In this document: in pieces, positions 1 to 64,000 of the stretch
How the letters are laid out: each line of letters begins with the position of its first letter
Position numbering within the stretch: position 1 is the first letter of the stretch
Made by a program: the position numbers and the translations under genes
The notes under the pieces: model-generated
Told to the model about the DNA's origin: nothing
Database searches by the model: none
The model's input: the letters and a program-made list of their open reading frames with translations, nothing else
Assembly (NCBI RefSeq): GCF_034314085.1
Contig: NZ_JAVIWI010000001.1
Location: 2,480,001-2,544,000 of the forward strand
DNA from: Undibacterium sp. 5I1
Lineage (GTDB): Bacteria; Pseudomonadota; Gammaproteobacteria; Burkholderiales; Burkholderiaceae_D
DNA length: 64,000 nucleotides
Reading direction: 5' to 3'

Positions 1-615
1 TTTCATACGGATCTGGTTAATAAAAATAACTAGTGTATTCGTACGTTTTATGCTGCCAGTAAGTTTGCGCAGAGCTTGTGACATCAGACGCGCTTGCAAA
101 CCCGGCAAAGAATCACCCATATCGCCTTCGATTTCAGCCCGTGGGGTGAGCGCAGCGACCGAGTCAATAACGATTAGATCGACGCTGCCTGAACGTACCA
201 GAGCATCGGTAATTTCTAATGCCTGCTCGCCGGTATCCGGTTGTGAAATCAGCAAATCAGATAAGTTAACGCCTAGTTTTTGCGCATAGCCCACATCCAA
301 AGCATGCTCCGCATCAATAAATGCGCAAGTGCCGCCCAACTTTTGCATCTCTGCAATGACTTGCAATGTCAGCGTTGTTTTGCCGGAAGATTCTGGACCA
401 TAAATCTCAACGACACGACCGCGTGGCAAACCGCCTACGCCCAAGGCGACGTCCAGCCCCAAAGAACCCGTGGACACAACTTGCACTTCTTCTACCACTT
501 CACCATCGGCCATCCGCATGACGGAACCTTTGCCAAATTGTTTTTCAATCTGTGCAAGTGCGGCTGCTAAAGCTTTGCTCTTGTCTGAGCCGGTATCGGA
601 TTTTTTGTCGTCCAT
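1..615 (-). CDS. recA: Recombinase RecA, N-terminal part (runs off left edge)
   Basis: ATP-dependent strand-exchange protein of homologous recombination and co-protease that triggers LexA self-cleavage in the SOS response. Reading the minus strand from the ATG at 613-615 gives [14 protein letters not shown], then the RecA core. The Walker A motif GPESSGKT lies at about residues 73-80, followed by the FIDAEHALD segment, [14 protein letters not shown] and the Walker B stretch [10 protein letters not shown]. The frame stays open to base 1 (205 codons), so the C-terminal ~150 residues are outside the window. A LexA-type box lies 93 bp upstream. Identification is secure; only the 3' end is missing. 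Confidence 0.97.
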
Positions 616-707
616 AATTTCTTTCAGGTATGTTGCGCTTTATGATTTTTTGAAATGTGCCGATGGGTTTTTTACAAAAATCAGCAGGTTTTCTACATCT
701 GACGACA

Positions 708-723
708 CTGTATAAAAAATCAG
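708..723. promoter_or_regulatory. LexA (SOS) box upstream of recA
   Basis: CTG-N10-CAG with the AT-rich core TATAAAAAAT, fitting the proteobacterial LexA operator consensus (CTGTATATAAAAAAACAG type). It lies 93 bp upstream of the recA start, where an SOS operator is expected. Repression by LexA is inferred from family knowledge. Confidence 0.75.
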
Positions 724-1249
724 TGATTTATGCAAGCAGGATTTTAAAGAATTTATTATTACCTAAAACTGCCAACTGTCGATTTTCATTTAACTTTGAC
801 CTTTTGGGAGTGCGCATCAACATTTCTTATCTTGGCTATTAATTAATTTGCACAATTTGGTTATCTGAGAAAATCGGATCTTTAATGATTAGCTCACATC
901 CATTTTCGTCGAATAGCGTTTGAATGACCTTAAGACTTGATAGCGATTATCACTTTTGTCGCGCTGCAAGCTTTTGCTTAGGTCTGTTAACATTGAAACT
1001 TGCAAATGAATTGATGCCAAAATGCAAGAATGCGCCATGGCGCTGCTTGCTTGTGGCTTTGTGCTTGTTTAGACCCAATCCCTTACTCGGTTTATCTCGG
1101 TTTTGTGTTAACGGGTTCCGGCTTCGTCAGTTATTCTAGGGCAAGTATAGTCGTTCTGGAGAATCGGCTTGGCTCCTTGTCACAAGAAAAAGAACAAACA
1201 ATACCTGTTCATTAGTCAAGTTCATTAGTCAACTTTTGTTATCCCCATT
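724..1249. other. Non-coding stretch between recA and the DUF2252 gene
   Basis: About 530 bp of AT-rich sequence. Short open frames exist on the plus strand, but none has a ribosome site or a recognisable protein. No tRNA, clear terminator or repeat was seen. The right part presumably holds the promoter of the DUF2252 gene. Confidence 0.4.
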
Positions 1250-2479
1250 TTGAAAACATATCGGCTACTTATGAAACGAAAGCATCAATTCCCTCAAACT
1301 TCTGATCGGGCGACGGTCTTAGCCCACACCCGGAATCTCAAAATGACCAGCTCCGCGAGTGCGTACGTGCGCGGTAGCACATCAAAATTTTACGAATGGC
1401 TTGAAACATCCAGTATGGGGAAAATACCCGAAGGGCCACCTATATGGATTTGCGGGGATTGCCACATAGGCAATCTTGGACCGGTCGCTGATATTGACGG
1501 TAAAGTTGATTTTCAAATCCGAGACTTTGATCAAACGGTGATCGGCAATCCTGCCCATGATCTGATCAGGCTGGCGTTGTCTCTTGCATTCGCCGCTCGA
1601 GGTTCTAACCTTCCTGGCATTATGACGGCGCATATGCTAGAGGTGTTAATGGATGGATACACATCGCAATTTGTGATCGGCGATGAGACGCCGATCCCAG
1701 TACCGGCGGTGGTCCGGGCTTCAATGAAAGTAGCACGGAATCGCACCTGGAAGCATCTCGCACGGGAACGTATTGCGGATGTCCGGCCGCATATTCCGCT
1801 AGGAAAAAAATATTGGCCAATCCTAGCCAAAGAACAAAACGCCATCCGATCTGTATTTTAGAAAGGAAGGGCTATCGATCTGGTGAACAAGATTCGCAGC
1901 AGGAATCTTGAAGATAATGTCAGTCTTTTGGATGCCGCCTATTGGGTCAAAGGGTGCAGCTCACTAGGCCTGTTGAGATATGCTGTACTTTTGGATGTTG
2001 ATGATGTGAAGACTAAACGACAAGAAATTTGCTTGATGGATATCAAAGAAGCGGTAGCAGCAAAAGCTCCGCGGTATCCAGATAGCGGCATGCCATTGGT
2101 CAATGCAGAACGTGTCGTAAAAGGTGCCAGAAATCTCTCTCCCAATCTTGGCGAGCGCATGATGACCGGACGCATATTAGGCAAATCGGTCTTTGTAAGG
2201 GAACTTAGGCCAGAAGATCTAAAATTGGAAATTCAGACTTTATCTCCGCGAGAAGCGGTAAAAGTTGCACGTTATGTTGGCGCCATAGTTGGTAAGGCTC
2301 ATGTACGACAAATGGATGAATCAGTTGCACTGGATTGGTTTAAAGAATTGACACGTAACCCGTCTAGTAAAGAGGCGCCCAATTGGCTGTGGAAGTGTAC
2401 GGTAGAGTTAGCTGCGCTACACGAAGCGGCCTATTTAGATCATTGCAGGCGTTATGTCTCGACTCAAATTGATGATTAA
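1250..2479 (+). pseudogene. DUF2252 family protein gene split by an in-frame amber codon
   Basis: Two blocks in one reading frame (1250-1861 and 1862-2479) together give a protein of about 409 codons, near the usual DUF2252 length. The first half has the family's R..KM..S..AYVRG start, the ICGDCHIGNLG motif and the QIRDFDQTVIGNPAHDLIRLA segment, which resembles a kinase-like (aminoglycoside phosphotransferase) fold. The second half has LLDAAYWVKGCSSLGLLRYAVLL and the ICLMDIKEA segment. The only break is TAG at 1859-1861; the codons after it (KGRAIDLV) continue the family alignment. The start shown is TTG; an ATG at 1271 is the alternative. The molecular function of DUF2252 is not established. 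A sequencing error or readthrough could also explain the stop. Confidence 0.8.
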
Positions 2480-2638
2480 ATCGCCGCAAGCTCATGAAGG
2501 ATCGATCCTTCTGCCTTTTCTGGACTATATTCACTGAACAAAAAATAAGGCGAATAAAAAACGGGAAATTTAAAATTAAAAGAGGGAAGCCTTTAATTTG
2601 ACTTGTTCAGTTCAAGGCTCTAAAAACACCAATTATTT

Positions 2639-3250
2639 TTATTTAATATGTATTTTCAGCCCACTCAACAAACCATCTTTAGCTGAATACAAAATTGGGC
2701 AGTTGACGACAATTTTGGTGGGTGTCAGGTCGACTAACTGCTTCTCTGTTGCATCCAAAACTTCTTCTTCTGATTTCAGCACATGGGCTTTTGTTGTATC
2801 GCGCCAGGTGACCATGTAGACGACCCATAATGGCGTGTATGCCTCGCTTTTATTGCGGTAGCCGACGCTCTCTGGTGCAGAGGGAAATACGCTGCCTTGC
2901 TCAAAATTGCTCAATTTATAGACGCGGTCTACTGCCGATGGCTGACCCGGCACTGGCGCACGCAACACATTAGATAGGCGCGATACGTAATTGGTATCAG
3001 CCTGTTGTGCCATCTTTTGATCGGACATGTCTGTCGAGATGTAATGCACCAGATGGCCTTGATACCAACCCGCTAGTAAGGGGATTTCTACCGTGGCGAC
3101 CGATTTTTCATTGAGCTTGCTGAGATCGCTGTTTGTATCCGGTGCAGCGTAGCCAGCCTGGCTGGAGAACATCATGCTAAGCGCAATCGCACATGTGGCG
3201 ATGCCGAGCTGGTTGAATTGAGTGCGGACGGATTGGAAACGACTTTGCAT
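2639..3250 (-). CDS. Hypothetical exported protein
   Basis: A 203-residue protein with a Sec-type signal peptide. The basic start is followed by the hydrophobic stretch IATCAIALSMMFSS, and likely cleavage is after AGYA-A near residue 35. The mature part is soluble with no membrane segment. It contains the phrases LLAGWYQGHLVHYI, DTNYVSRLSNVL and IVVNCPILYS, suggesting a compact periplasmic domain. I do not recognise the family with confidence. It stands alone, convergent with the broken DUF2252 gene and codirectional with the cyclase gene to its right. The start is supported by the signal peptide. Confidence 0.7.
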   Translation of the reverse strand: MQSRFQSVRTQFNQLGIATCAIALSMMFSSQAGYAAPDTNSDLSKLNEKSVATVEIPLLAGWYQGHLVHYISTDMSDQKMAQQADTNYVSRLSNVLRAPVPGQPSAVDRVYKLSNFEQGSVFPSAPESVGYRNKSEAYTPLWVVYMVTWRDTTKAHVLKSEEEVLDATEKQLVDLTPTKIVVNCPILYSAKDGLLSGLKIHIK

Positions 3251-3436
3251 ATGCTACTCCTCCATTGGTTTGATTTGGATATTAGCAGAGTATAGAAATT
3301 AGATGCGGTAGCGACAACAGCATTGTTTGGCGGAATAAAATTACTAAATTCAATCGTCCATATAAAATGCGGCTCCTGGCACGATATTGGCCTGAGAGCC
3401 GCAGAAGTATTGGACATCTAAAATATCAGTTCAATA

Positions 3437-4756
3437 TCAAAGATCCAGCATCACCCGATTTCTACCGCTGCGCTTGGCCTCGTATAGCGCTTTGTCTGCA
3501 CGCTCCAGCAGCTTACCTAGTTTTTTATCGCTTTCTAAATTTGTCGCTACGCCGATGCTGACTGTCAGGTGAAACTGCTCGCCCGATGTCGCATGTAGTA
3601 CTAGGTCTTGCACGTGCTGACGTATCCGTTCTGCTGCGCTGATGGCGTCTTCGCGGCTGGCTTGTTGCAGCAAAACGCAAAACTCTTCGCCACCTAATCG
3701 TCCAAATACATCTGAATCGCGTAGCTCCAGCGTGACGGTTTGGGCAAATCGGGTCAGCACTTTATCGCCACTGAGATGTCCGTATTGGTCATTGATGGCT
3801 TTAAAGTAGTCCAGATCCAACATTAGCAAGGTCAAACTATTGTTGTAGCGCTGGCTAGTCTTAAAAATATGTTCCGCTTGCTCCAGAAAAGCACGCCGGT
3901 TCAATATACCGGTCAGCGTGTCGGTGGTTGCCAGCAGTTGTAGCTCTCGCTCCAACATTTTGCGTTGAGTCACATCGCGGTAAATGCCCTCTACCCCGGC
4001 ATAAGCACCAGCGTCGTCGTAAATCGCTTTGCTGCTGATAGAGATATCAATCACTCGTCCATCTTTGCGCACCATCTGGCCTGGGAAGTCAGATACTTTG
4101 CCATCTTTGATAATTGCCGCTTTAAATGCATCGCGGTCTTCGTTATGCGGATAATACGATTCGGCATTTTTACCAACAATTTCTTCTGGCTCATAGCCCA
4201 ATACGGTGCGCACACCGGGGCCAACCATTTGCACTATTCCGGCCGCATCGGTGCGGTAATACACGTCCTGCATATTCTCAAAAAGATGGCGGAAATTTTT
4301 CTCACTGATGCGAAGTTGCTCGGAGATTTCGCTCTGCGCTGTCATGTCCATCCCCACCAGCAATACTGCGCCCTCGCCGCCAAACTGAATAGACGAGCTT
4401 GCGACTAAGAGCATGCGCAAGTTATTTTTGCAAGTCCGCAGACGAAATTGGGTAGGATCATTAGCCCAATTGGCACCTTGTTTGTTTAAACGTTGATTCG
4501 ATCGGTTGGCATCCAGAGGATGAACAAAATCACTGACCGGGCGCCCGATCAGGCTGGTGGCACTCTCTGCCTCTAGCAATATCGCAGCGGCCCTGTTGGC
4601 ATAGACGATTTTGTTATTAATCAATACCGTCATCGATACCGGAATAATATTGATCAAATCACGAAGAAATGTATCGGACACCACTGCAACCTCTTTTTCT
4701 TTCCAGTACGACGATGCACAACAAATACAAAGCAAACACAAACTAAGTAGTAACAC
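3437..4756 (-). CDS. PAS-PAS-GGDEF diguanylate cyclase
   Basis: Sensor enzyme predicted to make cyclic di-GMP from two GTP. Two PAS domains come first (about residues 30-145 and 150-270; the second has FRHLFENMQDVYYRTDAAG and ends in a PAC-like DVTQRKMLERELQ). A GGDEF domain fills the C-terminal third, starting LLATTDTLTGILNRRAF. The active-site loop is GGEEF, preceded at five residues by RDSD, the RxxD inhibitory I-site, so the enzyme looks active and subject to product inhibition. The first ~27 residues (MLLLSLCLLCICCASSYWKE) are unlike a PAS start, and translation may begin at the GTGs just before SDTFLRDL. No signal or membrane segment is certain, so it is probably cytosolic. Confidence 0.93.
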   Translation of the reverse strand: MLLLSLCLLCICCASSYWKEKEVAVVSDTFLRDLINIIPVSMTVLINNKIVYANRAAAILLEAESATSLIGRPVSDFVHPLDANRSNQRLNKQGANWANDPTQFRLRTCKNNLRMLLVASSSIQFGGEGAVLLVGMDMTAQSEISEQLRISEKNFRHLFENMQDVYYRTDAAGIVQMVGPGVRTVLGYEPEEIVGKNAESYYPHNEDRDAFKAAIIKDGKVSDFPGQMVRKDGRVIDISISSKAIYDDAGAYAGVEGIYRDVTQRKMLERELQLLATTDTLTGILNRRAFLEQAEHIFKTSQRYNNSLTLLMLDLDYFKAINDQYGHLSGDKVLTRFAQTVTLELRDSDVFGRLGGEEFCVLLQQASREDAISAAERIRQHVQDLVLHATSGEQFHLTVSIGVATNLESDKKLGKLLERADKALYEAKRSGRNRVMLDL

Positions 4757-4930
4757 TGATGCACCTTAATTCTAGTCTAGCATTCTGACAAACCAAACCC
4801 AAAAATTGATTTGAAGCAAAATAAGTCATTATTTGCTATCTTGTTGCCTTCTCAATACTCTGCAGTGAAAAACTCAAGAGTTCACCAGTTTGTGCTGGCT
4901 AACGACCTTATCCAGTTTTCTAGGATTTTT

Positions 4931-7171
4931 ATGCGCCCCTTATTATTCCCTTTACTCGCAGCCTTGGCCCTCCCCGCATCGGCAGAGCGTCTTACTCTGG
5001 AACGTATTTTTGATAACGCCAGTTTGGCTGGCAGCAGTCCCAGAAATTTGCAGGTATCGCCCGACGGCCAGCGAGTAACATTTTTGCGTGGGCGCGACGA
5101 CGATCAGTTTCAGCTCGATTTATGGGAGTTGACCGTCAAAGATCAAAGCATGCGCCTGCTGCTGGATAGCAAAGTGCTGCAAGCCAACGAGCAGATTTCT
5201 GATCAGGAAAAAGCCCGCCGCGAGCGTGAACGGATTGCCAATCTGCGCGGGATAGTTGACTACGACTGGTCGCCAGATGGCAAACAATTATTAGTCCCCT
5301 TAGCCGGTGATTTGTATCTGGTTGAGTTAGCGCATACCGACAAAGCGCGCAAGATCGCATCTGGCGCGGTGATGTCGGCACAAATTTCGCCCAAGGGCCG
5401 GTATGTCTCGTACATCCGCGATCAAAATTTATTTGTGCTTGACCTCACCACCAACACCGAGCGCCAGCTGACTAAAGACGGCGGCGGGACGATCCACAAC
5501 GCAGAAGCCGAATTTGTCGCCCAAGAAGAGATGGCGCAAACCAGCGGCTATTGGTGGGCACCGGACGATACTGCGATTGCGTTTAAACGCTTTGACGAAA
5601 GTCCGGTCCCGATTGCCCGCCGCTTTGAGATTTATGCTGACCGCACTGATGTCATTGAACAGCGTTACCCCTACGCGGGTGCTGCCAATGTGCTGGTGAG
5701 TTTGGCTCTGGTCAATCCGGAAAATAGCGAAATTAAACAAATTGATATTGGCAAAGACAAAGATATTTATCTGGTACGCGCCGACTGGAGTGCGGATGCA
5801 AAAACACTGGTATATCAACGCCAGACCCGCAACCAGAAACAACTCGATTTAATCGCTGTCAATGCCAGCAGTCTGACGCAAACAACTATGCTGACAGAGA
5901 CCTCTGCAAGCTGGGTCAGCATTATGGATAAGCCTTATTTTTTGAAAGAATCGCGGCAGTTTATCTGGACCTCTGAGCGCAGTGGGCGCAAGCATATCTA
6001 TCTGTACGATCTACAAGGCAAACTGATCCACCCTATCAGCCAGGGTGAATGGGGTATCGACAACATATTGGCAGTCGATGAGAAGGCACAAAAAATATTC
6101 GTTAGCTCCAACCGTGATGCAGTCACCGACAAACAAATCTATGCATTGAACTTAGATGGCAGTACTGCCGATACCCCAGTACGCGTCAGCAAAACCGATG
6201 GCTGGCACGAAGCCAAATTCTCAGGCAAAGCGGAGGTCTTTATTGATACCTGGTCTGATCCCAACACGCCGCCGCAAGTCAGCCTGCGTCAGCCAGATGG
6301 CACGCTGATCGCCTGGATAGAACATAACGAAGTCAATGCTAAACACCCGTATGCGCGTTACGCCAGCAGCCATGTGCCTACTGAATACGGCACGCTGACA
6401 TCGGATGATGGTCAGACTCTGTATTATTCCATCAAAAAGCCGCTGGACTTTGATGCGAGCAAGCGTTACCCCGTGTTTTTGCAAGTGTATGGCGGCCCCG
6501 GCGCGCAAACCGTGCAACGTCATTGGGGTAGCTTGTTTGAACAATATATGGCGCAGCAAGGTTATATCGTTTTTAAACTAGACAACCGAGGATCTGCACG
6601 TCGTGAGCGCCGCTTTACCGACGCCATTTATCAAACGCTGGGTAAAAATGAAGTCGCCGATCAGGTCACAGGGATCAACTGGCTGGCGCAGCAAAGCTTT
6701 GTTGATGCCAAACGGATAGGCGTGTTTGGCTGGAGTTATGGCGGCTTTATGAGTCTGCGTTTATTGTCCGCTGCATCCGACAAAATCGCGGCGGGTGTAT
6801 CGGTCGCGCCGGTGACTGACTGGGCCTTGTATGACACGCATTATGTTGAGCAATTTATCAACAGCCCAAAAGACAATCCGGCAGGCTACCGCCAAAGCGG
6901 TGTGTTTGCTCATCTGGATGGATTGAAGTCACCATTATTACTAATACATGGTATGGCCGATGACAACGTGTTGTTCACCAATACCACCAAGCTCATCGAT
7001 GATTTAAGCAACCGTGGCATCTTGTTTGATCTGATGACTTACCCGGGTGCAAAACACGGAATATCCGGCGCAGCAAAGCAGAAGCATGTGTTTCGCACGA
7101 TTGCGACTTTTTTTGATAAGCATCTGGCGAACACTCAAGGAAATAAAGGTGGCGCAACGCAGCTGAAATAG
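4931..7171 (+). CDS. Dipeptidyl peptidase IV-type S9 serine peptidase, exported
   Basis: Removes N-terminal dipeptides, typically X-Pro, from peptides in the periplasm (family knowledge). The ATG at 4931 starts a clear signal peptide, MRPLLFPLLAALALPASA, so it is preferred over the upstream start at 4811. Residues ~40-480 form the DPP4 N-terminal beta-propeller, with the FVAQEEM segment matching the double-glutamate substrate anchor. The C-terminal alpha/beta hydrolase domain has nucleophile Ser602 in GWSYGGF, Asp677 in GMADDNV and His709 in PGAKHG, a complete triad. Length (746 aa) is normal. It stands alone, divergent from the cyclase gene, with about 170 bp between the starts. Confidence 0.95.
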   Translation: MRPLLFPLLAALALPASAERLTLERIFDNASLAGSSPRNLQVSPDGQRVTFLRGRDDDQFQLDLWELTVKDQSMRLLLDSKVLQANEQISDQEKARRERERIANLRGIVDYDWSPDGKQLLVPLAGDLYLVELAHTDKARKIASGAVMSAQISPKGRYVSYIRDQNLFVLDLTTNTERQLTKDGGGTIHNAEAEFVAQEEMAQTSGYWWAPDDTAIAFKRFDESPVPIARRFEIYADRTDVIEQRYPYAGAANVLVSLALVNPENSEIKQIDIGKDKDIYLVRADWSADAKTLVYQRQTRNQKQLDLIAVNASSLTQTTMLTETSASWVSIMDKPYFLKESRQFIWTSERSGRKHIYLYDLQGKLIHPISQGEWGIDNILAVDEKAQKIFVSSNRDAVTDKQIYALNLDGSTADTPVRVSKTDGWHEAKFSGKAEVFIDTWSDPNTPPQVSLRQPDGTLIAWIEHNEVNAKHPYARYASSHVPTEYGTLTSDDGQTLYYSIKKPLDFDASKRYPVFLQVYGGPGAQTVQRHWGSLFEQYMAQQGYIVFKLDNRGSARRERRFTDAIYQTLGKNEVADQVTGINWLAQQSFVDAKRIGVFGWSYGGFMSLRLLSAASDKIAAGVSVAPVTDWALYDTHYVEQFINSPKDNPAGYRQSGVFAHLDGLKSPLLLIHGMADDNVLFTNTTKLIDDLSNRGILFDLMTYPGAKHGISGAAKQKHVFRTIATFFDKHLANTQGNKGGATQLK

Positions 7172-7288
7172 GCTGCCGCGCGCCATCAATTCTGCGATAT
7201 CGGCGATGTGGTTTTGCTTGAAATTTCCTAGTGACAGTTGCGTGTTGGTTCTGCAACAGTTCAGCTATAACTCAGTAACAGTTCAACA

Positions 7289-8383
7289 TTATTTCAGCAC
7301 CGCTGCCACATCGACGATATCCACACCTTGCAGTTGTCCTAGCCAGGCATCGAACCACGGCTTGTGTGTGGCGCCGACAATCGACAAGACGCGGGCACCG
7401 AGGCGTTCGCGGAAGGTTTCGCGGATGTTGGCGACCATACGCAGATTACGGATTTCCCAGCCCGCAACCCACATTTGCGGATGGCCTTCTGGCGACTTTG
7501 CCCGTAAGGCTGCGCTGACATTGGCTTCGGCGCGTATCCGCAGGCCTTCCGGGTCGTTGATGGAACGGTATAGCGGCAGCAGATCGCTTGCCTTCGATAA
7601 GACATCTTCCCGCTTTTCACGCTCGCTCAACACCACACCGCCCGCGACCCAGGCCGCCTCGATCGACTTAACAAAGGCCTTAATGTCTGGCACATCGATA
7701 CGATCACCAGTGTGATTATCTACTGCATAAACCTGCTGTAAGCCTAAGCGTGCGGCAAGACGCGCGGCTAACTGGTAGCTCTCGTTATTCACCGTCTCCA
7801 TCCGTCTAAGTTTTGCGATTAATGCAGTGTCCAGACTATCGCCGACATGACGCTCCGCCTCTGGAAGCTGTCGCCACTGCACGTAGGCCGAGGCAAGTTC
7901 ATTTGACGCCAGAAATAGCGCGGCCAGACGTCGCCGTTGCGCTGGGGTTGGAGCCTGATTCCTTACGGATTGAGCAGCCCAGGCCTTGAGCGTCTTATCC
8001 ACTTCGGCCATAGCGGCAGGTACATCTAGCCCGGTAGCCGCTTTCGCCACGTCAGTAGGATCGCAGTACTCGGCACCGTACTTTGCAGGATGGCGGGCAG
8101 CAAGATCGCACTCTTCACCGGACTGGTCCTCAACAGTGATGATGTCAGGCTTAAACGCCGCCAGCCGGTTTAATACGCCGTCCAGTGCCGCAGGGTTGAA
8201 GTCTTTTGGCAGACTGTTCAGATGCATGGTGCCGAGTACCAGTATCTGCGAGCGTGGCCCGACCATGTCGCGGTCAAGCGTCGCCAGATCGCCTTGCGCC
8301 TGCGCTGCAAACGGCAGTGCCACGATGGCTGTTGCAGCGAATGTTGACACTAAACCCCGAATCCAATTTATCTTTTTACGCAT
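7289..8383 (-). CDS. DUF5694 family exported protein
   Basis: Start taken at 8383, where MRKKINWIRGLVSTFAATAIVALPFAAQAQ forms a signal peptide behind a GGAG ribosome site; the longer frame from 8476 adds a segment with no family support. The mature part opens with SQILVLGTMHLNSLP, then PDIITVEDQSGEECD and, near the end, LSIVGATHKPWFDAWL. This pattern of a GTxHL opening and a late GATHK resembles TraB/ChaN-type folds, and I assign DUF5694 from the overall pattern. Catalytic role unknown. The gene is convergent with the dipeptidyl peptidase gene. Confidence 0.8.
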   Translation of the reverse strand: MRKKINWIRGLVSTFAATAIVALPFAAQAQGDLATLDRDMVGPRSQILVLGTMHLNSLPKDFNPAALDGVLNRLAAFKPDIITVEDQSGEECDLAARHPAKYGAEYCDPTDVAKAATGLDVPAAMAEVDKTLKAWAAQSVRNQAPTPAQRRRLAALFLASNELASAYVQWRQLPEAERHVGDSLDTALIAKLRRMETVNNESYQLAARLAARLGLQQVYAVDNHTGDRIDVPDIKAFVKSIEAAWVAGGVVLSEREKREDVLSKASDLLPLYRSINDPEGLRIRAEANVSAALRAKSPEGHPQMWVAGWEIRNLRMVANIRETFRERLGARVLSIVGATHKPWFDAWLGQLQGVDIVDVAAVLK

Positions 8384-8709
8384 GTCGTATTTCTCCAGGT
8401 GCGCATCGTTAAAATCTGACAGTGTAAGAAAGCACGAAAAAAGCTCAAGCGCATTTGGGACAGGATGCATATTCACAGGCTTAGGATGTTAAAAATACGG
8501 TATGTATTTTTACCGATCGTCAAACATACCAAGCCGGGCATATAACATCAGACAAGTAAGCGCGTCATCAACATGTAATTCTGCTCTGTGATGATATGAG
8601 TTTTTCTATTATTCTTACATGCTGCTCAGAAGCTATTCACGATTAAATCGAAAGATTACTGTTAATAGTCCTTGGCAAAATATCTGCCATCTCAACCATC
8701 TCATATGCC
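8384..8709. other. Divergent intergenic region
   Basis: About 325 bp between the DUF5694 gene and the phosphatase gene, which read away from each other, so it must hold both promoters. It is AT-rich. No hairpin, repeat or operator could be defended. Confidence 0.35.
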
Positions 8710-10467
8710 ATGACCAAATCCAATTCACTCAGTAGCAGCAAGCTTCCGCATCAAGGTTTACACCGTTTTCAGCGGGCATTGATGGCGACATGCGTTGCTG
8801 CCAGCGCAGCCGCCATCGCGCTGTCCATTTCCGGCACGGCTGTAGCAGCCGACAAAATCCCTGCTAACAATGTCATTAAACCGAAACTGGTGGTGGTATT
8901 AGTCGTCGACGGATTACCGCAAGAACAGGTGCAACGTTATCGCGATCAGTTTGGTCAAGGTGGCTTTCGCCGCTTGCTGGATCAGGGTGCATGGTTTAGT
9001 GACAGCCATCAGGCACATGGCGTCACCGTGACGGCGGTTGGTCATGTAGCGGTGCTGACGGGCGCTTATCCTTATCAACACGGCATTATCGGCAACGAGT
9101 GGATAGATCGTGCCAGCATGAGCTCGATGTATTGCACACAAGATGCCGCTTACACTTACCTGAACGAAGAAACCAAACCCAGCGATGGCACCTCTCCTGC
9201 AAATTTACGGGTAAGTACGCTAGGCGATGAGCTGCGTTACAGCAATGGCAATTTATCTAAAGTGGTGACAGTATCAGGCAAAGATCGTGGTGCAATCCTG
9301 CTCGCTGGCAAAACTGGCACGGCATACATGTACATGGGCAAATCAGGTAATTTTGCCACCAGCACTTATTACCAGAAAGAGAACCCGGATTGGCTTAAAA
9401 CTTTTAGCGCTGCCAAGCCGCAAGACCGCTTCTACGGCAAACAATGGAAACCCTTGTTACCTGCACCAGCCTATGCCAGCGATGCGCCGGATAATTCGCC
9501 AGGTATGGCAGCGGTGGTAGATAACCGCAGTGGTTTTCCTTTTATTTATGGCAGCGACTCAGGTCAGCCAGACGCTAATTATTACGGCAAACTGCCGTAC
9601 AGCCCTTATCTCGATGAGCTGACGCTGGACTTTGCCCGCGCTGCCATTGATGGTGAAAAATTAGGTCGCAATCCGGCGGGCGTCCCCGATGTGCTGGGCA
9701 TCAGCTTGTCTAGCCACGACTATATCAATCATAGTTTTGGCCCAGAAAGCCGTATGTCGCACGACCATCTGCAACGCCTTGACCGTCTGCTCGCCAGCTT
9801 TTTTGATGATGTAGAAAAACGTGTAGGACTGGAGAACACACTGATTGTGTTAACCGCCGATCATGGCTTCCCTAATGTGCCAGAATTTTCTCAGTCACAG
9901 AAGCGCGATGCGCAGCGTCTGAATACCGCCAAACTGATGAGCGACGTCAACGACCATTTATCAGAAAAATTTGGACTAAAGAATCTGGTCCTCAAATTTT
10001 CGTTTCCTAGCTTGATGCTGGATTACCCAAGCATCGATCAAAAAGGCCTGAAGCGGGAAGATGTAGAAAACGCGATCGCCCGCTTTTTATCTAACTACCC
10101 TGGCGTAGCAAATACCTACACCCGCACGCAGTTGAGTAACGGCAATTTACCTAACTCGCGCCAAGCCAAGCTGATGCAACGCGGCTGGAATCAGCAAGTG
10201 TCTGGCGACGTCATGATCGTTACCAAACCATATTGGTACTTCGGCAGCGGCACCACCGGCACATCACATGGATCGCCTTATAACTATGACACCAACGTAC
10301 CATTGATGATCATGGGTAAGCGCTGGATTAAACCGGGTGCTTATGCGGAATATGCCGAAGTCGTCGATATCGCCCCAACACTGGCGCACCTGTTACATGT
10401 GCGCCCGCCTAGCGGCAGCGAGGGTCGGGTTTTAAACGAGATTATCAAGGCCGATGCCGTTAAATAA
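8710..10467 (+). CDS. PafA-like alkaline phosphatase / phosphodiesterase, exported
   Basis: Member of the alkaline phosphatase superfamily, type I phosphodiesterase/nucleotide pyrophosphatase branch, predicted to hydrolyse phosphate monoesters in the periplasm with two zinc ions and a threonine nucleophile. A signal peptide of about 45 residues ends in SGTAVAADK. Metal and catalytic motifs appear in order: VVDGLPQEQ (first Asp), HGVTVTAVGHVAVLTGAYP (candidate nucleophile Thr within it), SSHDYINHSFGPES, TADHGFPN and TSHGSPYNYDTNVP. The 585-aa length fits PafA-like enzymes. It is a single gene whose 3' side carries a nested palindrome that may serve as its terminator. Confidence 0.9.
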   Translation: MTKSNSLSSSKLPHQGLHRFQRALMATCVAASAAAIALSISGTAVAADKIPANNVIKPKLVVVLVVDGLPQEQVQRYRDQFGQGGFRRLLDQGAWFSDSHQAHGVTVTAVGHVAVLTGAYPYQHGIIGNEWIDRASMSSMYCTQDAAYTYLNEETKPSDGTSPANLRVSTLGDELRYSNGNLSKVVTVSGKDRGAILLAGKTGTAYMYMGKSGNFATSTYYQKENPDWLKTFSAAKPQDRFYGKQWKPLLPAPAYASDAPDNSPGMAAVVDNRSGFPFIYGSDSGQPDANYYGKLPYSPYLDELTLDFARAAIDGEKLGRNPAGVPDVLGISLSSHDYINHSFGPESRMSHDHLQRLDRLLASFFDDVEKRVGLENTLIVLTADHGFPNVPEFSQSQKRDAQRLNTAKLMSDVNDHLSEKFGLKNLVLKFSFPSLMLDYPSIDQKGLKREDVENAIARFLSNYPGVANTYTRTQLSNGNLPNSRQAKLMQRGWNQQVSGDVMIVTKPYWYFGSGTTGTSHGSPYNYDTNVPLMIMGKRWIKPGAYAEYAEVVDIAPTLAHLLHVRPPSGSEGRVLNEIIKADAVK

Positions 10468-10492
10468 ACGGCAGCGTTGCCAAGGTCTGGTC

Positions 10493-10554
10493 GCTAGGGT
10501 CTGTTGACAATTAAATCGTGAGATTTATTTGTCAACAGACTGACAGACCCTAGC
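10493..10554. repeat. Nested palindrome after the phosphatase gene
   Basis: An inner hairpin pairs 10499-10517 with 10522-10540 (19 bp, one mismatch, 4-nt loop). An outer pair, GCTAGGGTCTGT at 10493-10504 and ACAGACCCTAGC at 10543-10554, is a perfect 12-bp complement that overlaps and competes with the inner stem. There is no long T-tract. It could be a terminator-like structure or a small repeat element. Confidence 0.7.
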
Positions 10555-10721
10555 CATTTGCATGGATGATTCTTACGATTCATATCAATTTGTAAGCAAG
10601 CTTTTAGAATTGATGCGAATGGCTACAATGATGTTAAGCCCCGAATATCTGGGCGAAATGCAGGGAGTGATTAAGGATGAATCCGTCCCTCTTTTCAACA
10701 TCAAACGCAAGGAGAATTAAC

Positions 10722-11264
10722 ATGCTTCCAGCAAGCAAAGTAAGCAACGCAGCTACAGCGATCTTGGGCGCGCTAATGGCGATCGGTCTGATGTTGACGG
10801 CGCAAACTGCCATGGCAGGCGAAGCCAAAGTCAATTGGATAGCACCAGAAAAATTTACCGACATCCGCAGCGCCAACGAGACGCAAGAGAACGCACAAGC
10901 CAACCTGATTAAAACATTTGATGGGATTTTTGCCGATCTGGCAAAACGATTACCCGATGGCTACCAGCTAGAAATCAATGTCACTGATCTGGATCTGGCA
11001 GGTGAAATCAGACATGGCTTTGCAGGTGGACTACAAGATGTGCGGATAGTCAAAGCCATCGACTGGCCAAAAATGTCATTCTCTTATTCACTCAAAAATG
11101 ATAAGCAGGAAGTCGTCGCCTCTGGCAAAGAAGATTTGCGCGACATGGATTTTCAGTCCAAACCTGATTTCAGTTATAGCGGCTTTAGATATGAAGAGCA
11201 GATGCTGAAAGATTGGTTTAAACATCAGCAAAGAAAAGATGTGTTCCCGACCCGTGATAAGTGA
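10722..11264 (+). CDS. DUF3016 domain exported protein
   Basis: The ATG at 10722 has an AAGGAG ribosome site 6 nt upstream and opens a signal peptide (hydrophobic ATAILGALMAIGLMLTA, cleavage near TAMA-GEA). The mature ~150 residues begin with VNWIAPEKFTDIRSANETQ and include LAKRLPDGYQLEINVTDLDLAG, the features on which I place it in DUF3016. No enzymatic motif is visible and the role is unknown; it is predicted periplasmic. It is monocistronic, followed by a small repeat and a terminator. Confidence 0.85.
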   Translation: MLPASKVSNAATAILGALMAIGLMLTAQTAMAGEAKVNWIAPEKFTDIRSANETQENAQANLIKTFDGIFADLAKRLPDGYQLEINVTDLDLAGEIRHGFAGGLQDVRIVKAIDWPKMSFSYSLKNDKQEVVASGKEDLRDMDFQSKPDFSYSGFRYEEQMLKDWFKHQQRKDVFPTRDK

Positions 11265-11315
11265 GCCGCTACCTTTGTCATCGGGATTTCTTTGACATTT
11301 TATGATCACTTTCAA

Positions 11316-11396
11316 TATACTCCCCCTTATTTTATGAAAATATGGTCTATTGTCCAATGATTCTCTGGACGATTAAATATACATATCAGGAGTATA
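11316..11396 (+). repeat. TATACTCCCC repeat family, copy 1
   Basis: 81-bp intergenic element beginning TATACTCCCCC and ending CAGGAGTATA, so its ends are inverted. It carries an internal GTCCA...TGGAC pair. Four relatives lie at 43379, 47128, 49328 and 57243. Confidence 0.75.
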
Positions 11397-11510
11397 TAAA
11401 TATCAGATTTATGCAAAGCTGACTTCCATTGAGAGAATCCAGTCCTGCAGCAAACTCAAACATCAGCAATAACACCAGCAACAGCGTCATCAAAAGTCAA
11501 AGCCAAAAAC

Positions 11511-11547
11511 AAAAGCCGTTCAGTCTAAACTGAACGGCTTTTTGTTT
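11511..11547. terminator. Bidirectional Rho-independent terminator
   Basis: 14-bp perfect stem AAAAGCCGTTCAGT / ACTGAACGGCTTTT with loop CTAA and a following T-rich run. The leading A-run gives a T-tract on the minus strand too, so it can end both the DUF3016 gene and the leftward RND operon. Confidence 0.9.
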
Positions 11548-11586
11548 TTCAATAATTCGGATTAGCTTTAATCCAAATCCATTGTG

Positions 11587-14500
11587 CTAAACACTAGCGC
11601 GTTTGTGATGTACCAGGTACGCAAACCCTTTGAGCAAAGAGCGGAACACAAAGCGCAATAAGGTCAAGGTCAACAAGGCTTCGATCAAGGTAACAAAGAA
11701 AGCAAAAATAGGATTCCAACGACTATTTCTATCCGCAAACTTGGCAAACATGCGGTCGCGTGCGATCTCAATACTGTCGTAGAAAGTCGGCACCACCAAT
11801 AAGGTCAGCAAGGTGGAAGTGATCGTGCCGCCGATGATAGAAATTGCTAACGGACGATAAAACTCACCACCCTCACCCATGCCTATCGCCACCGGCAACA
11901 TGCCTGCGATCAGGGCGAATGTCGTCATCAAAATAGGACGCAAACGCATACGGCCTGCGTACATTAATGAGGCTTCTCTATCATCACCGGACCCTTCTTG
12001 CTCATGTTTGCGGGCGCAGTCCAGCAACAAGATAGCATTTTTTGCGACCAGCCCCATCAGCATAATGATACCGATCATACTCATCAGATTGATGGTGGAG
12101 TGCGTCAACAGCAGCGCAATCATGACGCCGATCAAGCTTAAAGGGAGAGACAACATGACGGCCAAGGGCGCGGTAAAAGAGCCAAATTGCATGACCAGTA
12201 TCAGATACATCAAGCCGATTCCCATGATCAGAGCAGTGATCATTTCGGTGAATAATTCTTTCTGATCTTTGGTCGAACCAGTTAATTCCAAGCCAAAGCC
12301 CGGCGGGAAGTTGATCGCTTTCGCAATCGCCAAGGCATCTGTCGTGACTTCACCAGGCGAGCGCCCTTGTGTATTGGCAGACACGGTAATCGTCCGTTTG
12401 CCGTTGGAGTGCTCAATCTTGGCCGGTCCTTTACCCATTGTAATTTTAGCGATCTGGTCGAGTGGCACCATCTTGTCGCTACCGCTGACTGCTACCGGCA
12501 AATGCTCGATGTTTTCGGCGCTGACTCTGTCATCTGGATGCAAACGCACTGCCACATCGCGCGCCTCGCCAGTGGGATCTACCCAGTCGCCTACCTCAAC
12601 CCCGGCAAACGCTACACGCAAAGCCTGTGCGGTGTCGTTGACAGAAATCCCCAAGGCATTGGCAAAGCCACGATTGAGTTCAATCTGCAATTCGTCCTTA
12701 GGATCTTGCTCAGACAAACCGACGTCGACCGCGCCATTGACTGCGCGTAATTTCTCAATAAAGTCACCGGTAATCTGGAGCAATTTACGAGAATCCGTGC
12801 CGTAAAAATTGATCTGAACAGGCTTACCGCCGCCATTGCTCAAGTCTTCTTGCACGACATATTCTGCACCGATCAGGCTACCAACTAGCTTACGCAGTTC
12901 GGCACCGATTTCAACTGCAGATCGTTTACGCAGCGTACTTTTGCCGATATCCACATACACACGTCCACCGGCTGAATTGACGTTGCTATTGGTGGCAACT
13001 GTCTCTTTAATCGTGCGTGCCAGTGTCGCTGCAGCTTCTACTTTTAAGCGGGCATAATCAATACTGGAGCTCGATGGTGTGCGCACATTAATGATAATCG
13101 TACCGTTGTCAGAGGCAGGGAAAAAGCTGGTGCCGCCGTATTTTCCAAACAAGCCGATTGCCAGTACCAAACTCATGATAGCGATCAACGCCATCCAGAT
13201 CCGGTGATGTAAAGCCCAGGCAATGATGCGGCCATAACGATCTGCCTGATGATCAAACCAGGTATTAAATTTGGCGAGTTGCAGACTCAATCCTGTCTTC
13301 GGTTTCTCATGATGACCGATAGGATCACCCCAATACGCCGACAACATCGGGTCCAGCGTAAAGGAGATAAACAGACTGACCAGAACGGAACTGGTCACAG
13401 TTAATGCAAATGGGCGAAACCATTCGCCAGACACACCCGGCATAAACGCTACAGGGATAAATACGGCAATGATAGAGAATGTCGTCGCAGCAACGGCAAG
13501 ACCAATTTCACTGGTGCCGTTGAGCGCAGCAGTGCGCCGGTCTGATCCCATCTCCATATGCCTGACGATATTCTCGCGTACCACAATGGCATCATCAATC
13601 AAGACCCCGACCGCCAGCGACAGACCCAGTAAAGTCATAAAATTCAAAGTAAAGCCGCACAGCCAGATCGCAATAAAAGCAGCAATCACCGAGGTCGGTA
13701 AGCTGAGCGCCGTGATCAAGGTAGAGCGCCAGGAATTTAAAAATACATACACCACAAAAATCGTTAAGACCGCACCAAACATCAGTGAATCGATCACGTT
13801 GTTGAGGCTATTCTCCGCGTTTTTACCACCGTCCTGGGTCACTTCAAACTTGGTACCGGCAGGCAGAGTTTTGCTGATCTCGGTCGTCAGATCGCGGATT
13901 TTATTCGCCACGCTCACCGTGCTGGCATCGCGTGAGCGGGTGATCGCTATACCAACGTTGGCATTACCGTTGCGGATACTAAAGCCGTTGATCTCTGCAA
14001 AATCATCTTTAATCGTGGCGACTTGCGCCAGTCTTACCACTTCGCTACCGCGCTGCTTGATCACGATTTGTTCAAACTCGGCAGGCGACTCAATACGGCC
14101 AATCAGACGGATACTTTCTTCATTGAGTTTGCCGCGGACTTTACCTACTGGCGCAGTGGTGTTTTGGTTACGTAAAGCGTTGACGACCTCTGCTGCGGAG
14201 ACGTTGTACTCACGCATTTTTTGTGCACGCAATAAAATACTCAGCTCACGTTTTAAAGACCCATTTACCGTGACCACGGAGACGCCATCAATGGCACGAA
14301 ACTTATCAGCCAACTGATCTTCTGCCATCCGCGATATCTCAGCATGATTTAAGGTACTGGAGGACAAGGCCAATTGCATGATCGGTTGTGCATTCGGATC
14401 AATCCGCTGCAAAATCGGTTCACGCATTTCGGTCGGCAACTTGTAGCGGACTGCACCAATTGCATTGCGCACTTCTTCCGCTGCTTCGATCATATTTTTG

Positions 14501-14793
14501 GTAAAAGTAAATCCCAGCACAATAGTGGCACTGCCTTCATTAGCAGTTGAGCTGATGTTGTCCACGCCAGAAATACTTTGCAGTGATTTTTCTACCCGGT
14601 TAATAATCTCGCGCTCGACGGATTCTGGTGATGCACCAGGATAAGGGAAAGAGACAATCAAAGCGGGGATTTCTACATTGGGACGCTCGTTGACCTTGAG
14701 CTTTTTTAGCGCCAGCAAACCGATGCACATCAAGCCGACAATGATCACGATCATCGCAATCGGACGTTTAATACTGAAGTCAGATAAGAACAT
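11587..14793 (-). CDS. RND multidrug efflux permease (HAE1 type)
   Basis: Inner-membrane proton/drug antiporter of 1068 aa, the AcrB/MexB size class, that exports hydrophobic compounds with a periplasmic adaptor and an outer-membrane channel. TM1 begins FLSDFSIKRPIAMIVIIVGL. Two large periplasmic domains alternate with membrane blocks. The proton relay is present: DD in VGVLIDDAIVVRENIV (TM4) and Lys in GLVAKNAILLLD (TM10). It lies directly after its adaptor gene, with 1 bp between stop and start, so the two are co-transcribed. No outer-membrane factor is encoded here, so the pump probably borrows one. The substrate cannot be deduced. Confidence 0.95.
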   Translation of the reverse strand: MFLSDFSIKRPIAMIVIIVGLMCIGLLALKKLKVNERPNVEIPALIVSFPYPGASPESVEREIINRVEKSLQSISGVDNISSTANEGSATIVLGFTFTKNMIEAAEEVRNAIGAVRYKLPTEMREPILQRIDPNAQPIMQLALSSSTLNHAEISRMAEDQLADKFRAIDGVSVVTVNGSLKRELSILLRAQKMREYNVSAAEVVNALRNQNTTAPVGKVRGKLNEESIRLIGRIESPAEFEQIVIKQRGSEVVRLAQVATIKDDFAEINGFSIRNGNANVGIAITRSRDASTVSVANKIRDLTTEISKTLPAGTKFEVTQDGGKNAENSLNNVIDSLMFGAVLTIFVVYVFLNSWRSTLITALSLPTSVIAAFIAIWLCGFTLNFMTLLGLSLAVGVLIDDAIVVRENIVRHMEMGSDRRTAALNGTSEIGLAVAATTFSIIAVFIPVAFMPGVSGEWFRPFALTVTSSVLVSLFISFTLDPMLSAYWGDPIGHHEKPKTGLSLQLAKFNTWFDHQADRYGRIIAWALHHRIWMALIAIMSLVLAIGLFGKYGGTSFFPASDNGTIIINVRTPSSSSIDYARLKVEAAATLARTIKETVATNSNVNSAGGRVYVDIGKSTLRKRSAVEIGAELRKLVGSLIGAEYVVQEDLSNGGGKPVQINFYGTDSRKLLQITGDFIEKLRAVNGAVDVGLSEQDPKDELQIELNRGFANALGISVNDTAQALRVAFAGVEVGDWVDPTGEARDVAVRLHPDDRVSAENIEHLPVAVSGSDKMVPLDQIAKITMGKGPAKIEHSNGKRTITVSANTQGRSPGEVTTDALAIAKAINFPPGFGLELTGSTKDQKELFTEMITALIMGIGLMYLILVMQFGSFTAPLAVMLSLPLSLIGVMIALLLTHSTINLMSMIGIIMLMGLVAKNAILLLDCARKHEQEGSGDDREASLMYAGRMRLRPILMTTFALIAGMLPVAIGMGEGGEFYRPLAISIIGGTITSTLLTLLVVPTFYDSIEIARDRMFAKFADRNSRWNPIFAFFVTLIEALLTLTLLRFVFRSLLKGFAYLVHHKRASV

Positions 14794-14794
14794 A

Positions 14795-16048
14795 TTATTT
14801 CTCCGACGCTTTAGCTGCGGTTGCAGTCGTGCTTGAGGCTGCGGTTGAAGCTGAAGTTGAGGCTGAACTTGCGACTGGTTTCAGCTCGACGCTCGCTGGC
14901 GCAGCAATCAGATCAACCTTTTGACCCTCACTTAGCGTAGATAAAGGACTGCGGATGACTTTGTCGCCAACCACCAGACCTGAGCGAATTTCGTAATCAC
15001 CGTGACGTGGATCACGGGTACCCAAGATCAGGCTGACTTTTTTAATTGCGCCATCTTTAATCTGCCAAGCATAGGCTTTGTCGCCATCCAAGACCAAGGC
15101 AGAACGTTGAATCATCATCGTTTGAGTGCTACCGGCCTCGATACGACCTTCTGCATACAGACCTGAGACGCGTGGCTGCGTTTCGCCAGTCAATGCAACC
15201 AGTACCTCAACCTGACGCGTAGTCGGGTTGGCGGCGGTATCAACCCGCTTTACTTTTCCGCTGAACTCTTGGTCACCGTAGCCATTCATATGAAAAACGA
15301 CTGCCTGGCCGATCTTGACTTCATTCACTTTATCGGCAGACACCAGGCCTTCCAGTCGCATGCTGGTCGGGTCAATGACCTTCAGTAATTCTTTACCGAT
15401 CTGCGCCGTGTCACCAGCAGACACTTTGCGCTCGCTGACGATGCCGTCAAATGGGGCGCGCACTTCGGTACGTTGCATTTGCTGTTTGGCCTGAACTACT
15501 TTTGCCTTTGCGGCGACCAGATCGCTCTGTGCATTATTGCGGCGGATTTCGGCATCTTCTAAAGATTGGGTCGATACCATGCCAGATGCGCGCAAAGTTT
15601 TTAAACGCTGAAACTGCCGCTCCGCCTGATCAAACGATTGCGCAGATGCCCGCGCCGCCTCTTCTGCAGAATGCTGGCTGTCGCGGATCGAGGTGTCATC
15701 CAGGCGCACCAGCAAATCACCACGTTTTACGACTTCGCCATTTTCTTTTAGCACCTGCAAAACGACTGCGGATAACTCTGCACGCAAATCCGCTTTGCGC
15801 TCAGGCTGGACCGACCCGGTAATCACTGGACCGGAGGACAAGGCGCTATTTTGTATCAACAACATATCTTCGGGAGAAATCCGCAAACGACTTTGCTCAG
15901 CCGCCCCAGAGCTAGTGCTGGAGCTTGCGCTGGCCTTTGCACTTGCGCTGGCTTTAGCTGCATCATCTTTTCCATTTTTATCGTTCTTGCTGCAAGCCGT
16001 AACAAGAGTTGAGGCGAGTGCAATGACGATCAGCGTTTGACGCAACAT
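14795..16048 (-). CDS. RND efflux periplasmic adaptor (MFP), lipoprotein
   Basis: Links the RND permease to an outer-membrane channel. The N-terminus MLRQTLIVIALASTLVTAC is a lipoprotein signal with lipobox LVTAC. A low-complexity Ala/Ser linker (about residues 30-50) follows. The lipoyl/barrel part has LRAELSAVVLQVLKENGEVVKRGDLLVRLD; a coiled-coil hairpin spans roughly residues 115-190; the second lipoyl half has RAPFDGIVSERKVSAGD. The C-terminus is another Ala/Ser/Thr-rich tail. It is the first gene of the efflux operon. Its promoter must lie in 16049-16467, where I see no regulator gene. Confidence 0.94.
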   Translation of the reverse strand: MLRQTLIVIALASTLVTACSKNDKNGKDDAAKASASAKASASSSTSSGAAEQSRLRISPEDMLLIQNSALSSGPVITGSVQPERKADLRAELSAVVLQVLKENGEVVKRGDLLVRLDDTSIRDSQHSAEEAARASAQSFDQAERQFQRLKTLRASGMVSTQSLEDAEIRRNNAQSDLVAAKAKVVQAKQQMQRTEVRAPFDGIVSERKVSAGDTAQIGKELLKVIDPTSMRLEGLVSADKVNEVKIGQAVVFHMNGYGDQEFSGKVKRVDTAANPTTRQVEVLVALTGETQPRVSGLYAEGRIEAGSTQTMMIQRSALVLDGDKAYAWQIKDGAIKKVSLILGTRDPRHGDYEIRSGLVVGDKVIRSPLSTLSEGQKVDLIAAPASVELKPVASSASTSASTAASSTTATAAKASEK

Positions 16049-16467
16049 AGAAGAATCTCCCTAGAGTAGTAGCTTTTGATTATTGATTTTGACTGTTTGG
16101 TGTGAACCTCTTATGTTTCAGAAGTTCAACAAAATGTAACGGAGTATTACCAGACCAGATCGTGGTGTCAATCACTCAATGAGGATAATTTTTTACACTG
16201 CCAGGAATGACACATTTTTTGTGTTTGACTTGCCAAATTCGCCGCAACTCCGTGCAAAAATCAATGCAAATATAGACGAGCACTGAACTCTTAACTTCAA
16301 TACAGGCTTCAATAAACACTTGTGGTTTTAAGACGAGTCCAGTAGTCTGCGCCTCTTTCTTATTTTGCTTATCCAATTGGCAGTCAGGGACTCATCGCGA
16401 GTCAACTGCAAACCGGGCGCAAACGCTCAGTGCAAACAATACCTGCTGCCAAAGCTGTTTAAAATTT
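16049..16467. other. Intergenic region upstream of the efflux operon
   Basis: About 420 bp between the leftward RND operon and the rightward hydrolase gene, expected to hold both promoters. A 66-codon minus-strand frame (16176-16376) has no ribosome site or family resemblance. No convincing operator palindrome was found. Confidence 0.35.
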
Positions 16468-17169
16468 ATGACCGTATTAATCGCCACAGATGTCTTTGGC
16501 AAAACCCCAGCGCTGGCAAGCCTGGTTCGTAGTCTGGGACAAGATTGTCTGGTGATCTCACCTTTTGATGACGAGCAAAGTGATTTCCGTTCAGAGCAAG
16601 TCGCTTATCAAGCGTTTATTGCGCAAGGCGGATTGACGCGCTATGTAGAAAAGATCATCGCGCTTTTAGAGGCGCAGCAGTTTGAGGCTAAACATAACGC
16701 CGAACATAACGCCGAACATAACGCCGAACGTAATACAGAACAAAATTCAGCACACAATCCAGAAAATAAGCTCGACGTCATCGGCTTTAGTGTCGGCGCC
16801 AGCGCATTGTGGATGGTTGCTGCTAGCAGCTTAGCCAGAAAAATAGCTTCGGCACACTTATTTTATGGATCACGCATACGCGAATACACACATCTACAAG
16901 CGCTCTGCCCCACCCGATTGATTTTGGCCGAACGGGAAGCCGCGTTTGATCCTGCAAAACTCCTACAGCAGTTGCGCCAGAACAAAACAGCAGAACTTTT
17001 AGTGGAGTTAGCCCCTAATACTAACCACGGATTTATGAATCCATATTCCGGCGGTTTTTGCGTTAAGGCACAGGCAAAATATACGCAAGAGCTGGCTCTG
17101 AGGCTGCAAAGCAAGGCTGCCCAGCATACGCCTCAAATTAGTCGAAGCGAGGCAGCACTCGCGGCATAA
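16468..17169 (+). CDS. Dienelactone hydrolase-like alpha/beta hydrolase
   Basis: Cytosolic hydrolase of 233 aa without a signal peptide. A nucleophile elbow GFSVGAS lies about midway, an acidic candidate lies in LILAEREAAFDP, and the late histidine is in NTNHGFMNPYSGGF, the arrangement of the dienelactone hydrolase group. Between about residues 72 and 98 is an unusual Asn/Glu/His run built from a 12-bp unit (cataacgccgaa, 16692-16730) giving HNAE repeats. The run sits before the nucleophile strand, where it can be accommodated as a surface loop. Substrate unknown. It is convergent with the exonuclease gene. Confidence 0.82.
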   Translation: MTVLIATDVFGKTPALASLVRSLGQDCLVISPFDDEQSDFRSEQVAYQAFIAQGGLTRYVEKIIALLEAQQFEAKHNAEHNAEHNAERNTEQNSAHNPENKLDVIGFSVGASALWMVAASSLARKIASAHLFYGSRIREYTHLQALCPTRLILAEREAAFDPAKLLQQLRQNKTAELLVELAPNTNHGFMNPYSGGFCVKAQAKYTQELALRLQSKAAQHTPQISRSEAALAA

Positions 17170-17213
17170 ACATACTGAATATTAGAAAAAATTAGTGTCG
17201 ATTAAGGCAAAGG

Positions 17214-17927
17214 CTACGACTGCAATGCCAACCAATGTCGGTAAGTCAGCAAAGCCACTTGGGCATCATCTGCGGCATACTTGATTTGGCGCTCAGTCAA
17301 TGGCACTAATGACCAGTTAGAGGTGGATATCTTTTTCGACTTTTGTAGCTTCGTCCCGAAGAACAAGGCCACAGCCGACTTCGCGCCCATGTCACTGCCC
17401 TTTTTCTTACGCATTGCACGCGACAGATCAAGCACATTTTGTGGCGCGATCCCCAGACGAGAACGCAAACGGCTCTGATCGTCACCCAGACCAAAACCTA
17501 CTTTTAATATATGACTGGCTTCCAGCGCCTGTTTGGCCGGCTCTAAATAAAGCGAATCCAAAACCGGAAATAAAAACGCCTGCGTATCGGTCGCCAGCTG
17601 TATCAAATGCGGCCCGCTAGAATGTTGACCTTTAACAAAAGTCGGGCGCGATTCCGTATCAAAGCCCAGCACATCCGCTGCCATTAAAGCAATTCGCGCC
17701 TGCTCAGCCAGTGCGGCAGTAGTAATCACGAAAACGTTATTTAAGGACACGCCCTCGTAAGGCGGCAACATTGGTTCGGGTAAGTCATCCGGCTCTGTAG
17801 CCTCGGACAAAATGGTATCGGTTGCTGAAGACGACACAGGGGAAACGCTAGTGAGAGACACTGCATCACCCGAATTATTCGGATCATCAGCGGAGTGAGT
17901 AGGTAAGTTCATTCGGGAATCATACAC
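17214..17927 (-). CDS. 3'-5' exonuclease, DEDD family (RNase D-like)
   Basis: Predicted nuclease that removes nucleotides from 3' ends by two-metal catalysis. Exo I motif LGFDTESRP supplies Asp and Glu, Exo II lies in LKVGFGLGDDQSRLR, and Exo III is KYAADDAQVALLTY (the DEDDy tyrosine form). The first ~55 residues are Ser/Thr/Pro-rich and probably disordered. There is no HRDC domain, so it is a stand-alone exonuclease domain like those annotated as 3'-5' exonuclease domain proteins, not full RNase D. An ATG five codons downstream (17912) is an alternative start. It reads away from the tracrRNA promoter region but is not part of the CRISPR locus. Confidence 0.88.
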   Translation of the reverse strand: MYDSRMNLPTHSADDPNNSGDAVSLTSVSPVSSSATDTILSEATEPDDLPEPMLPPYEGVSLNNVFVITTAALAEQARIALMAADVLGFDTESRPTFVKGQHSSGPHLIQLATDTQAFLFPVLDSLYLEPAKQALEASHILKVGFGLGDDQSRLRSRLGIAPQNVLDLSRAMRKKKGSDMGAKSAVALFFGTKLQKSKKISTSNWSLVPLTERQIKYAADDAQVALLTYRHWLALQS

Positions 17928-17976
17928 GCCATGTTATTAGGGGTAAATTGCATACCCAAAAGAGAACGCATCGTGC

Positions 17977-18008
17977 AAAAAGCAAAAGACCGCATATAGC
18001 GGTCTTTT
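17977..18008 (-). terminator. tracrRNA terminator hairpin
   Basis: On the minus strand a 10-bp stem AAAAGACCGC / GCGGTCTTTT with a short TATAT-type loop is followed by GC and five Ts. It forms the 3' end of the predicted tracrRNA. Confidence 0.85.
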
Positions 18009-18065
18009 CATTTGGTGCATCTTTCAGCTTGTTAGCGTCCAAAGCACATATCCCAATCTGATAAT
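17977..18065 (-). ncRNA. tracrRNA of the type II-C CRISPR system
   Basis: About 89 nt read leftward from near 18065. The 5' part carries the antirepeat: CAGATTGGGATATGTGCT (minus strand of 18043-18060) is identical to 18 nt of the plus-strand repeat, so it base-pairs with the crRNA repeat made from the minus strand. Downstream come a weaker lower-stem part with AAC pairing GUU, then AAGCTGAAAGATGCACC, which resembles the nexus of Neisseria II-C tracrRNA (CUGAAAAGAUGUGCC). The terminator hairpin and T-tract follow. A promoter with ideal spacing lies just upstream. The RNA is not experimentally shown here, but pairing, promoter and terminator agree in direction. Confidence 0.88.
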
Positions 18066-18071
18066 GCTTGA

Positions 18072-18100
18072 ATAATAGTCGCATATTATTGTAGAGTCAA
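18072..18100 (-). promoter_or_regulatory. Sigma70-type promoter of the tracrRNA
   Basis: Minus strand: -35 TTGACT (18095-18100), 17-bp spacer, -10 TATTAT (18072-18077). The predicted start at about 18065 lies just before the antirepeat. The cas9 promoter must share or flank this 60-bp divergent region. Confidence 0.8.
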
Positions 18101-18128
18101 TGTGTTATAAAAAAACAAAGGAACTAGG

Positions 18129-21100
18129 ATGCTCGGCAAAATGGCGTATCGGTTGGCATTAGATTTAGGATCAACCTCTTTAGGTTGGTCAATGATAAGA
18201 CTTGATCAAGAAATTCCGCCGTCTCCGATAGCAGTTATCAAGGCGGGAGTACGAATTTTTTCAGATGGACGAAATCCAAAAGATGGTTCATCACTTGCCG
18301 TTACTCGCCGAGAAGCACGTGCTACGCGTCGCCGTCGCGATCGTTTATTAAAACGAAAAGCGCGAATGACTAAATCACTTATAGAACATAATTTTTTTCC
18401 TGTTGACGCACAATCACGTAAAGAACTAGAACTACTCAATCCCTATACGCTACGAGCCAAGGGCTTGGATGAAATGTTGACGCCACAAGAATTCGCTCGT
18501 GCACTCTTTCATATCAACCAGCGACGTGGCTTTAAAAGTAATCGTAAAACCGATAAAAAAGATAATGACAGCGGCGCCCTAAAAACCGCAATTAGTAAGT
18601 TGCGATCGGCTCTTATTGAAGAAAACTGTCGCACAGTAGGTGAATGGCTACATAAACGAGACAGTTCAGGTAAAACTGTGCGTGCCCGTTTCCGTGAAAG
18701 TAAAGTTACTAGGGATGACGGAAAAACTCGCATCGATAAAAGCTACGATCTATATATCGACAGAGCAATGATTGAGGCTGAATTTGAAGCGTTATGGCAA
18801 AAACAAACCACATTCAACCCGACACTTTTCAACGAAACAGCCAAAGTAGATTTGAAAGATGCGTTGTTATTTCAACGTCCACTCAAACCTGTCACACCCG
18901 GGCGCTGTACGCTACTCCCAGACGAGATGCGCGCGCCGCTCGCACTACCAAGTACGCAGCGCTTCCGTGTCTACCAAGAAGTAAATAACCTCAGAATACT
19001 GCGTGCTGGTCTCAAAGAAGAATCTTTAACTATTCAGCAGCGAGACATTATTGTCGCGGCTCTCGAAGAGAACAGCAAACGTTCATTCACTCAAATAACG
19101 AAATTACTCGGTTTAGGATCCATTACATTTAATATTGAAGATGCGAAACGTCAGGAGCTTAAAGGCAACACGACAAGCGCGATTCTGAGCAAACCAGATC
19201 ATTTTGGGAAATCATGGTTTTCATTCGACGAAAGCAAACAAGACGCTGTAGTGCATCAATTAGTAACAGAAGAAAATCTCGCAAAATTAATGCGCTGGCT
19301 TGTTACTGAAACGGGTATAGACGAAGACCAAGCGGAAGTCATTGCCAACATTGGGCTACCGGAAGGATATGGAAGCCTAAGTATACAAGCGCTGAACCGC
19401 ATACTTCCAGAGCTAAGAAAAAACGTTATAACCTACGACAAAGCCGTACTGGCAGCAGGCTTCGCACACCATAGCAATATTAGTGCATCAGCGACAGGTG
19501 AGATTTTATTAGAGCTTCCTTATTACGGCCTGCCGCTACAGCGCCATGTCGGATTTGGTACAGGCAACCCAAATGACACAGATGAAAAACGTTATGGACG
19601 TATAGCAAACCCAACTGTTCATATCGGACTGAACCAGGTTAGATTAGTCGTAAATGCGCTGATTAAACGCTATGGACACCCTAGTGAAATTATCGTAGAA
19701 GTCGCACGAGATCTTAAACAAAGTAAAGATCAGCGGGACGATGCGAATAAACGTCAAGCAGAGAATCAAAAACGCAACGCACGCTTGCGTACCGATGTGG
19801 CAAATATTCTACAAATCAGCGAAGAGCGGGTAAAAGCGGCAGATGTGCAAAAAATGATTTTATGGGAAGAACTCAGCTTTAACCCAGCAGATCGTCATTG
19901 TCCATACTCTGGGATTCAAATCAGCGCGCACATGCTGCTCAGCAACGAAGTAGAAATTGAGCATATATTGCCATTCTCTATAACGCTAGATGATAGTCTC
20001 AACAATAAGACGGTGGCACTTCGCAAAGCGAACCGAATTAAGGGTAACAATACTCCTTGGGATGCGTTTGGAAAGCAAACGGTAGCCGGATTTTCTTATG
20101 CCGAAATACTCGCCAGAGCGGAGCAAATGCCTAAAGCTAAGCGATACCGCTTTGCGGAGGATGGCTATCAAAGATGGCTTAAGGACGATGCAGGTTTTTT
20201 AGCCAGAGCACTTAATGACACTCGCTATCTAAGCAAAATAGCACGTGAATACGTTCAATTGATTTGTCCAAAAACACGCGTTATCCCGGGACAAATGACA
20301 GCAATGTTGCGAGCCAAGTTTGGCTTGAATGATGTACTTGGGCTCAATGGTGAAAAAAATCGTAACGATCATCGACATCATGCAGTTGATGCTTGTGTCA
20401 TCGGCGTTACAGATCAAGGTTTAATGCAACGGTTTGCGCAAGCAAGTGCCAGCGCAAGAGAAAAACAACTTAATCGACTTGTCGAGAATATGCCTTTACC
20501 TTGGGAGACTTATCGCGAGCATGTAGAGCGTGCGATACAAAGAATTTGGGTGAGCCACAAACCAGATCATAGCCACGAGGGTGCGATGCATAATGATACT
20601 GCTTACAGTTTGCTCGGCAATGACAAAGTTAGCGTGCATAAGATAGTTGATGGCAAACGTACTCGCGTTGAAGATAATCTCAAGGTCATTGAATTTACTG
20701 ATGGCAAAGCAATTGATCGGCACGGACTAAAACCTAATGGGGAACCGAAGCCTTACAAAGGATATAAAGGCGACAGTAACTATTGTATTGAGATTGTCCG
20801 CAACGAAAAAGGAAAGTGGGAAGGAGAGGTTGTATCAACATTTGACGCTTACCAGCTTGTACGTAGTTCAGGAATTAAACGATTGCGTGACTTGACTCAA
20901 AGTCTTTCCGGAAAACCGTTGGTAATGCGGTTAATGATAGATGACTTTGTTAGGCTAGAAGTAGACGGCATTCAGCAATCGACTAGAGTTGCAACCATTA
21001 GTACTAATGGACAAATTTTTATGGCAGGTATTAATGAGGCCAATGTCGATGCTAGAAACCGGAGCAAAGAAGAGGCTTTTGGTTATATATCAAAAACTGC

Positions 21101-21182
21101 AGGCTCTCTACAAAAAGCAAAAGGACGAATGGTAAAAATATCTCCACTAGGTGAACTACGTGATCCCGGTTTTAAGGAGTAA
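18129..21182 (+). CDS. cas9: Type II-C CRISPR endonuclease Cas9
   Basis: RNA-guided double-strand DNA endonuclease. At 1017 aa it is in the compact II-C size range. RuvC-I is LALDLGSTSLGW with Asp12. The arginine-rich bridge helix spans residues ~60-80 (TRREARATRRRRDRLLKRK). RuvC-II is IIVEVARD with Glu524. HNH is VEIEHILPFS with His612 and the later Asn635 in KANRIKG. RuvC-III is HRHHAVDACVIG with His751 and Asp754. All catalytic residues are present, so both nucleases should be active. The ATG at 18129 has AAAGGA 6 nt upstream; Met5 (18141) is an alternative. It heads cas9-cas1-cas2, with 5 bp to cas1, whose ribosome site lies in the cas9 3' end. Confidence 0.98.
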   Translation: MLGKMAYRLALDLGSTSLGWSMIRLDQEIPPSPIAVIKAGVRIFSDGRNPKDGSSLAVTRREARATRRRRDRLLKRKARMTKSLIEHNFFPVDAQSRKELELLNPYTLRAKGLDEMLTPQEFARALFHINQRRGFKSNRKTDKKDNDSGALKTAISKLRSALIEENCRTVGEWLHKRDSSGKTVRARFRESKVTRDDGKTRIDKSYDLYIDRAMIEAEFEALWQKQTTFNPTLFNETAKVDLKDALLFQRPLKPVTPGRCTLLPDEMRAPLALPSTQRFRVYQEVNNLRILRAGLKEESLTIQQRDIIVAALEENSKRSFTQITKLLGLGSITFNIEDAKRQELKGNTTSAILSKPDHFGKSWFSFDESKQDAVVHQLVTEENLAKLMRWLVTETGIDEDQAEVIANIGLPEGYGSLSIQALNRILPELRKNVITYDKAVLAAGFAHHSNISASATGEILLELPYYGLPLQRHVGFGTGNPNDTDEKRYGRIANPTVHIGLNQVRLVVNALIKRYGHPSEIIVEVARDLKQSKDQRDDANKRQAENQKRNARLRTDVANILQISEERVKAADVQKMILWEELSFNPADRHCPYSGIQISAHMLLSNEVEIEHILPFSITLDDSLNNKTVALRKANRIKGNNTPWDAFGKQTVAGFSYAEILARAEQMPKAKRYRFAEDGYQRWLKDDAGFLARALNDTRYLSKIAREYVQLICPKTRVIPGQMTAMLRAKFGLNDVLGLNGEKNRNDHRHHAVDACVIGVTDQGLMQRFAQASASAREKQLNRLVENMPLPWETYREHVERAIQRIWVSHKPDHSHEGAMHNDTAYSLLGNDKVSVHKIVDGKRTRVEDNLKVIEFTDGKAIDRHGLKPNGEPKPYKGYKGDSNYCIEIVRNEKGKWEGEVVSTFDAYQLVRSSGIKRLRDLTQSLSGKPLVMRLMIDDFVRLEVDGIQQSTRVATISTNGQIFMAGINEANVDARNRSKEEAFGYISKTAGSLQKAKGRMVKISPLGELRDPGFKE

Positions 21183-21187
21183 ACTCC

Positions 21188-22117
21188 ATGATAGGCCGCA
21201 TAGTAGAAATAGCTGATGACCGCCGCCATTTATTCCTATCACGCGGTTTTATGGTGGTGCAGGATACTGAAGGTCTACGCAAGGAACTAGGGCAAATACC
21301 ATTAGACGATATCGCTGCGGTCATCGCTAACGCACATGGTTTGAGTTATACCAATAATTTAATCATCGCTCTAGCGGAACGCTGCGCACCTTTTGTGCTG
21401 TGCTCTGCGAATCACAATGCAGCCGGCATGCTACTACCAATCGAAGGCAATTTTCAACAGGCAAAACGTTTTGATGCGCAGCTAGCGGCATCTCAACCCA
21501 CTATCAAACGCCTTTGGGCCGATATTGTTAAATCAAAACTCCAACAACAAGCGGCAGCGTTAGAGGCAGCTAACGTTGCCAGCATTCCTTTATCGTCCTT
21601 GGTACGCAAAGTACGCTCTGGTGATCCAGACAATTTTGAGGCACAAGGAGCACGACGGTATTGGAGTCTTCTATTTGGCGACGACTTTAGGCGTGATCAA
21701 CAATCTGGCGGATTAAACTCGATGCTTAATTACGGCTACACCGTGTTGCGTGCGACAACAGCACGTGCTGTTGTCGCTGCAGGTCTGCATCCGACGATGG
21801 GGCTACATCATAGTAATCAAGGTAACGCAATGCGCCTAGTCGATGATTTGATGGAGCCATTTCGCCCAATGATTGATCTCAAAGTTTGGCAGTTGCATAA
21901 GCAAGGTGAGAGTTCTATCACACCGGAAAGTAAGCGCGCATTAGTTCGCACCATGTATGACGATATGCAAACAAATGTCGGTGTCACACCTGTTATTGTC
22001 TGTACGCAAAAACTTGCGACATCGTTGGCTCAAATATTTATTGGTGAAAAAGATAAACTGGATTTACCTTTACCTGGCTTACCCCTCAATTTGGCTTCAG
22101 CTCTGCAAGAAGAGTAA
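21188..22117 (+). CDS. cas1: CRISPR integrase Cas1
   Basis: Metal-dependent integrase that, with Cas2, inserts new spacers. The 309-aa length and sequence fit type II Cas1. The N-terminal beta domain (MIGRIVEIADDRRHLFLSRGFMVV) is followed by the helical catalytic domain with NYGYTVLRATTARAVVAAGLHPTMGLHHSNQ and DDLMEPFRPMID, which supply the metal-binding His and acidic residues. It is translated from AAGGAG at the end of cas9 and followed by cas2 after 6 bp, a tight operon. No csn2 or cas4 is present, which is what defines subtype II-C. Confidence 0.97.
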   Translation: MIGRIVEIADDRRHLFLSRGFMVVQDTEGLRKELGQIPLDDIAAVIANAHGLSYTNNLIIALAERCAPFVLCSANHNAAGMLLPIEGNFQQAKRFDAQLAASQPTIKRLWADIVKSKLQQQAAALEAANVASIPLSSLVRKVRSGDPDNFEAQGARRYWSLLFGDDFRRDQQSGGLNSMLNYGYTVLRATTARAVVAAGLHPTMGLHHSNQGNAMRLVDDLMEPFRPMIDLKVWQLHKQGESSITPESKRALVRTMYDDMQTNVGVTPVIVCTQKLATSLAQIFIGEKDKLDLPLPGLPLNLASALQEE

Positions 22118-22123
22118 TGCGCC

Positions 22124-22450
22124 ATGCTTACCGGATATCGCATCATGTGGATTGTAGTGATGTTTGATTTACCTGTGATAGAAAAATCTGAACGCAAAGC
22201 AGCAAGCGAATTTCGCAACTCCTTACTCGATATGGGATTTGAAATGTCGCAATTTTCTGTATACATGCGCTTTTGTACTAGCCAAACTCAAGTAGATACG
22301 TATTGCAAACGAGTCGAGCAAAACTTACCCAGCGGCGGCAAGGTGAATATCCTACAATTTACGGACAAACAATACGAACGTATCATCACTTTTCGTGGAA
22401 AAGCGAAACAAGCCCCTAATAAATCCCCAGATCAATTCGACTTATTTTGA
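22124..22450 (+). CDS. cas2: CRISPR adaptation protein Cas2
   Basis: Small partner of Cas1 in spacer integration, 108 aa. The ferredoxin-like fold starts IMWIVVMFDLPVIEK, where the Asp after the first strand is the conserved Cas2 position. The middle has FEMSQFSVYMRFC, and the end (FRGKAKQAPNKSPDQFDLF) is the long tail common in type II Cas2. It is the last cas gene; its stop lies 70 bp before the first CRISPR repeat, and a terminator hairpin occupies that gap. Confidence 0.96.
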   Translation: MLTGYRIMWIVVMFDLPVIEKSERKAASEFRNSLLDMGFEMSQFSVYMRFCTSQTQVDTYCKRVEQNLPSGGKVNILQFTDKQYERIITFRGKAKQAPNKSPDQFDLF

Positions 22451-22475
22451 TGAAAAATCCCGTTTTTACCACCTC

Positions 22476-22512
22476 AAAAAAGCATAAACCCCTGAATAAT
22501 CAGGGGTTTATG
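22476..22512 (-). terminator. Terminator between cas2 and the array, oriented leftward
   Basis: Perfect 13-bp stem CATAAACCCCTGA / TCAGGGGTTTATG (22483-22495 and 22500-22512), loop ATAA. The T-tract (six Ts) follows only on the minus strand; the plus side continues TGGTGTTACT. It should therefore stop transcripts arriving from the array better than those arriving from cas2. Confidence 0.85.
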
Positions 22513-22520
22513 GTGTTACT

Positions 22521-25326
22521 AGTTTAGCAGATTGGGATATGTGCTCTGACCGGAACCTTTGCGCGCAGTGGATAAAACATGGGATAGTTTAGCAGATTGG
22601 GATATGTGCTCTGACCGGAACATTAGCCAGTGACATAACTGTGGAACATAAAGTTTAGCAGATTGGGATATGTGCTCTGACCGGAACACTGGACTGGTGC
22701 TGGAGTCGTTGACCAACAGTTTAGCAGATTGGGATATGTGCTCTGACCGGAACGCAATCAACGTCGTCAATGCAGCGTCACCAAGTTTAGCAGATTGGGA
22801 TATGTGCTCTGACCGGAACTAAGGTCTTCGATACTGGATACGCTCCGCGAGTTTAGCAGATTGGGATATGTGCTCTGACCGGAACCGGCAAAAGGTAAAG
22901 GTTCAAACACGAGTGAGTTTAGCAGATTGGGATATGTGCTCTGACCGGAACTAAAAGATACCACCTGATCGTATGACAACGAGTTTAGCAGATTGGGATA
23001 TGTGCTCTGACCGGAACATAACTGCGGCGCGTAAAAATGTCATTGAAAGTTTAGCAGATTGGGATATGTGCTCTGACCGGAACTTAAATACCGTCACCCA
23101 GCTATTAGCGTCGAGTTTAGCAGATTGGGATATGTGCTCTGACCGGAACGCGTGGCCGTTGTTTTGGCTGCGCTTTTAGAGTTTAGCAGATTGGGATATG
23201 TGCTCTGACCGGAACGCATCCAACGGCTTGGCAATCGGCAAATTGAGTTTAGCAGATTGGGATATGTGCTCTGACCGGAACCTTGACCCGCTTAACACGT
23301 AGGGAAGTTTGAGTTTAGCAGATTGGGATATGTGCTCTGACCGGAACGGTGCATTCGCATGCGCCACTGTGTTCAAGAGTTTAGCAGATTGGGATATGTG
23401 CTCTGACCGGAACGAAAATCAATCACTTGAAAGAACGCTTTCCAGTTTAGCAGATTGGGATATGTGCTCTGACCGGAACCCGCGCAGTTCGTACTTCAAA
23501 GTCCAATCTAGTTTAGCAGATTGGGATATGTGCTCTGACCGGAACCTTGTAACGTTACATGATGATGAGATCGCAAGTTTAGCAGATTGGGATATGTGCT
23601 CTGACCGGAACTGGGCATCTGAGCGAGAAACTGAGCTGCGAGTTTAGCAGATTGGGATATGTGCTCTGACCGGAACCGGCCAGACTGAGCAGCGGCTAAC
23701 TTGTCAAGTTTAGCAGATTGGGATATGTGCTCTGACCGGAACTGAGCCGGAGTAAAATCGGCCAACGAATTAAGTTTAGCAGATTGGGATATGTGCTCTG
23801 ACCGGAACCCATTTTTACCGAGATGCTACACGCCGGAAAGTTTAGCAGATTGGGATATGTGCTCTGACCGGAACACGGACAAGACTTTGATTCAGAAGTC
23901 TATGAGTTTAGCAGATTGGGATATGTGCTCTGACCGGAACGAACGCATGATTTTTATGACCAATTGTGCAAGTTTAGCAGATTGGGATATGTGCTCTGAC
24001 CGGAACATCGTCAACGTCGCTGCATCGCTGGGGCATAGTTTAGCAGATTGGGATATGTGCTCTGACCGGAACTAGCCAAAGGGTAACTTATTGGAGTCAA
24101 ACAGTTTAGCAGATTGGGATATGTGCTCTGACCGGAACTGGCGGATGCTGTAGACGTTAATTGATCTCAGTTTAGCAGATTGGGATATGTGCTCTGACCG
24201 GAACTGCCAACATCTTCCAATCACGATGGCCTGAAGTTTAGCAGATTGGGATATGTGCTCTGACCGGAACGCTACTGTTTGCATCGAATTATGACTACTG
24301 AGTTTAGCAGATTGGGATATGTGCTCTGACCGGAACTCACTTGCGATGGATGATCTACCCTTAGTTAGTTTAGCAGATTGGGATATGTGCTCTGACCGGA
24401 ACTGATGCGCGCCATCAATGCCTGCGTCAATGAGTTTAGCAGATTGGGATATGTGCTCTGACCGGAACCTAACCGAGCATCACAAAAAGTGGAATGGCAG
24501 TTTAGCAGATTGGGATATGTGCTCTGACCGGAACATTCACGTTGGCTGAAAAAAAAGGCCAGCTAGTTTAGCAGATTGGGATATGTGCTCTGACCGGAAC
24601 GGCATCATCAAGCTGTATCACTTCGGCCAGAGTTTAGCAGATTGGGATATGTGCTCTGACCGGAACTGACGGCGTTTGCTGGGTCAGCCTGGTACGAGTT
24701 TAGCAGATTGGGATATGTGCTCTGACCGGAACAATACGGGCATGTGATCGGTAATGCGCAGCAGTTTAGCAGATTGGGATATGTGCTCTGACCGGAACCC
24801 AGCCGCAAGGCCTGGCGAACAACATCTGAGTTTAGCAGATTGGGATATGTGCTCTGACCGGAACCGGGACGGTTGGCATGTGGAAACGGATTTGAGTTTA
24901 GCAGATTGGGATATGTGCTCTGACCGGAACCTCATGTGTATTGTCCATTGTCGAAAACTTAGTTTAGCAGATTGGGATATGTGCTCTGACCGGAACAGCA
25001 CCAGCGCATGAGATGTTGACGCGTCTAGTTTAGCAGATTGGGATATGTGCTCTGACCGGAACACGATTAAGGGCAAAGAGTACGCGGCTGACAGTTTAGC
25101 AGATTGGGATATGTGCTCTGACCGGAACAGGGAAGCCCAAGCGTATTTGTGCGGCGTAAGTTTAGCAGATTGGGATATGTGCTCTGACCGGAACAGTAGT
25201 ACGGCACATCGACACTGTTACCTAAGTTTAGCAGATTGGGATATGTGCTCTGACCGGAACCTGATGCTGCTAATGCAAGCTCTATTTTGGAGTTTAGCAG
25301 ATTGGGATATGTGCTCTGATCTGATC
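22521..25326 (-). CRISPR. Type II-C CRISPR array, 43 repeats and 42 spacers
   Basis: The 36-nt repeat, plus strand, begins AGTTTAGCAGATTGGG and ends CTCTGACCGGAAC. The spacing is 66 bp except at two places (spacers starting at 22557 and 23612), where spacers are 29 nt instead of 30. Forty-two repeats appear identical by eye. The last, at 25291, has three changes in its final seven bases. Strand is given as minus because the tracrRNA antirepeat pairs with the minus-strand repeat, which reads GTTCCGGTC... and ends ...CTGCTAAACT, an extended -10. No duplicated spacer was noticed. Spacer targets were not searched. Confidence 0.98.
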
Positions 25327-25640
25327 GCTACCGAACCTAAAACCCGTTTTTAATATTTGACGGGCCTCCAAACTTATCTAGCGAAATCCGCCATACGATG
25401 TTGATTAGCTACCAGAGAATAGAAGCTGACCTAAGAGATTATTCCATTGTTGCAAATTTCATTGATAGAATATAAATTAGTCTCTAAAACTGTCTTATCA
25501 ATTTGCTTCTCTTTTTAAGAATAAGCGATTTGATGTGTGTTCCATCTGGTTTTTCAGACAAAATGCGACCCTGACTTTTTTGGGTCGATTTACATTCAAA
25601 CCAATCACCGCAGTATTTTAGCCTTCAAACATCAGACCCA
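25327..25640. other. Trailer of the array and upstream region of the GNAT gene
   Basis: About 315 bp of AT-rich sequence after the degenerate last repeat. A weak 6-bp hairpin (GACCC/GGGTC, about 25566-25587) precedes the acetyltransferase gene. No remnant repeat or gene was seen. Confidence 0.35.
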
Positions 25641-26159
25641 ATGCGAACATCACGTCTACTCTTACGGCGCCCAGATGCAGACGATGCCGAAAATCTCTTT
25701 GCTATTTATGGCGATCCACGAACGAATGCTTACAACCCGCACGGACCATATCCAAATCTTGACCGGGCTAAAACCGTATTAGCCACATGGATCACACATT
25801 GGGAGCAACATGGGTTCGGCCAGTGGGCAATCTCAAGCGCTGATCAGCCTGAAAAAATTATTGGCTATGGTGGCTTAGCTTTAAAGATGTATGGAGATAA
25901 AGATACCTTAAACCTTGGCTATAGATTCGGGGTAGATTCTTGGGGCAACGGGTATGCAACCGAGTTTGCGACTGAAACTTTACGATACGCATTTGCAGAT
26001 TTAAATGCTCCAGATGTTTCTGCCTTAGTCCGGCCACTCAACACGCCGTCCATACGCGTACTGGAGAAAATCGGGATGAACAAAATTGGTATTCTGGAGG
26101 ACGAGCCAAGCGTACCAAGAGGTCGCTATTCCTTGCTGTACCATGCCGAACACAGTTAA
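25641..26159 (+). CDS. GNAT family N-acetyltransferase (RimJ/RimL-like)
   Basis: Transfers an acetyl group from acetyl-CoA to an amine; the substrate is unknown. The 172-aa protein starts MRTSRLLLRRPDADDAENL, the usual opening of the RimJ/RimL branch. The acetyl-CoA-binding region is LGYRFGVDSWGNGYATEFATETLRYAF (the W-GNGYA loop), followed by LVRPLNTPSIRVLEKIGM, the conserved N-x-x-S-x-x-V-x-E-K-x-G-M ending of the fold. A single gene, unrelated in function to the CRISPR locus beside it as far as can be seen. Confidence 0.92.
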   Translation: MRTSRLLLRRPDADDAENLFAIYGDPRTNAYNPHGPYPNLDRAKTVLATWITHWEQHGFGQWAISSADQPEKIIGYGGLALKMYGDKDTLNLGYRFGVDSWGNGYATEFATETLRYAFADLNAPDVSALVRPLNTPSIRVLEKIGMNKIGILEDEPSVPRGRYSLLYHAEHS

Positions 26160-26560
26160 TGTCAGTCAGCACTGATGGCAACACATGGTTCAGTTAGGCT
26201 CGTCTGCTGTATATAATCGACCTGCGATCCTTAGCAGATGACACATGACACAAGATAATATGGCTGCGGCTTTTGTGATCCTGACCGACATCGATGGAAT
26301 ATGCTTTTTATGGATTTGAGCAAGATTCCTAAATAGCCGCCCGTCAGCAATTTGAGTTTACACCCCCTATCCCCTATACTTCCACCCGCGTGACACAATC
26401 ACTGCCTTTTGTTGTCGGCAGCACCACATAGCCGCCGATGACATGCTGTATTTTTGCCCTTATTTTGTACTTATTTTTTATTCCTTAATCACCATTTTTG
26501 CGGCACGCCATCCCCATTCTTATCGGAATGAGCGATGCATAACCGCGCGGAGCCATAAGC
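26160..26560. other. Intergenic region upstream of the amino-acid dehydrogenase
   Basis: About 400 bp, AT-rich next to the gene (a T-rich run at about 26450-26495), presumably the promoter. No hairpin, repeat or small gene could be supported. Confidence 0.35.
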
Positions 26561-27592
26561 ATGACCGCTTTTGTATTTAACGAACTCAACTTTGATGACC
26601 ACGAACAAGTGGTTTTTGCATCTGAACCCAAATCTGGCCTGCGCGCCATTATCGCGGTTCACAACACGAATTTAGGCCCTGCGATGGGCGGTTGCCGTAT
26701 GTGGAACTACGACAACGAAGCCGCGGCCATTAATGACGTATTGCGTCTGTCACGCGGCATGACGTATAAAAACGCGGTTGCTGGCTTGCCTATCGGCGGC
26801 GGCAAAAGCGTCATCATCGGCAATCCAAAAGCAGACAAAACCCCTGCCCTGTTTGAAGCCTTGGGCGAAGCCCTTGAGCGCCTTGGCGGCCGCTATGTCA
26901 CAGCAGAAGATGTGGGCACTAGCCCAGCCGATATGGCAAACGTCGCTAAAAAAACCAAGTTCGTTGCAGGCTTGGGTGACCGTGGCGATCCGTCACCATT
27001 TACTGCTCTGGGCTGTTTCGTCGGTGCGCAAGCTGCCGTCAAACATCAACTGAAACGCGACAGCATGGAAGGCCTGGTCGTCGCTTTGCAAGGTCTGGGT
27101 CATGTCGGTTACGACTACGCCCGTCGCCTGCATGAAGCTGGCGCTAAACTGATCGTGGCAGATATCGATCAGGCGGCATTGCATCGCGCTCAGGAAGAAT
27201 TAGGCGCAGAAATCGTCGGCATCGACGCGATCTACGATGTGCAGGCCGATATCTACGCCCCTTGCGCATTGGGTGCGACTTTAAATCCAGACACGCTGTC
27301 ACGCCTGAAAGCAACGATCGTTGCTGGCGCTGCCAACAACCAGTTAGCCACCGCCGACATGGGCGAAGCTTGCCGTCAAAAAGGGATTTTGTACGCACCT
27401 GATTTCGTCATCAATGCTGGTGGCATCATCAAGGTCTGCTACGAATATCTGAACACACCAGAAGACGGTATGGATGCTCATGTACGTCGTATTGGCGATA
27501 CCTTGGCAGAAGTATTTGCCCGCGCCGATGCAGAAGGTTTGGCGACTAGCGTGGTAGCAGACCGGATTGCTGAAGCGAAATTTAAGAGATAG
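26561..27592 (+). CDS. Glu/Leu/Phe/Val dehydrogenase (leucine dehydrogenase-like)
   Basis: NAD-dependent oxidative deaminase of a branched-chain or aromatic amino acid. The N-terminal catalytic domain has LGPAMGGCRMW and NAVAGLPIGGGKSVI, with the catalytic Lys of the family, then RYVTAEDVGTS. The Rossmann domain begins VALQGLGHVGYDYARRL and later has APDFVINAGGIIKVCYEY. The 343-aa length is that of bacterial leucine/phenylalanine dehydrogenases, shorter than glutamate dehydrogenase. It would feed branched-chain catabolism, but no bkd genes are in view. It is a single gene closed by a strong terminator. Confidence 0.92.
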   Translation: MTAFVFNELNFDDHEQVVFASEPKSGLRAIIAVHNTNLGPAMGGCRMWNYDNEAAAINDVLRLSRGMTYKNAVAGLPIGGGKSVIIGNPKADKTPALFEALGEALERLGGRYVTAEDVGTSPADMANVAKKTKFVAGLGDRGDPSPFTALGCFVGAQAAVKHQLKRDSMEGLVVALQGLGHVGYDYARRLHEAGAKLIVADIDQAALHRAQEELGAEIVGIDAIYDVQADIYAPCALGATLNPDTLSRLKATIVAGAANNQLATADMGEACRQKGILYAPDFVINAGGIIKVCYEYLNTPEDGMDAHVRRIGDTLAEVFARADAEGLATSVVADRIAEAKFKR

Positions 27593-27613
27593 TTTTTTTA
27601 ATTATTGAAATAA

Positions 27614-27652
27614 TAAAAAGCCGTATCACGCATTGCCTGATACGGTTTTTTT
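27614..27652 (+). terminator. Rho-independent terminator of the dehydrogenase gene
   Basis: Stem GCCGTATCA / TGATACGGT with loop CGCATTGCC, preceded by an A-run and followed by seven Ts, about 25 bp after the stop codon. Confidence 0.92.
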
Positions 27653-27655
27653 ACG

Positions 27656-27690
27656 TCTGACAAGTCTGACAAATCTAACAAATCTAACAA
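27656..27690. repeat. Short 9-bp tandem repeat
   Basis: Four units of the type TCTGACAAG / TCTGACAAA / TCTAACAAA / TCTAACAA directly after the terminator. Non-coding; a possible slippage site. Confidence 0.7.
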
Positions 27691-27750
27691 TCGCATGTTA
27701 CGTCCATGCGCTCTTCCGGTGCAGCGATAACAAGCAATACCAATACCAGC

Positions 27751-27888
27751 TTACAAACCCTGCACCGTCAACGCCTCGATCTCTGTATCACCGTCATCGA
27801 CCAGCCGCATCCACCCATCAAACTTACCTAGCCCTAGCGAACGCGCCATTGGCAGCAATAAACTCTGTCTGATGCCACTCTAAAACAA
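27751..27888 (-). pseudogene. C-terminal remnant of an unrecognised gene beside the IS66 insertion
   Basis: Minus strand, ending at TAA 27751-27753, reads ...LLLPMARSLGLGKFDG then WMRLVDDGDTEIEALTVQGL, which looks like real protein sequence. Further upstream the coding impression continues in another frame (KESVVLEWHQTEFIAANG), and that frame runs across the IS66 target site once the element is removed. This suggests a short gene with a frameshift, also cut by IS66. Family unknown. Confidence 0.35.
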
Positions 27889-27925
27889 CTGACTCTGTAT
27901 GCGTCCGACAGTCCCACCTAGACGA

Positions 27926-29494
27926 TCAGCAAACAACCGATTTTGCCCGCAGCGGCAACAATTCATCAATACGATTATTTTTACAGGTAGGGAGTTTTTC
28001 CAAAGTTTCTTTAAGCCAGGCAAGCGGTTCGATGTTATTCGCTTTGGCGGTGGCGAGTAGACTTTGAATGGCAGCAGCCCGTTTGCCAGCGCGTTCTGAT
28101 CCGGCAAACAGCCAGTTCTTCTTGCCGATGGCAATAGGACGGATGGCATTCTCGATCGGATTATTATCAATCGGTAGATTGCCACTGGCGGCATAGCGCA
28201 TAATCGCCGGCCAGCGCTTGAAGCTGTAATCGATGGCTTTGGCCAGACTGCTGCCATCCGCCGTCTTTTGACGCGTCAGCAGTAACCACGCATGCATCGC
28301 TTCCAATCTCGGCAAGGCTTGTTCTTGGCGGTACCGTGCGCGTTGTTCAATCGAGTAATCTTTGGCCGCGCTCTCAATGTGATACAGCTCGGCTATTCGG
28401 CCCAGCGCTTCGGCGGCCGTTGGGTGTTGATTGGCCGCATGCAAATCAAAGAATTTACGTCGCGCATGCGCCAGGCAAGCGAGCTCAGTGATGCCCTGAC
28501 CAAACATGGCTTTATAGCCCGCGTAGTCATCGACCATCAGGTGTCCTTGCCAATCGGCGAGGAAAGTGCGCGCATGGCTGCCACTGCGCCCAAGCTGAAA
28601 CTCAAACACGATGATCGGCGGACCTTCGTCGAGACTATTACTTCGATACGCCCACAAGTAAGCGCGTTTGGTTTTACCTTTGCCGGGATCTAATTGTTGC
28701 ACCGGTGTTTCGTCGGCATGCAGGACGCTGCGTTCTTTGAGTAATTCGGTCAATCGATCTACCAGCGGTTGCAAAGCGACCCCGATACGTCCGATCCATT
28801 CAGCCAGCGTCGATCGAGAAATCCCCGCACCATGACGGGCGCTGATTTGTTCGATACGATACAGCGGCAAATGATCTAAGTATTTTTGGATAACGACCCA
28901 CGCATGCAAACCGGGCGCGGCTAGCCCGCCGTCGATGATGGCCGGAGGAATGGCGGCTGCGGTAACCGTTTCGCAAGCGCGGCAGGCGTATTGCGGACGG
29001 ATATGGCGATGCACAAAGAAACGCGCTGGTTCGACATCGAGTTGTTCACTGATATCTTCACTGATCTGCACCAGCACATTGCCACATTGACCGCAGTTGC
29101 ACGATTCTGGTTCGTGCCGATGTTCGATGCGTGGCAATTCTGCCGGCAGTGGCTTGCGCCCGGTTGGTTTCGTTTTTACGCGGGGTGCAGAGGAGAGTTG
29201 CTCCAGTTCGGCCTGCATGGCATTAAGATCGGTTTCTTGTGTCTCATCGAATAAATCCCGTTGCTGTGCAGTGAAGGCTTCGGAGGTGCTGCAAAATTTG
29301 ATCCGCTTGTGGTACGCCAGCTCTAACGTGAGAGCGGCAATTTTAGTGACTTTACGGTGTATTTCTGCATCGTGTTGGGCGATTTTACTAGCATCCTTGT
29401 GCGCTTGTTCTGCCCAGGCGGCAACCTGTATCGCCAACTGTTCTGGTGACGTGGTGTGCGGATTAAACTGAGCGAGTGCGGTAGCGAGATCCAT
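27926..29494 (-). CDS. tnpC: IS66 transposase TnpC
   Basis: The DDE transposase of IS66, 522 aa, that carries out transposition. The N-terminal helical region (residues ~1-110) is followed by a zinc-binding segment (CNCGQCGNVL...CRACETV). The catalytic domain has LHADETPV, where the first Asp lies, HLMVDDYAGYKAMF with the second, and NPIENAIRPIAIGKKNWLFAGS with the Glu. The C-terminal IS66 tail LLATAKANNIEPLAWLKE is present, so the gene is full length. It is separated by 80 bp from tnpB upstream. Confidence 0.95.
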   Translation of the reverse strand: MDLATALAQFNPHTTSPEQLAIQVAAWAEQAHKDASKIAQHDAEIHRKVTKIAALTLELAYHKRIKFCSTSEAFTAQQRDLFDETQETDLNAMQAELEQLSSAPRVKTKPTGRKPLPAELPRIEHRHEPESCNCGQCGNVLVQISEDISEQLDVEPARFFVHRHIRPQYACRACETVTAAAIPPAIIDGGLAAPGLHAWVVIQKYLDHLPLYRIEQISARHGAGISRSTLAEWIGRIGVALQPLVDRLTELLKERSVLHADETPVQQLDPGKGKTKRAYLWAYRSNSLDEGPPIIVFEFQLGRSGSHARTFLADWQGHLMVDDYAGYKAMFGQGITELACLAHARRKFFDLHAANQHPTAAEALGRIAELYHIESAAKDYSIEQRARYRQEQALPRLEAMHAWLLLTRQKTADGSSLAKAIDYSFKRWPAIMRYAASGNLPIDNNPIENAIRPIAIGKKNWLFAGSERAGKRAAAIQSLLATAKANNIEPLAWLKETLEKLPTCKNNRIDELLPLRAKSVVC

Positions 29495-29574
29495 GCTGGA
29501 AGTTTACATAGACTCGCCCATGTTTACAACCAAAAAGAATGGTGTTTCGCTATTTTTTTGAACGTATTAAAGAT

Positions 29575-29913
29575 TCACACTTGCCAGTGCGTTGGTGCCT
29601 GTGCCGTCAGGCGATGCCAGTCGACACCTTTGATGAGCCAATCCCATTGTGCTTGCGTAATCACCCAGCATCGATCATCGTTGCTGGGCCAAACAAACGC
29701 ACCACGGTGTAATCGGCGCTGACAGCACCACACGCCAGTGCCATCCCAGATTAACAGTTTTAATCGTGTTTTAGGACGATTGCAAAATGCATAGGCGGTG
29801 CCATCGCATGGCGTGGTACCTAAACTAGTTTGTATCCATTGCGATAAACTCTCTAGGCCACGGCGCATATCGACTGGTTCAATCACGCAACAAATTTGAC
29901 CTGGTGCGATCAT
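29575..29913 (-). CDS. tnpB: IS66 accessory protein TnpB
   Basis: Small (112 aa) accessory protein of IS66 elements, unrelated to the RNA-guided TnpB nucleases. It has the family start ICCVIEPVDMRRGLESLSQWIQ and the core YAFCNRPKTRLKLLIWDGTGVWC. Its ATG overlaps the tnpA stop codon, so the two are translationally coupled. Required for transposition in studied IS66 members (family knowledge). Confidence 0.95.
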   Translation of the reverse strand: MIAPGQICCVIEPVDMRRGLESLSQWIQTSLGTTPCDGTAYAFCNRPKTRLKLLIWDGTGVWCCQRRLHRGAFVWPSNDDRCWVITQAQWDWLIKGVDWHRLTAQAPTHWQV

Positions 29914-30230
29914 GCTAATTCATTGAATAATCGAGCTAGCCAGGTAATCTGCACATCCGCAGGTAGCACAAGCTGCCATCCAGATCCATGTTGCAAGACG
30001 ATCGGCAGAGTCGATGCTGCTGGCGTGCTGGGTTGAATTACAATCGGAACAGTGATCAGGGGTGCTGTTGCTGGTAACTCCTTTCGGCCACGCATAATCC
30101 AGCCGTTGAATGTGGTGGCATTTAATTTGCGCTCACGACAATACGCTGCTTGCGTCAGCCCTGATGCGCGCCAGGTACTAACATGTTGCAGCCAATCTGC
30201 GCGGATTAGGATGGATTTGATTCTTGACAT
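29910..30230 (-). CDS. tnpA: IS66 accessory protein TnpA
   Basis: First gene of the element, 106 aa. The N-terminal helix-turn-helix-like region (DWLQHVSTWRASGLTQAAYC) is typical of IS66 TnpA and probably binds the element ends. The C-terminal half has the basic/hydrophobic pattern GSGWQLVLPADVQITWLARL. It overlaps tnpB by 4 bp (ATGA). Confidence 0.92.
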   Translation of the reverse strand: MSRIKSILIRADWLQHVSTWRASGLTQAAYCRERKLNATTFNGWIMRGRKELPATAPLITVPIVIQPSTPAASTLPIVLQHGSGWQLVLPADVQITWLARLFNELA

Positions 30231-30318
30231 ACTTTGCTCTCCAAAATGATCCAGTCTGGACAGTGCATGAAATTATTTGCTGTTCATAGATGGTAGCGTT
30301 GGACGCTTACCTGACTCT

Positions 30319-30574
30319 TTTAAAAGCAATGGCGTTCAGCATGTTTTCTGCTACGATAATTAACAAAGGCGTTAGTGAGTAATCAGAATATAGCGACCAA
30401 TGTTGATTAGCTTGTCACTCAAGTATGAGTAATGTTGCGTACGTCTCAAAATTAATATCGATGAAGACGCTAACATCTTCGATTTTTGCAAACATTTTTA
30501 TGTGTTAAAAAAATCACTTTAGCTCAAGTAAAGCTAACTCGCTTGATCAATATCAATTTGACTGAGGTAAGTCC
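30319..30574. other. Intergenic region between IS66 and the HD-GYP gene
   Basis: About 255 bp, AT-rich. Just beyond the IS66 target duplication it may contain the upstream side of the gene fragment interrupted by IS66. A GAGG ribosome-site candidate lies at 30564-30567, relevant to the start of the next gene. Confidence 0.35.
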
Positions 30575-30622
30575 ATATCTTCAAGACGTATCGCCGTTTC
30601 CGACATTGTTATAGGCCAACCG

Positions 30623-31714
30623 TTGCAATGGGACGTTTATGGTGGAGATGGTAGCTTATTACTTCGCAAGGGATTTGTAGTTTCTAATGTGAATCAGGTC
30701 TCGGCACTGATCGAGCGCGGCTTGTTTGCAGATGTGGAAAAATCTGATAAAGCGATACGTGATAAGAGGCAAGCAGAAAAACAAATAGAACTGCCCTCCG
30801 TCGTGCGGATGATTAATACATCTCGCACCGAACTACGCAGAATTTCTTACAACATAGCCAGCGAACCCAACGCACAAGAGCAATTTCTCGCGCTAGGAAA
30901 ACAGGTCGCAACGGCTGTATCAATGAATCAAGAAGTGGCTCTCGGCTGTATCTTACTTAATCAAGACGATACCTATGCGACTAGGCATTGCGTTGATACA
31001 GCCGTAGTGGCTATCCTTGTTGCCCGAGCATTAAAAAAACCACCTGAAGAAATAATTAGGCTCACCGCGGCGGCATTAACTATGAACCTCAGCATGCTCA
31101 GACAGCAAGAAAAACTACAAGGAAAGAATGAGAGCCTGACACCTGAAGAACAAGATTTTATCCAACAACATCCCGAAGCTACGGTAAGACAATTGCGCAG
31201 CGCGGGCATTAATGACGAGGACTGGCTCTACTGGATTTTATATCATCATGAAAATGAAGATGGCAGTGGCTATCCTGGGAAAAAATCGGCCAATGATATT
31301 CCCCTTAATGCAAAAATCATTTCGATCGCTGATAGATATGGTGCCAGGGTATTTTCCCGCAGCTATCGCAAATCTTTACTACCAAATGCTGCTTTGCGCG
31401 ATATTCTGATAGAAGGTAAAGGCAAAATTGATATAGCGCTAGTAACGGCTTTCATACGTGAGCTTGGTACCTATCCAATTGGCACTTTCGTGCGATTGGA
31501 AAATGGAGAAATCGGAGTAGTTACTGGCCGAGGGAGTAGCACAACAACGCCTTATGTGCATGCATTAATTGGGCCTCGCGGTGCTCCCCTATCCGTTCCT
31601 GGGAGGCGGGACACTCAACATAGTTTGCAATCGATCAGAGAAGTGCTACACCGTGACCAGGTTCCGATTCGATTTACTATGCGCCATCTATGGGGCGATA
31701 TTGCAAGTATGTAA
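30623..31714 (+). CDS. Degenerate HD-GYP domain protein
   Basis: HD-GYP proteins hydrolyse cyclic di-GMP. This one keeps the first metal His (RHCVDTAVV, His122), the HP motif (183-184) and HHENEDGSGYP (208-218), but where LHDIG is expected it reads LTMNLSM, so the HD dyad is Met-Asn (154-155). Catalysis is doubtful, and a binding or scaffold role is more likely. The start is uncertain. The only standard start is TTG at 30623, but the frame stays open upstream and reads RRIAVSDIVIGQP before LQWDVY, like the N-terminus of relatives. A GAGG site sits 7 nt before an in-frame ATA at 30575. It is followed by a twin-receiver gene. Confidence 0.85.
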   Translation: MQWDVYGGDGSLLLRKGFVVSNVNQVSALIERGLFADVEKSDKAIRDKRQAEKQIELPSVVRMINTSRTELRRISYNIASEPNAQEQFLALGKQVATAVSMNQEVALGCILLNQDDTYATRHCVDTAVVAILVARALKKPPEEIIRLTAAALTMNLSMLRQQEKLQGKNESLTPEEQDFIQQHPEATVRQLRSAGINDEDWLYWILYHHENEDGSGYPGKKSANDIPLNAKIISIADRYGARVFSRSYRKSLLPNAALRDILIEGKGKIDIALVTAFIRELGTYPIGTFVRLENGEIGVVTGRGSSTTTPYVHALIGPRGAPLSVPGRRDTQHSLQSIREVLHRDQVPIRFTMRHLWGDIASM

Positions 31715-31826
31715 TTTTTGGAAAACTACTCAGATAACGCGTTTGCTATATGCTGACCACGCCAATTAATATCACCACTGCCATGTCAAATATGATGTGC
31801 GCTTAACTTTATTGCGATCATCTGCT

Positions 31827-32657
31827 ATGAACGATTATTCCTGCACCACTGAAAACTCAAGCGACACCTACCGCTTAGACGATACAAATATAGAAGCTCA
31901 CAGTAGTCTGATTTACGTGTTTGGTGCTGATAAAGAGGCCTCTCAGCAATTAACACTATCCTTAGCTATTTATAACCACGAGGTCATTGACTTTAGCGAC
32001 TTGGACGAATTACGCGCGGCGGTGCTCATTCGTACTCCACATGCTTTAGTACTCGATATTGATTCGAACAAAGGACAGGAATCCAAGCTAGCTTTTGCAA
32101 ACTCTGCTCTGACCTCATTCCCTGTAATCTACATCTCCGGCAAAGATAACTTTACCGAGCGTCTCGCAGCCGTCAGAGAAGGCGCTGTTGGATACTTCAT
32201 CAAACCTCTGGATATTGAGGCATTGAGTACAAGATTAGACGAAAAAATTGCAAAAAATGAGGTTATGGCATATCGGATTCTTGTCGTTGATGATGATGAA
32301 ATCCTAGCTGAATACTACGAAGCCGTATTGAGCAGTGCTGGGATGCACGTGAAGTCAATTTATGATCCATCGTCAATACTCGATGCAATCAAAAAGTTCA
32401 AACCTGAGTTGATTATCACAGATCTGAACATGCCAACGTGTACAGGCATAGAGATGTCAAAAATCATCCGTCAGAACAATCGTTTTGTAGACATACCAAT
32501 TGTATTTCTATCCTCAGAAACCGAGCGTGAGAAGCAAATAAGTGCTATTGCGACCGGTGCCGATGATTTTTTAAACAAACCAATTAATCCTGAAGATCTG
32601 ATTTCCGCGGTAGCCAACCGCGCAGAGCGCTATCGAAGCCTACGAAATAGGCATTAA
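31827..32657 (+). CDS. Response regulator with two receiver domains
   Basis: Two CheY-like receiver domains in tandem and no output domain, 276 aa. REC1 (about 27-140) has phosphoacceptor candidate Asp77 in LVLDID and Lys in GYFIKPLD, but its N-terminal acidic pair is reduced to a single Asp (VFGADKE). REC2 (about 149-272) is canonical, with ILVVDDDE, Asp199 in IITDLNMP and Lys in DFLNKPIN. REC1 may therefore be weakly or not phosphorylated. The start at 31827 is chosen because the preceding residues are not part of the domain. The HD-GYP gene just upstream may be functionally linked. No histidine kinase is nearby. Confidence 0.9.
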   Translation: MNDYSCTTENSSDTYRLDDTNIEAHSSLIYVFGADKEASQQLTLSLAIYNHEVIDFSDLDELRAAVLIRTPHALVLDIDSNKGQESKLAFANSALTSFPVIYISGKDNFTERLAAVREGAVGYFIKPLDIEALSTRLDEKIAKNEVMAYRILVVDDDEILAEYYEAVLSSAGMHVKSIYDPSSILDAIKKFKPELIITDLNMPTCTGIEMSKIIRQNNRFVDIPIVFLSSETEREKQISAIATGADDFLNKPINPEDLISAVANRAERYRSLRNRH

Positions 32658-32666
32658 GAAATTGCC

Positions 32667-33122
32667 TTAAGCAATCGGCAAGCTACTGACTGGCTTAATC
32701 TCTTCCATACAAATCATGGAGCGCAAAGATGCAACGCCCGGTACTTGCATCAATCTGTCGGTTAAAAACTGCGACAGGCTTTTCAGGTCTGGGGCGACGA
32801 CTTTCAAAATGTAATCAAAATCGCCCGTAATCGTATGGCATTCAATAATGTCAGGGAAGGCCATGATATTGCGCTCGACCTCACGCACATTGCGAAACTG
32901 CTCCCTGTCCAGCGACAAACTCACAAACGCGATCACACCCAAACCGATTGCCTCAGCAGAAACCTGGGCGACATAACCGCGAATCACGCGTTTTTCCTCT
33001 AATGCCCGTACCCGTCGCAGGGTCTGCGGGGCGGATAAATGGATGTTCTCTGCCAACTGCAAATTGCTCATCCGGCCATCGTCCTGCAGATGTTTCAAAA
33101 TACTGCGATCATAGTTATCCAC
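32667..33122 (-). CDS. Lrp/AsnC family transcriptional regulator
   Basis: DNA-binding regulator responding to an amino acid. The 151-aa protein has the N-terminal helix-turn-helix (LKHLQDDGRMSNLQLAENIHLSAPQTLRRVRALEEKRVI) and the C-terminal RAM ligand domain (VIAFVSLSLDREQ, ITGDFDYILKVVAPDLKSLSQFL). It is divergent from the ornithine cyclodeaminase gene across a 245-bp AT-rich gap, so it is a good candidate local regulator of arginine/ornithine breakdown, probably with arginine or ornithine as signal. It ends ten bases from the convergent regulator gene on its left. Confidence 0.92.
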   Translation of the reverse strand: MDNYDRSILKHLQDDGRMSNLQLAENIHLSAPQTLRRVRALEEKRVIRGYVAQVSAEAIGLGVIAFVSLSLDREQFRNVREVERNIMAFPDIIECHTITGDFDYILKVVAPDLKSLSQFLTDRLMQVPGVASLRSMICMEEIKPVSSLPIA

Positions 33123-33367
33123 GCCATCTCCTAAAATTTAAATATTTTATGTATTTAGTATATTACGAAATATAAATGCCGAATTGAGACTTAATAGAAA
33201 TTATATTTCATTAATAGCGTTTTATTTATCGCATTTAGAAATCTAATTTCCAGCCGAAACCGCTACAATTTATAGCAGAACAAAAGCAATATCGGCGCCA
33301 TTGGCGGCAAACATTTCAGCAATATTCAATACCAATTAGCAAGACCAAAAAATCAACGGAGATCACC

Positions 33368-34432
33368 ATGGTTACCTTCATCGGTACACAGGAAATGCAA
33401 ACCCATTTGAAAAAAGTCAGTGTAGAAGACGCGATTGCGCGTTTAGCTGACATGATCAAGGAGGACTATTTACGCTGGAGCCAGTTTGACAAATGCGCCC
33501 GCGTCGCCAGCCACTCAGATGTAGGCGTTATTGAATTAATGCCGATTTCCGACGGCAAGCAATATTCATTTAAATACGTGAATGGTCATCCAAAAAATAC
33601 TCAAGAGGGTTTGCTAACAGTTACCGCTTTTGGTTTGCTAGCCGATGTCGATACTGGTTATCCTAAGTTGTTGTCCGAATTAACATTGACTACCGCGATC
33701 CGTACAGCGGCGACCTCGGTATTAGCAGCCAAATACATGGCGCGCCCAGTCAGCCGCAGCATGGCCTTGATCGGTAATGGCGCACAAAGCGAATTCCAAG
33801 CGATCGCTTTCCATTGCATCTTGGGCATACAGGAATTGCGTGTCTACGACGTAGACCCGGCAGCGACTGACAAACTCATCAACAATCTGCGCGCCTATCC
33901 TAATTTGCGTATCATTCGGGCTGCATCGACAGCAGAAGCAGTCAAAGGCGCAGACATCATTACTACCGTGACCGCAGACAAAACCAATGCATTGATTTTA
34001 CTGCCGGAAATGATCAGCGAAGGCACTCACATTAATGCCGTTGGCGGCGATTGCCCGGGCAAGACTGAATTACATGGTGATATTTTGAAAAACGCCAACG
34101 TCGTCGTGGAGTACGAACCTCAATCCCGCATCGAAGGTGAGCTGCAACAAATGCCAGCTGATTTCGCGGTAACCGAGTTGTGGCAGATTCTGGAAGGCCA
34201 GATTGCTGGTCGCCATAATGAAAAGCAAGTGACTGTATTTGACTCTGTCGGTTTTGCGTTAGAAGATTTTTCTGCCATGCGTTACCTAGAAAAATATGTG
34301 GTGCAAAAGGACACGCGGATTTTGGATTTAATCCCAGAACTGCTGAACCCAAAAGACTTGTTCGGGATGGCTGTGACACCAGTTGCACAACAGCGCGCCA
34401 TGGCAGAAAATGTCGTGTCGATCAGTGCCTAA
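33368..34432 (+). CDS. Ornithine cyclodeaminase
   Basis: Converts L-ornithine to L-proline with release of ammonia, NAD-dependent, in the cytosol. The 354-aa protein of the ornithine cyclodeaminase/mu-crystallin family begins with a substrate domain (RWSQFDKCARVASHSDVGVIELMP, TVTAFGLLADVDTGYPKLLSELTLTTAIRTAATSVLA). The Rossmann part has ALIGNGAQSEFQAIAFHCILGI and a late INAVGGDCPGKTEL where the catalytic Asp of the family sits. It precedes the arginase gene by 126 bp in the same direction; together they run arginine -> ornithine -> proline. The divergent Lrp-type regulator probably controls them. Confidence 0.93.
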   Translation: MVTFIGTQEMQTHLKKVSVEDAIARLADMIKEDYLRWSQFDKCARVASHSDVGVIELMPISDGKQYSFKYVNGHPKNTQEGLLTVTAFGLLADVDTGYPKLLSELTLTTAIRTAATSVLAAKYMARPVSRSMALIGNGAQSEFQAIAFHCILGIQELRVYDVDPAATDKLINNLRAYPNLRIIRAASTAEAVKGADIITTVTADKTNALILLPEMISEGTHINAVGGDCPGKTELHGDILKNANVVVEYEPQSRIEGELQQMPADFAVTELWQILEGQIAGRHNEKQVTVFDSVGFALEDFSAMRYLEKYVVQKDTRILDLIPELLNPKDLFGMAVTPVAQQRAMAENVVSISA

Positions 34433-34558
34433 GTTAGTGCTTAAGTCAGTGCCTGATATCAGTCATTACCGCTGATCAGGTCTTGCTGAAGTACATGGCA
34501 GATGCACTAAATACGATTCACTAATTTATATTAAATCAAACCACTCAAACTCAAACGA

Positions 34559-35470
34559 ATGAAAACTATTTCCTTAATTGGTGCTCCGACAGATGTCGGA
34601 GCAAGCGTCAAAGGTGCTGGCATGGGGCCAGACGCGCTGCGCGTTGCAGGCTTGGTAGAAGCGTTGGAGGCGCGCCAATTAAAGGTAATTGATCACGGCA
34701 ATTTGCATGGGCCAGCCAATCCCTGGCAGGCACCAGTCAACGGATTACGTCATTTGAAAGAAGCGATTGACTGGAATCAGGCAGTCTATGACGCAGTCAG
34801 CCAAGCATTGACTGATGGTCAGATGCCCATGATGTTGGGCGGTGATCATTGCCTTGCCATCGGCTCCATCAGTGCGATTGCCAATCATTGCAAAAAGAAT
34901 GGAAAAAAATTACGGGTATTGTGGTTTGATGCCCATGCCGACAGCAATCTCTCTACCATCAGCCCAACAGGAAATATCCACGGCATGCCAGTCGCATGCC
35001 TGATGGGGCATGGCCCAGAATCGCTGACGCACTATGCAGATCACTCACCAGCAATGAGTCCTGACGAAATCCGCTTAATCGGTATCCGTAGCGTTGATGC
35101 AGGTGAGAAAAAATTCATTCACGAGATGGGCATGCAAGTGTTTGACATGCGCTATATCGATGAGCATGGCATGCGCAGCGTGATGAAAAGTGCGCTGGAA
35201 GGATTGGATGACAACACGCATTTGCACGTCAGTTTCGACATGGATTGCTTAGATCCAGATATCGCCCCAGGCGTAGGAACAGCCGTATTAGGCGGCCCGA
35301 CTTACCGCGAAGCCCAGCTCTGTATGGAAATGATCGCAGACAGCGGTCGCCTCGCGTCACTCGATTTAGTAGAACTCAATCCGGCACTCGATATCCGCAA
35401 TCAAACTGCAGTTCTGGCGGTAGATTTGATTGAGAGTTTGTTTGGCAAATCGACTTTAGTACGAATGTAG
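34559..35470 (+). CDS. rocF: Arginase
   Basis: Manganese enzyme that splits L-arginine into ornithine and urea. The 303-aa protein has the binuclear manganese motifs in order: GGDHCLAIGS, WFDAHADSN and SFDMDCLDPDIAPG, plus the late LDLVELNP. The start MKTISLIGAPTDVGASVKGAG is typical. It is placed after ornithine cyclodeaminase, which uses its product. No urease genes are in the window. The ATG at 34559 is the only good start, though no strong ribosome site precedes it. A strong hairpin terminator follows about 80 bp after the stop. Confidence 0.94.
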   Translation: MKTISLIGAPTDVGASVKGAGMGPDALRVAGLVEALEARQLKVIDHGNLHGPANPWQAPVNGLRHLKEAIDWNQAVYDAVSQALTDGQMPMMLGGDHCLAIGSISAIANHCKKNGKKLRVLWFDAHADSNLSTISPTGNIHGMPVACLMGHGPESLTHYADHSPAMSPDEIRLIGIRSVDAGEKKFIHEMGMQVFDMRYIDEHGMRSVMKSALEGLDDNTHLHVSFDMDCLDPDIAPGVGTAVLGGPTYREAQLCMEMIADSGRLASLDLVELNPALDIRNQTAVLAVDLIESLFGKSTLVRM

Positions 35471-35550
35471 TCTGTGTGTAATTAGCTAAGTAAAACCTTG
35501 AGATTAGCGGTGAAGTCCTAAAATTAATAGAAAACCTTTATAAAGAAGCA

Positions 35551-35593
35551 AAATACAGAAGCCACACAAAACATCGTGTGGCTTCTGTATTTT
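35551..35593 (+). terminator. Rho-independent terminator after arginase
   Basis: 17-bp perfect stem AAATACAGAAGCCACAC / GTGTGGCTTCTGTATTT, 8-nt loop, followed by further Ts. The A-run on the left makes it usable from both sides. Confidence 0.9.
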
Positions 35594-35616
35594 ATAAACG
35601 AACGCAAGTAGATTTT

Positions 35617-35736
35617 GGGCTTGTGCAAAATTGTCGCGGCAAAGCGTAACCACGACCATAGTAATTTACTACCTTAATATCTCAGTTTCTAAGATACGAC
35701 GCTGCAACGCAGCTGGGTCGGTTTTGCGTAAGTCCT
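35617..35736. repeat. GGACTTACGCAAAA-ended small element, copy A
   Basis: 120 bp between an end reading GGGCTTGTGCAAAATT and the inverse end GGTTTTGCGTAAGTCC. Its interior (gcaaagcg...atagtaattta) matches the copy at 46979, and its right end matches the copy at 53344. No coding capacity, so it resembles a MITE. Confidence 0.6.
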
Positions 35737-35819
35737 GAGAATTATTATTTGCGCCACAGAAACACTGCATAAATCGTCTGGCGTGTAGAAACAAAGATGT
35801 TTTGGCGTTATGCTTCGTC

Positions 35820-37388
35820 ATGACCGACGATATCCCCGCCCTACCCCTGACAAATCCGACCTTTGTGCCCAACCGACCTATAGGACGTTATGTATATATT
35901 AATGAGATAGGACGAGGCTCGGTTACCGTTACCGCACTGTTTCATGACCCGCTGATAGAGCGTCAAGTTGTGATCAAAACTCTTCATTCGCATTTGTCTG
36001 ACGATCAACGACAATTATTCGAAAAACAGTGGATTCAAGAAGCAGGCCGATTAAATCACCCAAATATCGTAACAGTCTATGATGCTGACAAATCGAATGA
36101 TGTCCTCTATTTCGTGATGGAATATTTAGAGGGCAATGCATTAAGCGATTTATTCAATAGCGGGCATCAATTTACCTACAAACAAATCGCGGAACTAATC
36201 GCGCGCGTTGCAACTGCCTTGGATTATGCACATGAGCAAGATGTTATACATCGAGGCATCAAGCCAGCCAGTATTTTTATCACTGAGAATTTAATACCAA
36301 AATTAATTGATTTTGGGATGTCTAATTCTCCGGATCAGTCATCACAAACTGGCATCAGCGAAGAACTGCCTAAGCATCAGGATAGTGATCTTAATAGTGA
36401 CATCAGTTACGCCAATAGCGTTATTAATGCCGACACTCGCAACACCAACAATACCAATAATGCCTTTAATATCAGCGGTGATCTAAGTGACAATACTGCT
36501 GAACAGTTAAGCAATGACTTGGTAAGCGTCGAGACTCATCCGTCGAGCCCGCAATTTGCGGCAATCAATTATCAGTCGCCAGAACAAATTAAAGGCAAGG
36601 CAGTTGATGCGCGAACCGATATTTTTTCATTGGGTGTGGTGCTATACCAGTTACTTTGTGGCGAGCTACCATTTAAAGGTGAAGATAACAAGCAATTGCG
36701 AAAAGCAATTACGCGTTCCCCGGCTATTCCGCCCCAAGAGATTCGCTCGGATGTACCGCTCCGGCTGGCTCGTATTGCTGCTAGAGCACTGGCTAAAAAA
36801 CCGGCTGATCGCTATGCGCGGGCGTCAGATTTGGCAGGTGATTTAAATCGGTATTTATATCGAGAAAAAGCCAAGCGCATAATCGCAGAACAACATAACA
36901 CAACGCTTGGCACAACATTTACCGTGGTGAATAATGCGGATCAGGAAAGACAAAAAAATAAAAAAAAGCGCAGTACTATTCAACTACTCGTCGTTACCAC
37001 CGTTGTCTTAATCGCTGGTATTACCAGCTTGGTGATGATCGTCCCTGTACCACCCAGATCAGCAACACTTGAAAAAAATGACGGAAATAATTCTAAACTA
37101 GCTGTCCAAACGGCACCCTCGAGACCGGTTGCGCTGAGTGAATCGGTAAATCGTGATACCGAGGAAATCATTAATATGCCATCGACAACGCAAAAGATAA
37201 AGCGGTTACCAGACAATAAAAAATCAGACTCTGCAGCAAGTAAAGTCCCACCAAAAATCAAAATATCAAGCAAGACGGCAAGTGCCGCCGCCGTTCCTGC
37301 TGCTGTTCCTGCTGCTGTTCCTGCTGCTGTTCCTGCTGCTGTTCCTGATGTTGTTCCTACAGTCTTGTCGCCAACAGAAAAGCGCTAG
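35820..37388 (+). CDS. Ser/Thr protein kinase-like protein, probable pseudokinase
   Basis: Hanks-type kinase domain (residues ~23-350), one membrane helix (LLVVTTVVLIAGITSLVMIV, about 385-405) and an outer tail ending in AAVP repeats (five near-identical 12-bp units from ~37290). Retained: Lys53 (VVIKTL), Glu74, DFG at 164-166, and the SPEQ segment. Lost: the catalytic-loop HRDxKPxN reads HRGIKPAS, so the proton-acceptor Asp is Gly146 and the metal-binding Asn is Ser151. The glycine loop GRGSVTVTAL lacks its last Gly. About 80 Asn/Ser/Asp-rich residues are inserted before SPE. Phosphotransfer is therefore unlikely; a signalling scaffold is the inference. The ATG at 35820 is preferred over TTG at 35802. 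Confidence 0.88.
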   Translation: MTDDIPALPLTNPTFVPNRPIGRYVYINEIGRGSVTVTALFHDPLIERQVVIKTLHSHLSDDQRQLFEKQWIQEAGRLNHPNIVTVYDADKSNDVLYFVMEYLEGNALSDLFNSGHQFTYKQIAELIARVATALDYAHEQDVIHRGIKPASIFITENLIPKLIDFGMSNSPDQSSQTGISEELPKHQDSDLNSDISYANSVINADTRNTNNTNNAFNISGDLSDNTAEQLSNDLVSVETHPSSPQFAAINYQSPEQIKGKAVDARTDIFSLGVVLYQLLCGELPFKGEDNKQLRKAITRSPAIPPQEIRSDVPLRLARIAARALAKKPADRYARASDLAGDLNRYLYREKAKRIIAEQHNTTLGTTFTVVNNADQERQKNKKKRSTIQLLVVTTVVLIAGITSLVMIVPVPPRSATLEKNDGNNSKLAVQTAPSRPVALSESVNRDTEEIINMPSTTQKIKRLPDNKKSDSAASKVPPKIKISSKTASAAAVPAAVPAAVPAAVPAAVPDVVPTVLSPTEKR

Positions 37389-37450
37389 TTTGTACTAAAA
37401 AATATCTTCCTCTTAATTTTGAAAACAATTCAAATTGATGCGGTGATTTG

Positions 37451-37688
37451 AACCCAGATTTTCCATTGGAACAGCGACAAGTGTGCCTTTGGCGAACTGA
37501 CTGGCTAGACGCGACGACGACGCAAGCTGCATCTTGCTAGGAGGAGCAACAACGCCAGGCAGTTCGCCAAAGGTGCAATTGTCGCTGTAGCGCTCGCACT
37601 CAAATCGCGGTCGTGCTATCTCGCTGAACACCGCATGTCCTCTGCGTTTTTTGCGAAGTAGTAGCGGTCTAATGGAAAATCTGGGTTT
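37451..37688. repeat. 238-bp element with nested inverted repeats
   Basis: Ends AACCCAGATTTTCCATT (37451) and its inverse AATGGAAAATCTGGGTT form ~19-bp terminal inverted repeats. Inside, a 28-bp arm (37472-37499) pairs with 37560-37587 with three mismatches. It contains no gene. The structure suggests a MITE or a small structured element. Confidence 0.75.
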
Positions 37689-37700
37689 AATAGATGCAAA

Positions 37701-37734
37701 CAAAAAGCCACATCAATCATTATGTGGCTTTTTG
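37701..37734. terminator. Terminator of the transhydrogenase cluster (bidirectional)
   Basis: 13-bp perfect stem CAAAAAGCCACAT / ATGTGGCTTTTTG with an 8-nt loop. T-runs occur on both strands. It lies 28 bp after the pntB stop. Confidence 0.9.
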
Positions 37735-37762
37735 TATTATCGATTGCATCGATTCAATCTAA

Positions 37763-39208
37763 TTACTCGATTGCCTTGACCATATCTTCAATCACTTTCT
37801 TCGCATCGCCAAACACCATCATCGTCTTATCCATGTAAAACAATTCATTGTCCAGACCGGCATAACCCGATGCCATTGAACGCTTATTCACGATGACTGT
37901 TTTAGCTTTATAGGCTTCCAGAATTGGCATTCCGGCGATCGGTGATTTAGGGTCTTTGGCCGCTGGATTAACAACGTCATTTGCCCCTAAGACCAATACC
38001 ACATCGGCCTGACTGAATTCATTATTGATGTCTTCCATCTCAAACACTTGGTCATAAGGCACTTCGGCTTCTGCCAGTAATACGTTCATATGTCCTGGCA
38101 TACGACCAGCTACAGGATGAATCGCGTATTTGACAGAAATACCTTTATGCGTGAGCTTCTCGGTCAGCTCTTTTAATGAATGCTGAGCACGGGCAACTGC
38201 TAAACCATAACCTGGCACAATGATCACTGTCTCTGCATTACCTAGCAGAAAAGCGACGTCATCAGCAGAGCCGGATTTCACATTACGTTGCGCCTGGCCG
38301 CCAACCGCAGCCTCGGTCGGTGCACCACCAAAGCCGCCTAACAGCACATTGAAGAAAGAGCGGTTCATCGCTTTACACATAATGTAAGACAAGATCGCAC
38401 CGGAAGATCCGACCAGCGAACCAGCAATAATCAGCATCGAGTTATTGAGTGAAAAACCAATACCCGCCGCTGCCCAGCCAGAATAGCTATTCAGCATAGA
38501 CACCACAACTGGCATGTCCGCGCCACCGATAGGGATGATGATCAACACACCCAAAATAAAAGCAATCGCTGTCATCAAAACAAAGGGAATCCAAGCAGGC
38601 GCAGTGCCCGGTGCGAAGCAAAAAATCAAACCTAGACCGACCATAAAAATTGCCAGTATCAGGTTTAGAAAGTGTTGCCCCTGAAAGCTGACAGGTGCGC
38701 CTTGAAACAGACGGAATTTATATTTACCAGACAATTTACCAAACGCAATCACAGAACCCGAGAAGGTAATTGCACCGACAAAAGTACCGATAAATAATTC
38801 CAGACGATTACCGAAAGGGATCGCATCATAGCGTGCCGTGATATTAAAAATCCAGGGCTCGGCAACTACAGATACGGCAATACACACTGCTGCAAGACCG
38901 ATCAATGAATGCATCGCTGCTACCAGCTCTGGCATCTTGGTCATCTCTACTCGCTTAGCCAGCGTGGCGCCAATACCGCCGCCGACGACGACACCGAATA
39001 TCACCAATCCATAGCCAAGACCCGAGCCAGCGGCTTCATTTTTCAGCTTTACGATCAAAGCAATCGTCGTCACTACCGCGATTGCCATACCAATCATGCC
39101 GAAGCTGTTACCGCGTCTTGCAGTCGATGGATGCGACAAACCTTTAAGCGCCTGAATAAAGCATACCGAGGCGATCAGGTACAACATCGTGACCAGATTC
39201 ATACTCAT
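37763..39208 (-). CDS. pntB: NAD(P) transhydrogenase subunit beta
   Basis: Membrane subunit of proton-translocating transhydrogenase, which uses the proton gradient to reduce NADP+ with NADH. The 481-aa protein has about eight to nine membrane helices (residues ~1-270), then the NADP(H)-binding dIII domain with VIIVPGYGLAVARAQHSLKEL, HPVAGRMPGHMNVLLAEA, VLVLGANDVVNPAAKD and NKRSMASGYAGLDNELFY. Its start overlaps the last base of the pntAB stop codon (39208), showing tight coupling. The cluster is pntAA-panD-pntAB-pntB on the minus strand. Confidence 0.97.
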   Translation of the reverse strand: MSMNLVTMLYLIASVCFIQALKGLSHPSTARRGNSFGMIGMAIAVVTTIALIVKLKNEAAGSGLGYGLVIFGVVVGGGIGATLAKRVEMTKMPELVAAMHSLIGLAAVCIAVSVVAEPWIFNITARYDAIPFGNRLELFIGTFVGAITFSGSVIAFGKLSGKYKFRLFQGAPVSFQGQHFLNLILAIFMVGLGLIFCFAPGTAPAWIPFVLMTAIAFILGVLIIIPIGGADMPVVVSMLNSYSGWAAAGIGFSLNNSMLIIAGSLVGSSGAILSYIMCKAMNRSFFNVLLGGFGGAPTEAAVGGQAQRNVKSGSADDVAFLLGNAETVIIVPGYGLAVARAQHSLKELTEKLTHKGISVKYAIHPVAGRMPGHMNVLLAEAEVPYDQVFEMEDINNEFSQADVVLVLGANDVVNPAAKDPKSPIAGMPILEAYKAKTVIVNKRSMASGYAGLDNELFYMDKTMMVFGDAKKVIEDMVKAIE

Positions 39209-39531
39209 TATTTGTGCTCCTTAGCTGCATCAGGAGTCACTTTAGGCTCTTTTTTCTTGAACATTTCCAGCATGCGCTGGGTAACTAAAAATCCACCAAA
39301 CACATTGACCGCGGCAAGGGCAACCGCGACCGTGCCCATGACCTGGGCTAATAGACCTTCCGTCAAACCTGCTGCCAACATGGCACCGACGATGATAATG
39401 GCTGAGATTGCATTCGTGACTGCCATCAAAGGCGTATGCAAAGCAGGCGTAACTGTCCAGACCACGTGGTAACCGACATAAATTGCCAGTACAAAAATGA
39501 TCAGGTTGGTAAGGGTGTGACTAACTTCCAT
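39208..39531 (-). CDS. pntAB: NAD(P) transhydrogenase alpha subunit, membrane part
   Basis: The 107-aa membrane domain that in E. coli is the C-terminal part of PntA and in many other bacteria is a separate gene. Three or four helices are visible (LTNLIIFVLAIYVGYHVVW, AISAIIIVGAMLAAGL, VMGTVAVALAAVNVFGGFL), then a short charged tail (KKKEPKVTPDAAKEHK). It overlaps pntB by one base. The upstream neighbour is panD, not pntAA, with about 95 bp between them. Confidence 0.93.
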   Translation of the reverse strand: MEVSHTLTNLIIFVLAIYVGYHVVWTVTPALHTPLMAVTNAISAIIIVGAMLAAGLTEGLLAQVMGTVAVALAAVNVFGGFLVTQRMLEMFKKKEPKVTPDAAKEHK

Positions 39532-39625
39532 GATGTCCTCTCTTCTTTATTTAGGGTGAGACATGCAAAGCAAACTGTCGAAAAAAACTTGATATGGTTA
39601 ATACCGTCTTATTTAAATAACTTTC

Positions 39626-39988
39626 TTAATACGCCTTAAGACTGGTAATTTGATTCTTCCCGTCGACAAAAATCACTTTCGGTTTAAAGCTACTGGATTC
39701 CTCGTCCGTCATCGGTGCATAGGTACAGATAATCATCAAGTCGCCCAGTTGTACCCGACGCGCTGCTGCGCCATTCAAGGAGATTTCGCCGCTACCACGT
39801 TTGCCTTTAATCACATATGTGGAGAACCGTTCACCATTGTTGACGTTGTAGAGTTCTATCTGTTCGTGCTCTTTGATATCAGCAGCGTCGAGCAGATTTT
39901 CATCGATGCCACACGAACCTTCGTAGTGGAGATCGCACTGGGTCACAGATGCGCGATGAATTTTGGCGCGGAGCATGTTTCTTTGCAT
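39626..39988 (-). CDS. panD: Aspartate 1-decarboxylase
   Basis: Makes beta-alanine from aspartate for pantothenate and coenzyme A. It self-cleaves between Gly24 and Ser25 to form a pyruvoyl cofactor. The start at 39988 ([15 protein letters not shown]) puts Lys at 9 and the cleavage site YEGSCGID at exactly 24-25, the E. coli numbering, so it is preferred over the ATG two codons upstream. The residue after Cys is Gly, where E. coli has Ala. The 120-aa length is normal. It lies inside the transhydrogenase cluster between pntAA and pntAB on the same strand. Confidence 0.96.
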
Positions 39989-40051
39989 TGTCATTCTTCT
40001 TTCAATTACATTGACTAAAAATCCTGGCTACTAGCTCAGGATTATTTATCC

Positions 40052-41167
40052 TTATTTCCTTAAAACTTCACCGCCAGCGCACATCAGCGTAGCGACCACA
40101 ATCTCGTCTTCTTTATTAATCGCTAAAGCAGCGTCTTTATCGATAATCAATTTCAGAAAATCCAATACGTTGCGCGCATACAAAGCAGACGCATCAGCAG
40201 CCACCAACGTTGCCAGATTCGGCTCGCCAATAATATGCACGCCGTATTTCGTCACTGTCTTATTTAATTCTGATAAAGGACAATTGCCGCCCTGCTCTAC
40301 TGCCATATCCACAATCACTGAACCAGGCTTCATCGCCTTGACAGTTTCTTCTGAAATCAGCGTCGGTGCTTTACGTCCTGGGATCAGTGCCGTGGTGATG
40401 ATGATGTCCGCTTGTTTGGCGCGTTCGTGCACCAGAGCCGCCTGTCGCTCCATCCAAGACGCTGGCATAGGACGAGCATAGCCGCCAACACCTTTGGCGA
40501 TTTCTCGCTCTTCATCGGTCTCGTATGGGACGTCGATAAACTTAGCGCCCAGCGATTCGACTTGCTCTTTCACTGGCGGACGTACATCCGACGCTTCAAT
40601 CACAGCGCCCAAACGCTTGGCTGTTGCAATCGCTTGCAAACCGGCTACGCCCACGCCCATGATCAAAACCCGGGCAGCTTTGACCGTGCCTGCAGCGGTC
40701 ATTAACATCGGCATAAAGCGCTGATATGTATTTGCCGCCAGCATTACTGCTTTATAGCCGGCAATATTTGCCTGGGATGACAATACGTCCAGAGACTGCG
40801 CACGGGTGATACGTGGTGCAGCTTCGAGCGCGAATGCGGAAATACCATGCGCTGCCATGGCGGCAATGTTCTCTGCATCAAATGGATTGAGCATGCCAAC
40901 TAGCGTCGTGCCCGATTTGATCAATGCACGCTCATCTGCATCTGGTGCTCTGACTTTTAACACCAGCTCTGCACCAAATGTCTCAGACGCAGTGCCGATT
41001 TGCGCACCTGCTGCCTGATACGCCTCATCAGTAATACTGGCGGCGATACCGGCGCCAGATTGCACGATGACCTGATGTTTTGCAGCTACATATTTTTTGA
41101 TGGTCTCTGGGGTCGCCGCTACACGCGTCTCACCCGGCCGTGATTCGGCGGGGATGCCGATTCTCAT
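40052..41167 (-). CDS. pntAA: NAD(P) transhydrogenase alpha subunit, NAD-binding part
   Basis: The soluble dI domain of transhydrogenase that binds NAD(H), 371 aa. It has the alanine dehydrogenase/PntA N-terminal fold (MRIGIPAESRPGETRVAATPETIKKY) and the Rossmann segment VLIMGVGVAGLQAIATAKRLGAVIEASDVR, then MKPGSVIVDMAVEQGGNCP. It is the first gene of the leftward cluster and is followed after about 60 bp by panD. The split alpha subunit (pntAA plus pntAB) is the usual arrangement outside enterobacteria. Confidence 0.96.
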   Translation of the reverse strand: MRIGIPAESRPGETRVAATPETIKKYVAAKHQVIVQSGAGIAASITDEAYQAAGAQIGTASETFGAELVLKVRAPDADERALIKSGTTLVGMLNPFDAENIAAMAAHGISAFALEAAPRITRAQSLDVLSSQANIAGYKAVMLAANTYQRFMPMLMTAAGTVKAARVLIMGVGVAGLQAIATAKRLGAVIEASDVRPPVKEQVESLGAKFIDVPYETDEEREIAKGVGGYARPMPASWMERQAALVHERAKQADIIITTALIPGRKAPTLISEETVKAMKPGSVIVDMAVEQGGNCPLSELNKTVTKYGVHIIGEPNLATLVAADASALYARNVLDFLKLIIDKDAALAINKEDEIVVATLMCAGGEVLRK

Positions 41168-41634
41168 AGGTTACTCCTTGATTTGCTTGTTTTAAATTCT
41201 GACCGGGCACACGCTGATGAAACGATGGCGCCAATTTGCTACTTAAGAAAACTCCTCAAGAAAGCTGGAAGCATCGTCAGCGCCGTCACCCGAATTTAGT
41301 ATTCTTTCGTATTCGACAACGATCTTACACGCAAAATGTTGTGTGGCATTACCGTTCTTTTTTTGTCTTTTCGCTAAAAATGCTGCTTGTGGCTGCACCA
41401 TTGCCGTGCAAATTGCGTCCGATACACTAGCATGAAAAACCACGCGCTATAAGCCTTTGCGGGAGAATCGCACAAAATAAATTGACTACTCCTGATGAAA
41501 ATCGGGTTCAAATTTAAGCAAAATCAGACTGCTATAGACAAAATTCGTATTAGCTAATTCACCTTCAGATTTGCTGGTTTGCCACACAATATCTGATCGC
41601 AAAGTAAAATAGCGAACTTATAGAAAGAGGCGCT
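41168..41634. other. Intergenic region between pntAA and nudJ
   Basis: About 465 bp between divergent genes, expected to hold both promoters. Open frames of 64-66 codons occur on both strands over 41236-41443 but overlap each other and look like chance frames. No repeat or hairpin stands out. Confidence 0.35.
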
Positions 41635-42135
41635 ATGTCTACAGTCTGGAAACCCTCGGTCACCGTTGCGGCCGTTATCACTCGCCAACACGACCAACAT
41701 CTGCAATTTTTAATGATCGAAGAAGAGACTGACGACGGCGTGCGGATCAACCAGCCTGCCGGTCATCTTGATCCTGACGAAACGCTGCAACAGGCAGTCA
41801 CTCGCGAAACGCTGGAAGAAACCGCGCACGATTTCACACCCACGGCGCTGATCGGATCTTATCTGTCACGCTATGTGTCGCCCGTCACTGGTGAGCAAGT
41901 TACCTACCTGCGATTTGCCTTTAGTGGTGAGTTAGGGCAAGTACATCAGCGTGAACTCGATCACGGTATTTTGCGTACCGTGTGGATGACACATGCTGAG
42001 CTGTTGACATCACAAGAGCGTCACCGCAGTCCCCTGGTGTTGCAATGCGTCAATGACTATCTGGCAGGCCAAAGTGCACCGTTGTCGCTACTGTTTACGC
42101 ATCCGTCTGCATTGGTGACAAGTCCAGTCAAGTAA
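41635..42135 (+). CDS. nudJ: NUDIX hydrolase, NudJ-like
   Basis: Hydrolyses phosphoanhydride bonds; E. coli NudJ acts on thiamine pyrimidine pyrophosphates and nucleoside di/triphosphates. The 166-aa protein has the Nudix box from GHLDPDETLQQAVTRETLEE to TAHDF (residues ~43-67), with all metal-binding Glu present; the usual Gly before the last aliphatic position is replaced (TAHDF). ATG at 41635 follows an AAAGAGG-type site. Directly upstream of mnmA, as in E. coli nudJ-mnmA, which supports the symbol. Confidence 0.88.
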   Translation: MSTVWKPSVTVAAVITRQHDQHLQFLMIEEETDDGVRINQPAGHLDPDETLQQAVTRETLEETAHDFTPTALIGSYLSRYVSPVTGEQVTYLRFAFSGELGQVHQRELDHGILRTVWMTHAELLTSQERHRSPLVLQCVNDYLAGQSAPLSLLFTHPSALVTSPVK

Positions 42136-42191
42136 AAAAAGTAAGCGCAGCACAAAGTAAGTAAGGTCAGGAAAAAGAGAGAACAACAAGT

Positions 42192-43292
42192 ATGGCAAAG
42201 AAACGCGTAGTAATTGGTATGTCTGGCGGTGTAGATTCATCGGTGTCCGCTTGGCTGCTCAAACAGCAAGGCTACGAAGTCATCGGTCTGTTTATGAAAA
42301 ACTGGGAAGACGATGACGACTCCGAATACTGCTCCACCCGCGAGGATTGGATTGATGCCGTCAGCGTCGCCGATGTCGTAGGTGTGGATATTGAAGCAGT
42401 CAACTTTGCGGTCGAATACAAAGACCGCGTCTTTGCAGAATTTTTGCGTGAATACCAGGCTGGTCGCACACCCAACCCAGACGTGCTCTGCAATGCCGAG
42501 ATCAAATTCAAAGCCTTTCTCGATCACGCCATGAAGCTGGGGGCAGATTACATCGCCACCGGCCATTACGCCCGCGTGCGTGAGGTGAATGGTGAATTTC
42601 AATTACTCAAAGCACTCGATGCCAGCAAAGATCAAAGCTATTTTTTACACCGCCTGAATCAAGCGCAATTGTGCAAGACCCTGTTCCCGCTGGGCGAAAT
42701 TCAAAAGACCGAAGTCCGCAAAATCGCAGAACAAATCCAGCTGCCCAATGCAAAGAAAAAAGATTCCACCGGCATCTGTTTTATCGGTGAACGGCCTTTC
42801 CGCGAATTTTTAAACCGCTATTTGTCTTATCAACCAGGCGATATGAAAACACCTGAAGGCGAGCTTGTCGGCAAACACGTCGGTCTGAGTTTTTATACCT
42901 TGGGACAACGCAAAGGCATCGGCATCGGCGGCATCAAGTCACATCAAAATGCGGATGGCAGTAGCGACGCCTGGTATGTCGCAAAGAAAGATATCGTTGC
43001 CAATACTTTGTACGTCGTTCAGGGTCATGATCACCCATGGCTGTTATCGTCGGCGTTAGAGGCAGGACAAAATAGCTGGATCGCCGGACATGCACCGGCG
43101 CAAACTCAGCTGTCGGCAAAAACCCGTTATCGTCAGGCCGATATTGCCTGCACGCTGCAAGCGGACAGCGATCGTTTTGCCTTGCATTTTGATGTGGCGC
43201 AATGGGCAGTCACGCCGGGACAATCCGCCGTGCTATACGACGGCGACGTTTGTCTGGGCGGCGGGATTATTAGCGGTGCGACGGCGGGGTAA
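42192..43292 (+). CDS. mnmA: tRNA-specific 2-thiouridylase MnmA
   Basis: Puts sulfur on U34 of tRNA-Lys, -Glu and -Gln, using ATP and a sulfur relay. The 366-aa protein has the PP-loop [15 protein letters not shown] (residues 9-23), nucleophile Cys100 in [13 protein letters not shown], and Cys196 in [10 protein letters not shown] for the persulfide. It ends with the beta-barrel domain ([13 protein letters not shown]). Start ATG at 42192. It lies 56 bp after nudJ, probably co-transcribed. Confidence 0.97.
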
Positions 43293-43378
43293 TCCAATAT
43301 CAACTGGGATTTTTCGATTACCCCTAAAATCAATGCACAGAACAACTAGTTTTAGTTGGCAACAGATTCAAGAAAAAA

Positions 43379-43459
43379 TATACTCCCCCTGATTTTTTGA
43401 AAAATAGCCTTATTACCCAATGCTTATATGGACAATTAAAAATACTATCAGGGAGTATA
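43379..43459 (+). repeat. TATACTCCCC repeat family, copy 2
   Basis: 81-bp element starting TATACTCCCCCTGATTTTTT and ending CAGGGAGTATA, between mnmA and the binding-protein gene. Same layout as copy 1, including the ATGGAC-AATTAAA block before the right end. Confidence 0.75.
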
Positions 43460-43483
43460 ATTGGACTTGCGCAAAAAACAAAA

Positions 43484-43595
43484 CTCCTCACCACAGAGGC
43501 ACAGAGGAAGAACAAAGACAGAGAAAGGCAGGATTTCGCTGGTCTCCTAATTTTCTGTGTGCGTCTGTGCCTTTGTGTCTCTGTGGTGAGAGGTC
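43484..43595. repeat. CACCACAGAG inverted-repeat element
   Basis: Left arm CCTCACCACAGAGGCACAGA (43486-) and right arm (to 43593), whose complement starts CCTCTCACCACAGAGACACA, form an imperfect hairpin of about 40 bp per arm. The CACAGAG-type sequence resembles a repeat I know from many proteobacterial intergenic regions; that link is from memory. Confidence 0.6.
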
Positions 43596-43659
43596 TTGAT
43601 GTTTGATGTTAAGCCATCGTGACTATTAACAGCCACGCAACGCGCCGTAGCAATGATAA

Positions 43660-44475
43660 CTATTTATCCGGTTCGACAAAAGGCAAGGCTCCCAAGTGCT
43701 TGGCTCGCCTTAATGCAGTATTGATTTTATCGATGATGCCATCGTCTTTTTCCGCCAGAATGGCAAAATGAATATAGTCAATCGTCAGCGGTTTGCTAAG
43801 CACTTTAAACGTGATACCTGCTGGCATCGGTGTATCAGCCGCCACCTCTGTCATGGTCGAGTTGATCAGCGCTTCCACCTTAGCGGGATCGGAACTAGGA
43901 TGATCGATCAGCATGACATCCGTTCTTTTCGTTAATAATTTTTTTAAACGCGAAGGTACCGAAACAAGACTTTCATCGGTGCTGACCAGCTTATTTTTAT
44001 AACTATCAAATTCTTCGCCGTAGCTAGCGCCGCGTACAATACCAACTGATTTGTTTTTTAAGTCAGCAATATTCGCATACGGAAAAGTCATATCACTTCG
44101 AGTCACAATCCAGATGTGGTGGCTAAACGCAACATCGGAAAAGCGCAAAGTCTGCATGCGTTCCTTTGTTTTCGACAATCCAAAGGCCAAACCATCTCCC
44201 TCGGCCAGTCTTTGCAATAATCGCTTCCAGGGATAATGATAGGGATCGAAGCTGATGTTTAAATCTTGTTCTACATATTTAAGTATGCTGTTATAAGCAT
44301 CGTTGATGAACATCTCTGCGTAATTTTCAGCATAAGTCTCACCTAACAGAATGACAACTTTGCGCTTCTCGGTAGTTGCTACACTCCACGCCATAGGTGG
44401 CAGCGAGAGTAAGGCCAACGTGAGTAATTTTCTTCTCACATCACAGTGCAAACTAAACGAGTTACCCATATCCAC
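43660..44475 (-). CDS. Periplasmic solute-binding protein (SBP_bac_3 type)
   Basis: Extracellular solute-binding protein family 3-like, 271 aa. The N-terminal segment RRKLLTLALLSLPPMAWSVA is a signal peptide. The two lobes include YAENYAEMFINDAYNSILKYV, FGLSKTKERMQTLRFSDVAF, NKSVGIVRGASYGEEFD and AILAEKDDGIIDKINTALRRA. No permease or ATPase gene is adjacent, so it may be a stand-alone sensor-type or orphan binding protein. It is divergent from a TonB-dependent receptor gene with about 200 bp between them. Ligand unknown. Confidence 0.8.
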   Translation of the reverse strand: MDMGNSFSLHCDVRRKLLTLALLSLPPMAWSVATTEKRKVVILLGETYAENYAEMFINDAYNSILKYVEQDLNISFDPYHYPWKRLLQRLAEGDGLAFGLSKTKERMQTLRFSDVAFSHHIWIVTRSDMTFPYANIADLKNKSVGIVRGASYGEEFDSYKNKLVSTDESLVSVPSRLKKLLTKRTDVMLIDHPSSDPAKVEALINSTMTEVAADTPMPAGITFKVLSKPLTIDYIHFAILAEKDDGIIDKINTALRRAKHLGALPFVEPDK

Positions 44476-44671
44476 CTTTCACCTAGATATCCATTATGTA
44501 AACCGGATCTAAACTTGAGCCATTGGTTTGGTGCTATTCGCACCCTTTAAAAGTCATTTTAAGTTTATATCAAAATCATTCAAAGCTACCTGTATCACTA
44601 CTTTCTTTTGACACTAGTACACACTTTTTAGCTATAGTGCCGCATCTCTCGTCAATCCTATTTGTCTGCGC

Positions 44672-46924
44672 ATGTCTTCTATATTTTCGTTCGTTACCTC
44701 TAAGCTCACTGTGTCTACACCGACTACGCCCAAGTTTACTATTTCTAGTCTGACGCTTTGCGCGCTGACGTCCTCGGCAATTGTTGCCGCTCAGGCGGCT
44801 GAAAATACGGTCACTCCGTCAGTCGGCAAAGACCAGGCACAAAGTGTCGAGGTGCGCGGCGTCAGCATCGTATTGGATGAACGCAAACAGGCAACCGCCA
44901 GCAAAGCCATCATCAATCAAGAAGACATCGCCCGCTACGGCGACAGCAACCTGAGTGATGTTTTAAAACGGGTGCCGGGCCTGGGCTTTAGCAGTACTGG
45001 CGCGCTACAAATGCGCGGCTTAGGCAATGGCTACACCCAAATTTTGCTCAATGGCGAGCCAACGCCGCAAGGTTTTCTGGTGGACAGCATTGCGCCGGAT
45101 TTGATTGAACGAATCGAAGTTTTGCGCAGCGCGACAGCGGAATACAGCACGCAGGCGATTGCGGGGACGATTAATATCATCCTGAAAAACAATGTCAAAA
45201 AGCCGCAGCATGATCTGAAGATTGGCGTTGCTGATACTGGCAGTAAGAGCAATGGCAAAATCTCACCGAACATCTCATTGCAAATCGCCGATCGTAATGG
45301 CCCTCTGGCATACACCATCGCCGGCGCGCTGCAACGTCAACAGCGAATTACACCCTCGACCCAGGATGAGGTCGGTACCGATCAAAACGGCAACATCAAT
45401 TTACTACGACATGCCCAGCTAGAAGAACGTTTTACGAAAGATGAATTGACCTTTGCACCAAGGCTGATCTGGACGTTTTCTGACGACGACACACTCACAT
45501 CACAAAGCTTTTTGACCAGCAGCCGCATCAACAATGTCAAAGATCGGCATGAGACCAGCGTACTCAATACGCTATCCGATTTCCCCAATAACGTCGGCAG
45601 TTGGGATGCTTATACCAATGCCTTACGCAGCGATCTGAACTGGCGACGCAAGTTATCGGATAGCGCCAAGATAGAAATGACCTTAGGCGTTAACCTGAGC
45701 CACCGCCATACCTATTTTAATTTTGATGGCATGTCCTTAGCGCAGACTTTGTTAGAACGGCATCAGGTGGTGTCAGGCGTTAACGACCAGACTGCGACTT
45801 TCAGCGGCAAATACACCGCACCCTACATCGATAAACATGCCTTGGTGCTGGGCTGGGATGGCAGCCTGATACGCCGCGACGAAAACCGGATTGAACATAT
45901 CAGCGACGGGCTAGGCAATGACGCTGCCGATAGTAACGAAGCCTACCAATCCAAGGTCAAACGACTTGCCTTGTTTGCGCAAGATGAATGGGATATCAGT
46001 AATCAACTCAGTGCTTCACTGGGCTTGCGCTGGGAAGGTTTGCAAACGACCACTGATGGCAATGTGTTGAGTCCAGTGCACAACCAATCCAGCGTCTTAA
46101 GCCCGCTATTGCAAAGCGTATGGAAGCTCGATGGCGACCCCACTAATCCTAAGCAAACACAGCAATTCAGGCTGGCACTCACGCGTACGTATAAAGCGCC
46201 GACCACCACTAATCTGATTCCACGTCGCTACACCGTCGACAATAATAACAGCGCGGTCAATCCAGACAACCAAGGCAATCCGCAACTACGCCCAGAACTG
46301 GCATGGGGACTGGATGCGACGTTTGAACAGTATTTTGGGCAAGGCGGTTTGTTCAGTGCCAACGTGTTTGTACGCAAGATTGATGATGTGATTCTGGACA
46401 AAGTATCGCAACAAAATGGCGTCTGGACCAGCATCCCCACCAATAGCGGCAAAGCACAAGTGCATGGCATAGAACTGGAACTTAAATTACCACTGCAAAG
46501 TGTGATGAGCAAGGCGCCCGCGATTGAACTGCGCGCCAATGTAAACCGCAACTGGTCTAGCGTTGATCAAATTCCCGGTCCAGACAATCGGCTAGATCAG
46601 CAAACCCCGCTCAGCGCCAATCTGGCAATGGATTACAAGTGGGATCAGCAACTCACCTTAGGTGGTAATCTGGGCTATCAACGTGGCGGCCACATCCGTA
46701 CCTCGCAAACCCTGAGCGGCTTTACGGGCAACTTGCGCACGCTGGATTATTATGCGGTCTGGAGTCTGGCAAAACAGACGCAGCTACGACTCTCGCTGAC
46801 CAACTTATTCCCGCAAAACAAACTCGATGTCGAAAACTATCAGGACAGCCAAAGCGGACGCCAGTTATCGACGACAACCTCCGGCTTGAGCAGCGTGAAG
46901 CTGACTTTAGAACAGGCGTTTTAG
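44672..46924 (+). CDS. TonB-dependent outer-membrane receptor
   Basis: Energy-coupled outer-membrane importer, 750 aa. A long signal region (about residues 1-43, ending AAQAAEN) is followed by the plug domain: VEVRGVSIVLDERKQATASKA, YGDSNLSDVLKRVPGLGF, RGLGNGYTQILLNGEPTPQG, ERIEVLRSATAEYSTQAIAG. The beta-barrel fills the rest and ends in Phe (LTLEQAF), the outer-membrane insertion signature. It is not preceded by a Fur-like box that I could see. The divergent partner is a periplasmic binding protein gene, which may share its substrate. Ligand unknown. Confidence 0.92.
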   Translation: MSSIFSFVTSKLTVSTPTTPKFTISSLTLCALTSSAIVAAQAAENTVTPSVGKDQAQSVEVRGVSIVLDERKQATASKAIINQEDIARYGDSNLSDVLKRVPGLGFSSTGALQMRGLGNGYTQILLNGEPTPQGFLVDSIAPDLIERIEVLRSATAEYSTQAIAGTINIILKNNVKKPQHDLKIGVADTGSKSNGKISPNISLQIADRNGPLAYTIAGALQRQQRITPSTQDEVGTDQNGNINLLRHAQLEERFTKDELTFAPRLIWTFSDDDTLTSQSFLTSSRINNVKDRHETSVLNTLSDFPNNVGSWDAYTNALRSDLNWRRKLSDSAKIEMTLGVNLSHRHTYFNFDGMSLAQTLLERHQVVSGVNDQTATFSGKYTAPYIDKHALVLGWDGSLIRRDENRIEHISDGLGNDAADSNEAYQSKVKRLALFAQDEWDISNQLSASLGLRWEGLQTTTDGNVLSPVHNQSSVLSPLLQSVWKLDGDPTNPKQTQQFRLALTRTYKAPTTTNLIPRRYTVDNNNSAVNPDNQGNPQLRPELAWGLDATFEQYFGQGGLFSANVFVRKIDDVILDKVSQQNGVWTSIPTNSGKAQVHGIELELKLPLQSVMSKAPAIELRANVNRNWSSVDQIPGPDNRLDQQTPLSANLAMDYKWDQQLTLGGNLGYQRGGHIRTSQTLSGFTGNLRTLDYYAVWSLAKQTQLRLSLTNLFPQNKLDVENYQDSQSGRQLSTTTSGLSSVKLTLEQAF

Positions 46925-46978
46925 TTAGCTCCGGCTTTATCTGCATCGGATTCGAAGACTGAGAGCGATGACAGGATC

Positions 46979-47069
46979 AGGACTTACGCAAAATTGTTCC
47001 TGCAAAGCGTGGCGATCGGGATAGTAATTTAGGGGCTACACCGAGGCTGCGGCAGTTTTGGCCAGTCCT
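46979..47069. repeat. GGACTTACGCAAAA-ended small element, copy C
   Basis: 91 bp from AGGACTTACGCAAAATTG to CAGTTTTGGCCAGTCCT. Shorter than the copies at 35617 and 53344 but clearly related in its left half (gcaaagcgtgg...gatagtaattta). Confidence 0.6.
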
Positions 47070-47127
47070 ACAGATCAACAAGGGAAAATATAGATGGATG
47101 TCACTTCGTTCACTACACATCAATCTA

Positions 47128-47209
47128 CATACTCCCCATTATTTTTTTAAAAACCAGCTAATTGTCCAAATATTATATGGATAATTAAAATATACTTACC
47201 TGCAGTATA
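47128..47209 (+). repeat. TATACTCCCC repeat family, copy 3
   Basis: 82-bp element starting CATACTCCCCATTATTTTTT, with TTGTCCAAATATTATATGGA in the middle and ending TGCAGTATA, just downstream of the first chemoreceptor gene. Confidence 0.75.
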
Positions 47210-47231
47210 TTTCATCGCTCTACGGCTTTCC

Positions 47232-48947
47232 TTAAAACTCTTCCCATTCATCGGCTCTGCTAGCAGATGCCGTGGTCTGCTCGGTCACCTTGTTTGCTGC
47301 TAATGCCCGGCGTTTGTATGCGGTTGCCGATTTTGGGGCCTGAGCTGCTGCGGCACGTACGACCGCTTTGGAGGCCGCTGGTTTGCTGTAGCTTGCTGTG
47401 TTTTGACTGCCGACGCTGTTGATCTTGAAGACACTGACGACTTGGGTCAGCTTCGTCGCTTGCTCTTGCATCGAGGCAGAAGCAGCGGCGGCTTGTTCGA
47501 CCAGTGCGGCGTTTTGTTGGGTGGTTTCGTCTATCTGTGCAATAGCGATGTTAATCTGATCGATTCCGGCAGTTTGTTCTTGGGTGGCGGCGCTGATTTC
47601 GTTCACGACGTCGCTGACCCGCTGGACGCTTTGTACAATTTCTTGAATAGTGAGTCCGGCCTGATCGACGAGTTTGGTACCGGTGTCGACTTTTTCTACG
47701 GAGTTACCTATCAGTGTCTTGATCTCTTTGGCAGCGGACGCGCTGCGCTGCGCGAGATTGCGTACTTCGGAGGCCACGACGGCAAAGCCACGTCCTTGTT
47801 CACCGGCTCTGGCCGCTTCGACTGCGGCGTTGAGCGCGAGGATGTTGGTTTGAAATGCGATGCCGTCAATGACGCCGATGATGTCGACAATTTTTTTGGA
47901 GGAGTCGTTGATCTCGCTCATTGTCTGAATCACCTGGGAGACGACATTGCCGCCTTTGGTCGCCACTTCAGAGGCCGATACCGCGAGCTGGTTTGCCTAG
48001 CGGGCATTGTCGGCATTTTGTTTGACGGTGCTGGTGAGCTCTTCCATGGCGGAGGCGGTCTCTTCCAGTGAGCTGGCTTGTTCTTCAGTGCGGGAGGAAA
48101 GATCGAGATTGCCAGTAGCGATTTCAGTGGAGGCGGCAGTGATCTGCTCTGTTCCGGTACGGACTTCGCCGACGATATTTTTTAGGCTGTCGCTCATGGC
48201 TTTGAGTGCGCGCAAGAGTCTACCTGTTTCATCATTCGAGGTAACGATGATGTCTCTGGTTAAATCTCCTGCTGCGACGGTTTCTGAAATTTCGATTGCC
48301 TCATTAAGAGAGCCGACAATTTTTCTTGTGATAAAAACTCCTAAAGTGATCACCACAAGGACCGTCAGCAGGGCAATTGTCAATGCCATCATGTTGGCAT
48401 GTTTTAGCGCGGCAGCGCCATCGTCAGCACCTTTTTTTCCTAGATCAGCGTTATATTTTGCATGCTCTTCAAGAGCAATATCCATACTTTTTACCACGCC
48501 CGTCACACTCTTAAAAAGTACGTCCAGAGCCTCGTCGGCTTTATCTTGTTTCATCAATCCGATCACTTGCTCTTGCATCACGCCGAACGCTTTAAAAGCA
48601 ATGCGATCATTTTCTAACAAAGCTTTGTCTTTATCGTCAGATAAGTCTTGCTTCTCATACAGGTTAAACATCTCTGTGATTTTTTTATACCGGTCGATCA
48701 TGCCGATTTCTAAATCACGCCGTTTATTAGGATCTTTTGCCGTGACATATCGATAGGTCATCACCCGCAATTTAGTAATAGTCACAGCCGCATTATTTAA
48801 ATCTGTCAGGCTAGGCACGGTATTTACATTGGCGTAATTAGCCGCTTCATAGACCTTATTAATTTGGATGACGCCCAAACCTGCGATTGCTGCCAATCCG
48901 AGAAATGCCATACCTATCAACAGGTACAATCTTTGTGCAATTGTCAT
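47232..48947 (-). pseudogene. Methyl-accepting chemotaxis protein gene with in-frame amber codon (paralog 1)
   Basis: Without the stop it would be a 571-aa chemoreceptor, the same length as paralog 2. Start at 48947 ([21 protein letters not shown] site upstream). It has TM1, a four-helix periplasmic domain, TM2 (about 190-210), HAMP, and a signalling domain with the tip [20 protein letters not shown]. The C-terminus DEWEEF is a CheR/CheB-docking pentapeptide type. TAG at 47997-47999 stands where paralogs have CAG ([14 protein letters not shown]), a C-to-T change that cuts the protein between HAMP and the signalling tip. Without readthrough, the truncated receptor could not signal. Confidence 0.9.
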
Positions 48948-49482
48948 TTTATGTTCTCCTCCGTCGTTATCCGGTACTTCAACCAAAATTGAACCGCATG
49001 AACGTTGTTACATTTTGATTCAACCTTTTGGAATAATCGTTGATTTCAAATACTATTTGTTGCCACATGTCAATCTTTTTGCAATTTTTTACAAATAAAT
49101 CTACAATATTTGCGTCGAAACTAACTCTTCAGAACAGGGATTAGAGATGGCGTTAACAAATTACACCAAACCGTAATCGGGACGATTAAACCACTAGGAA
49201 GTATTAACGGCCACGTCGGGCTTGAACAGAATGCGACTGAGTTGTTAAAGAGATTTTCACAAGTCCAGCTATTGAATAAAAATAAGAGATATGAATTGAC
49301 GCAGCATGGTTCTAAGCAGCGAATGAATATACTCCCCATTATTTTTCAAAAATATGGCTGATTGTCCAGATATTATATGGACGTCTTAAATATACTTATA
49401 GCCAGTATATTTAAGACAGATACGCATCTGGAGAGTAGTTAACCATCTCAGAAATGCAACAAATAGCAGAGAGGATATGGGT
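48948..49482. other. Intergenic region with possible gene fragment
   Basis: About 535 bp upstream of chemoreceptor paralog 1. It holds a TATACTCCCC repeat copy at its right side. On the plus strand an open frame without a start codon (49125-49361) reads DGVNKLHQTVIGTIKPLGS and ELLKRFSQVQLLNKNKRYEL, perhaps a decayed gene. Family not recognised. Confidence 0.3.
49328..49417 (+). repeat. TATACTCCCC repeat family, copy 4
   Basis: Starts TATACTCCCCATTATTTTTC and has the GTCCAGATATTATATGGAC pair. Its right end forms a perfect 14-bp hairpin, GTCTTAAATATACT (49383-49396) with AGTATATTTAAGAC (49404-49417), loop 7 nt. Confidence 0.75.
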
Positions 49483-50424
49483 CTATGTCAGACAATAATT
49501 CACTACTGGCATAGGTTTTGGAAGGTACTCGTCTTGCAGCGAAGCGCGTAAATCTATCTCAATGGCACGGCAAATACTATCGAGCGGCAAGTCATTCGAT
49601 TGCAGGCCAAAAGGCTCCTCAATCTCATCACCAAGTACATCCAAACCGAAGAAAGTGTAGGCAACGATCCCGACTACAAATGGCGTCATAAATCCGATCG
49701 AATCCACCAATCCAAATGGCAAGAGAAAGCAATAAATATAAGCTGTCCGGTGCAGTAGCAAGGTGTAAGAAAACGGAATCGGCGTATTTCTGATGCGCTC
49801 ACATGCAGCCGCTGCACCACTCATCGCACTCAACGTCGCATCAATCGATACCGCCAGACAAGCATCAATCCGAGATTCTTTTAGACACTGGCGCAAATCC
49901 ATTCCCATTTTTTGCATCAAAAAATCGGGCTTATTATGAGCTGTGCTGAGCGCCAGCCATTCAGATTTTTGCAGTAAAGGCTGGATATCTTGCGACATCG
50001 GCAAATCCCTAAGTAAGTCTCTGAGCGCATGGCTAAACGCGATCGCGCGATAAATCATCCTTACACGGATATCGTCAAAACCCGCCCTCGCCAAAGCTGG
50101 CTCGGGATAATCAATCAAACTCAGACATTGCCGGGAAAAATTTCGGCTACGCAGAACCAGCTCGCCCCACAGTTTTCGTCCCTCCCAAAATCGGTCATAC
50201 GCCGCGTTATTTCTAAAGCCCAAAAATATCGCCAGCGGCAAACCAATTAAGGTAAATGGGATCGTCGTCAACGTGATTTTGAGTTTAAATAAATCACCGT
50301 GCGATAAGGTCACCAAGGTGGCAACCAAAATATTGACGATCAGTGCGGGTAAGATGCGAGGCAAGATCGAACCACGCAGTAACAGAAACAGCCTAAGGCC
50401 GGATGGTCGATCTCGAATAATCAC
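49483..50424 (-). CDS. Bestrophin-like (UPF0187) membrane channel protein
   Basis: Member of the bacterial bestrophin-like family, inner-membrane ion channels of about 300 aa. The GTG start at 50424 gives MIIRDRPSGLRLFLLLRGSI, which matches the usual family opening; the longer GTG start at 50454 adds ten unsupported residues. Hydrophobic segments appear at LPALIVNILVATLVTLSHG and ITLTTIPFTLIGLPLAIFLG (FRNNAAYDRFWEGRKLWGEL is the conserved loop), and at LLLHRTAYIYCFLLPFGLV and GFMTPFVVGIVAYTFFGLD with EIEEPFG. The ion carried is not predictable here. Monocistronic, between two chemoreceptor genes. Confidence 0.88.
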   Translation of the reverse strand: MIIRDRPSGLRLFLLLRGSILPRILPALIVNILVATLVTLSHGDLFKLKITLTTIPFTLIGLPLAIFLGFRNNAAYDRFWEGRKLWGELVLRSRNFSRQCLSLIDYPEPALARAGFDDIRVRMIYRAIAFSHALRDLLRDLPMSQDIQPLLQKSEWLALSTAHNKPDFLMQKMGMDLRQCLKESRIDACLAVSIDATLSAMSGAAAACERIRNTPIPFSYTLLLHRTAYIYCFLLPFGLVDSIGFMTPFVVGIVAYTFFGLDVLGDEIEEPFGLQSNDLPLDSICRAIEIDLRASLQDEYLPKPMPVVNYCLT

Positions 50425-50654
50425 GTGTCGTCCACAATATCGATTTGAAGACACTCATTATTGCACTGACTCAGGACCACTACTGAACTTCTGCTTGGAT
50501 TATTTGCAATTCAACCGAGATCTCGCTCCATTGAACTTGAATATGGCAGGCAGTATTGTCTCTGACCAGATCAAAACCAAAACTGGCTTGTGCAAATCCA
50601 AACACTGCACTCAACAGCGCTTTGATTCACACATTCTTTCTGCTTCGAATTACA

Positions 50655-52370
50655 TTAAAACTCTTCCCATTCATCCGCTCTCTTAGCAGATGTAGTGTTC
50701 TGCTCTGTGACCTTTTTTGCTGCTAGCGCCGGACGTTTGTATACGGTCACAGGTTTCGATGTCTGCGCTGCTGCGGCAGATACGACCGGTTTAGATGCCA
50801 CTGATTTGCCGTAGCTTCCTGTGTTTTGACCGCCGATGGTGTTGATCTTGAAGACGCTCACGACTTGTAAAAGATTCTGCGCCTGATCTTGCATAGACGC
50901 CGCGGCTGCGGCGGCTTGCTCTACTAATGCGGCGTTTTGTTGTGTGGTCTCATCAATCTCGGTAATGGCAATATTGATCTGATCAATGCCAGCGGTTTGC
51001 TCTTGGGTGGCGGCGCTGATTTCGCTCACGACGTCGCTCACACGCTTGACGCTCTCTACGATTTCTTGAATAGTTTTACCGGCTTGATCCACCAGTTTAG
51101 AGCCTGCCTCGACTTTTTCTACAGAGTTGTCAATCAGAGATTTAATCTCTTTGGCGGCAGAGGCGCTGCGCTGTGCGAGATTGCGTACTTCTGACGCTAC
51201 TACCGCAAATCCACGACCTTGCTCGCCTGCTCTGGCAGCTTCTACCGCTGCGTTGAGTGCCAGAATATTGGTTTGGAAAGCGATGCTGTCTATCACGCCG
51301 ATGATGTCGACGATTTTTTTAGAAGAGTCGTTAATGTCGCTCATGGTGTGGATGACTTGCGACACCACATTGCCACCTTTGATCGCCACCTCGGAGGCGG
51401 ATACGGCGAGCTGGTTTGCCTGACGTGCGTTGTCGGCATTTTGTTTGACGGTGCTGGTCAACTCCTCCATTGAGGAGGCAGTTTCTTCTAATGAGCCGGC
51501 TTGCTGTTCTGTGCGGGAGGACAGATCGAGGTTGCCAGTCGCAATTTCGGTCGAGGCAGCGGTAATCATGTCAGTGCCGGTGCGTACCTCGCCGACGATA
51601 TTTTTTAAACTGTCGCTCATATCTTTAAGCGCCTGTAGCAGTTGCCCGGCTTCGTCCTTAGAGGTCACTTTGATGTCGGTCGTAAGATCACCGGCGGCGA
51701 CAGTTTCTGAAATTTTGATCGCCTCGCTGAGGGAACTAATAATTCTTTTTGTAATCAGCAAACCCATGACGGCAATCCCAATAATTGCAAATAATGAGAT
51801 GGCAGTAGATACCATGTTGGCAGTTTTTAACGTTGCAGCACCTTCTTCCGCTACGGTTTTACCCAAATCCATATTAAATTTAGTGTGCGCACTTAAACTC
51901 TCATTGAGTTTCTTTGAAATTGTACCGAGGTTCAACACTAATAGATCTCTTCCCTCATCACTTTTTCCTATTTTTGCCATCTCTAGCACTTTTTCACGCA
52001 AGGCGTTGTAGTCTTTAAACGCAACACGATCTGCATCTAACATGGCTTTTTCTTCTTTACTAGAGATGTATTCTTTCTCGTATGCAGCAAACGTCTCCAT
52101 CACTTTGGCATAAGTCACTTTCATTTCTTTTTCTACTGCGTCCCGCTGGGAGGCGTCACTCAGCGCCAGGTATTGCCACAACAGCAAGCGCAGCTGCGCT
52201 ATGTCACCGCTGGCAATACCTATGCTACTGATACTCGGTATGGTATCGACATTGGCATAATTGGTTGCGGTATAGACTTTATTCATCTGGTATATGCCAA
52301 AACCAGCCAGTCCCGCCAAACCTAAGAACGCAGAAAAAATCAATAGATATAAACGTTGCGCAATCGTCAT
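50655..52370 (-). CDS. Methyl-accepting chemotaxis protein (intact paralog 2)
   Basis: Chemoreceptor of 571 aa that senses a ligand in the periplasm and controls CheA through CheW. TM1 ([21 protein letters not shown]), four-helix-bundle ligand domain (about 35-185), TM2 ([21 protein letters not shown]), HAMP, and signalling domain with the conserved tip [19 protein letters not shown]. The C-terminal DEWEEF contains an xWxxF docking pentapeptide for the adaptation enzymes. Its signalling half is nearly identical to paralogs 1 and 3, while the ligand domains differ. Upstream sequence around the start (AAAGGAAAAAATAAAATG) is shared with paralog 3. It is the only unbroken one of the three. Confidence 0.96.
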
Positions 52371-52516
52371 TTTATTTTTTCCTTTAGTAGTGAACTATTA
52401 GCTAAATCGATTTAGCGGCATTGGGAATTACTGATGCTAGGCTTACTAAAGAGTAATCTCCATGACATTATCTTTATTTAAAACCAAGTAAGAGATTTGG
52501 TAAGACTTACACAAAA

Positions 52517-53281
52517 TCACCACAATTTTGCCAGCGGCATAACCAATCCGGTGAATAAAGACAAATCTGGTGATGCCTTATTCAAGCCTTTGGCAAAACC
52601 AAAATCAATCGTCAGTTTATTACTCGGGCTGTAGGTTAATGCAGCCAAAGCTTGGGCAGTGTCGTCGGTGCCGCGTCTGCGTGTGCCGCTGAGTTCTGCC
52701 GTGATACCCCATTTTTCAGTGACGGCTAGTGATGCGGATGTTGAAATACCTGTTTGCGTTCTGGCAGTACCGGGATCGACCAAGCCCAAACGCGTAAAAT
52801 TAAGGTTGGCATCTATATGCAGTTTGCCGATGTCTTTACTGTAAATCCCATTCACGCTGTAATCTGTTTTGCCACTACCGATCGTATTTTTAGCGGTGGG
52901 GACTTTGACGCCAAACTCCAGTCCAAATGCGGTATCGTCATTCATCAAGAAGGCACGCTTTAATACCAGCGTGGTATCACCCAAGCTGCGCTCACGGTTG
53001 CCCTGATCATCCGATGATGAAACTATGGCCTCACCGCCGATCAACACCCCCCATTGCGGATTAAACGCCAGCTTTAATTGGTAAGGCAAACTATCTCGTC
53101 TGGTCCCATCTTGCCTGGTGCTAAGCAGACCCAATTCCAGTTCTAATTGTCCTGGAAACGGTAATTGTGCTGGACTCGATACCGAGGGACGGTACGGCGT
53201 AACCTCACCATCATCAGCGTAAGCATAGACGCAACAACTGAGCAGAGCGAGCAGACAGATGGGGAGATGAGTAGGTCGCAT
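52517..53281 (-). CDS. Outer-membrane beta-barrel transporter-like protein
   Basis: 254-aa exported protein with a signal peptide (MRPTHLPICLLALLSCCVYAYA). The mature part alternates short amphipathic strands (QLELELGLLST, SLPYQLKLAFNPQWGVLIGGEAI, TAFGLEFGVKVPTA, LTIDFGFAKGL) and ends in Trp (PLAKLW), as for an outer-membrane beta barrel. It resembles proteins annotated as transporter/MetA-pathway phenol degradation-like, but substrate and role are unknown. It lies between chemoreceptor paralogs 2 and 3 on the same strand. Confidence 0.75.
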   Translation of the reverse strand: MRPTHLPICLLALLSCCVYAYADDGEVTPYRPSVSSPAQLPFPGQLELELGLLSTRQDGTRRDSLPYQLKLAFNPQWGVLIGGEAIVSSSDDQGNRERSLGDTTLVLKRAFLMNDDTAFGLEFGVKVPTAKNTIGSGKTDYSVNGIYSKDIGKLHIDANLNFTRLGLVDPGTARTQTGISTSASLAVTEKWGITAELSGTRRRGTDDTAQALAALTYSPSNKLTIDFGFAKGLNKASPDLSLFTGLVMPLAKLW

Positions 53282-53343
53282 TCTTATATTCCGATCTAGA
53301 TGGGGAGATAAATGGTTTCAAGATCCAATTACAATAAACATAT

Positions 53344-53467
53344 AGGACTGACGTAAAATTATCCCAGCAACACGCATTGACGATTACCCTATTTAGCATC
53401 TAAGTTACCGAGATAACTTACGGTGACTCGGTGCCGTAACGCTTTGGGTCGGTTTTGCGTAAGTCCT
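53344..53467. repeat. GGACTTACGCAAAA-ended small element, copy B
   Basis: 124 bp from AGGACTGACGTAAAATTATC to GGTTTTGCGTAAGTCCT. The right ~16 bp are identical to copy A's end. Non-coding, between the beta-barrel gene and chemoreceptor paralog 3. Confidence 0.6.
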
Positions 53468-53517
53468 GCATAAACATCGAACTGGGAAAAATTTAAAAAT
53501 CTGTCACAAAAGACGAA

Positions 53518-55250
53518 TTAAAACTCTTCCCACTCATCGACCTTGGCATCAGACGTCGTTTTCTGCCCATTGATTTTTGTGATACCCAACACAGGGCGGT
53601 TAATAAAAGTTGCTACTTTGGGCTTCTGTGCTTTGGCAGGATGTACTACCGGTTTGACTACGGCTGCTTTTGTTGTAGTGCCTGCGCTGTAGCTGCCAAC
53701 TATGTTTTTTGCACTATTGACACTATTGATCTTAAAGACGCTGACGACTTGGGTCAGGTTAGTCGCTTGCTCTTGCATCGAGGCGGCAGCAGCAGCAGCT
53801 TGTTCGACCAGCGCGGCGTTTTGTTGGGTGGTTTCGTCTATCTGTGTAATAGCGATATTAATTTGATCGATTCCGGCAGTTTGTTCTTGGGTCGCGGCGC
53901 TGATTTCGCTCACCACGTCGCTAACCCGTTTGACGCTTTGTACGATTTCTTGAATCGTCAGGCCAGCCTGATCAACCAGTTTGGTACCGGTATCGACTTT
54001 CTCGACAGAGGTATCAATCAGTGTCTTGATCTCTTTGGCGGCGGAGGCGCTGCGCTGTGCGAGATTGCGTACCTCTGAGGCGACGACGGCAAAGCCGCGC
54101 CCTTGTTCACCGGCTCTGGCGGCTTCTACTGCAGCATTGAGTGCGAGGATGTTAGTTTGGAAAGCAATGCTGTCTATCACACCGATGATGTCGACAATTT
54201 TTTTGGAGGAGTCGTTAATCTCGCTCATGGTCTGAATCACTTGGGAGACGACATTACCGCCTTTGGTCGCCACTTCAGAAGCCGATACGGCGAGCTGGTT
54301 GGCCTGGCGGGCATTGTCCGCATTTTGTTTGACAGTGCTGGTGAGCTCTTCCATGGAGGAGGCGGTTTCTTCCAGTGAGCTGGCTTGCTCTTCTGTGCGG
54401 GAGGATAGATCCAGGTTGCCAGTGGCGATTTCAGTCGAGGCGGCGGTGATCTGGTCTGTTCCGGTGCGTACCTCGCCGACGATATTTTTTAAACTATCGC
54501 TCATATTTTTCAGCGCTTGCAGCAGTTTGCCCATCTCGTCATTGGAAGTGATTTTGATGTCGGTTGTTAAATCTCCTGCTGCAACTGCTTCTGAAATATT
54601 GATCGCCTCGTGGATCGCGTTCACGATCACTTTAGTGACCCACACGCCCAGACCTGTCACCACAATAATTGCCAAAAGAGAAATCACGAGAGAAAAATTA
54701 AAAGCATTTTTGCGAGCGACGACAGCACTATTTGCTCTCTCGTTTCCAAGAGATTCGTTAAATTTTGCATGCTCGTTAAGATTACTGGTTACCTTATTAG
54801 CCACGTCCGCGTTACCGAGTAACTCTACTTGCGCTTCTTCCCCTTTGCCGCTCTGAGCCATGGAAATTAAGTTATCGCGCAAACTACCATATGCTTTAAA
54901 TGCTTGACGGTCTGCATCCAGCAAAGCCTTATCTTTTTCATTGGAAACGGATTCCTTCTCGTATTTATCAAAAGATTGATTGATTTCGATATCTTCATCT
55001 TTGATTTTTTTTCTAATGCATTTCTCTTTTCTACATCCGTCTGCTGAAGGTACTGCCAGACTTGTACACGCATCAAAAGTGCAGTTTTAGCTATGTCATT
55101 TAACCCAATAATACTAGGGACAGTTTTAACATTTCCGTAATTGGCGGCGTCAAACACTTTGTCCATCTGGGCAAAGCCAAAAACTGTCAGCGTAGCGAGT
55201 CCCACAAAAGCAGAAAAAATTAACAAATATAAGCGTTGCGCGATCGTCAT
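53518..55250 (-). pseudogene. Methyl-accepting chemotaxis protein gene with a frameshift (paralog 3)
   Basis: Start at 55250 ([19 protein letters not shown], site AAAGGAAAAATAAA). The reading frame breaks at a run of eight Ts (55006-55013; As on the coding strand). One more A would give [20 protein letters not shown], then [19 protein letters not shown], continuing into the second block (54924-53518), where TM2, HAMP, the signalling tip and terminal DEWEEF are intact. A one-base homopolymer change thus separates the periplasmic N-terminus from the rest. It may be a true mutation, a phase-variation site or a sequencing error. Confidence 0.9.
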
Positions 55251-55621
55251 TTTATTTTTCCTTTAATGATGGCTTAGTTATTAGATGGCTTAGTTATTAA
55301 AACCGAAGTGAATTCGTCCTGCTACCGTCTCTGAATAAACTACTAGAATCCAGATTAAGTGTAAAACTAAATGTGCGTCGTCCAAGGAGTCAACCAAAAC
55401 GACATCGGAAAATTTTACAAATTGTTTCAATTAAGCCTCAAATTAGGACAAAAATAATGCAATTCAATTGCGTTAAAAAAACGAATAATATGAATTAATA
55501 TTGGCAAAGCACAAGCGCTCTGCAGATACTATTGCATCCCTCTTGCGAAGCAGTCCAACCCATTTTCTTGCTCCGTTGTACACTCCGATGCGATACCACC
55601 GAGTTCATTTTGGAGACGAAG
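55251..55621. other. Divergent region between chemoreceptor 3 and the glutamate synthase-like gene
   Basis: About 370 bp. The part near 55250 resembles the leader of paralog 2. A short tandem (gatggcttagttatta twice, ~55267-55300) lies near the left side. The right part has a TTTTGGAG ribosome site for the next gene. Nothing else recognised. Confidence 0.35.
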
Positions 55622-57241
55622 ATGCACCTTGCGCGTTACCTCACCCTGATTACTGTCAGCGTTATATTTTTGTTGTCGATCTTAATGATCGATTTGTTCC
55701 ATACGGGTTGGTGGTTGCTGGTATTGTCCGGCGCACTGACCGCGGTTGGGATTGCCGATCTGGTGCAAACCAAACGCTCGATCTTGCGCAACTATCCGAT
55801 CATTGCGCACTTCCGTTTTATCTTCGAGGCGATCCGTCCGGAAATACGTCAGTATTTTTTGGAGGAAGATAGCGCTGCCAATCCGTTCTCACGCAACCAG
55901 CGCTCTATCGTTTATCAAAGGGCAAAACAAGATTTAGATAAGCGCCCTTTTGGTACGCAGCTCGATCTGTATCAGGCTGGTTATGAATGGATCAATCACT
56001 CCATCGCACCGAGCAAAGTCGGCTCTTACGATTTCCGTATCACCATCGGTGCCGATCGCTTGCAGCCGTATTCGGCTAGCGTCTTTAATATCTCGGCTAT
56101 GAGTTTTGGTGCCTTGTCTGCCAATGCAATCCGCGCTTTAAATCAAGGTGCGCAAAAAGGTGGATTTATGCATGACACAGGCGAAGGCAGTATCAGCCGC
56201 TATCATCGCCCCGCAGACAACAATGATCCCGGCGGCGATTTAGTGTGGGAAATTGGCTCGGGTTATTTTGGTTGTCGCAACGAGCATGGCAGTTTTTCGG
56301 AAGAACGCTTTGTCGCCAGTGCCACGCTGGTGCAAGTCAAAATGATCGAGCTGAAATTATCGCAAGGTGCCAAGCCCGGACATGGCGGCTTGCTCCCCGG
56401 TGCTAAAGTAACGATAGAAATTGCCGAGGCACGCGGTGTGCCCGCCGGAACGGATTGCGTATCGCCAGCCTCGCATTCCGCTTTTTCTACACCAACCGAG
56501 ATGCTGTATTTCATCGATAAGTTACGCAATTTATCTGGCGGAAAACCGACTGGTTTTAAATTTGCTGTCGGCCATCCTTGGGAATTTTTTGGGATTGTGA
56601 AGGCAATGCTGGCGACTGGCATCACGCCCGATTTTATTGTGGTGGATGGCGGCGAAGGCGGGACAGGCGCAGCGCCAATTGAGTTCACCGATCATGTCGG
56701 CGTACCTTTGCAAGAGGCGCTGCTGTTGGTACACAACACGCTAGTCGGCACCAACTTGCGCGAAAAAATTAAAATCGGTGCCTCCGGCAAAATCATCACC
56801 GCATTTGATATTGCGCGGACTTTGGCGCTGGGTGCTGACTGGTGCAATTCTGCCCGCGGCTTTATGTTTGCGCTAGGTTGCATTCAATCACAAAGCTGTC
56901 ATACCGACCGCTGTCCTACGGGTGTGGCAACCCAAGATCCACTGCGCCAACGTGCCTTGTTTGTGCCGGACAAGGCAGAACGTGTAATGCATTTCCATCA
57001 AAATACTCTAAAAGCCTTGGCAGAACTGATCGCGGCAACGGGATTAAATCATCCCTCCGAATTACGTCCGTATCATTTGGTACGCAGGGTGTCGTCCGAT
57101 CAGGTCAAACTGGTATCAGCGCTACTGCCTTACTTAAACCCAGGCGATCTGCTGGATGAATCCCGTCTGAGCGAGCGCCCAGAAGTCTTTGCCACCTACT
57201 GGCCACTGGCGCAGGCGGAGTCTTTTCATCCTATTAAATAA
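55622..57241 (+). CDS. FMN-binding glutamate synthase family protein
   Basis: 539 aa, homologous to the FMN/Fe-S domain of GltB but stand-alone. Start at 55622 (MHLARYLTLITVSVIFLLSI, GGAG 8 nt upstream), chosen over the 55532 frame. Two N-terminal hydrophobic segments (about 5-25 and 28-45) suggest membrane anchoring. The barrel domain has NISAMSFGALSANAIRALN, HDTGEGSISRYH, GAKPGHGGLLPG, FIVVDGGEGGTGAAP and the cysteine-containing CIQSQSCHTDRCPTGVATQDP, which matches the Fe-S cluster segment. No glutaminase domain is present, so glutamine-dependent glutamate synthesis is not implied; the substrate is unknown. Confidence 0.92.
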   Translation: MHLARYLTLITVSVIFLLSILMIDLFHTGWWLLVLSGALTAVGIADLVQTKRSILRNYPIIAHFRFIFEAIRPEIRQYFLEEDSAANPFSRNQRSIVYQRAKQDLDKRPFGTQLDLYQAGYEWINHSIAPSKVGSYDFRITIGADRLQPYSASVFNISAMSFGALSANAIRALNQGAQKGGFMHDTGEGSISRYHRPADNNDPGGDLVWEIGSGYFGCRNEHGSFSEERFVASATLVQVKMIELKLSQGAKPGHGGLLPGAKVTIEIAEARGVPAGTDCVSPASHSAFSTPTEMLYFIDKLRNLSGGKPTGFKFAVGHPWEFFGIVKAMLATGITPDFIVVDGGEGGTGAAPIEFTDHVGVPLQEALLLVHNTLVGTNLREKIKIGASGKIITAFDIARTLALGADWCNSARGFMFALGCIQSQSCHTDRCPTGVATQDPLRQRALFVPDKAERVMHFHQNTLKALAELIAATGLNHPSELRPYHLVRRVSSDQVKLVSALLPYLNPGDLLDESRLSERPEVFATYWPLAQAESFHPIK

Positions 57242-57242
57242 A

Positions 57243-57336
57243 TATACTCCCCCTGTTTTTATAGTAAATATGGCTTACCCTCCTTATACTCTATGGACAT
57301 CCAAAATATACACATGACAGTATATTTAGGATGTCC
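57243..57336 (+). repeat. TATACTCCCC repeat family, copy 5
   Basis: Starts TATACTCCCCCTG two bases after the upstream stop codon. The right end forms a 17-bp hairpin with one mismatch, 57295-57311 (GGACATCC...) with 57320-57336 (...GGATGTCC), loop 8 nt. It could act as a terminator-like structure for the gene before it. Confidence 0.75.
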
Positions 57337-57607
57337 GATTAATGCGACGAAAACAAAGCTCGCTGATCAAGCAAATAATTAATATTATTTTTCATATATT
57401 CAAAATTTAAGAATAAAATTCTGCTAACTTTAGTTAGAATCGTTAGTGGCTAAATTTTATTTGCTTTAAATTTGATTAAGACCAAAACTTGGGCTTTGTT
57501 TGATCTCTCAACCAGAGAAACTCAAATTTGACCGAATCTATCTCTTTCCAATTTAAATCGACGAAATTACATTGATCTTCCACTCCCTAAAAATATAACC
57601 GCCGACC

Positions 57608-58558
57608 ATGAACCGTCCTGACACTCAAGCACTAGGTGGTACTGTTAATACCCGCATCGGCAAGGTGTATATGCATTTATCTAAATCGCATAGAAAAACT
57701 GCTGATTATGTATTGTCCAATGTGTTTCGCTCGGCGACGATGTCGATTGATGAACTGGCCAACGCGGTTGGGATTTCGGTAGCAACAGCCAACCGTTTTG
57801 CACGTGCTTTAGGGTTTGATGGTTACCCGCAATTTCGCTCGGAACTGGTATACGGTTTTGAAGCCATGCTGGCACCGATTGATAATCTGCGTAACGAAGT
57901 GCAGCGCGCAGCCACCAGCACCGAAGTCATCGCCAGATCGCTAAATGAAGACATCAGTAATCTGGAAAACACGCGCCGCGCCTTGGTGCCTGAAATGTGT
58001 AATCAGGCAGTCAAAATGATTACCAATGCCGAGCGTATTTACATCGTCGGTTACGGCGCCAGCGCCTTCCTCGGCGGATTGATGGCACATGGACTGGAGC
58101 CATTTTGCAAAACGATCCAATGCACGATTGGCTCGGGCGGCCCATCCCATGTGGCACGACAACTATTTAAATATACTGAGCGCGATCTGGTGATCGGCAT
58201 CACCTTCCCACGCTATGCAGAAGACGTCATTACGCTGCTACAACAAGTGCGCGAAAAAGGTGTTCCGATTTTAGGATTAACCGATGCACCGCGCTCGCCA
58301 CTGGCATCTATCGCTAATCTGACATTGTTTGCGCAAACTACCCGACAACTATCACCCAACTCCGAAGGTGCCGCCCTCTGTCTGATCGAAGCAATTTGCA
58401 GCGCCGTTGCACACCAATCTAAATCCCCCGTGCATGCCGCATCGGAGATGACTAAATTTATGCTGCCGTGGATGTATCAAGAACCACAAGCATCAGTACG
58501 CAAGCCTAGTATTAGTGCGGACGAGCCAGCCAAAGATGCGACTAAACACCTGGCTTAG
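57608..58558 (+). CDS. MurR/RpiR family transcriptional regulator
   Basis: 316-aa DNA-binding regulator. The N-terminal HTH_6 domain (about 15-90) has KTADYVLSNVFRSATMSIDELANAVGISVATANRFARALGF. The C-terminal SIS sugar-phosphate-binding domain (about 130-260) has IYIVGYGASAFLGGLMAHGL and DLVIGITFPRYAEDVITLL. Such proteins usually control sugar catabolism and sense a phosphosugar. No sugar gene lies beside it, so its target is unclear. It is convergent with the PepSY gene. The upstream 270 bp are AT-rich. Confidence 0.92.
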   Translation: MNRPDTQALGGTVNTRIGKVYMHLSKSHRKTADYVLSNVFRSATMSIDELANAVGISVATANRFARALGFDGYPQFRSELVYGFEAMLAPIDNLRNEVQRAATSTEVIARSLNEDISNLENTRRALVPEMCNQAVKMITNAERIYIVGYGASAFLGGLMAHGLEPFCKTIQCTIGSGGPSHVARQLFKYTERDLVIGITFPRYAEDVITLLQQVREKGVPILGLTDAPRSPLASIANLTLFAQTTRQLSPNSEGAALCLIEAICSAVAHQSKSPVHAASEMTKFMLPWMYQEPQASVRKPSISADEPAKDATKHLA

Positions 58559-58602
58559 TTTAAGTAAATATATTGGGTTCTTGCATCAACTGAAGGATAT
58601 GA

Positions 58603-59799
58603 CTACCGGATGTTTCTGGCTCGTCGCTTTTTAATCCAGATCAATACGCCGGTGACGCTAAGCATCGCTACGACCAGCCCCATGATTGAGATAAAGATGC
58701 GTCCACTCAGGCCCAAGATGCGACCGGAATGTAATGGGAATTGCGCTTGCAGGAAGATGTCTCCTGCACTGCCGCTACCGGGGATTTTCGCTCCGGCTGA
58801 ATGACCATCGCTGCCATCAAAATACAGCCATGCATTACCCAGGCCGCCATCGCCATGATCGTTTCCGGCTTCAAAAAATCCAACCCCATAAACGCCAAAA
58901 GCGGGCGAATAAAATACACCACCCGCTGGCAAAGTCCAGCCTCGCTGTTGCGCCTCGGTTTGGGCTAGTTGCATGACTTGTTCGCGGCTGAGCAAAGGCA
59001 ACACGGGGCGATCTGGCGCTTGTGGTACACGCGTCGCAAAAACATCTGCACTCAGGGGTGAAAACAATTGTACAAGCGGGCGAACCACCTGGCTGTTGAG
59101 ATTCATCGATACCGAGGTAATCGCGAGCACCAGTAACAGCAACCAGACCCAGACGCCGCCAGAACGGTGTAAATCAAAATTCAGTTTGTGTCCGCCTTGC
59201 CGCCAGCGAAACGCCAGTGATTTGCGCCAGCTGCGCCAGTTTGGAAAAGACAAGTACAGCGCAATAAAACAATCCAGCACCCACACCATGCCTATGATGC
59301 CCATCAGCCAGATACCTAACTCTATGCCTCCGACATTGGGAATATGCATGGTGTAGTGCAGTTTGTATAAAAATGGCAGGAGGTTTTCCCGGCTCAGCGA
59401 AATCTCTCCCCATTGACGCTTGCCTTGTATTTCGCCACTGACCGGATCAACCGCAATCTGATTAAAACCGAGTTCATACGGCTTGCCAGTGACAGGATTA
59501 ATTTTGCCCTCTACCGACATCTGTACGGTATGTCCTGGCTCTGCCTCATTTAGTACATAGGTCACCCAGATTGCAGGATCGCTGGCCTCTACCCTATTTG
59601 CCAGCTCCAATCCCGACAACATCTTCGTACCGTCGTTTTTCTCCGCGCTACGGGCGTGAAATAACCGCGGATTGAGCAAGGCATCCAGCTCATGATCCCA
59701 TGAGATAAAAGCACCCGTCAGGCCAGAAATAAATAAAAAAATTGCCACCGCCAGTCCAAACCAGCGGTGCAATAGTACAAACAAAGGGCGCATGAACAT
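58603..59799 (-). CDS. PepSY domain membrane protein (iron-uptake associated)
   Basis: 398-aa inner-membrane protein with four helices: FVLLHRWFGLAVAIFLFISGLTGAFISWDHEL, IGLIG-region GIWLMGIIGMVWVLDCFIAL, VWVWLLLLVLAITSVSMNL and ISIMGLVVAMLSVTGVLIWIKKRR. PepSY-type periplasmic loops lie between. Members often sit next to siderophore receptors, and some reduce or release iron from siderophores (family knowledge). Here it is 34 bp downstream of a TonB siderophore receptor gene on the same strand, so the two are an operon, probably under the Fur box at 62087. Confidence 0.9.
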   Translation of the reverse strand: MFMRPLFVLLHRWFGLAVAIFLFISGLTGAFISWDHELDALLNPRLFHARSAEKNDGTKMLSGLELANRVEASDPAIWVTYVLNEAEPGHTVQMSVEGKINPVTGKPYELGFNQIAVDPVSGEIQGKRQWGEISLSRENLLPFLYKLHYTMHIPNVGGIELGIWLMGIIGMVWVLDCFIALYLSFPNWRSWRKSLAFRWRQGGHKLNFDLHRSGGVWVWLLLLVLAITSVSMNLNSQVVRPLVQLFSPLSADVFATRVPQAPDRPVLPLLSREQVMQLAQTEAQQRGWTLPAGGVFYSPAFGVYGVGFFEAGNDHGDGGLGNAWLYFDGSDGHSAGAKIPGSGSAGDIFLQAQFPLHSGRILGLSGRIFISIMGLVVAMLSVTGVLIWIKKRRARNIR

Positions 59800-59832
59800 G
59801 GCTTATGTATGAATCAATATGAAGAATACGAC

Positions 59833-62019
59833 TCAATATTTCCAGTTAATCGCCACACTGCCATTGCGCGGCGCTGCGTAATAGCCCTGACTCCAATACA
59901 AACTGGTCAGATATTGTTGATTGCCGATATTGTTCAAGTTGGCAGAAATACTCAGCTTAGGGTTCACGTCGTAACGTGCCATCAGATTGACGACGGCATA
60001 GCTAGCCTGACGAATCACAATGCCGGCACCTTCATCGCGGAAAGTATCTGCTTGCCAATTCATGCTGGCACCCACTTTTGCCTGCGTCAAGAAAGGTAGT
60101 TGGTAGGTGCTTGATATACGGAATAATTTTCTCGGCACATAGGTTTTGACATCCTGCCCATCGCTACCTTTGAGCGTCAACTGCGTATAGCCTGCACTGA
60201 CTTGCCATCCCTTGGCAATCTCACCAGAAGCATCCAGCTCCAGCCCTTGTGACTCGGCATCAATCCCTTTGTAATAGGCTTTAGCACCGACATAGCCCGC
60301 CTGCTCCGCTGCATTGTTTTGCTGCGTCTTGAAGAGCGCGGCAGATAGATTGAGTTTGCGATCAAACAATTCGGTTTTAAATCCAAGCTCATCACTCTTG
60401 CCCTTGACTGGATCGAGGGTCTTACCATTGATATCAATTTCGCTTTGCGGATTAAAAATTTCTGTATGGCTGGCATAGATTGATGCGTTAGGCGCTATGT
60501 CGTACACCAAGCCCAAATAAGGCGTCGTGTTACGGGCAGATTTTTGACTGCTGACGCCATAAGCAAATCCCGTGCTGTCGGCTTTGGTGACATTGACACC
60601 GGCTATGAGCTTAAATTGATCCGCCAGATTGATGCGCGACGCAAGGAATACCGTTTGCTGCTTATCTTCATAAGCACTGCCCTCAATCGAGGCATTAAAA
60701 GCAGGTTCAGGATAATTGCCAGTCCAGTTGCTGATATCAGGTAAGGCCGTTCCAATCCCTACCCCATAATGCGATATATCATCCATCTTCGATTTAGACC
60801 AGTTGACACCAAAACTAAGGTCATGCTGACGTCCGGCAAAATTGAATTTGCCCGACGCTGCCACATCAAATAATGTCTGCGTATTGTCCGAGTTATACAA
60901 AGATGGGTAGCTATATAAACCCAATCCAGTGCTGCGATCCGGCGTGCCATAAACGTAAAACAGCTTAGAATCTGCGGTGGATTTATTACGGCTGAATGCC
61001 GCCTTAATTTGCCAGTCATTATTCAACTGATGACTGAGCTCCACAAAGCTGCGGTCGTCCTGTGTCACCCAACGCGACCAGTCTGCCGCGGTGCTGGTAG
61101 AAATCCGGTAATTCGTTGGGCTGCCATCGGTGTAATACAGAGGTAGTGCACCCCACATGCCGCCTTTTGCATCACTCTTTTGATGAGAATGCCCGATACT
61201 TAATACCGTCGCATCGCCCAGATTTGCCTCAACAATGCCGTAAAAAACGGTCTTCTCCGGCGAGTAACGATCCAGGTAAGAATCACCTGCCTGCTTTGCC
61301 ACAACAAAGCGGCCAGCCACTGTACCAGCGGCATTCAACGCACCGGAAATATCTGCATCTACACGGCGTGTATTCCACGATCCCAGCGTTAAACCCGTCG
61401 ATGCCTGGAACTGGTATGTCGGATGCTTACGAATAAAGTTGACCGTCGCAGATGGATTACCGGTTGCCGACATCAAACCATTTGCGCCACGCACTATATC
61501 GATACGATCATAGATCGCAGTATCGATATCCCCCGTCACATTGCCGGAAGTGAATGGCACGCCTATGCCGTCGTATTGAAAATTGGTGATATCAAAACCA
61601 CGCGCCATGTAATAAGTGCGATCGGTTTCTACTTTTTCTACTGACACACCAGTCGTGTTGCCAAGCACATCGTTGATATTGACTTGCTTAAAGTCATCCA
61701 TTTTAGCGCGTGTGACAACGGAGACGGATTGCGGAGTTTCGCGCAAAGATAAATCAAGTCTGGTCGCCGAATTACTTTTACGCGCTGTATACGCACCGGT
61801 TTTCTCTGTACTTTGCTCGTTGCCTGAGACACCTTTCACTACCACTTCTGGTAATTCAGTTGCCGGATTACCAGCATCTGCTATCTCACCGGAAAAGGCG
61901 ATCGCCGGGTAAATCAGCGCTATCGCCGTCGATAGAGCAAGTGATAGTGGTTTCAAGCTAAATAAGTTTTGATGTGCAAAAGAAGACAAATAGCGAACTT
62001 TACGAGCTTTATCAAACAT
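59833..62019 (-). CDS. TonB-dependent siderophore receptor
   Basis: Imports ferric siderophore through the outer membrane with TonB energy. Start at 62019 (MFDKARKVRYLSSFAHQN), with a GGGAA site in front. A signal region (about 1-45, ending AIAFSGEI) is followed by the plug (LDLSLRETPQSVSVVTRAKMDDF, ARGFDITNFQYDG, DRIDIVRGANGLMSATGNPSATVNFIRK) and a 22-strand-type barrel ending in the aromatic SVAINWKY. The family signature RETPQSVSV is that of FhuE/FpvA-like receptors. A Fur box lies 68 bp upstream. It forms an operon with the PepSY gene. Confidence 0.94.
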   Translation of the reverse strand: MFDKARKVRYLSSFAHQNLFSLKPLSLALSTAIALIYPAIAFSGEIADAGNPATELPEVVVKGVSGNEQSTEKTGAYTARKSNSATRLDLSLRETPQSVSVVTRAKMDDFKQVNINDVLGNTTGVSVEKVETDRTYYMARGFDITNFQYDGIGVPFTSGNVTGDIDTAIYDRIDIVRGANGLMSATGNPSATVNFIRKHPTYQFQASTGLTLGSWNTRRVDADISGALNAAGTVAGRFVVAKQAGDSYLDRYSPEKTVFYGIVEANLGDATVLSIGHSHQKSDAKGGMWGALPLYYTDGSPTNYRISTSTAADWSRWVTQDDRSFVELSHQLNNDWQIKAAFSRNKSTADSKLFYVYGTPDRSTGLGLYSYPSLYNSDNTQTLFDVAASGKFNFAGRQHDLSFGVNWSKSKMDDISHYGVGIGTALPDISNWTGNYPEPAFNASIEGSAYEDKQQTVFLASRINLADQFKLIAGVNVTKADSTGFAYGVSSQKSARNTTPYLGLVYDIAPNASIYASHTEIFNPQSEIDINGKTLDPVKGKSDELGFKTELFDRKLNLSAALFKTQQNNAAEQAGYVGAKAYYKGIDAESQGLELDASGEIAKGWQVSAGYTQLTLKGSDGQDVKTYVPRKLFRISSTYQLPFLTQAKVGASMNWQADTFRDEGAGIVIRQASYAVVNLMARYDVNPKLSISANLNNIGNQQYLTSLYWSQGYYAAPRNGSVAINWKY

Positions 62020-62086
62020 AAGAAATTCCCACAAAAGTAAAAAAATATGTTCCGCATTGTACGTAGATCAAATATTAATTGCAAAC

Positions 62087-62105
62087 GATAATGAGAACGA
62101 TTATT
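62087..62105. promoter_or_regulatory. Fur box between siderophore receptor and TIGR03118 gene
   Basis: GATAATGAGAACGATTATT fits the GATAAT hexamer array of the Fur consensus (GATAAT-GATAAT-CATTATC) with few mismatches. It lies in the 129-bp divergent gap and could repress both flanking transcripts when iron is plentiful. Confidence 0.8.
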
Positions 62106-62148
62106 ATTTAATAATGATATTAATATTACAAAACGACAAGGGAATAAC

Positions 62149-63354
62149 ATGCAACGTAGGGCATTCTTAAAAACCAGTGCAATCGTGAGTTCTTCACTCT
62201 GGTTAAGTGGTTGTGGTGGTGGCGGCAGCGGCGAAACCGTATCGGTCGCAAACTCCTATAAGCAAACTAATCTGGTTGCCAACTCGGCTAAATACGCGCC
62301 GCAAATTGTCGAGCCAGAGCTGGTTGACGCCTGGGGTCTGGCTATTCGCCCGGCGGGTGCGGGTGGCCATTTCTGGGTTACTGGCATGGGTAACTCCTTC
62401 GAATATCTAGGTGATGTAGGCGGCAAACCCCTAATGACGGATAGCTTAAAAAAAGTTGCCCTGCCCGCATCAGGCGAAAATGGTGGCGCAGGTAATGGCG
62501 TCGTCTTCAATGGTGGCAACAATTTTGTGATTACCCAAGATCATCCCAATGGCGCAATTACAGGCCCGGCCAAATTCATTTTTGTGTCCGACAACGGTGT
62601 CTTATCTGCCTGGACAGAGCGCAAATTAGCGGATGGCAGCTTTGATCGCTCAGGTGATGCACTGTCTATGGTTGACTATGGCGATCAAGGCAGTTCTTTT
62701 TTTGGTTTGGCGATCAATCCAGCAGAAGATCAATTGTTCGTCGTCGATTTTGGTGCCAATCCCACCCCGACAATCCGTATTTTCAACACCAGCTTCCAGG
62801 AAGAAGCATTGGGCGGTCGTTTTGCCAATCCGTTTATTGCAACAAGTGGTTTTAAGGTCGGCGATCTGGTGCCGTTTAATATTCAAACGGTGACATATGC
62901 AGGCAAGACCTCGGTATTCATCGCGTATGTCAACACCCAAGAAGATCACGATAATAAAGGTGCGTTATTGCCTGCTGTAGAGAGCTCGGGACGCGGACGT
63001 GGACGGCTGGTGGAGTACAGCGTCACAGGGCAACAAATTGCAGTCTGGGATGACCGCGGCGTGCTGAACGGCCCTTGGGCGGTGGTTGCAGCACCAGCAA
63101 ATTTTGGTCCGTTCTCCAATCAACTCATCGTCGGTAATTTTTCCGACGGGACATTGGTTGGCTTTAATACGACGACTAAGCGCGCCACTGAATACATGCG
63201 AGATACCAAGGGCAATGTCATCAAAATACAAGGCTTGTGGAATATCTTGTTCGGTAACGGGCAAAGCTTGGGGGACAGTAATGCACTGTATTTCTCTGCG
63301 GGCCCCGCGGATGAAACCGACGGCCTATTCGGCTCCTTGCGCTTTGCTGGCTGA
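62149..63354 (+). CDS. TIGR03118 family exported lipoprotein-like protein
   Basis: 401-aa protein starting MQRRAFLKTSAIVSSSLWLSGCGGGG: an arginine-led signal with lipobox LSGC, so it is likely a lipoprotein. The mature part is a predicted beta-propeller built of repeated blades (VDAWGLAIRPAGAGGHFWVT, FVSDNGVLSAWTER, FFGLAINPAEDQLFVVDF, NGPWAVVAAPANFG, LFGNGQSLGDSNALYFSAG), which I recognise as TIGR03118. Function unknown. AAGGGA site 6 nt before the ATG. Divergent from the siderophore receptor across a Fur box, and followed after 25 bp by an exported protein gene, so the pair may be iron regulated. Confidence 0.85.
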   Translation: MQRRAFLKTSAIVSSSLWLSGCGGGGSGETVSVANSYKQTNLVANSAKYAPQIVEPELVDAWGLAIRPAGAGGHFWVTGMGNSFEYLGDVGGKPLMTDSLKKVALPASGENGGAGNGVVFNGGNNFVITQDHPNGAITGPAKFIFVSDNGVLSAWTERKLADGSFDRSGDALSMVDYGDQGSSFFGLAINPAEDQLFVVDFGANPTPTIRIFNTSFQEEALGGRFANPFIATSGFKVGDLVPFNIQTVTYAGKTSVFIAYVNTQEDHDNKGALLPAVESSGRGRGRLVEYSVTGQQIAVWDDRGVLNGPWAVVAAPANFGPFSNQLIVGNFSDGTLVGFNTTTKRATEYMRDTKGNVIKIQGLWNILFGNGQSLGDSNALYFSAGPADETDGLFGSLRFAG

Positions 63355-63379
63355 TCCCACACTCCTTTTAAATTCCCAT

Positions 63380-64000
63380 ATGAAAAATCTCCAACATAAT
63401 TTGCGATCCTCGTCATTCACACTGATGGCATTCCTCGCAGGCAGTTTTTTAGTCACTCCAGCCGTTCACGCTGGCGAAGCAATCTTCACTAATACTTATT
63501 TGGCCGAAACTTTGCCAGAGGGTGCAAAAGAAGTAGAACAATGGGTCACATTCCGCACTAAACGCTCCCAAGGTACTTACCAACTCTCCCAGACTCGTAC
63601 TGAATTTGAATACGGCGTGACTGACCGCTGGACTGTGTCGTTATACGCCAATGCTTACTCAGTCAAAGCACAAAATAACAACTCGACAGCTTCACGCAAT
63701 AACTATACGACAGTAGGCGATGGCGACGAGGTCTCCGGTGGTGGACCCGTAACTGCTGGCCCCTATGTACCTTTTGCCGAGATATTGCCGCTGCCCTCCT
63801 CCTTATACAAAAAATCTGATTTTGAAAGTATGTCTGTAGAGTCCATCTATCAATTTTTAAGTCCTTACAAAGACCGAATTGGATTGGCCGGCTATGTAGA
63901 AGCAACATTAGGCGAGAAGACGGAAGAGCTGGAATTAAAACTACTGCTACAAAAAAATCTGTTGGAAGACGATCTAATTCTTGCCGCCAACGTGGCCGTC
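63380..64000 (+). CDS. DUF6662-like exported protein (runs off right edge)
   Basis: Open from ATG 63380 to base 64000 (207 codons) and incomplete at the 3' end. MKNLQHNLRSSSFTLMAFLAGSFLVTPAVHAG is a signal peptide. The mature part begins EAIFTNTYLAETLPEGAKEVEQWVTFRT and shows barrel-like strands (TEFEYGVTDRWTVSLYANAY, RIGLAGYVEATLGE, LLLQKNLLEDDLILAANVAV). It resembles outer-membrane DUF6662 proteins; I am only moderately sure of the family. It follows the TIGR03118 gene by 25 bp and is probably cotranscribed. Confidence 0.7.
   Translation, partial: MKNLQHNLRSSSFTLMAFLAGSFLVTPAVHAGEAIFTNTYLAETLPEGAKEVEQWVTFRTKRSQGTYQLSQTRTEFEYGVTDRWTVSLYANAYSVKAQNNNSTASRNNYTTVGDGDEVSGGGPVTAGPYVPFAEILPLPSSLYKKSDFESMSVESIYQFLSPYKDRIGLAGYVEATLGEKTEELELKLLLQKNLLEDDLILAANVAV

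Follow-up and report, generated by a model that had tools for sequence, protein, structure and literature searches.

In Neisseria meningitidis, the type II-C CRISPR-Cas system comprises cas9, cas1 and cas2 without further cas genes, with a Cas1 that fits the NMENI family model, a tracrRNA gene divergent from cas9 and repeats that end in a -10-like sequence. The locus of Undibacterium sp. 5I1 described here shares all these features. However, the PAM of NmeCas9 is N4GATT and not the NGCNNT motif found here, and Glu instead of Asp precedes the HNH histidine in our Cas9. The type II-C system of Flavobacterium columnare may resemble this locus in another respect, as spacer acquisition at the leader end and crRNA transcription toward the leader from promoters within the repeats have been described, whereas the reported PAM, NNNNNTAAA, differs and the system belongs to another clade (PMC8092290).

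Self-targeting spacers constitute a known pointer to anti-CRISPR proteins (PMC6990116). In Xanthomonas albilineans, 24 self-targeting spacers have been reported for the I-C and I-F1 systems, and anti-CRISPRs were found (PMC10810201). The similarity with our strain lies in the many prophage-aimed spacers, with 16 self-targets in the first prophage, and in the intactness of the systems; these are however of type I and do not use Cas9, and the anti-CRISPRs were tested there, whereas here they are proposed. Among inhibitors of type II-C systems, the AcrIIC4 and AcrIIC5 genes sit upstream of aca2 (PMC6282205).

The locus lies within the window, the 64,000-nucleotide stretch of DNA that was analysed, and contains the following features (positions are those of the window).

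17984-18066, minus strand: tracrRNA gene, its 5' end inferred from the promoter
17984-18008, minus strand: predicted intrinsic terminator hairpin with T-tract of the tracrRNA
18043-18060, minus strand: antirepeat, complementary to the crRNA repeat over 18 nt without mismatch
18072-18077, minus strand: tracrRNA -10 box, TATTAT
18095-18100, minus strand: tracrRNA -35 box, TTGACT; 10/12 consensus together with the -10 box, spacing 17
18129-21182, plus strand: cas9, 1017 aa, intact ORF; TIGR01865 cas_Csn1, 646.6 bits
21188-22117, plus strand: cas1, 309 aa, intact ORF; TIGR03639 cas1_NMENI, 236.5 bits
22124-22450, plus strand: cas2, 108 aa, intact ORF; TIGR01573 cas2, 66.5 bits
22483-22512, minus strand: terminator-like hairpin separating cas2 from the array, consistent with transcription of the array from the minus strand
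22521-25326, minus strand (crRNA sense): CRISPR array, 43 repeats and 42 spacers
25291-25326, minus strand: degenerate terminal repeat (trailer end), at the array end away from cas2

The three cas genes share one strand, their scores all exceed the cut-off of the family models, and no ORF interrupts the succession from cas9 through cas1 and cas2 to the array. The ORFs, family models and repeat count thus bear out the cas9, cas1 and cas2 genes with 43 repeats and 42 spacers described in a first-pass annotation. Neither csn2 nor cas4 was present in the locus or its two flanking ORFs, one of which encodes a protein with a 3'-5' exonuclease domain and the other a GNAT protein. This gene content supports the type II-C assignment made in the same annotation, and Cas9 itself was placed by its best matches; the best PDB match (E 3.8e-65, in an alignment confined to two stretches) is to chains that we take to be NmeCas9. 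The system is a new addition to a mostly betaproteobacterial II-C clade. Among the titles, abstracts and text passages surveyed in the open-licence literature, we found neither a description of this locus nor an NGCNNT PAM for a betaproteobacterial Cas9.

An RNA gene divergent from cas9, with an 18-nt antirepeat, a -35/-10 pair at 17-bp spacing and a hairpin followed by a T-tract, had also been predicted. The antirepeat match is exact, and both the predicted promoter and the predicted terminator were recovered. The element TTGACT-17-TATTAT (18100-18072, minus strand) is the sole 10-of-12 match among 17 promoter-like sites between 17800 and 26000, a total that is itself close to what chance gives (mean 14.6 and sd 3.6 in shuffles). 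When co-folded with the tracrRNA, as the annotation had proposed, the minus-sense repeat gave -58.6 kcal/mol versus -35.0 for the plus-sense repeat. The tracrRNA core (CGCTAACAAGC...GCACCAAAT, its low end starting at 18010) is present in 73 of 79 relative loci, every time on the strand opposite cas9, and this recurrence makes the observation more than chance. Compensatory changes were seen in 8 of the 15 predicted tracrRNA pairs across 15 aligned tails. An Rfam scan of the window returned nothing at gathering score.

The array contains 42 perfect 36-nt repeats and one degenerate repeat, and its 42 spacers are all distinct (30 nt in 40 of them, 29 nt in two). In the minus sense, each repeat ends in the -10-like TGCTAAACT. 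Across 52 arrays, degenerate repeats were cas-distal in 22 and cas-proximal in none.

As judged from their sequences, the cas genes are free of lesions and under purifying selection, with dN/dS values against L002 of 0.034/0.474 for cas9, 0.016/0.585 for cas1 and 0/0.192 for cas2. The RuvC residues (D12, E524, H750/H751, D754) and the HNH residues (E611-H612, N635) of Cas9 are present, so that the earlier claim of a complete set of catalytic residues stands except at the position before the HNH histidine, where Glu611 replaces Asp. Asp is the usual residue at this place in Cas9, and other active Cas9s also have Glu; in this clade, Glu was found in 71 of 71 aligned members, the nuclease residues being otherwise fully conserved. 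Compared with 70 relatives, the protein deviates from their 95% consensus at one position only. The AlphaFold prediction for Cas9 was of low quality (mean pLDDT 65.9, 25 sequences) and was set aside.

Matches on the cell's own chromosome were found for 17 of the 42 spacers, and 16 of these fall, with 0-4 mismatches, in a single resident prophage of 38.7 kb. Shuffled spacers gave 0/42 matches to the prophage in each of 20 rounds, and merely four spacers from 55 other arrays came within 6 mismatches of it. The remaining spacer, spacer 14, matches perfectly an intein in a chromosomal ribonucleotide reductase. Both the prophage and the intein targets sit outside the window, on the same chromosome. 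The spacers that bear on the argument are given below.

22557-22585, minus strand: spacer 1, perfect prophage match; flank AGTGGGGT, which misfits the PAM
23150-23179, minus strand: spacer 10, perfect prophage match; flank CGCAGTAC
23216-23245, minus strand: spacer 11, perfect prophage match; flank CGCCTTAA
23414-23443, minus strand: spacer 14, perfect match to the ribonucleotide reductase intein; flank TTCAATAC
23480-23509, minus strand: spacer 15, perfect prophage match; flank CGCGGTAC
23546-23575, minus strand: spacer 16, own prophage, one mismatch
24007-24036, minus strand: spacer 23, perfect prophage match; flank AGCGATGA
24403-24432, minus strand: spacer 29, one mismatch; target is the prophage head protease-capsid gene

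The flanks of the 17 self sites yielded the PAM NGCNNT (G2 in 14/17, C3 in 16/17, T6 in 16/17). The motif occurs only 3' of the protospacer in the crRNA sense, the other side carrying no information, and this is the side predicted by the orientation of the tracrRNA. Reading the PAM from spacer matches in phage and plasmid databases had been suggested in the first-pass annotation; the matches did provide a PAM, but nearly all of them lie in the strain's own chromosome. Five sites, those of spacers 10, 11, 15 and 23 in the prophage and of spacer 14 in the intein, are perfect and carry both C3 and T6, and an active Cas9 should therefore be lethal. The spacers nearest to cas2 mismatch the prophage least (Spearman 0.66, p 0.006), a polarity indicating that acquisition continued against close relatives of this prophage. 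No such polarity was seen in the array of Acidovorax sp. MR-S7, a member of the same clade (Spearman 0.20, p 0.47).

Outside the genome, spacer 16 has matches in a further two genomes of the genus and in an IMG/VR contig, the latter being the single contig recovered in an exact IMG/VR scan with the core of this spacer; one of these three sites has T at position 3. The same scan with the core of spacer 29 gave none. When 1380 spacers of 56 arrays were compared with 72 viral loci (70 found through the prophage capsid gene, plus L154 and L191), the single match was that of spacer 16 in L154. Among 50,697 phage records, 115 matched the complete array at E 5 or better; the 40 of these that were listed all reduce to a single E 3 match running across repeat and spacer, and were judged to be chance. 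Among plasmids, a Limnohabitans replicon proved to carry a related array, and a match of 24 nt (E 0.8) was likewise attributed to chance. Weak genome matches (G041, G029, G187, G156, G255 and G020) also span repeat and spacer and were rejected. No spacer came within 6 mismatches in L089-L092, L093 and L094, nor in the weak-match loci L172-L175 and L177-L180.

The resident prophage is complete in outline, with integrase, att repeats, terminase, head, tail and lysis genes. At its attR end we identified an operon of four genes (contig C1, 1211267-1210289) in which small orphan ORFs are followed by a last gene encoding an HTH_3 protein, with two 4-bp ATGA overlaps. A small orphan ORF just 5' of an HTH gene, on a mobile element whose host has a II-C system, is also the arrangement described for AcrIIC4 and AcrIIC5 with aca2 (PMC6282205). 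No similarity to these inhibitors was found in sequence or, for the 76-aa ORF, in fold. Apart from itself, the 84-aa ORF has a single homologue among 5.8 billion proteins; the 76-aa ORF has nine, all without a name. Family scans of the operon detected no similarity to known Acr or Aca families, a PDB sequence search with the 76-aa, 88-aa and HTH frames detected no Acr, and the 76-aa and 88-aa frames had no match in phage records. The structure model of the 76-aa ORF is good (pLDDT 87.6), and a fold search with it gave nothing at E 0.001 or better; AcrIF13 was rejected as a relative (E 4.7-7.4 over 33-35 columns). An inverted repeat lies upstream of the operon, and 51 of 2000 shuffles were as good. 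In L191 and in the Acidovorax phage Alfacinha1, a homologue of the HTH gene stands last in a series of small ORFs; of the six contexts opened, three (L263, L264, H43) lacked such neighbours. The small ORFs of this operon are candidate Cas9 inhibitors, and the inhibitor could instead be encoded elsewhere in the genome.

The first-pass annotation had considered the locus functional. Its intactness agrees with this view, and clade conservation together with purifying selection indicates that the system has been functional; however, 17 spacers match the chromosome itself, five of them without mismatch and with C3/T6, and this rules out full interference activity in this cell. Since cas9 and the tracrRNA gene look intact despite the self-targets, survival is most likely achieved through a prophage anti-CRISPR, and we consider it probable that the system is intact yet held off by such a protein blocking Cas9. 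Cas1-Cas2 would insert 30-bp spacers at the cas2-proximal end. Guides would be minus-strand transcripts running toward cas2, probably started at the promoter-like repeat ends, and would pair with the divergently transcribed tracrRNA. Cas9 would then cut targets with NGCNNT directly 3', unless blocked by an anti-CRISPR protein made by the resident temperate phage, which would allow the cell to survive. If host regulation kept an intact system silent or its expression too weak, the self-guides would be harmless, and every self-match would be accounted for without a phage inhibitor or any new protein. No cas9 promoter was established, and promoter-like sites in the region are near chance in number, though the tracrRNA promoter matches the consensus well. 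Against silence, the low dN/dS of all three cas genes and the clade-wide conservation of Cas9 and tracrRNA suggest use over evolutionary time, and the decrease of mismatches toward cas2 suggests that acquisition continued against close relatives of the prophage; we regard silence as rather unlikely, while giving it serious weight.

Self-guides might also be tolerated by design, if the Cas9 of this clade natively bound without killing and repressed resident prophages. The clade-wide Glu in place of the HNH Asp could be seen in this light, and the pattern recurs in Acidovorax sp. MR-S7, where 13 of 97 spacers match one resident prophage, six of them perfectly. However, self-spacers are few or absent in L002 (0/52), L006 (1/84), L054 (0/59) and L051 (4/76, at 3 sites with 2-5 mismatches), leaving more than ten in two of the six genomes examined, and the remaining nuclease residues are fully conserved, which makes such a mode of action improbable. 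Still harder to accept is that the self-matches are remnants of escape, with prophage sites mutated or bearing a wrong PAM and thus uncut. Mismatches do occur in 11 of the 16 prophage sites; of these 22 mismatches, 10 fall in the eight PAM-proximal positions (p 0.045) and 13 within the first 12 positions (p 0.055), and spacer 1 is without a fitting PAM; the perfect C3/T6 sites of spacers 10, 11, 14, 15 and 23 cannot be accounted for by escape.

Inhibition by a prophage-encoded anti-CRISPR therefore remains the reading that we prefer. The pointer provided by the self-targeting spacers is strong and specific here: 16 spacers match a single prophage, the PAM can be read, Cas9 is intact and the candidate ORFs are few. 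Both the PAM and a possible new Cas9 inhibitor are testable with a handful of genes. Prophages and auto-immunity have reportedly been treated by Nobrega et al. 2020. An intact CRISPR locus should not be taken for a working one, and interference missing in this strain could reflect an inhibitor, without a defect in the system. For the clade as a whole, we tentatively raise the doubtful but attractive possibility that II-C arrays repeatedly gain guides against their own prophages, and that the self-guided Cas9 is restrained by a new inhibitor family or by binding-only repression, in what would be a stable stand-off between CRISPR and prophage.

Many spacers of the type II-C system of Undibacterium sp. 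5I1 match the cell's own chromosome. Queried with the array, the host genome yielded 28 places at E <=10; besides the array itself and the tracrRNA antirepeat, they include 15 at E <=0.002, of which 14 fall within one region. When this region (contig C1 of the same genome, 1170001-1250000) was scanned in full at <=7 mismatches, 16 of the 42 spacers matched it, all at 0-4 mismatches.

Spacers matching the resident prophage, numbered from the cas2-proximal end
0 mismatches: spacers 1, 10, 11, 15, 23
1 mismatch: spacers 3, 4, 16, 29, 32
2 mismatches: spacers 17, 38, 39
3 mismatches: spacer 33
4 mismatches: spacers 22, 41

None of the 42 shuffled spacers matched the scanned region at <=5 mismatches in any of 20 rounds, and the 55 other arrays yielded four spacers at 4-6 mismatches (from the relatives L002, L006 and L041). 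Outside this region, spacer 14 matches perfectly at C1 1090787, in an ORF with ribonucleotide reductase and LAGLIDADG domains (400-3030 of the C1 stretch L160, about 1089.7-1092.3 kb). LAGLIDADG is above the Pfam cut-off, and the Hint matches are just below or below theirs. Because the site (about residues 368-377) lies inside the Hint stretch (286-401), spacer 14 is read as targeting the putative intein of a chromosomal ribonucleotide reductase.

The targeted element is about 38.7 kb long and is bounded by a 19-bp direct repeat at C1 1173220 and 1211944, the former copy being the 3' end of a tRNA-Leu gene. It encodes an integrase, large terminase, head and tape-measure proteins and an endolysin, together with a repressor, a CII-like activator, a helicase loader and a reverse transcriptase with Avd; from this gene content, the prophage looks complete in outline. 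The reverse transcriptase region is a diversity-generating retroelement (stretch L181, C1 1174731-1176472, 1176522-1177136 and 1179777-1180430) with a template at 1175845-1175952 and two variable repeats, which show 15 differences each, all at template adenines. The same stretch holds a 79-bp sequence in two copies (1181316-1181465; 71-bp offset, 98.7% identity). Just past attR, an integrase-like gene is split across two reading frames (C1 1212030-1213460, L183 2030-3460; the first part alone was scanned).

The first-pass annotation had described a complete and functional II-C locus, and its placement of cas9, cas1, cas2, the repeat array and the divergent RNA gene holds. The cas9, cas1 and cas2 products, of 1017, 309 and 108 aa, each score above the curated NCBIfam cut-off. 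The antirepeat is an exact match to the repeat over 18 nt, and the RNA gene has a promoter of the form TTGACT-17-TATTAT at one end and a hairpin plus T-tract at the other. The array holds 42 distinct spacers; of its 43 repeats, 42 are perfect and the one farthest from cas2 is degenerate. Adjoining the tracrRNA gene is a 3'-5' exonuclease domain protein (17214-17927, minus strand; Pfam DNA_pol_A_exo1) for which PADLOC gives a partial BrxHI match, and three ORFs at 27926-30230 (minus strand) were read by eye as a putative IS66-type transposase set.

A GTDB genome scan found 93 relatives, of which 80, corresponding to 79 loci, were retained; going by record title they are mostly betaproteobacterial, with best-segment identities of 55-93%, and the closest is Undibacterium sp. 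Jales W-56. The tracrRNA core CGCTAACAAGC...GCACCAAAT is present in 73 of the 79 loci, every time on the strand opposite cas9, and 8 of 15 predicted tracrRNA pairs show compensatory change among 15 chosen tails. Arrays were detected in 61 loci (36-nt consensus in 55), with repeats that are all related. A Limnohabitans plasmid record of 148.9 kb (NZ_AP027057.1) also carries a related repeat array, at 51517-53401. In an alignment with the 70 relatives having an ORF >=900 aa and an HNH motif (9 of 79 were left out), the Cas9 studied here departs from the 95% consensus once, at V374; no catalytic residue is substituted, two rows being gapped at D12, and Glu precedes the HNH histidine in 71/71 proteins. 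The dN/dS against L002 is low in cas9, cas1 and cas2. Judged by such comparisons, the genes, tracrRNA and repeats are those of an ordinary, conserved II-C clade.

The co-folding that the first-pass annotation had proposed as a check gave -58.6 kcal/mol for the minus-strand RNA with the minus-sense repeat, versus -35.0 with the plus-sense repeat. An alternative plus-strand RNA (18040-18128) reached -42.9 with the plus-sense repeat, and the terminator scan listed no terminator for it. From the pairing of the minus-strand RNA with the minus-sense repeat and the terminator in which this RNA ends, guides should be read off the minus strand, in the direction of cas2. A minus-strand terminator-like hairpin lies between array and cas2 (22512-22483). 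The minus-sense repeat ends in TGCTAAACT, a -10-like motif, and in most relatives the repeat terminus is TANACT or TANAAT; repeat-borne promoters and 3'-end acquisition are reported for II-C systems (PMC12638026, PMC8092290).

Aligning the flanks of spacer matches, also proposed earlier, made a PAM motif readable from the 17 self-sites. Counted 3' of the protospacer in crRNA sense, G2 occurs in 14/17, C3 in 16/17 and T6 in 16/17, and no position of the opposite flank exceeds 0.22 bits at the 16 prophage sites. NNCNNT is found at 16/17 self-sites (the sole exception is spacer 1) against a prophage background of 0.062, a descriptive comparison only, the motif being read from these same sites. 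Beyond this genome, spacer 16 has matches in two Undibacterium genomes and in one viral contig, flanked by GGTGTTAC, ACCGTTAC and GGCGTTAC (T6 in 3/3, C3 in 2/3); a deeper search of the two genomes gave no additional site. At self-sites of Acidovorax sp. MR-S7, whose Cas9 is more distant, T6 occurs in 12/15 and G3 in 11/15 (40 of 81 candidates scored). With G3 at these sites, PAMs seem to differ among clade members.

Mismatches to the prophage increase away from cas2 (Spearman 0.66, p 0.006), and of 52 arrays, 22 have a degenerate end repeat on the cas-distal side and 0 on the cas-proximal side; both observations suggest that the newest spacers adjoin cas2. The mismatch trend is absent in MR-S7 (Spearman 0.20, p 0.47). 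The 8 positions nearest the PAM hold 10 of the 22 mismatches (p 0.045) and the 12 nearest hold 13 (p 0.055), a weak sign of past selection on the phage by this Cas9.

Six genomes, including this one, were compared, chosen by closeness or array length and not at random; two of them, again including this one, have more than ten self-spacers. No spacer matches its own genome in L002 (0/52) or L054 (0/59), and in L051 4/76 do so, at three sites with 2-5 mismatches. In U. hunanense (L006) the one self-match of 84 spacers, spacer 52, is perfect, in a gene that by eye resembles ribonucleotide reductase; the same gene is hit at 1-4 mismatches in several Undibacterium genomes. In MR-S7, at least 15/97 spacers self-match at <=5 mismatches (40 of 81 candidates scored), at least 13 of them, with at least six perfect, on one resident prophage region (L290-L293, contig C7 about 200-254 kb) that encodes an integrase, a tape-measure protein and a phage lysozyme and adjoins tRNA-Leu; two of the 13 hit a single site. 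X. albilineans is a precedent, reported to have 24 self-spacers, 16 self-targets on one prophage, and Acrs (PMC10810201).

Five perfect self-sites carry C3 and T6 (four in the prophage, one in the intein), and because of them fully active interference is difficult to square with the assembled chromosome. A silent locus, without any inhibitor, would account for the same facts. Since the cas genes are intact despite perfect self-sites, the best explanation is an inhibitor, which would block interference and allow the self-targeting cell to survive. Its likeliest source is the prophage, where a minus-strand operon at the attR end is the candidate.

Genes of the candidate operon on contig C1
1211267-1211025, minus strand: gene 1, 80 aa
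1210985-1210731, minus strand: gene 2, 84 aa
1210734-1210504, minus strand: gene 3, 76 aa
1210507-1210289, minus strand: gene 4, HTH protein, 72 aa

The last two junctions are 4-bp overlaps, and a 17-bp inverted repeat lies upstream (an equally good one arose in 51/2000 shuffles). Homologues were searched with 88-aa and 82-aa frames for the 84-aa gene and a 76-aa frame for the HTH gene. Among 5.8 billion proteins, the 84-aa ORF has one homologue apart from itself; the 76-aa ORF has nine, without Pfam domain or name. The best homologues of these two ORFs, with a longest contig of 2338 bases each, possibly lie on one shared contig. No small-ORF run was visibly closed by an HTH-gene homologue in L263, L264 or MW202613; such homologues do terminate small-ORF runs in the viral contig L191 and in Acidovorax phage Alfacinha1. 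Guilt by association points to the attR operon as a putative anti-CRISPR source.
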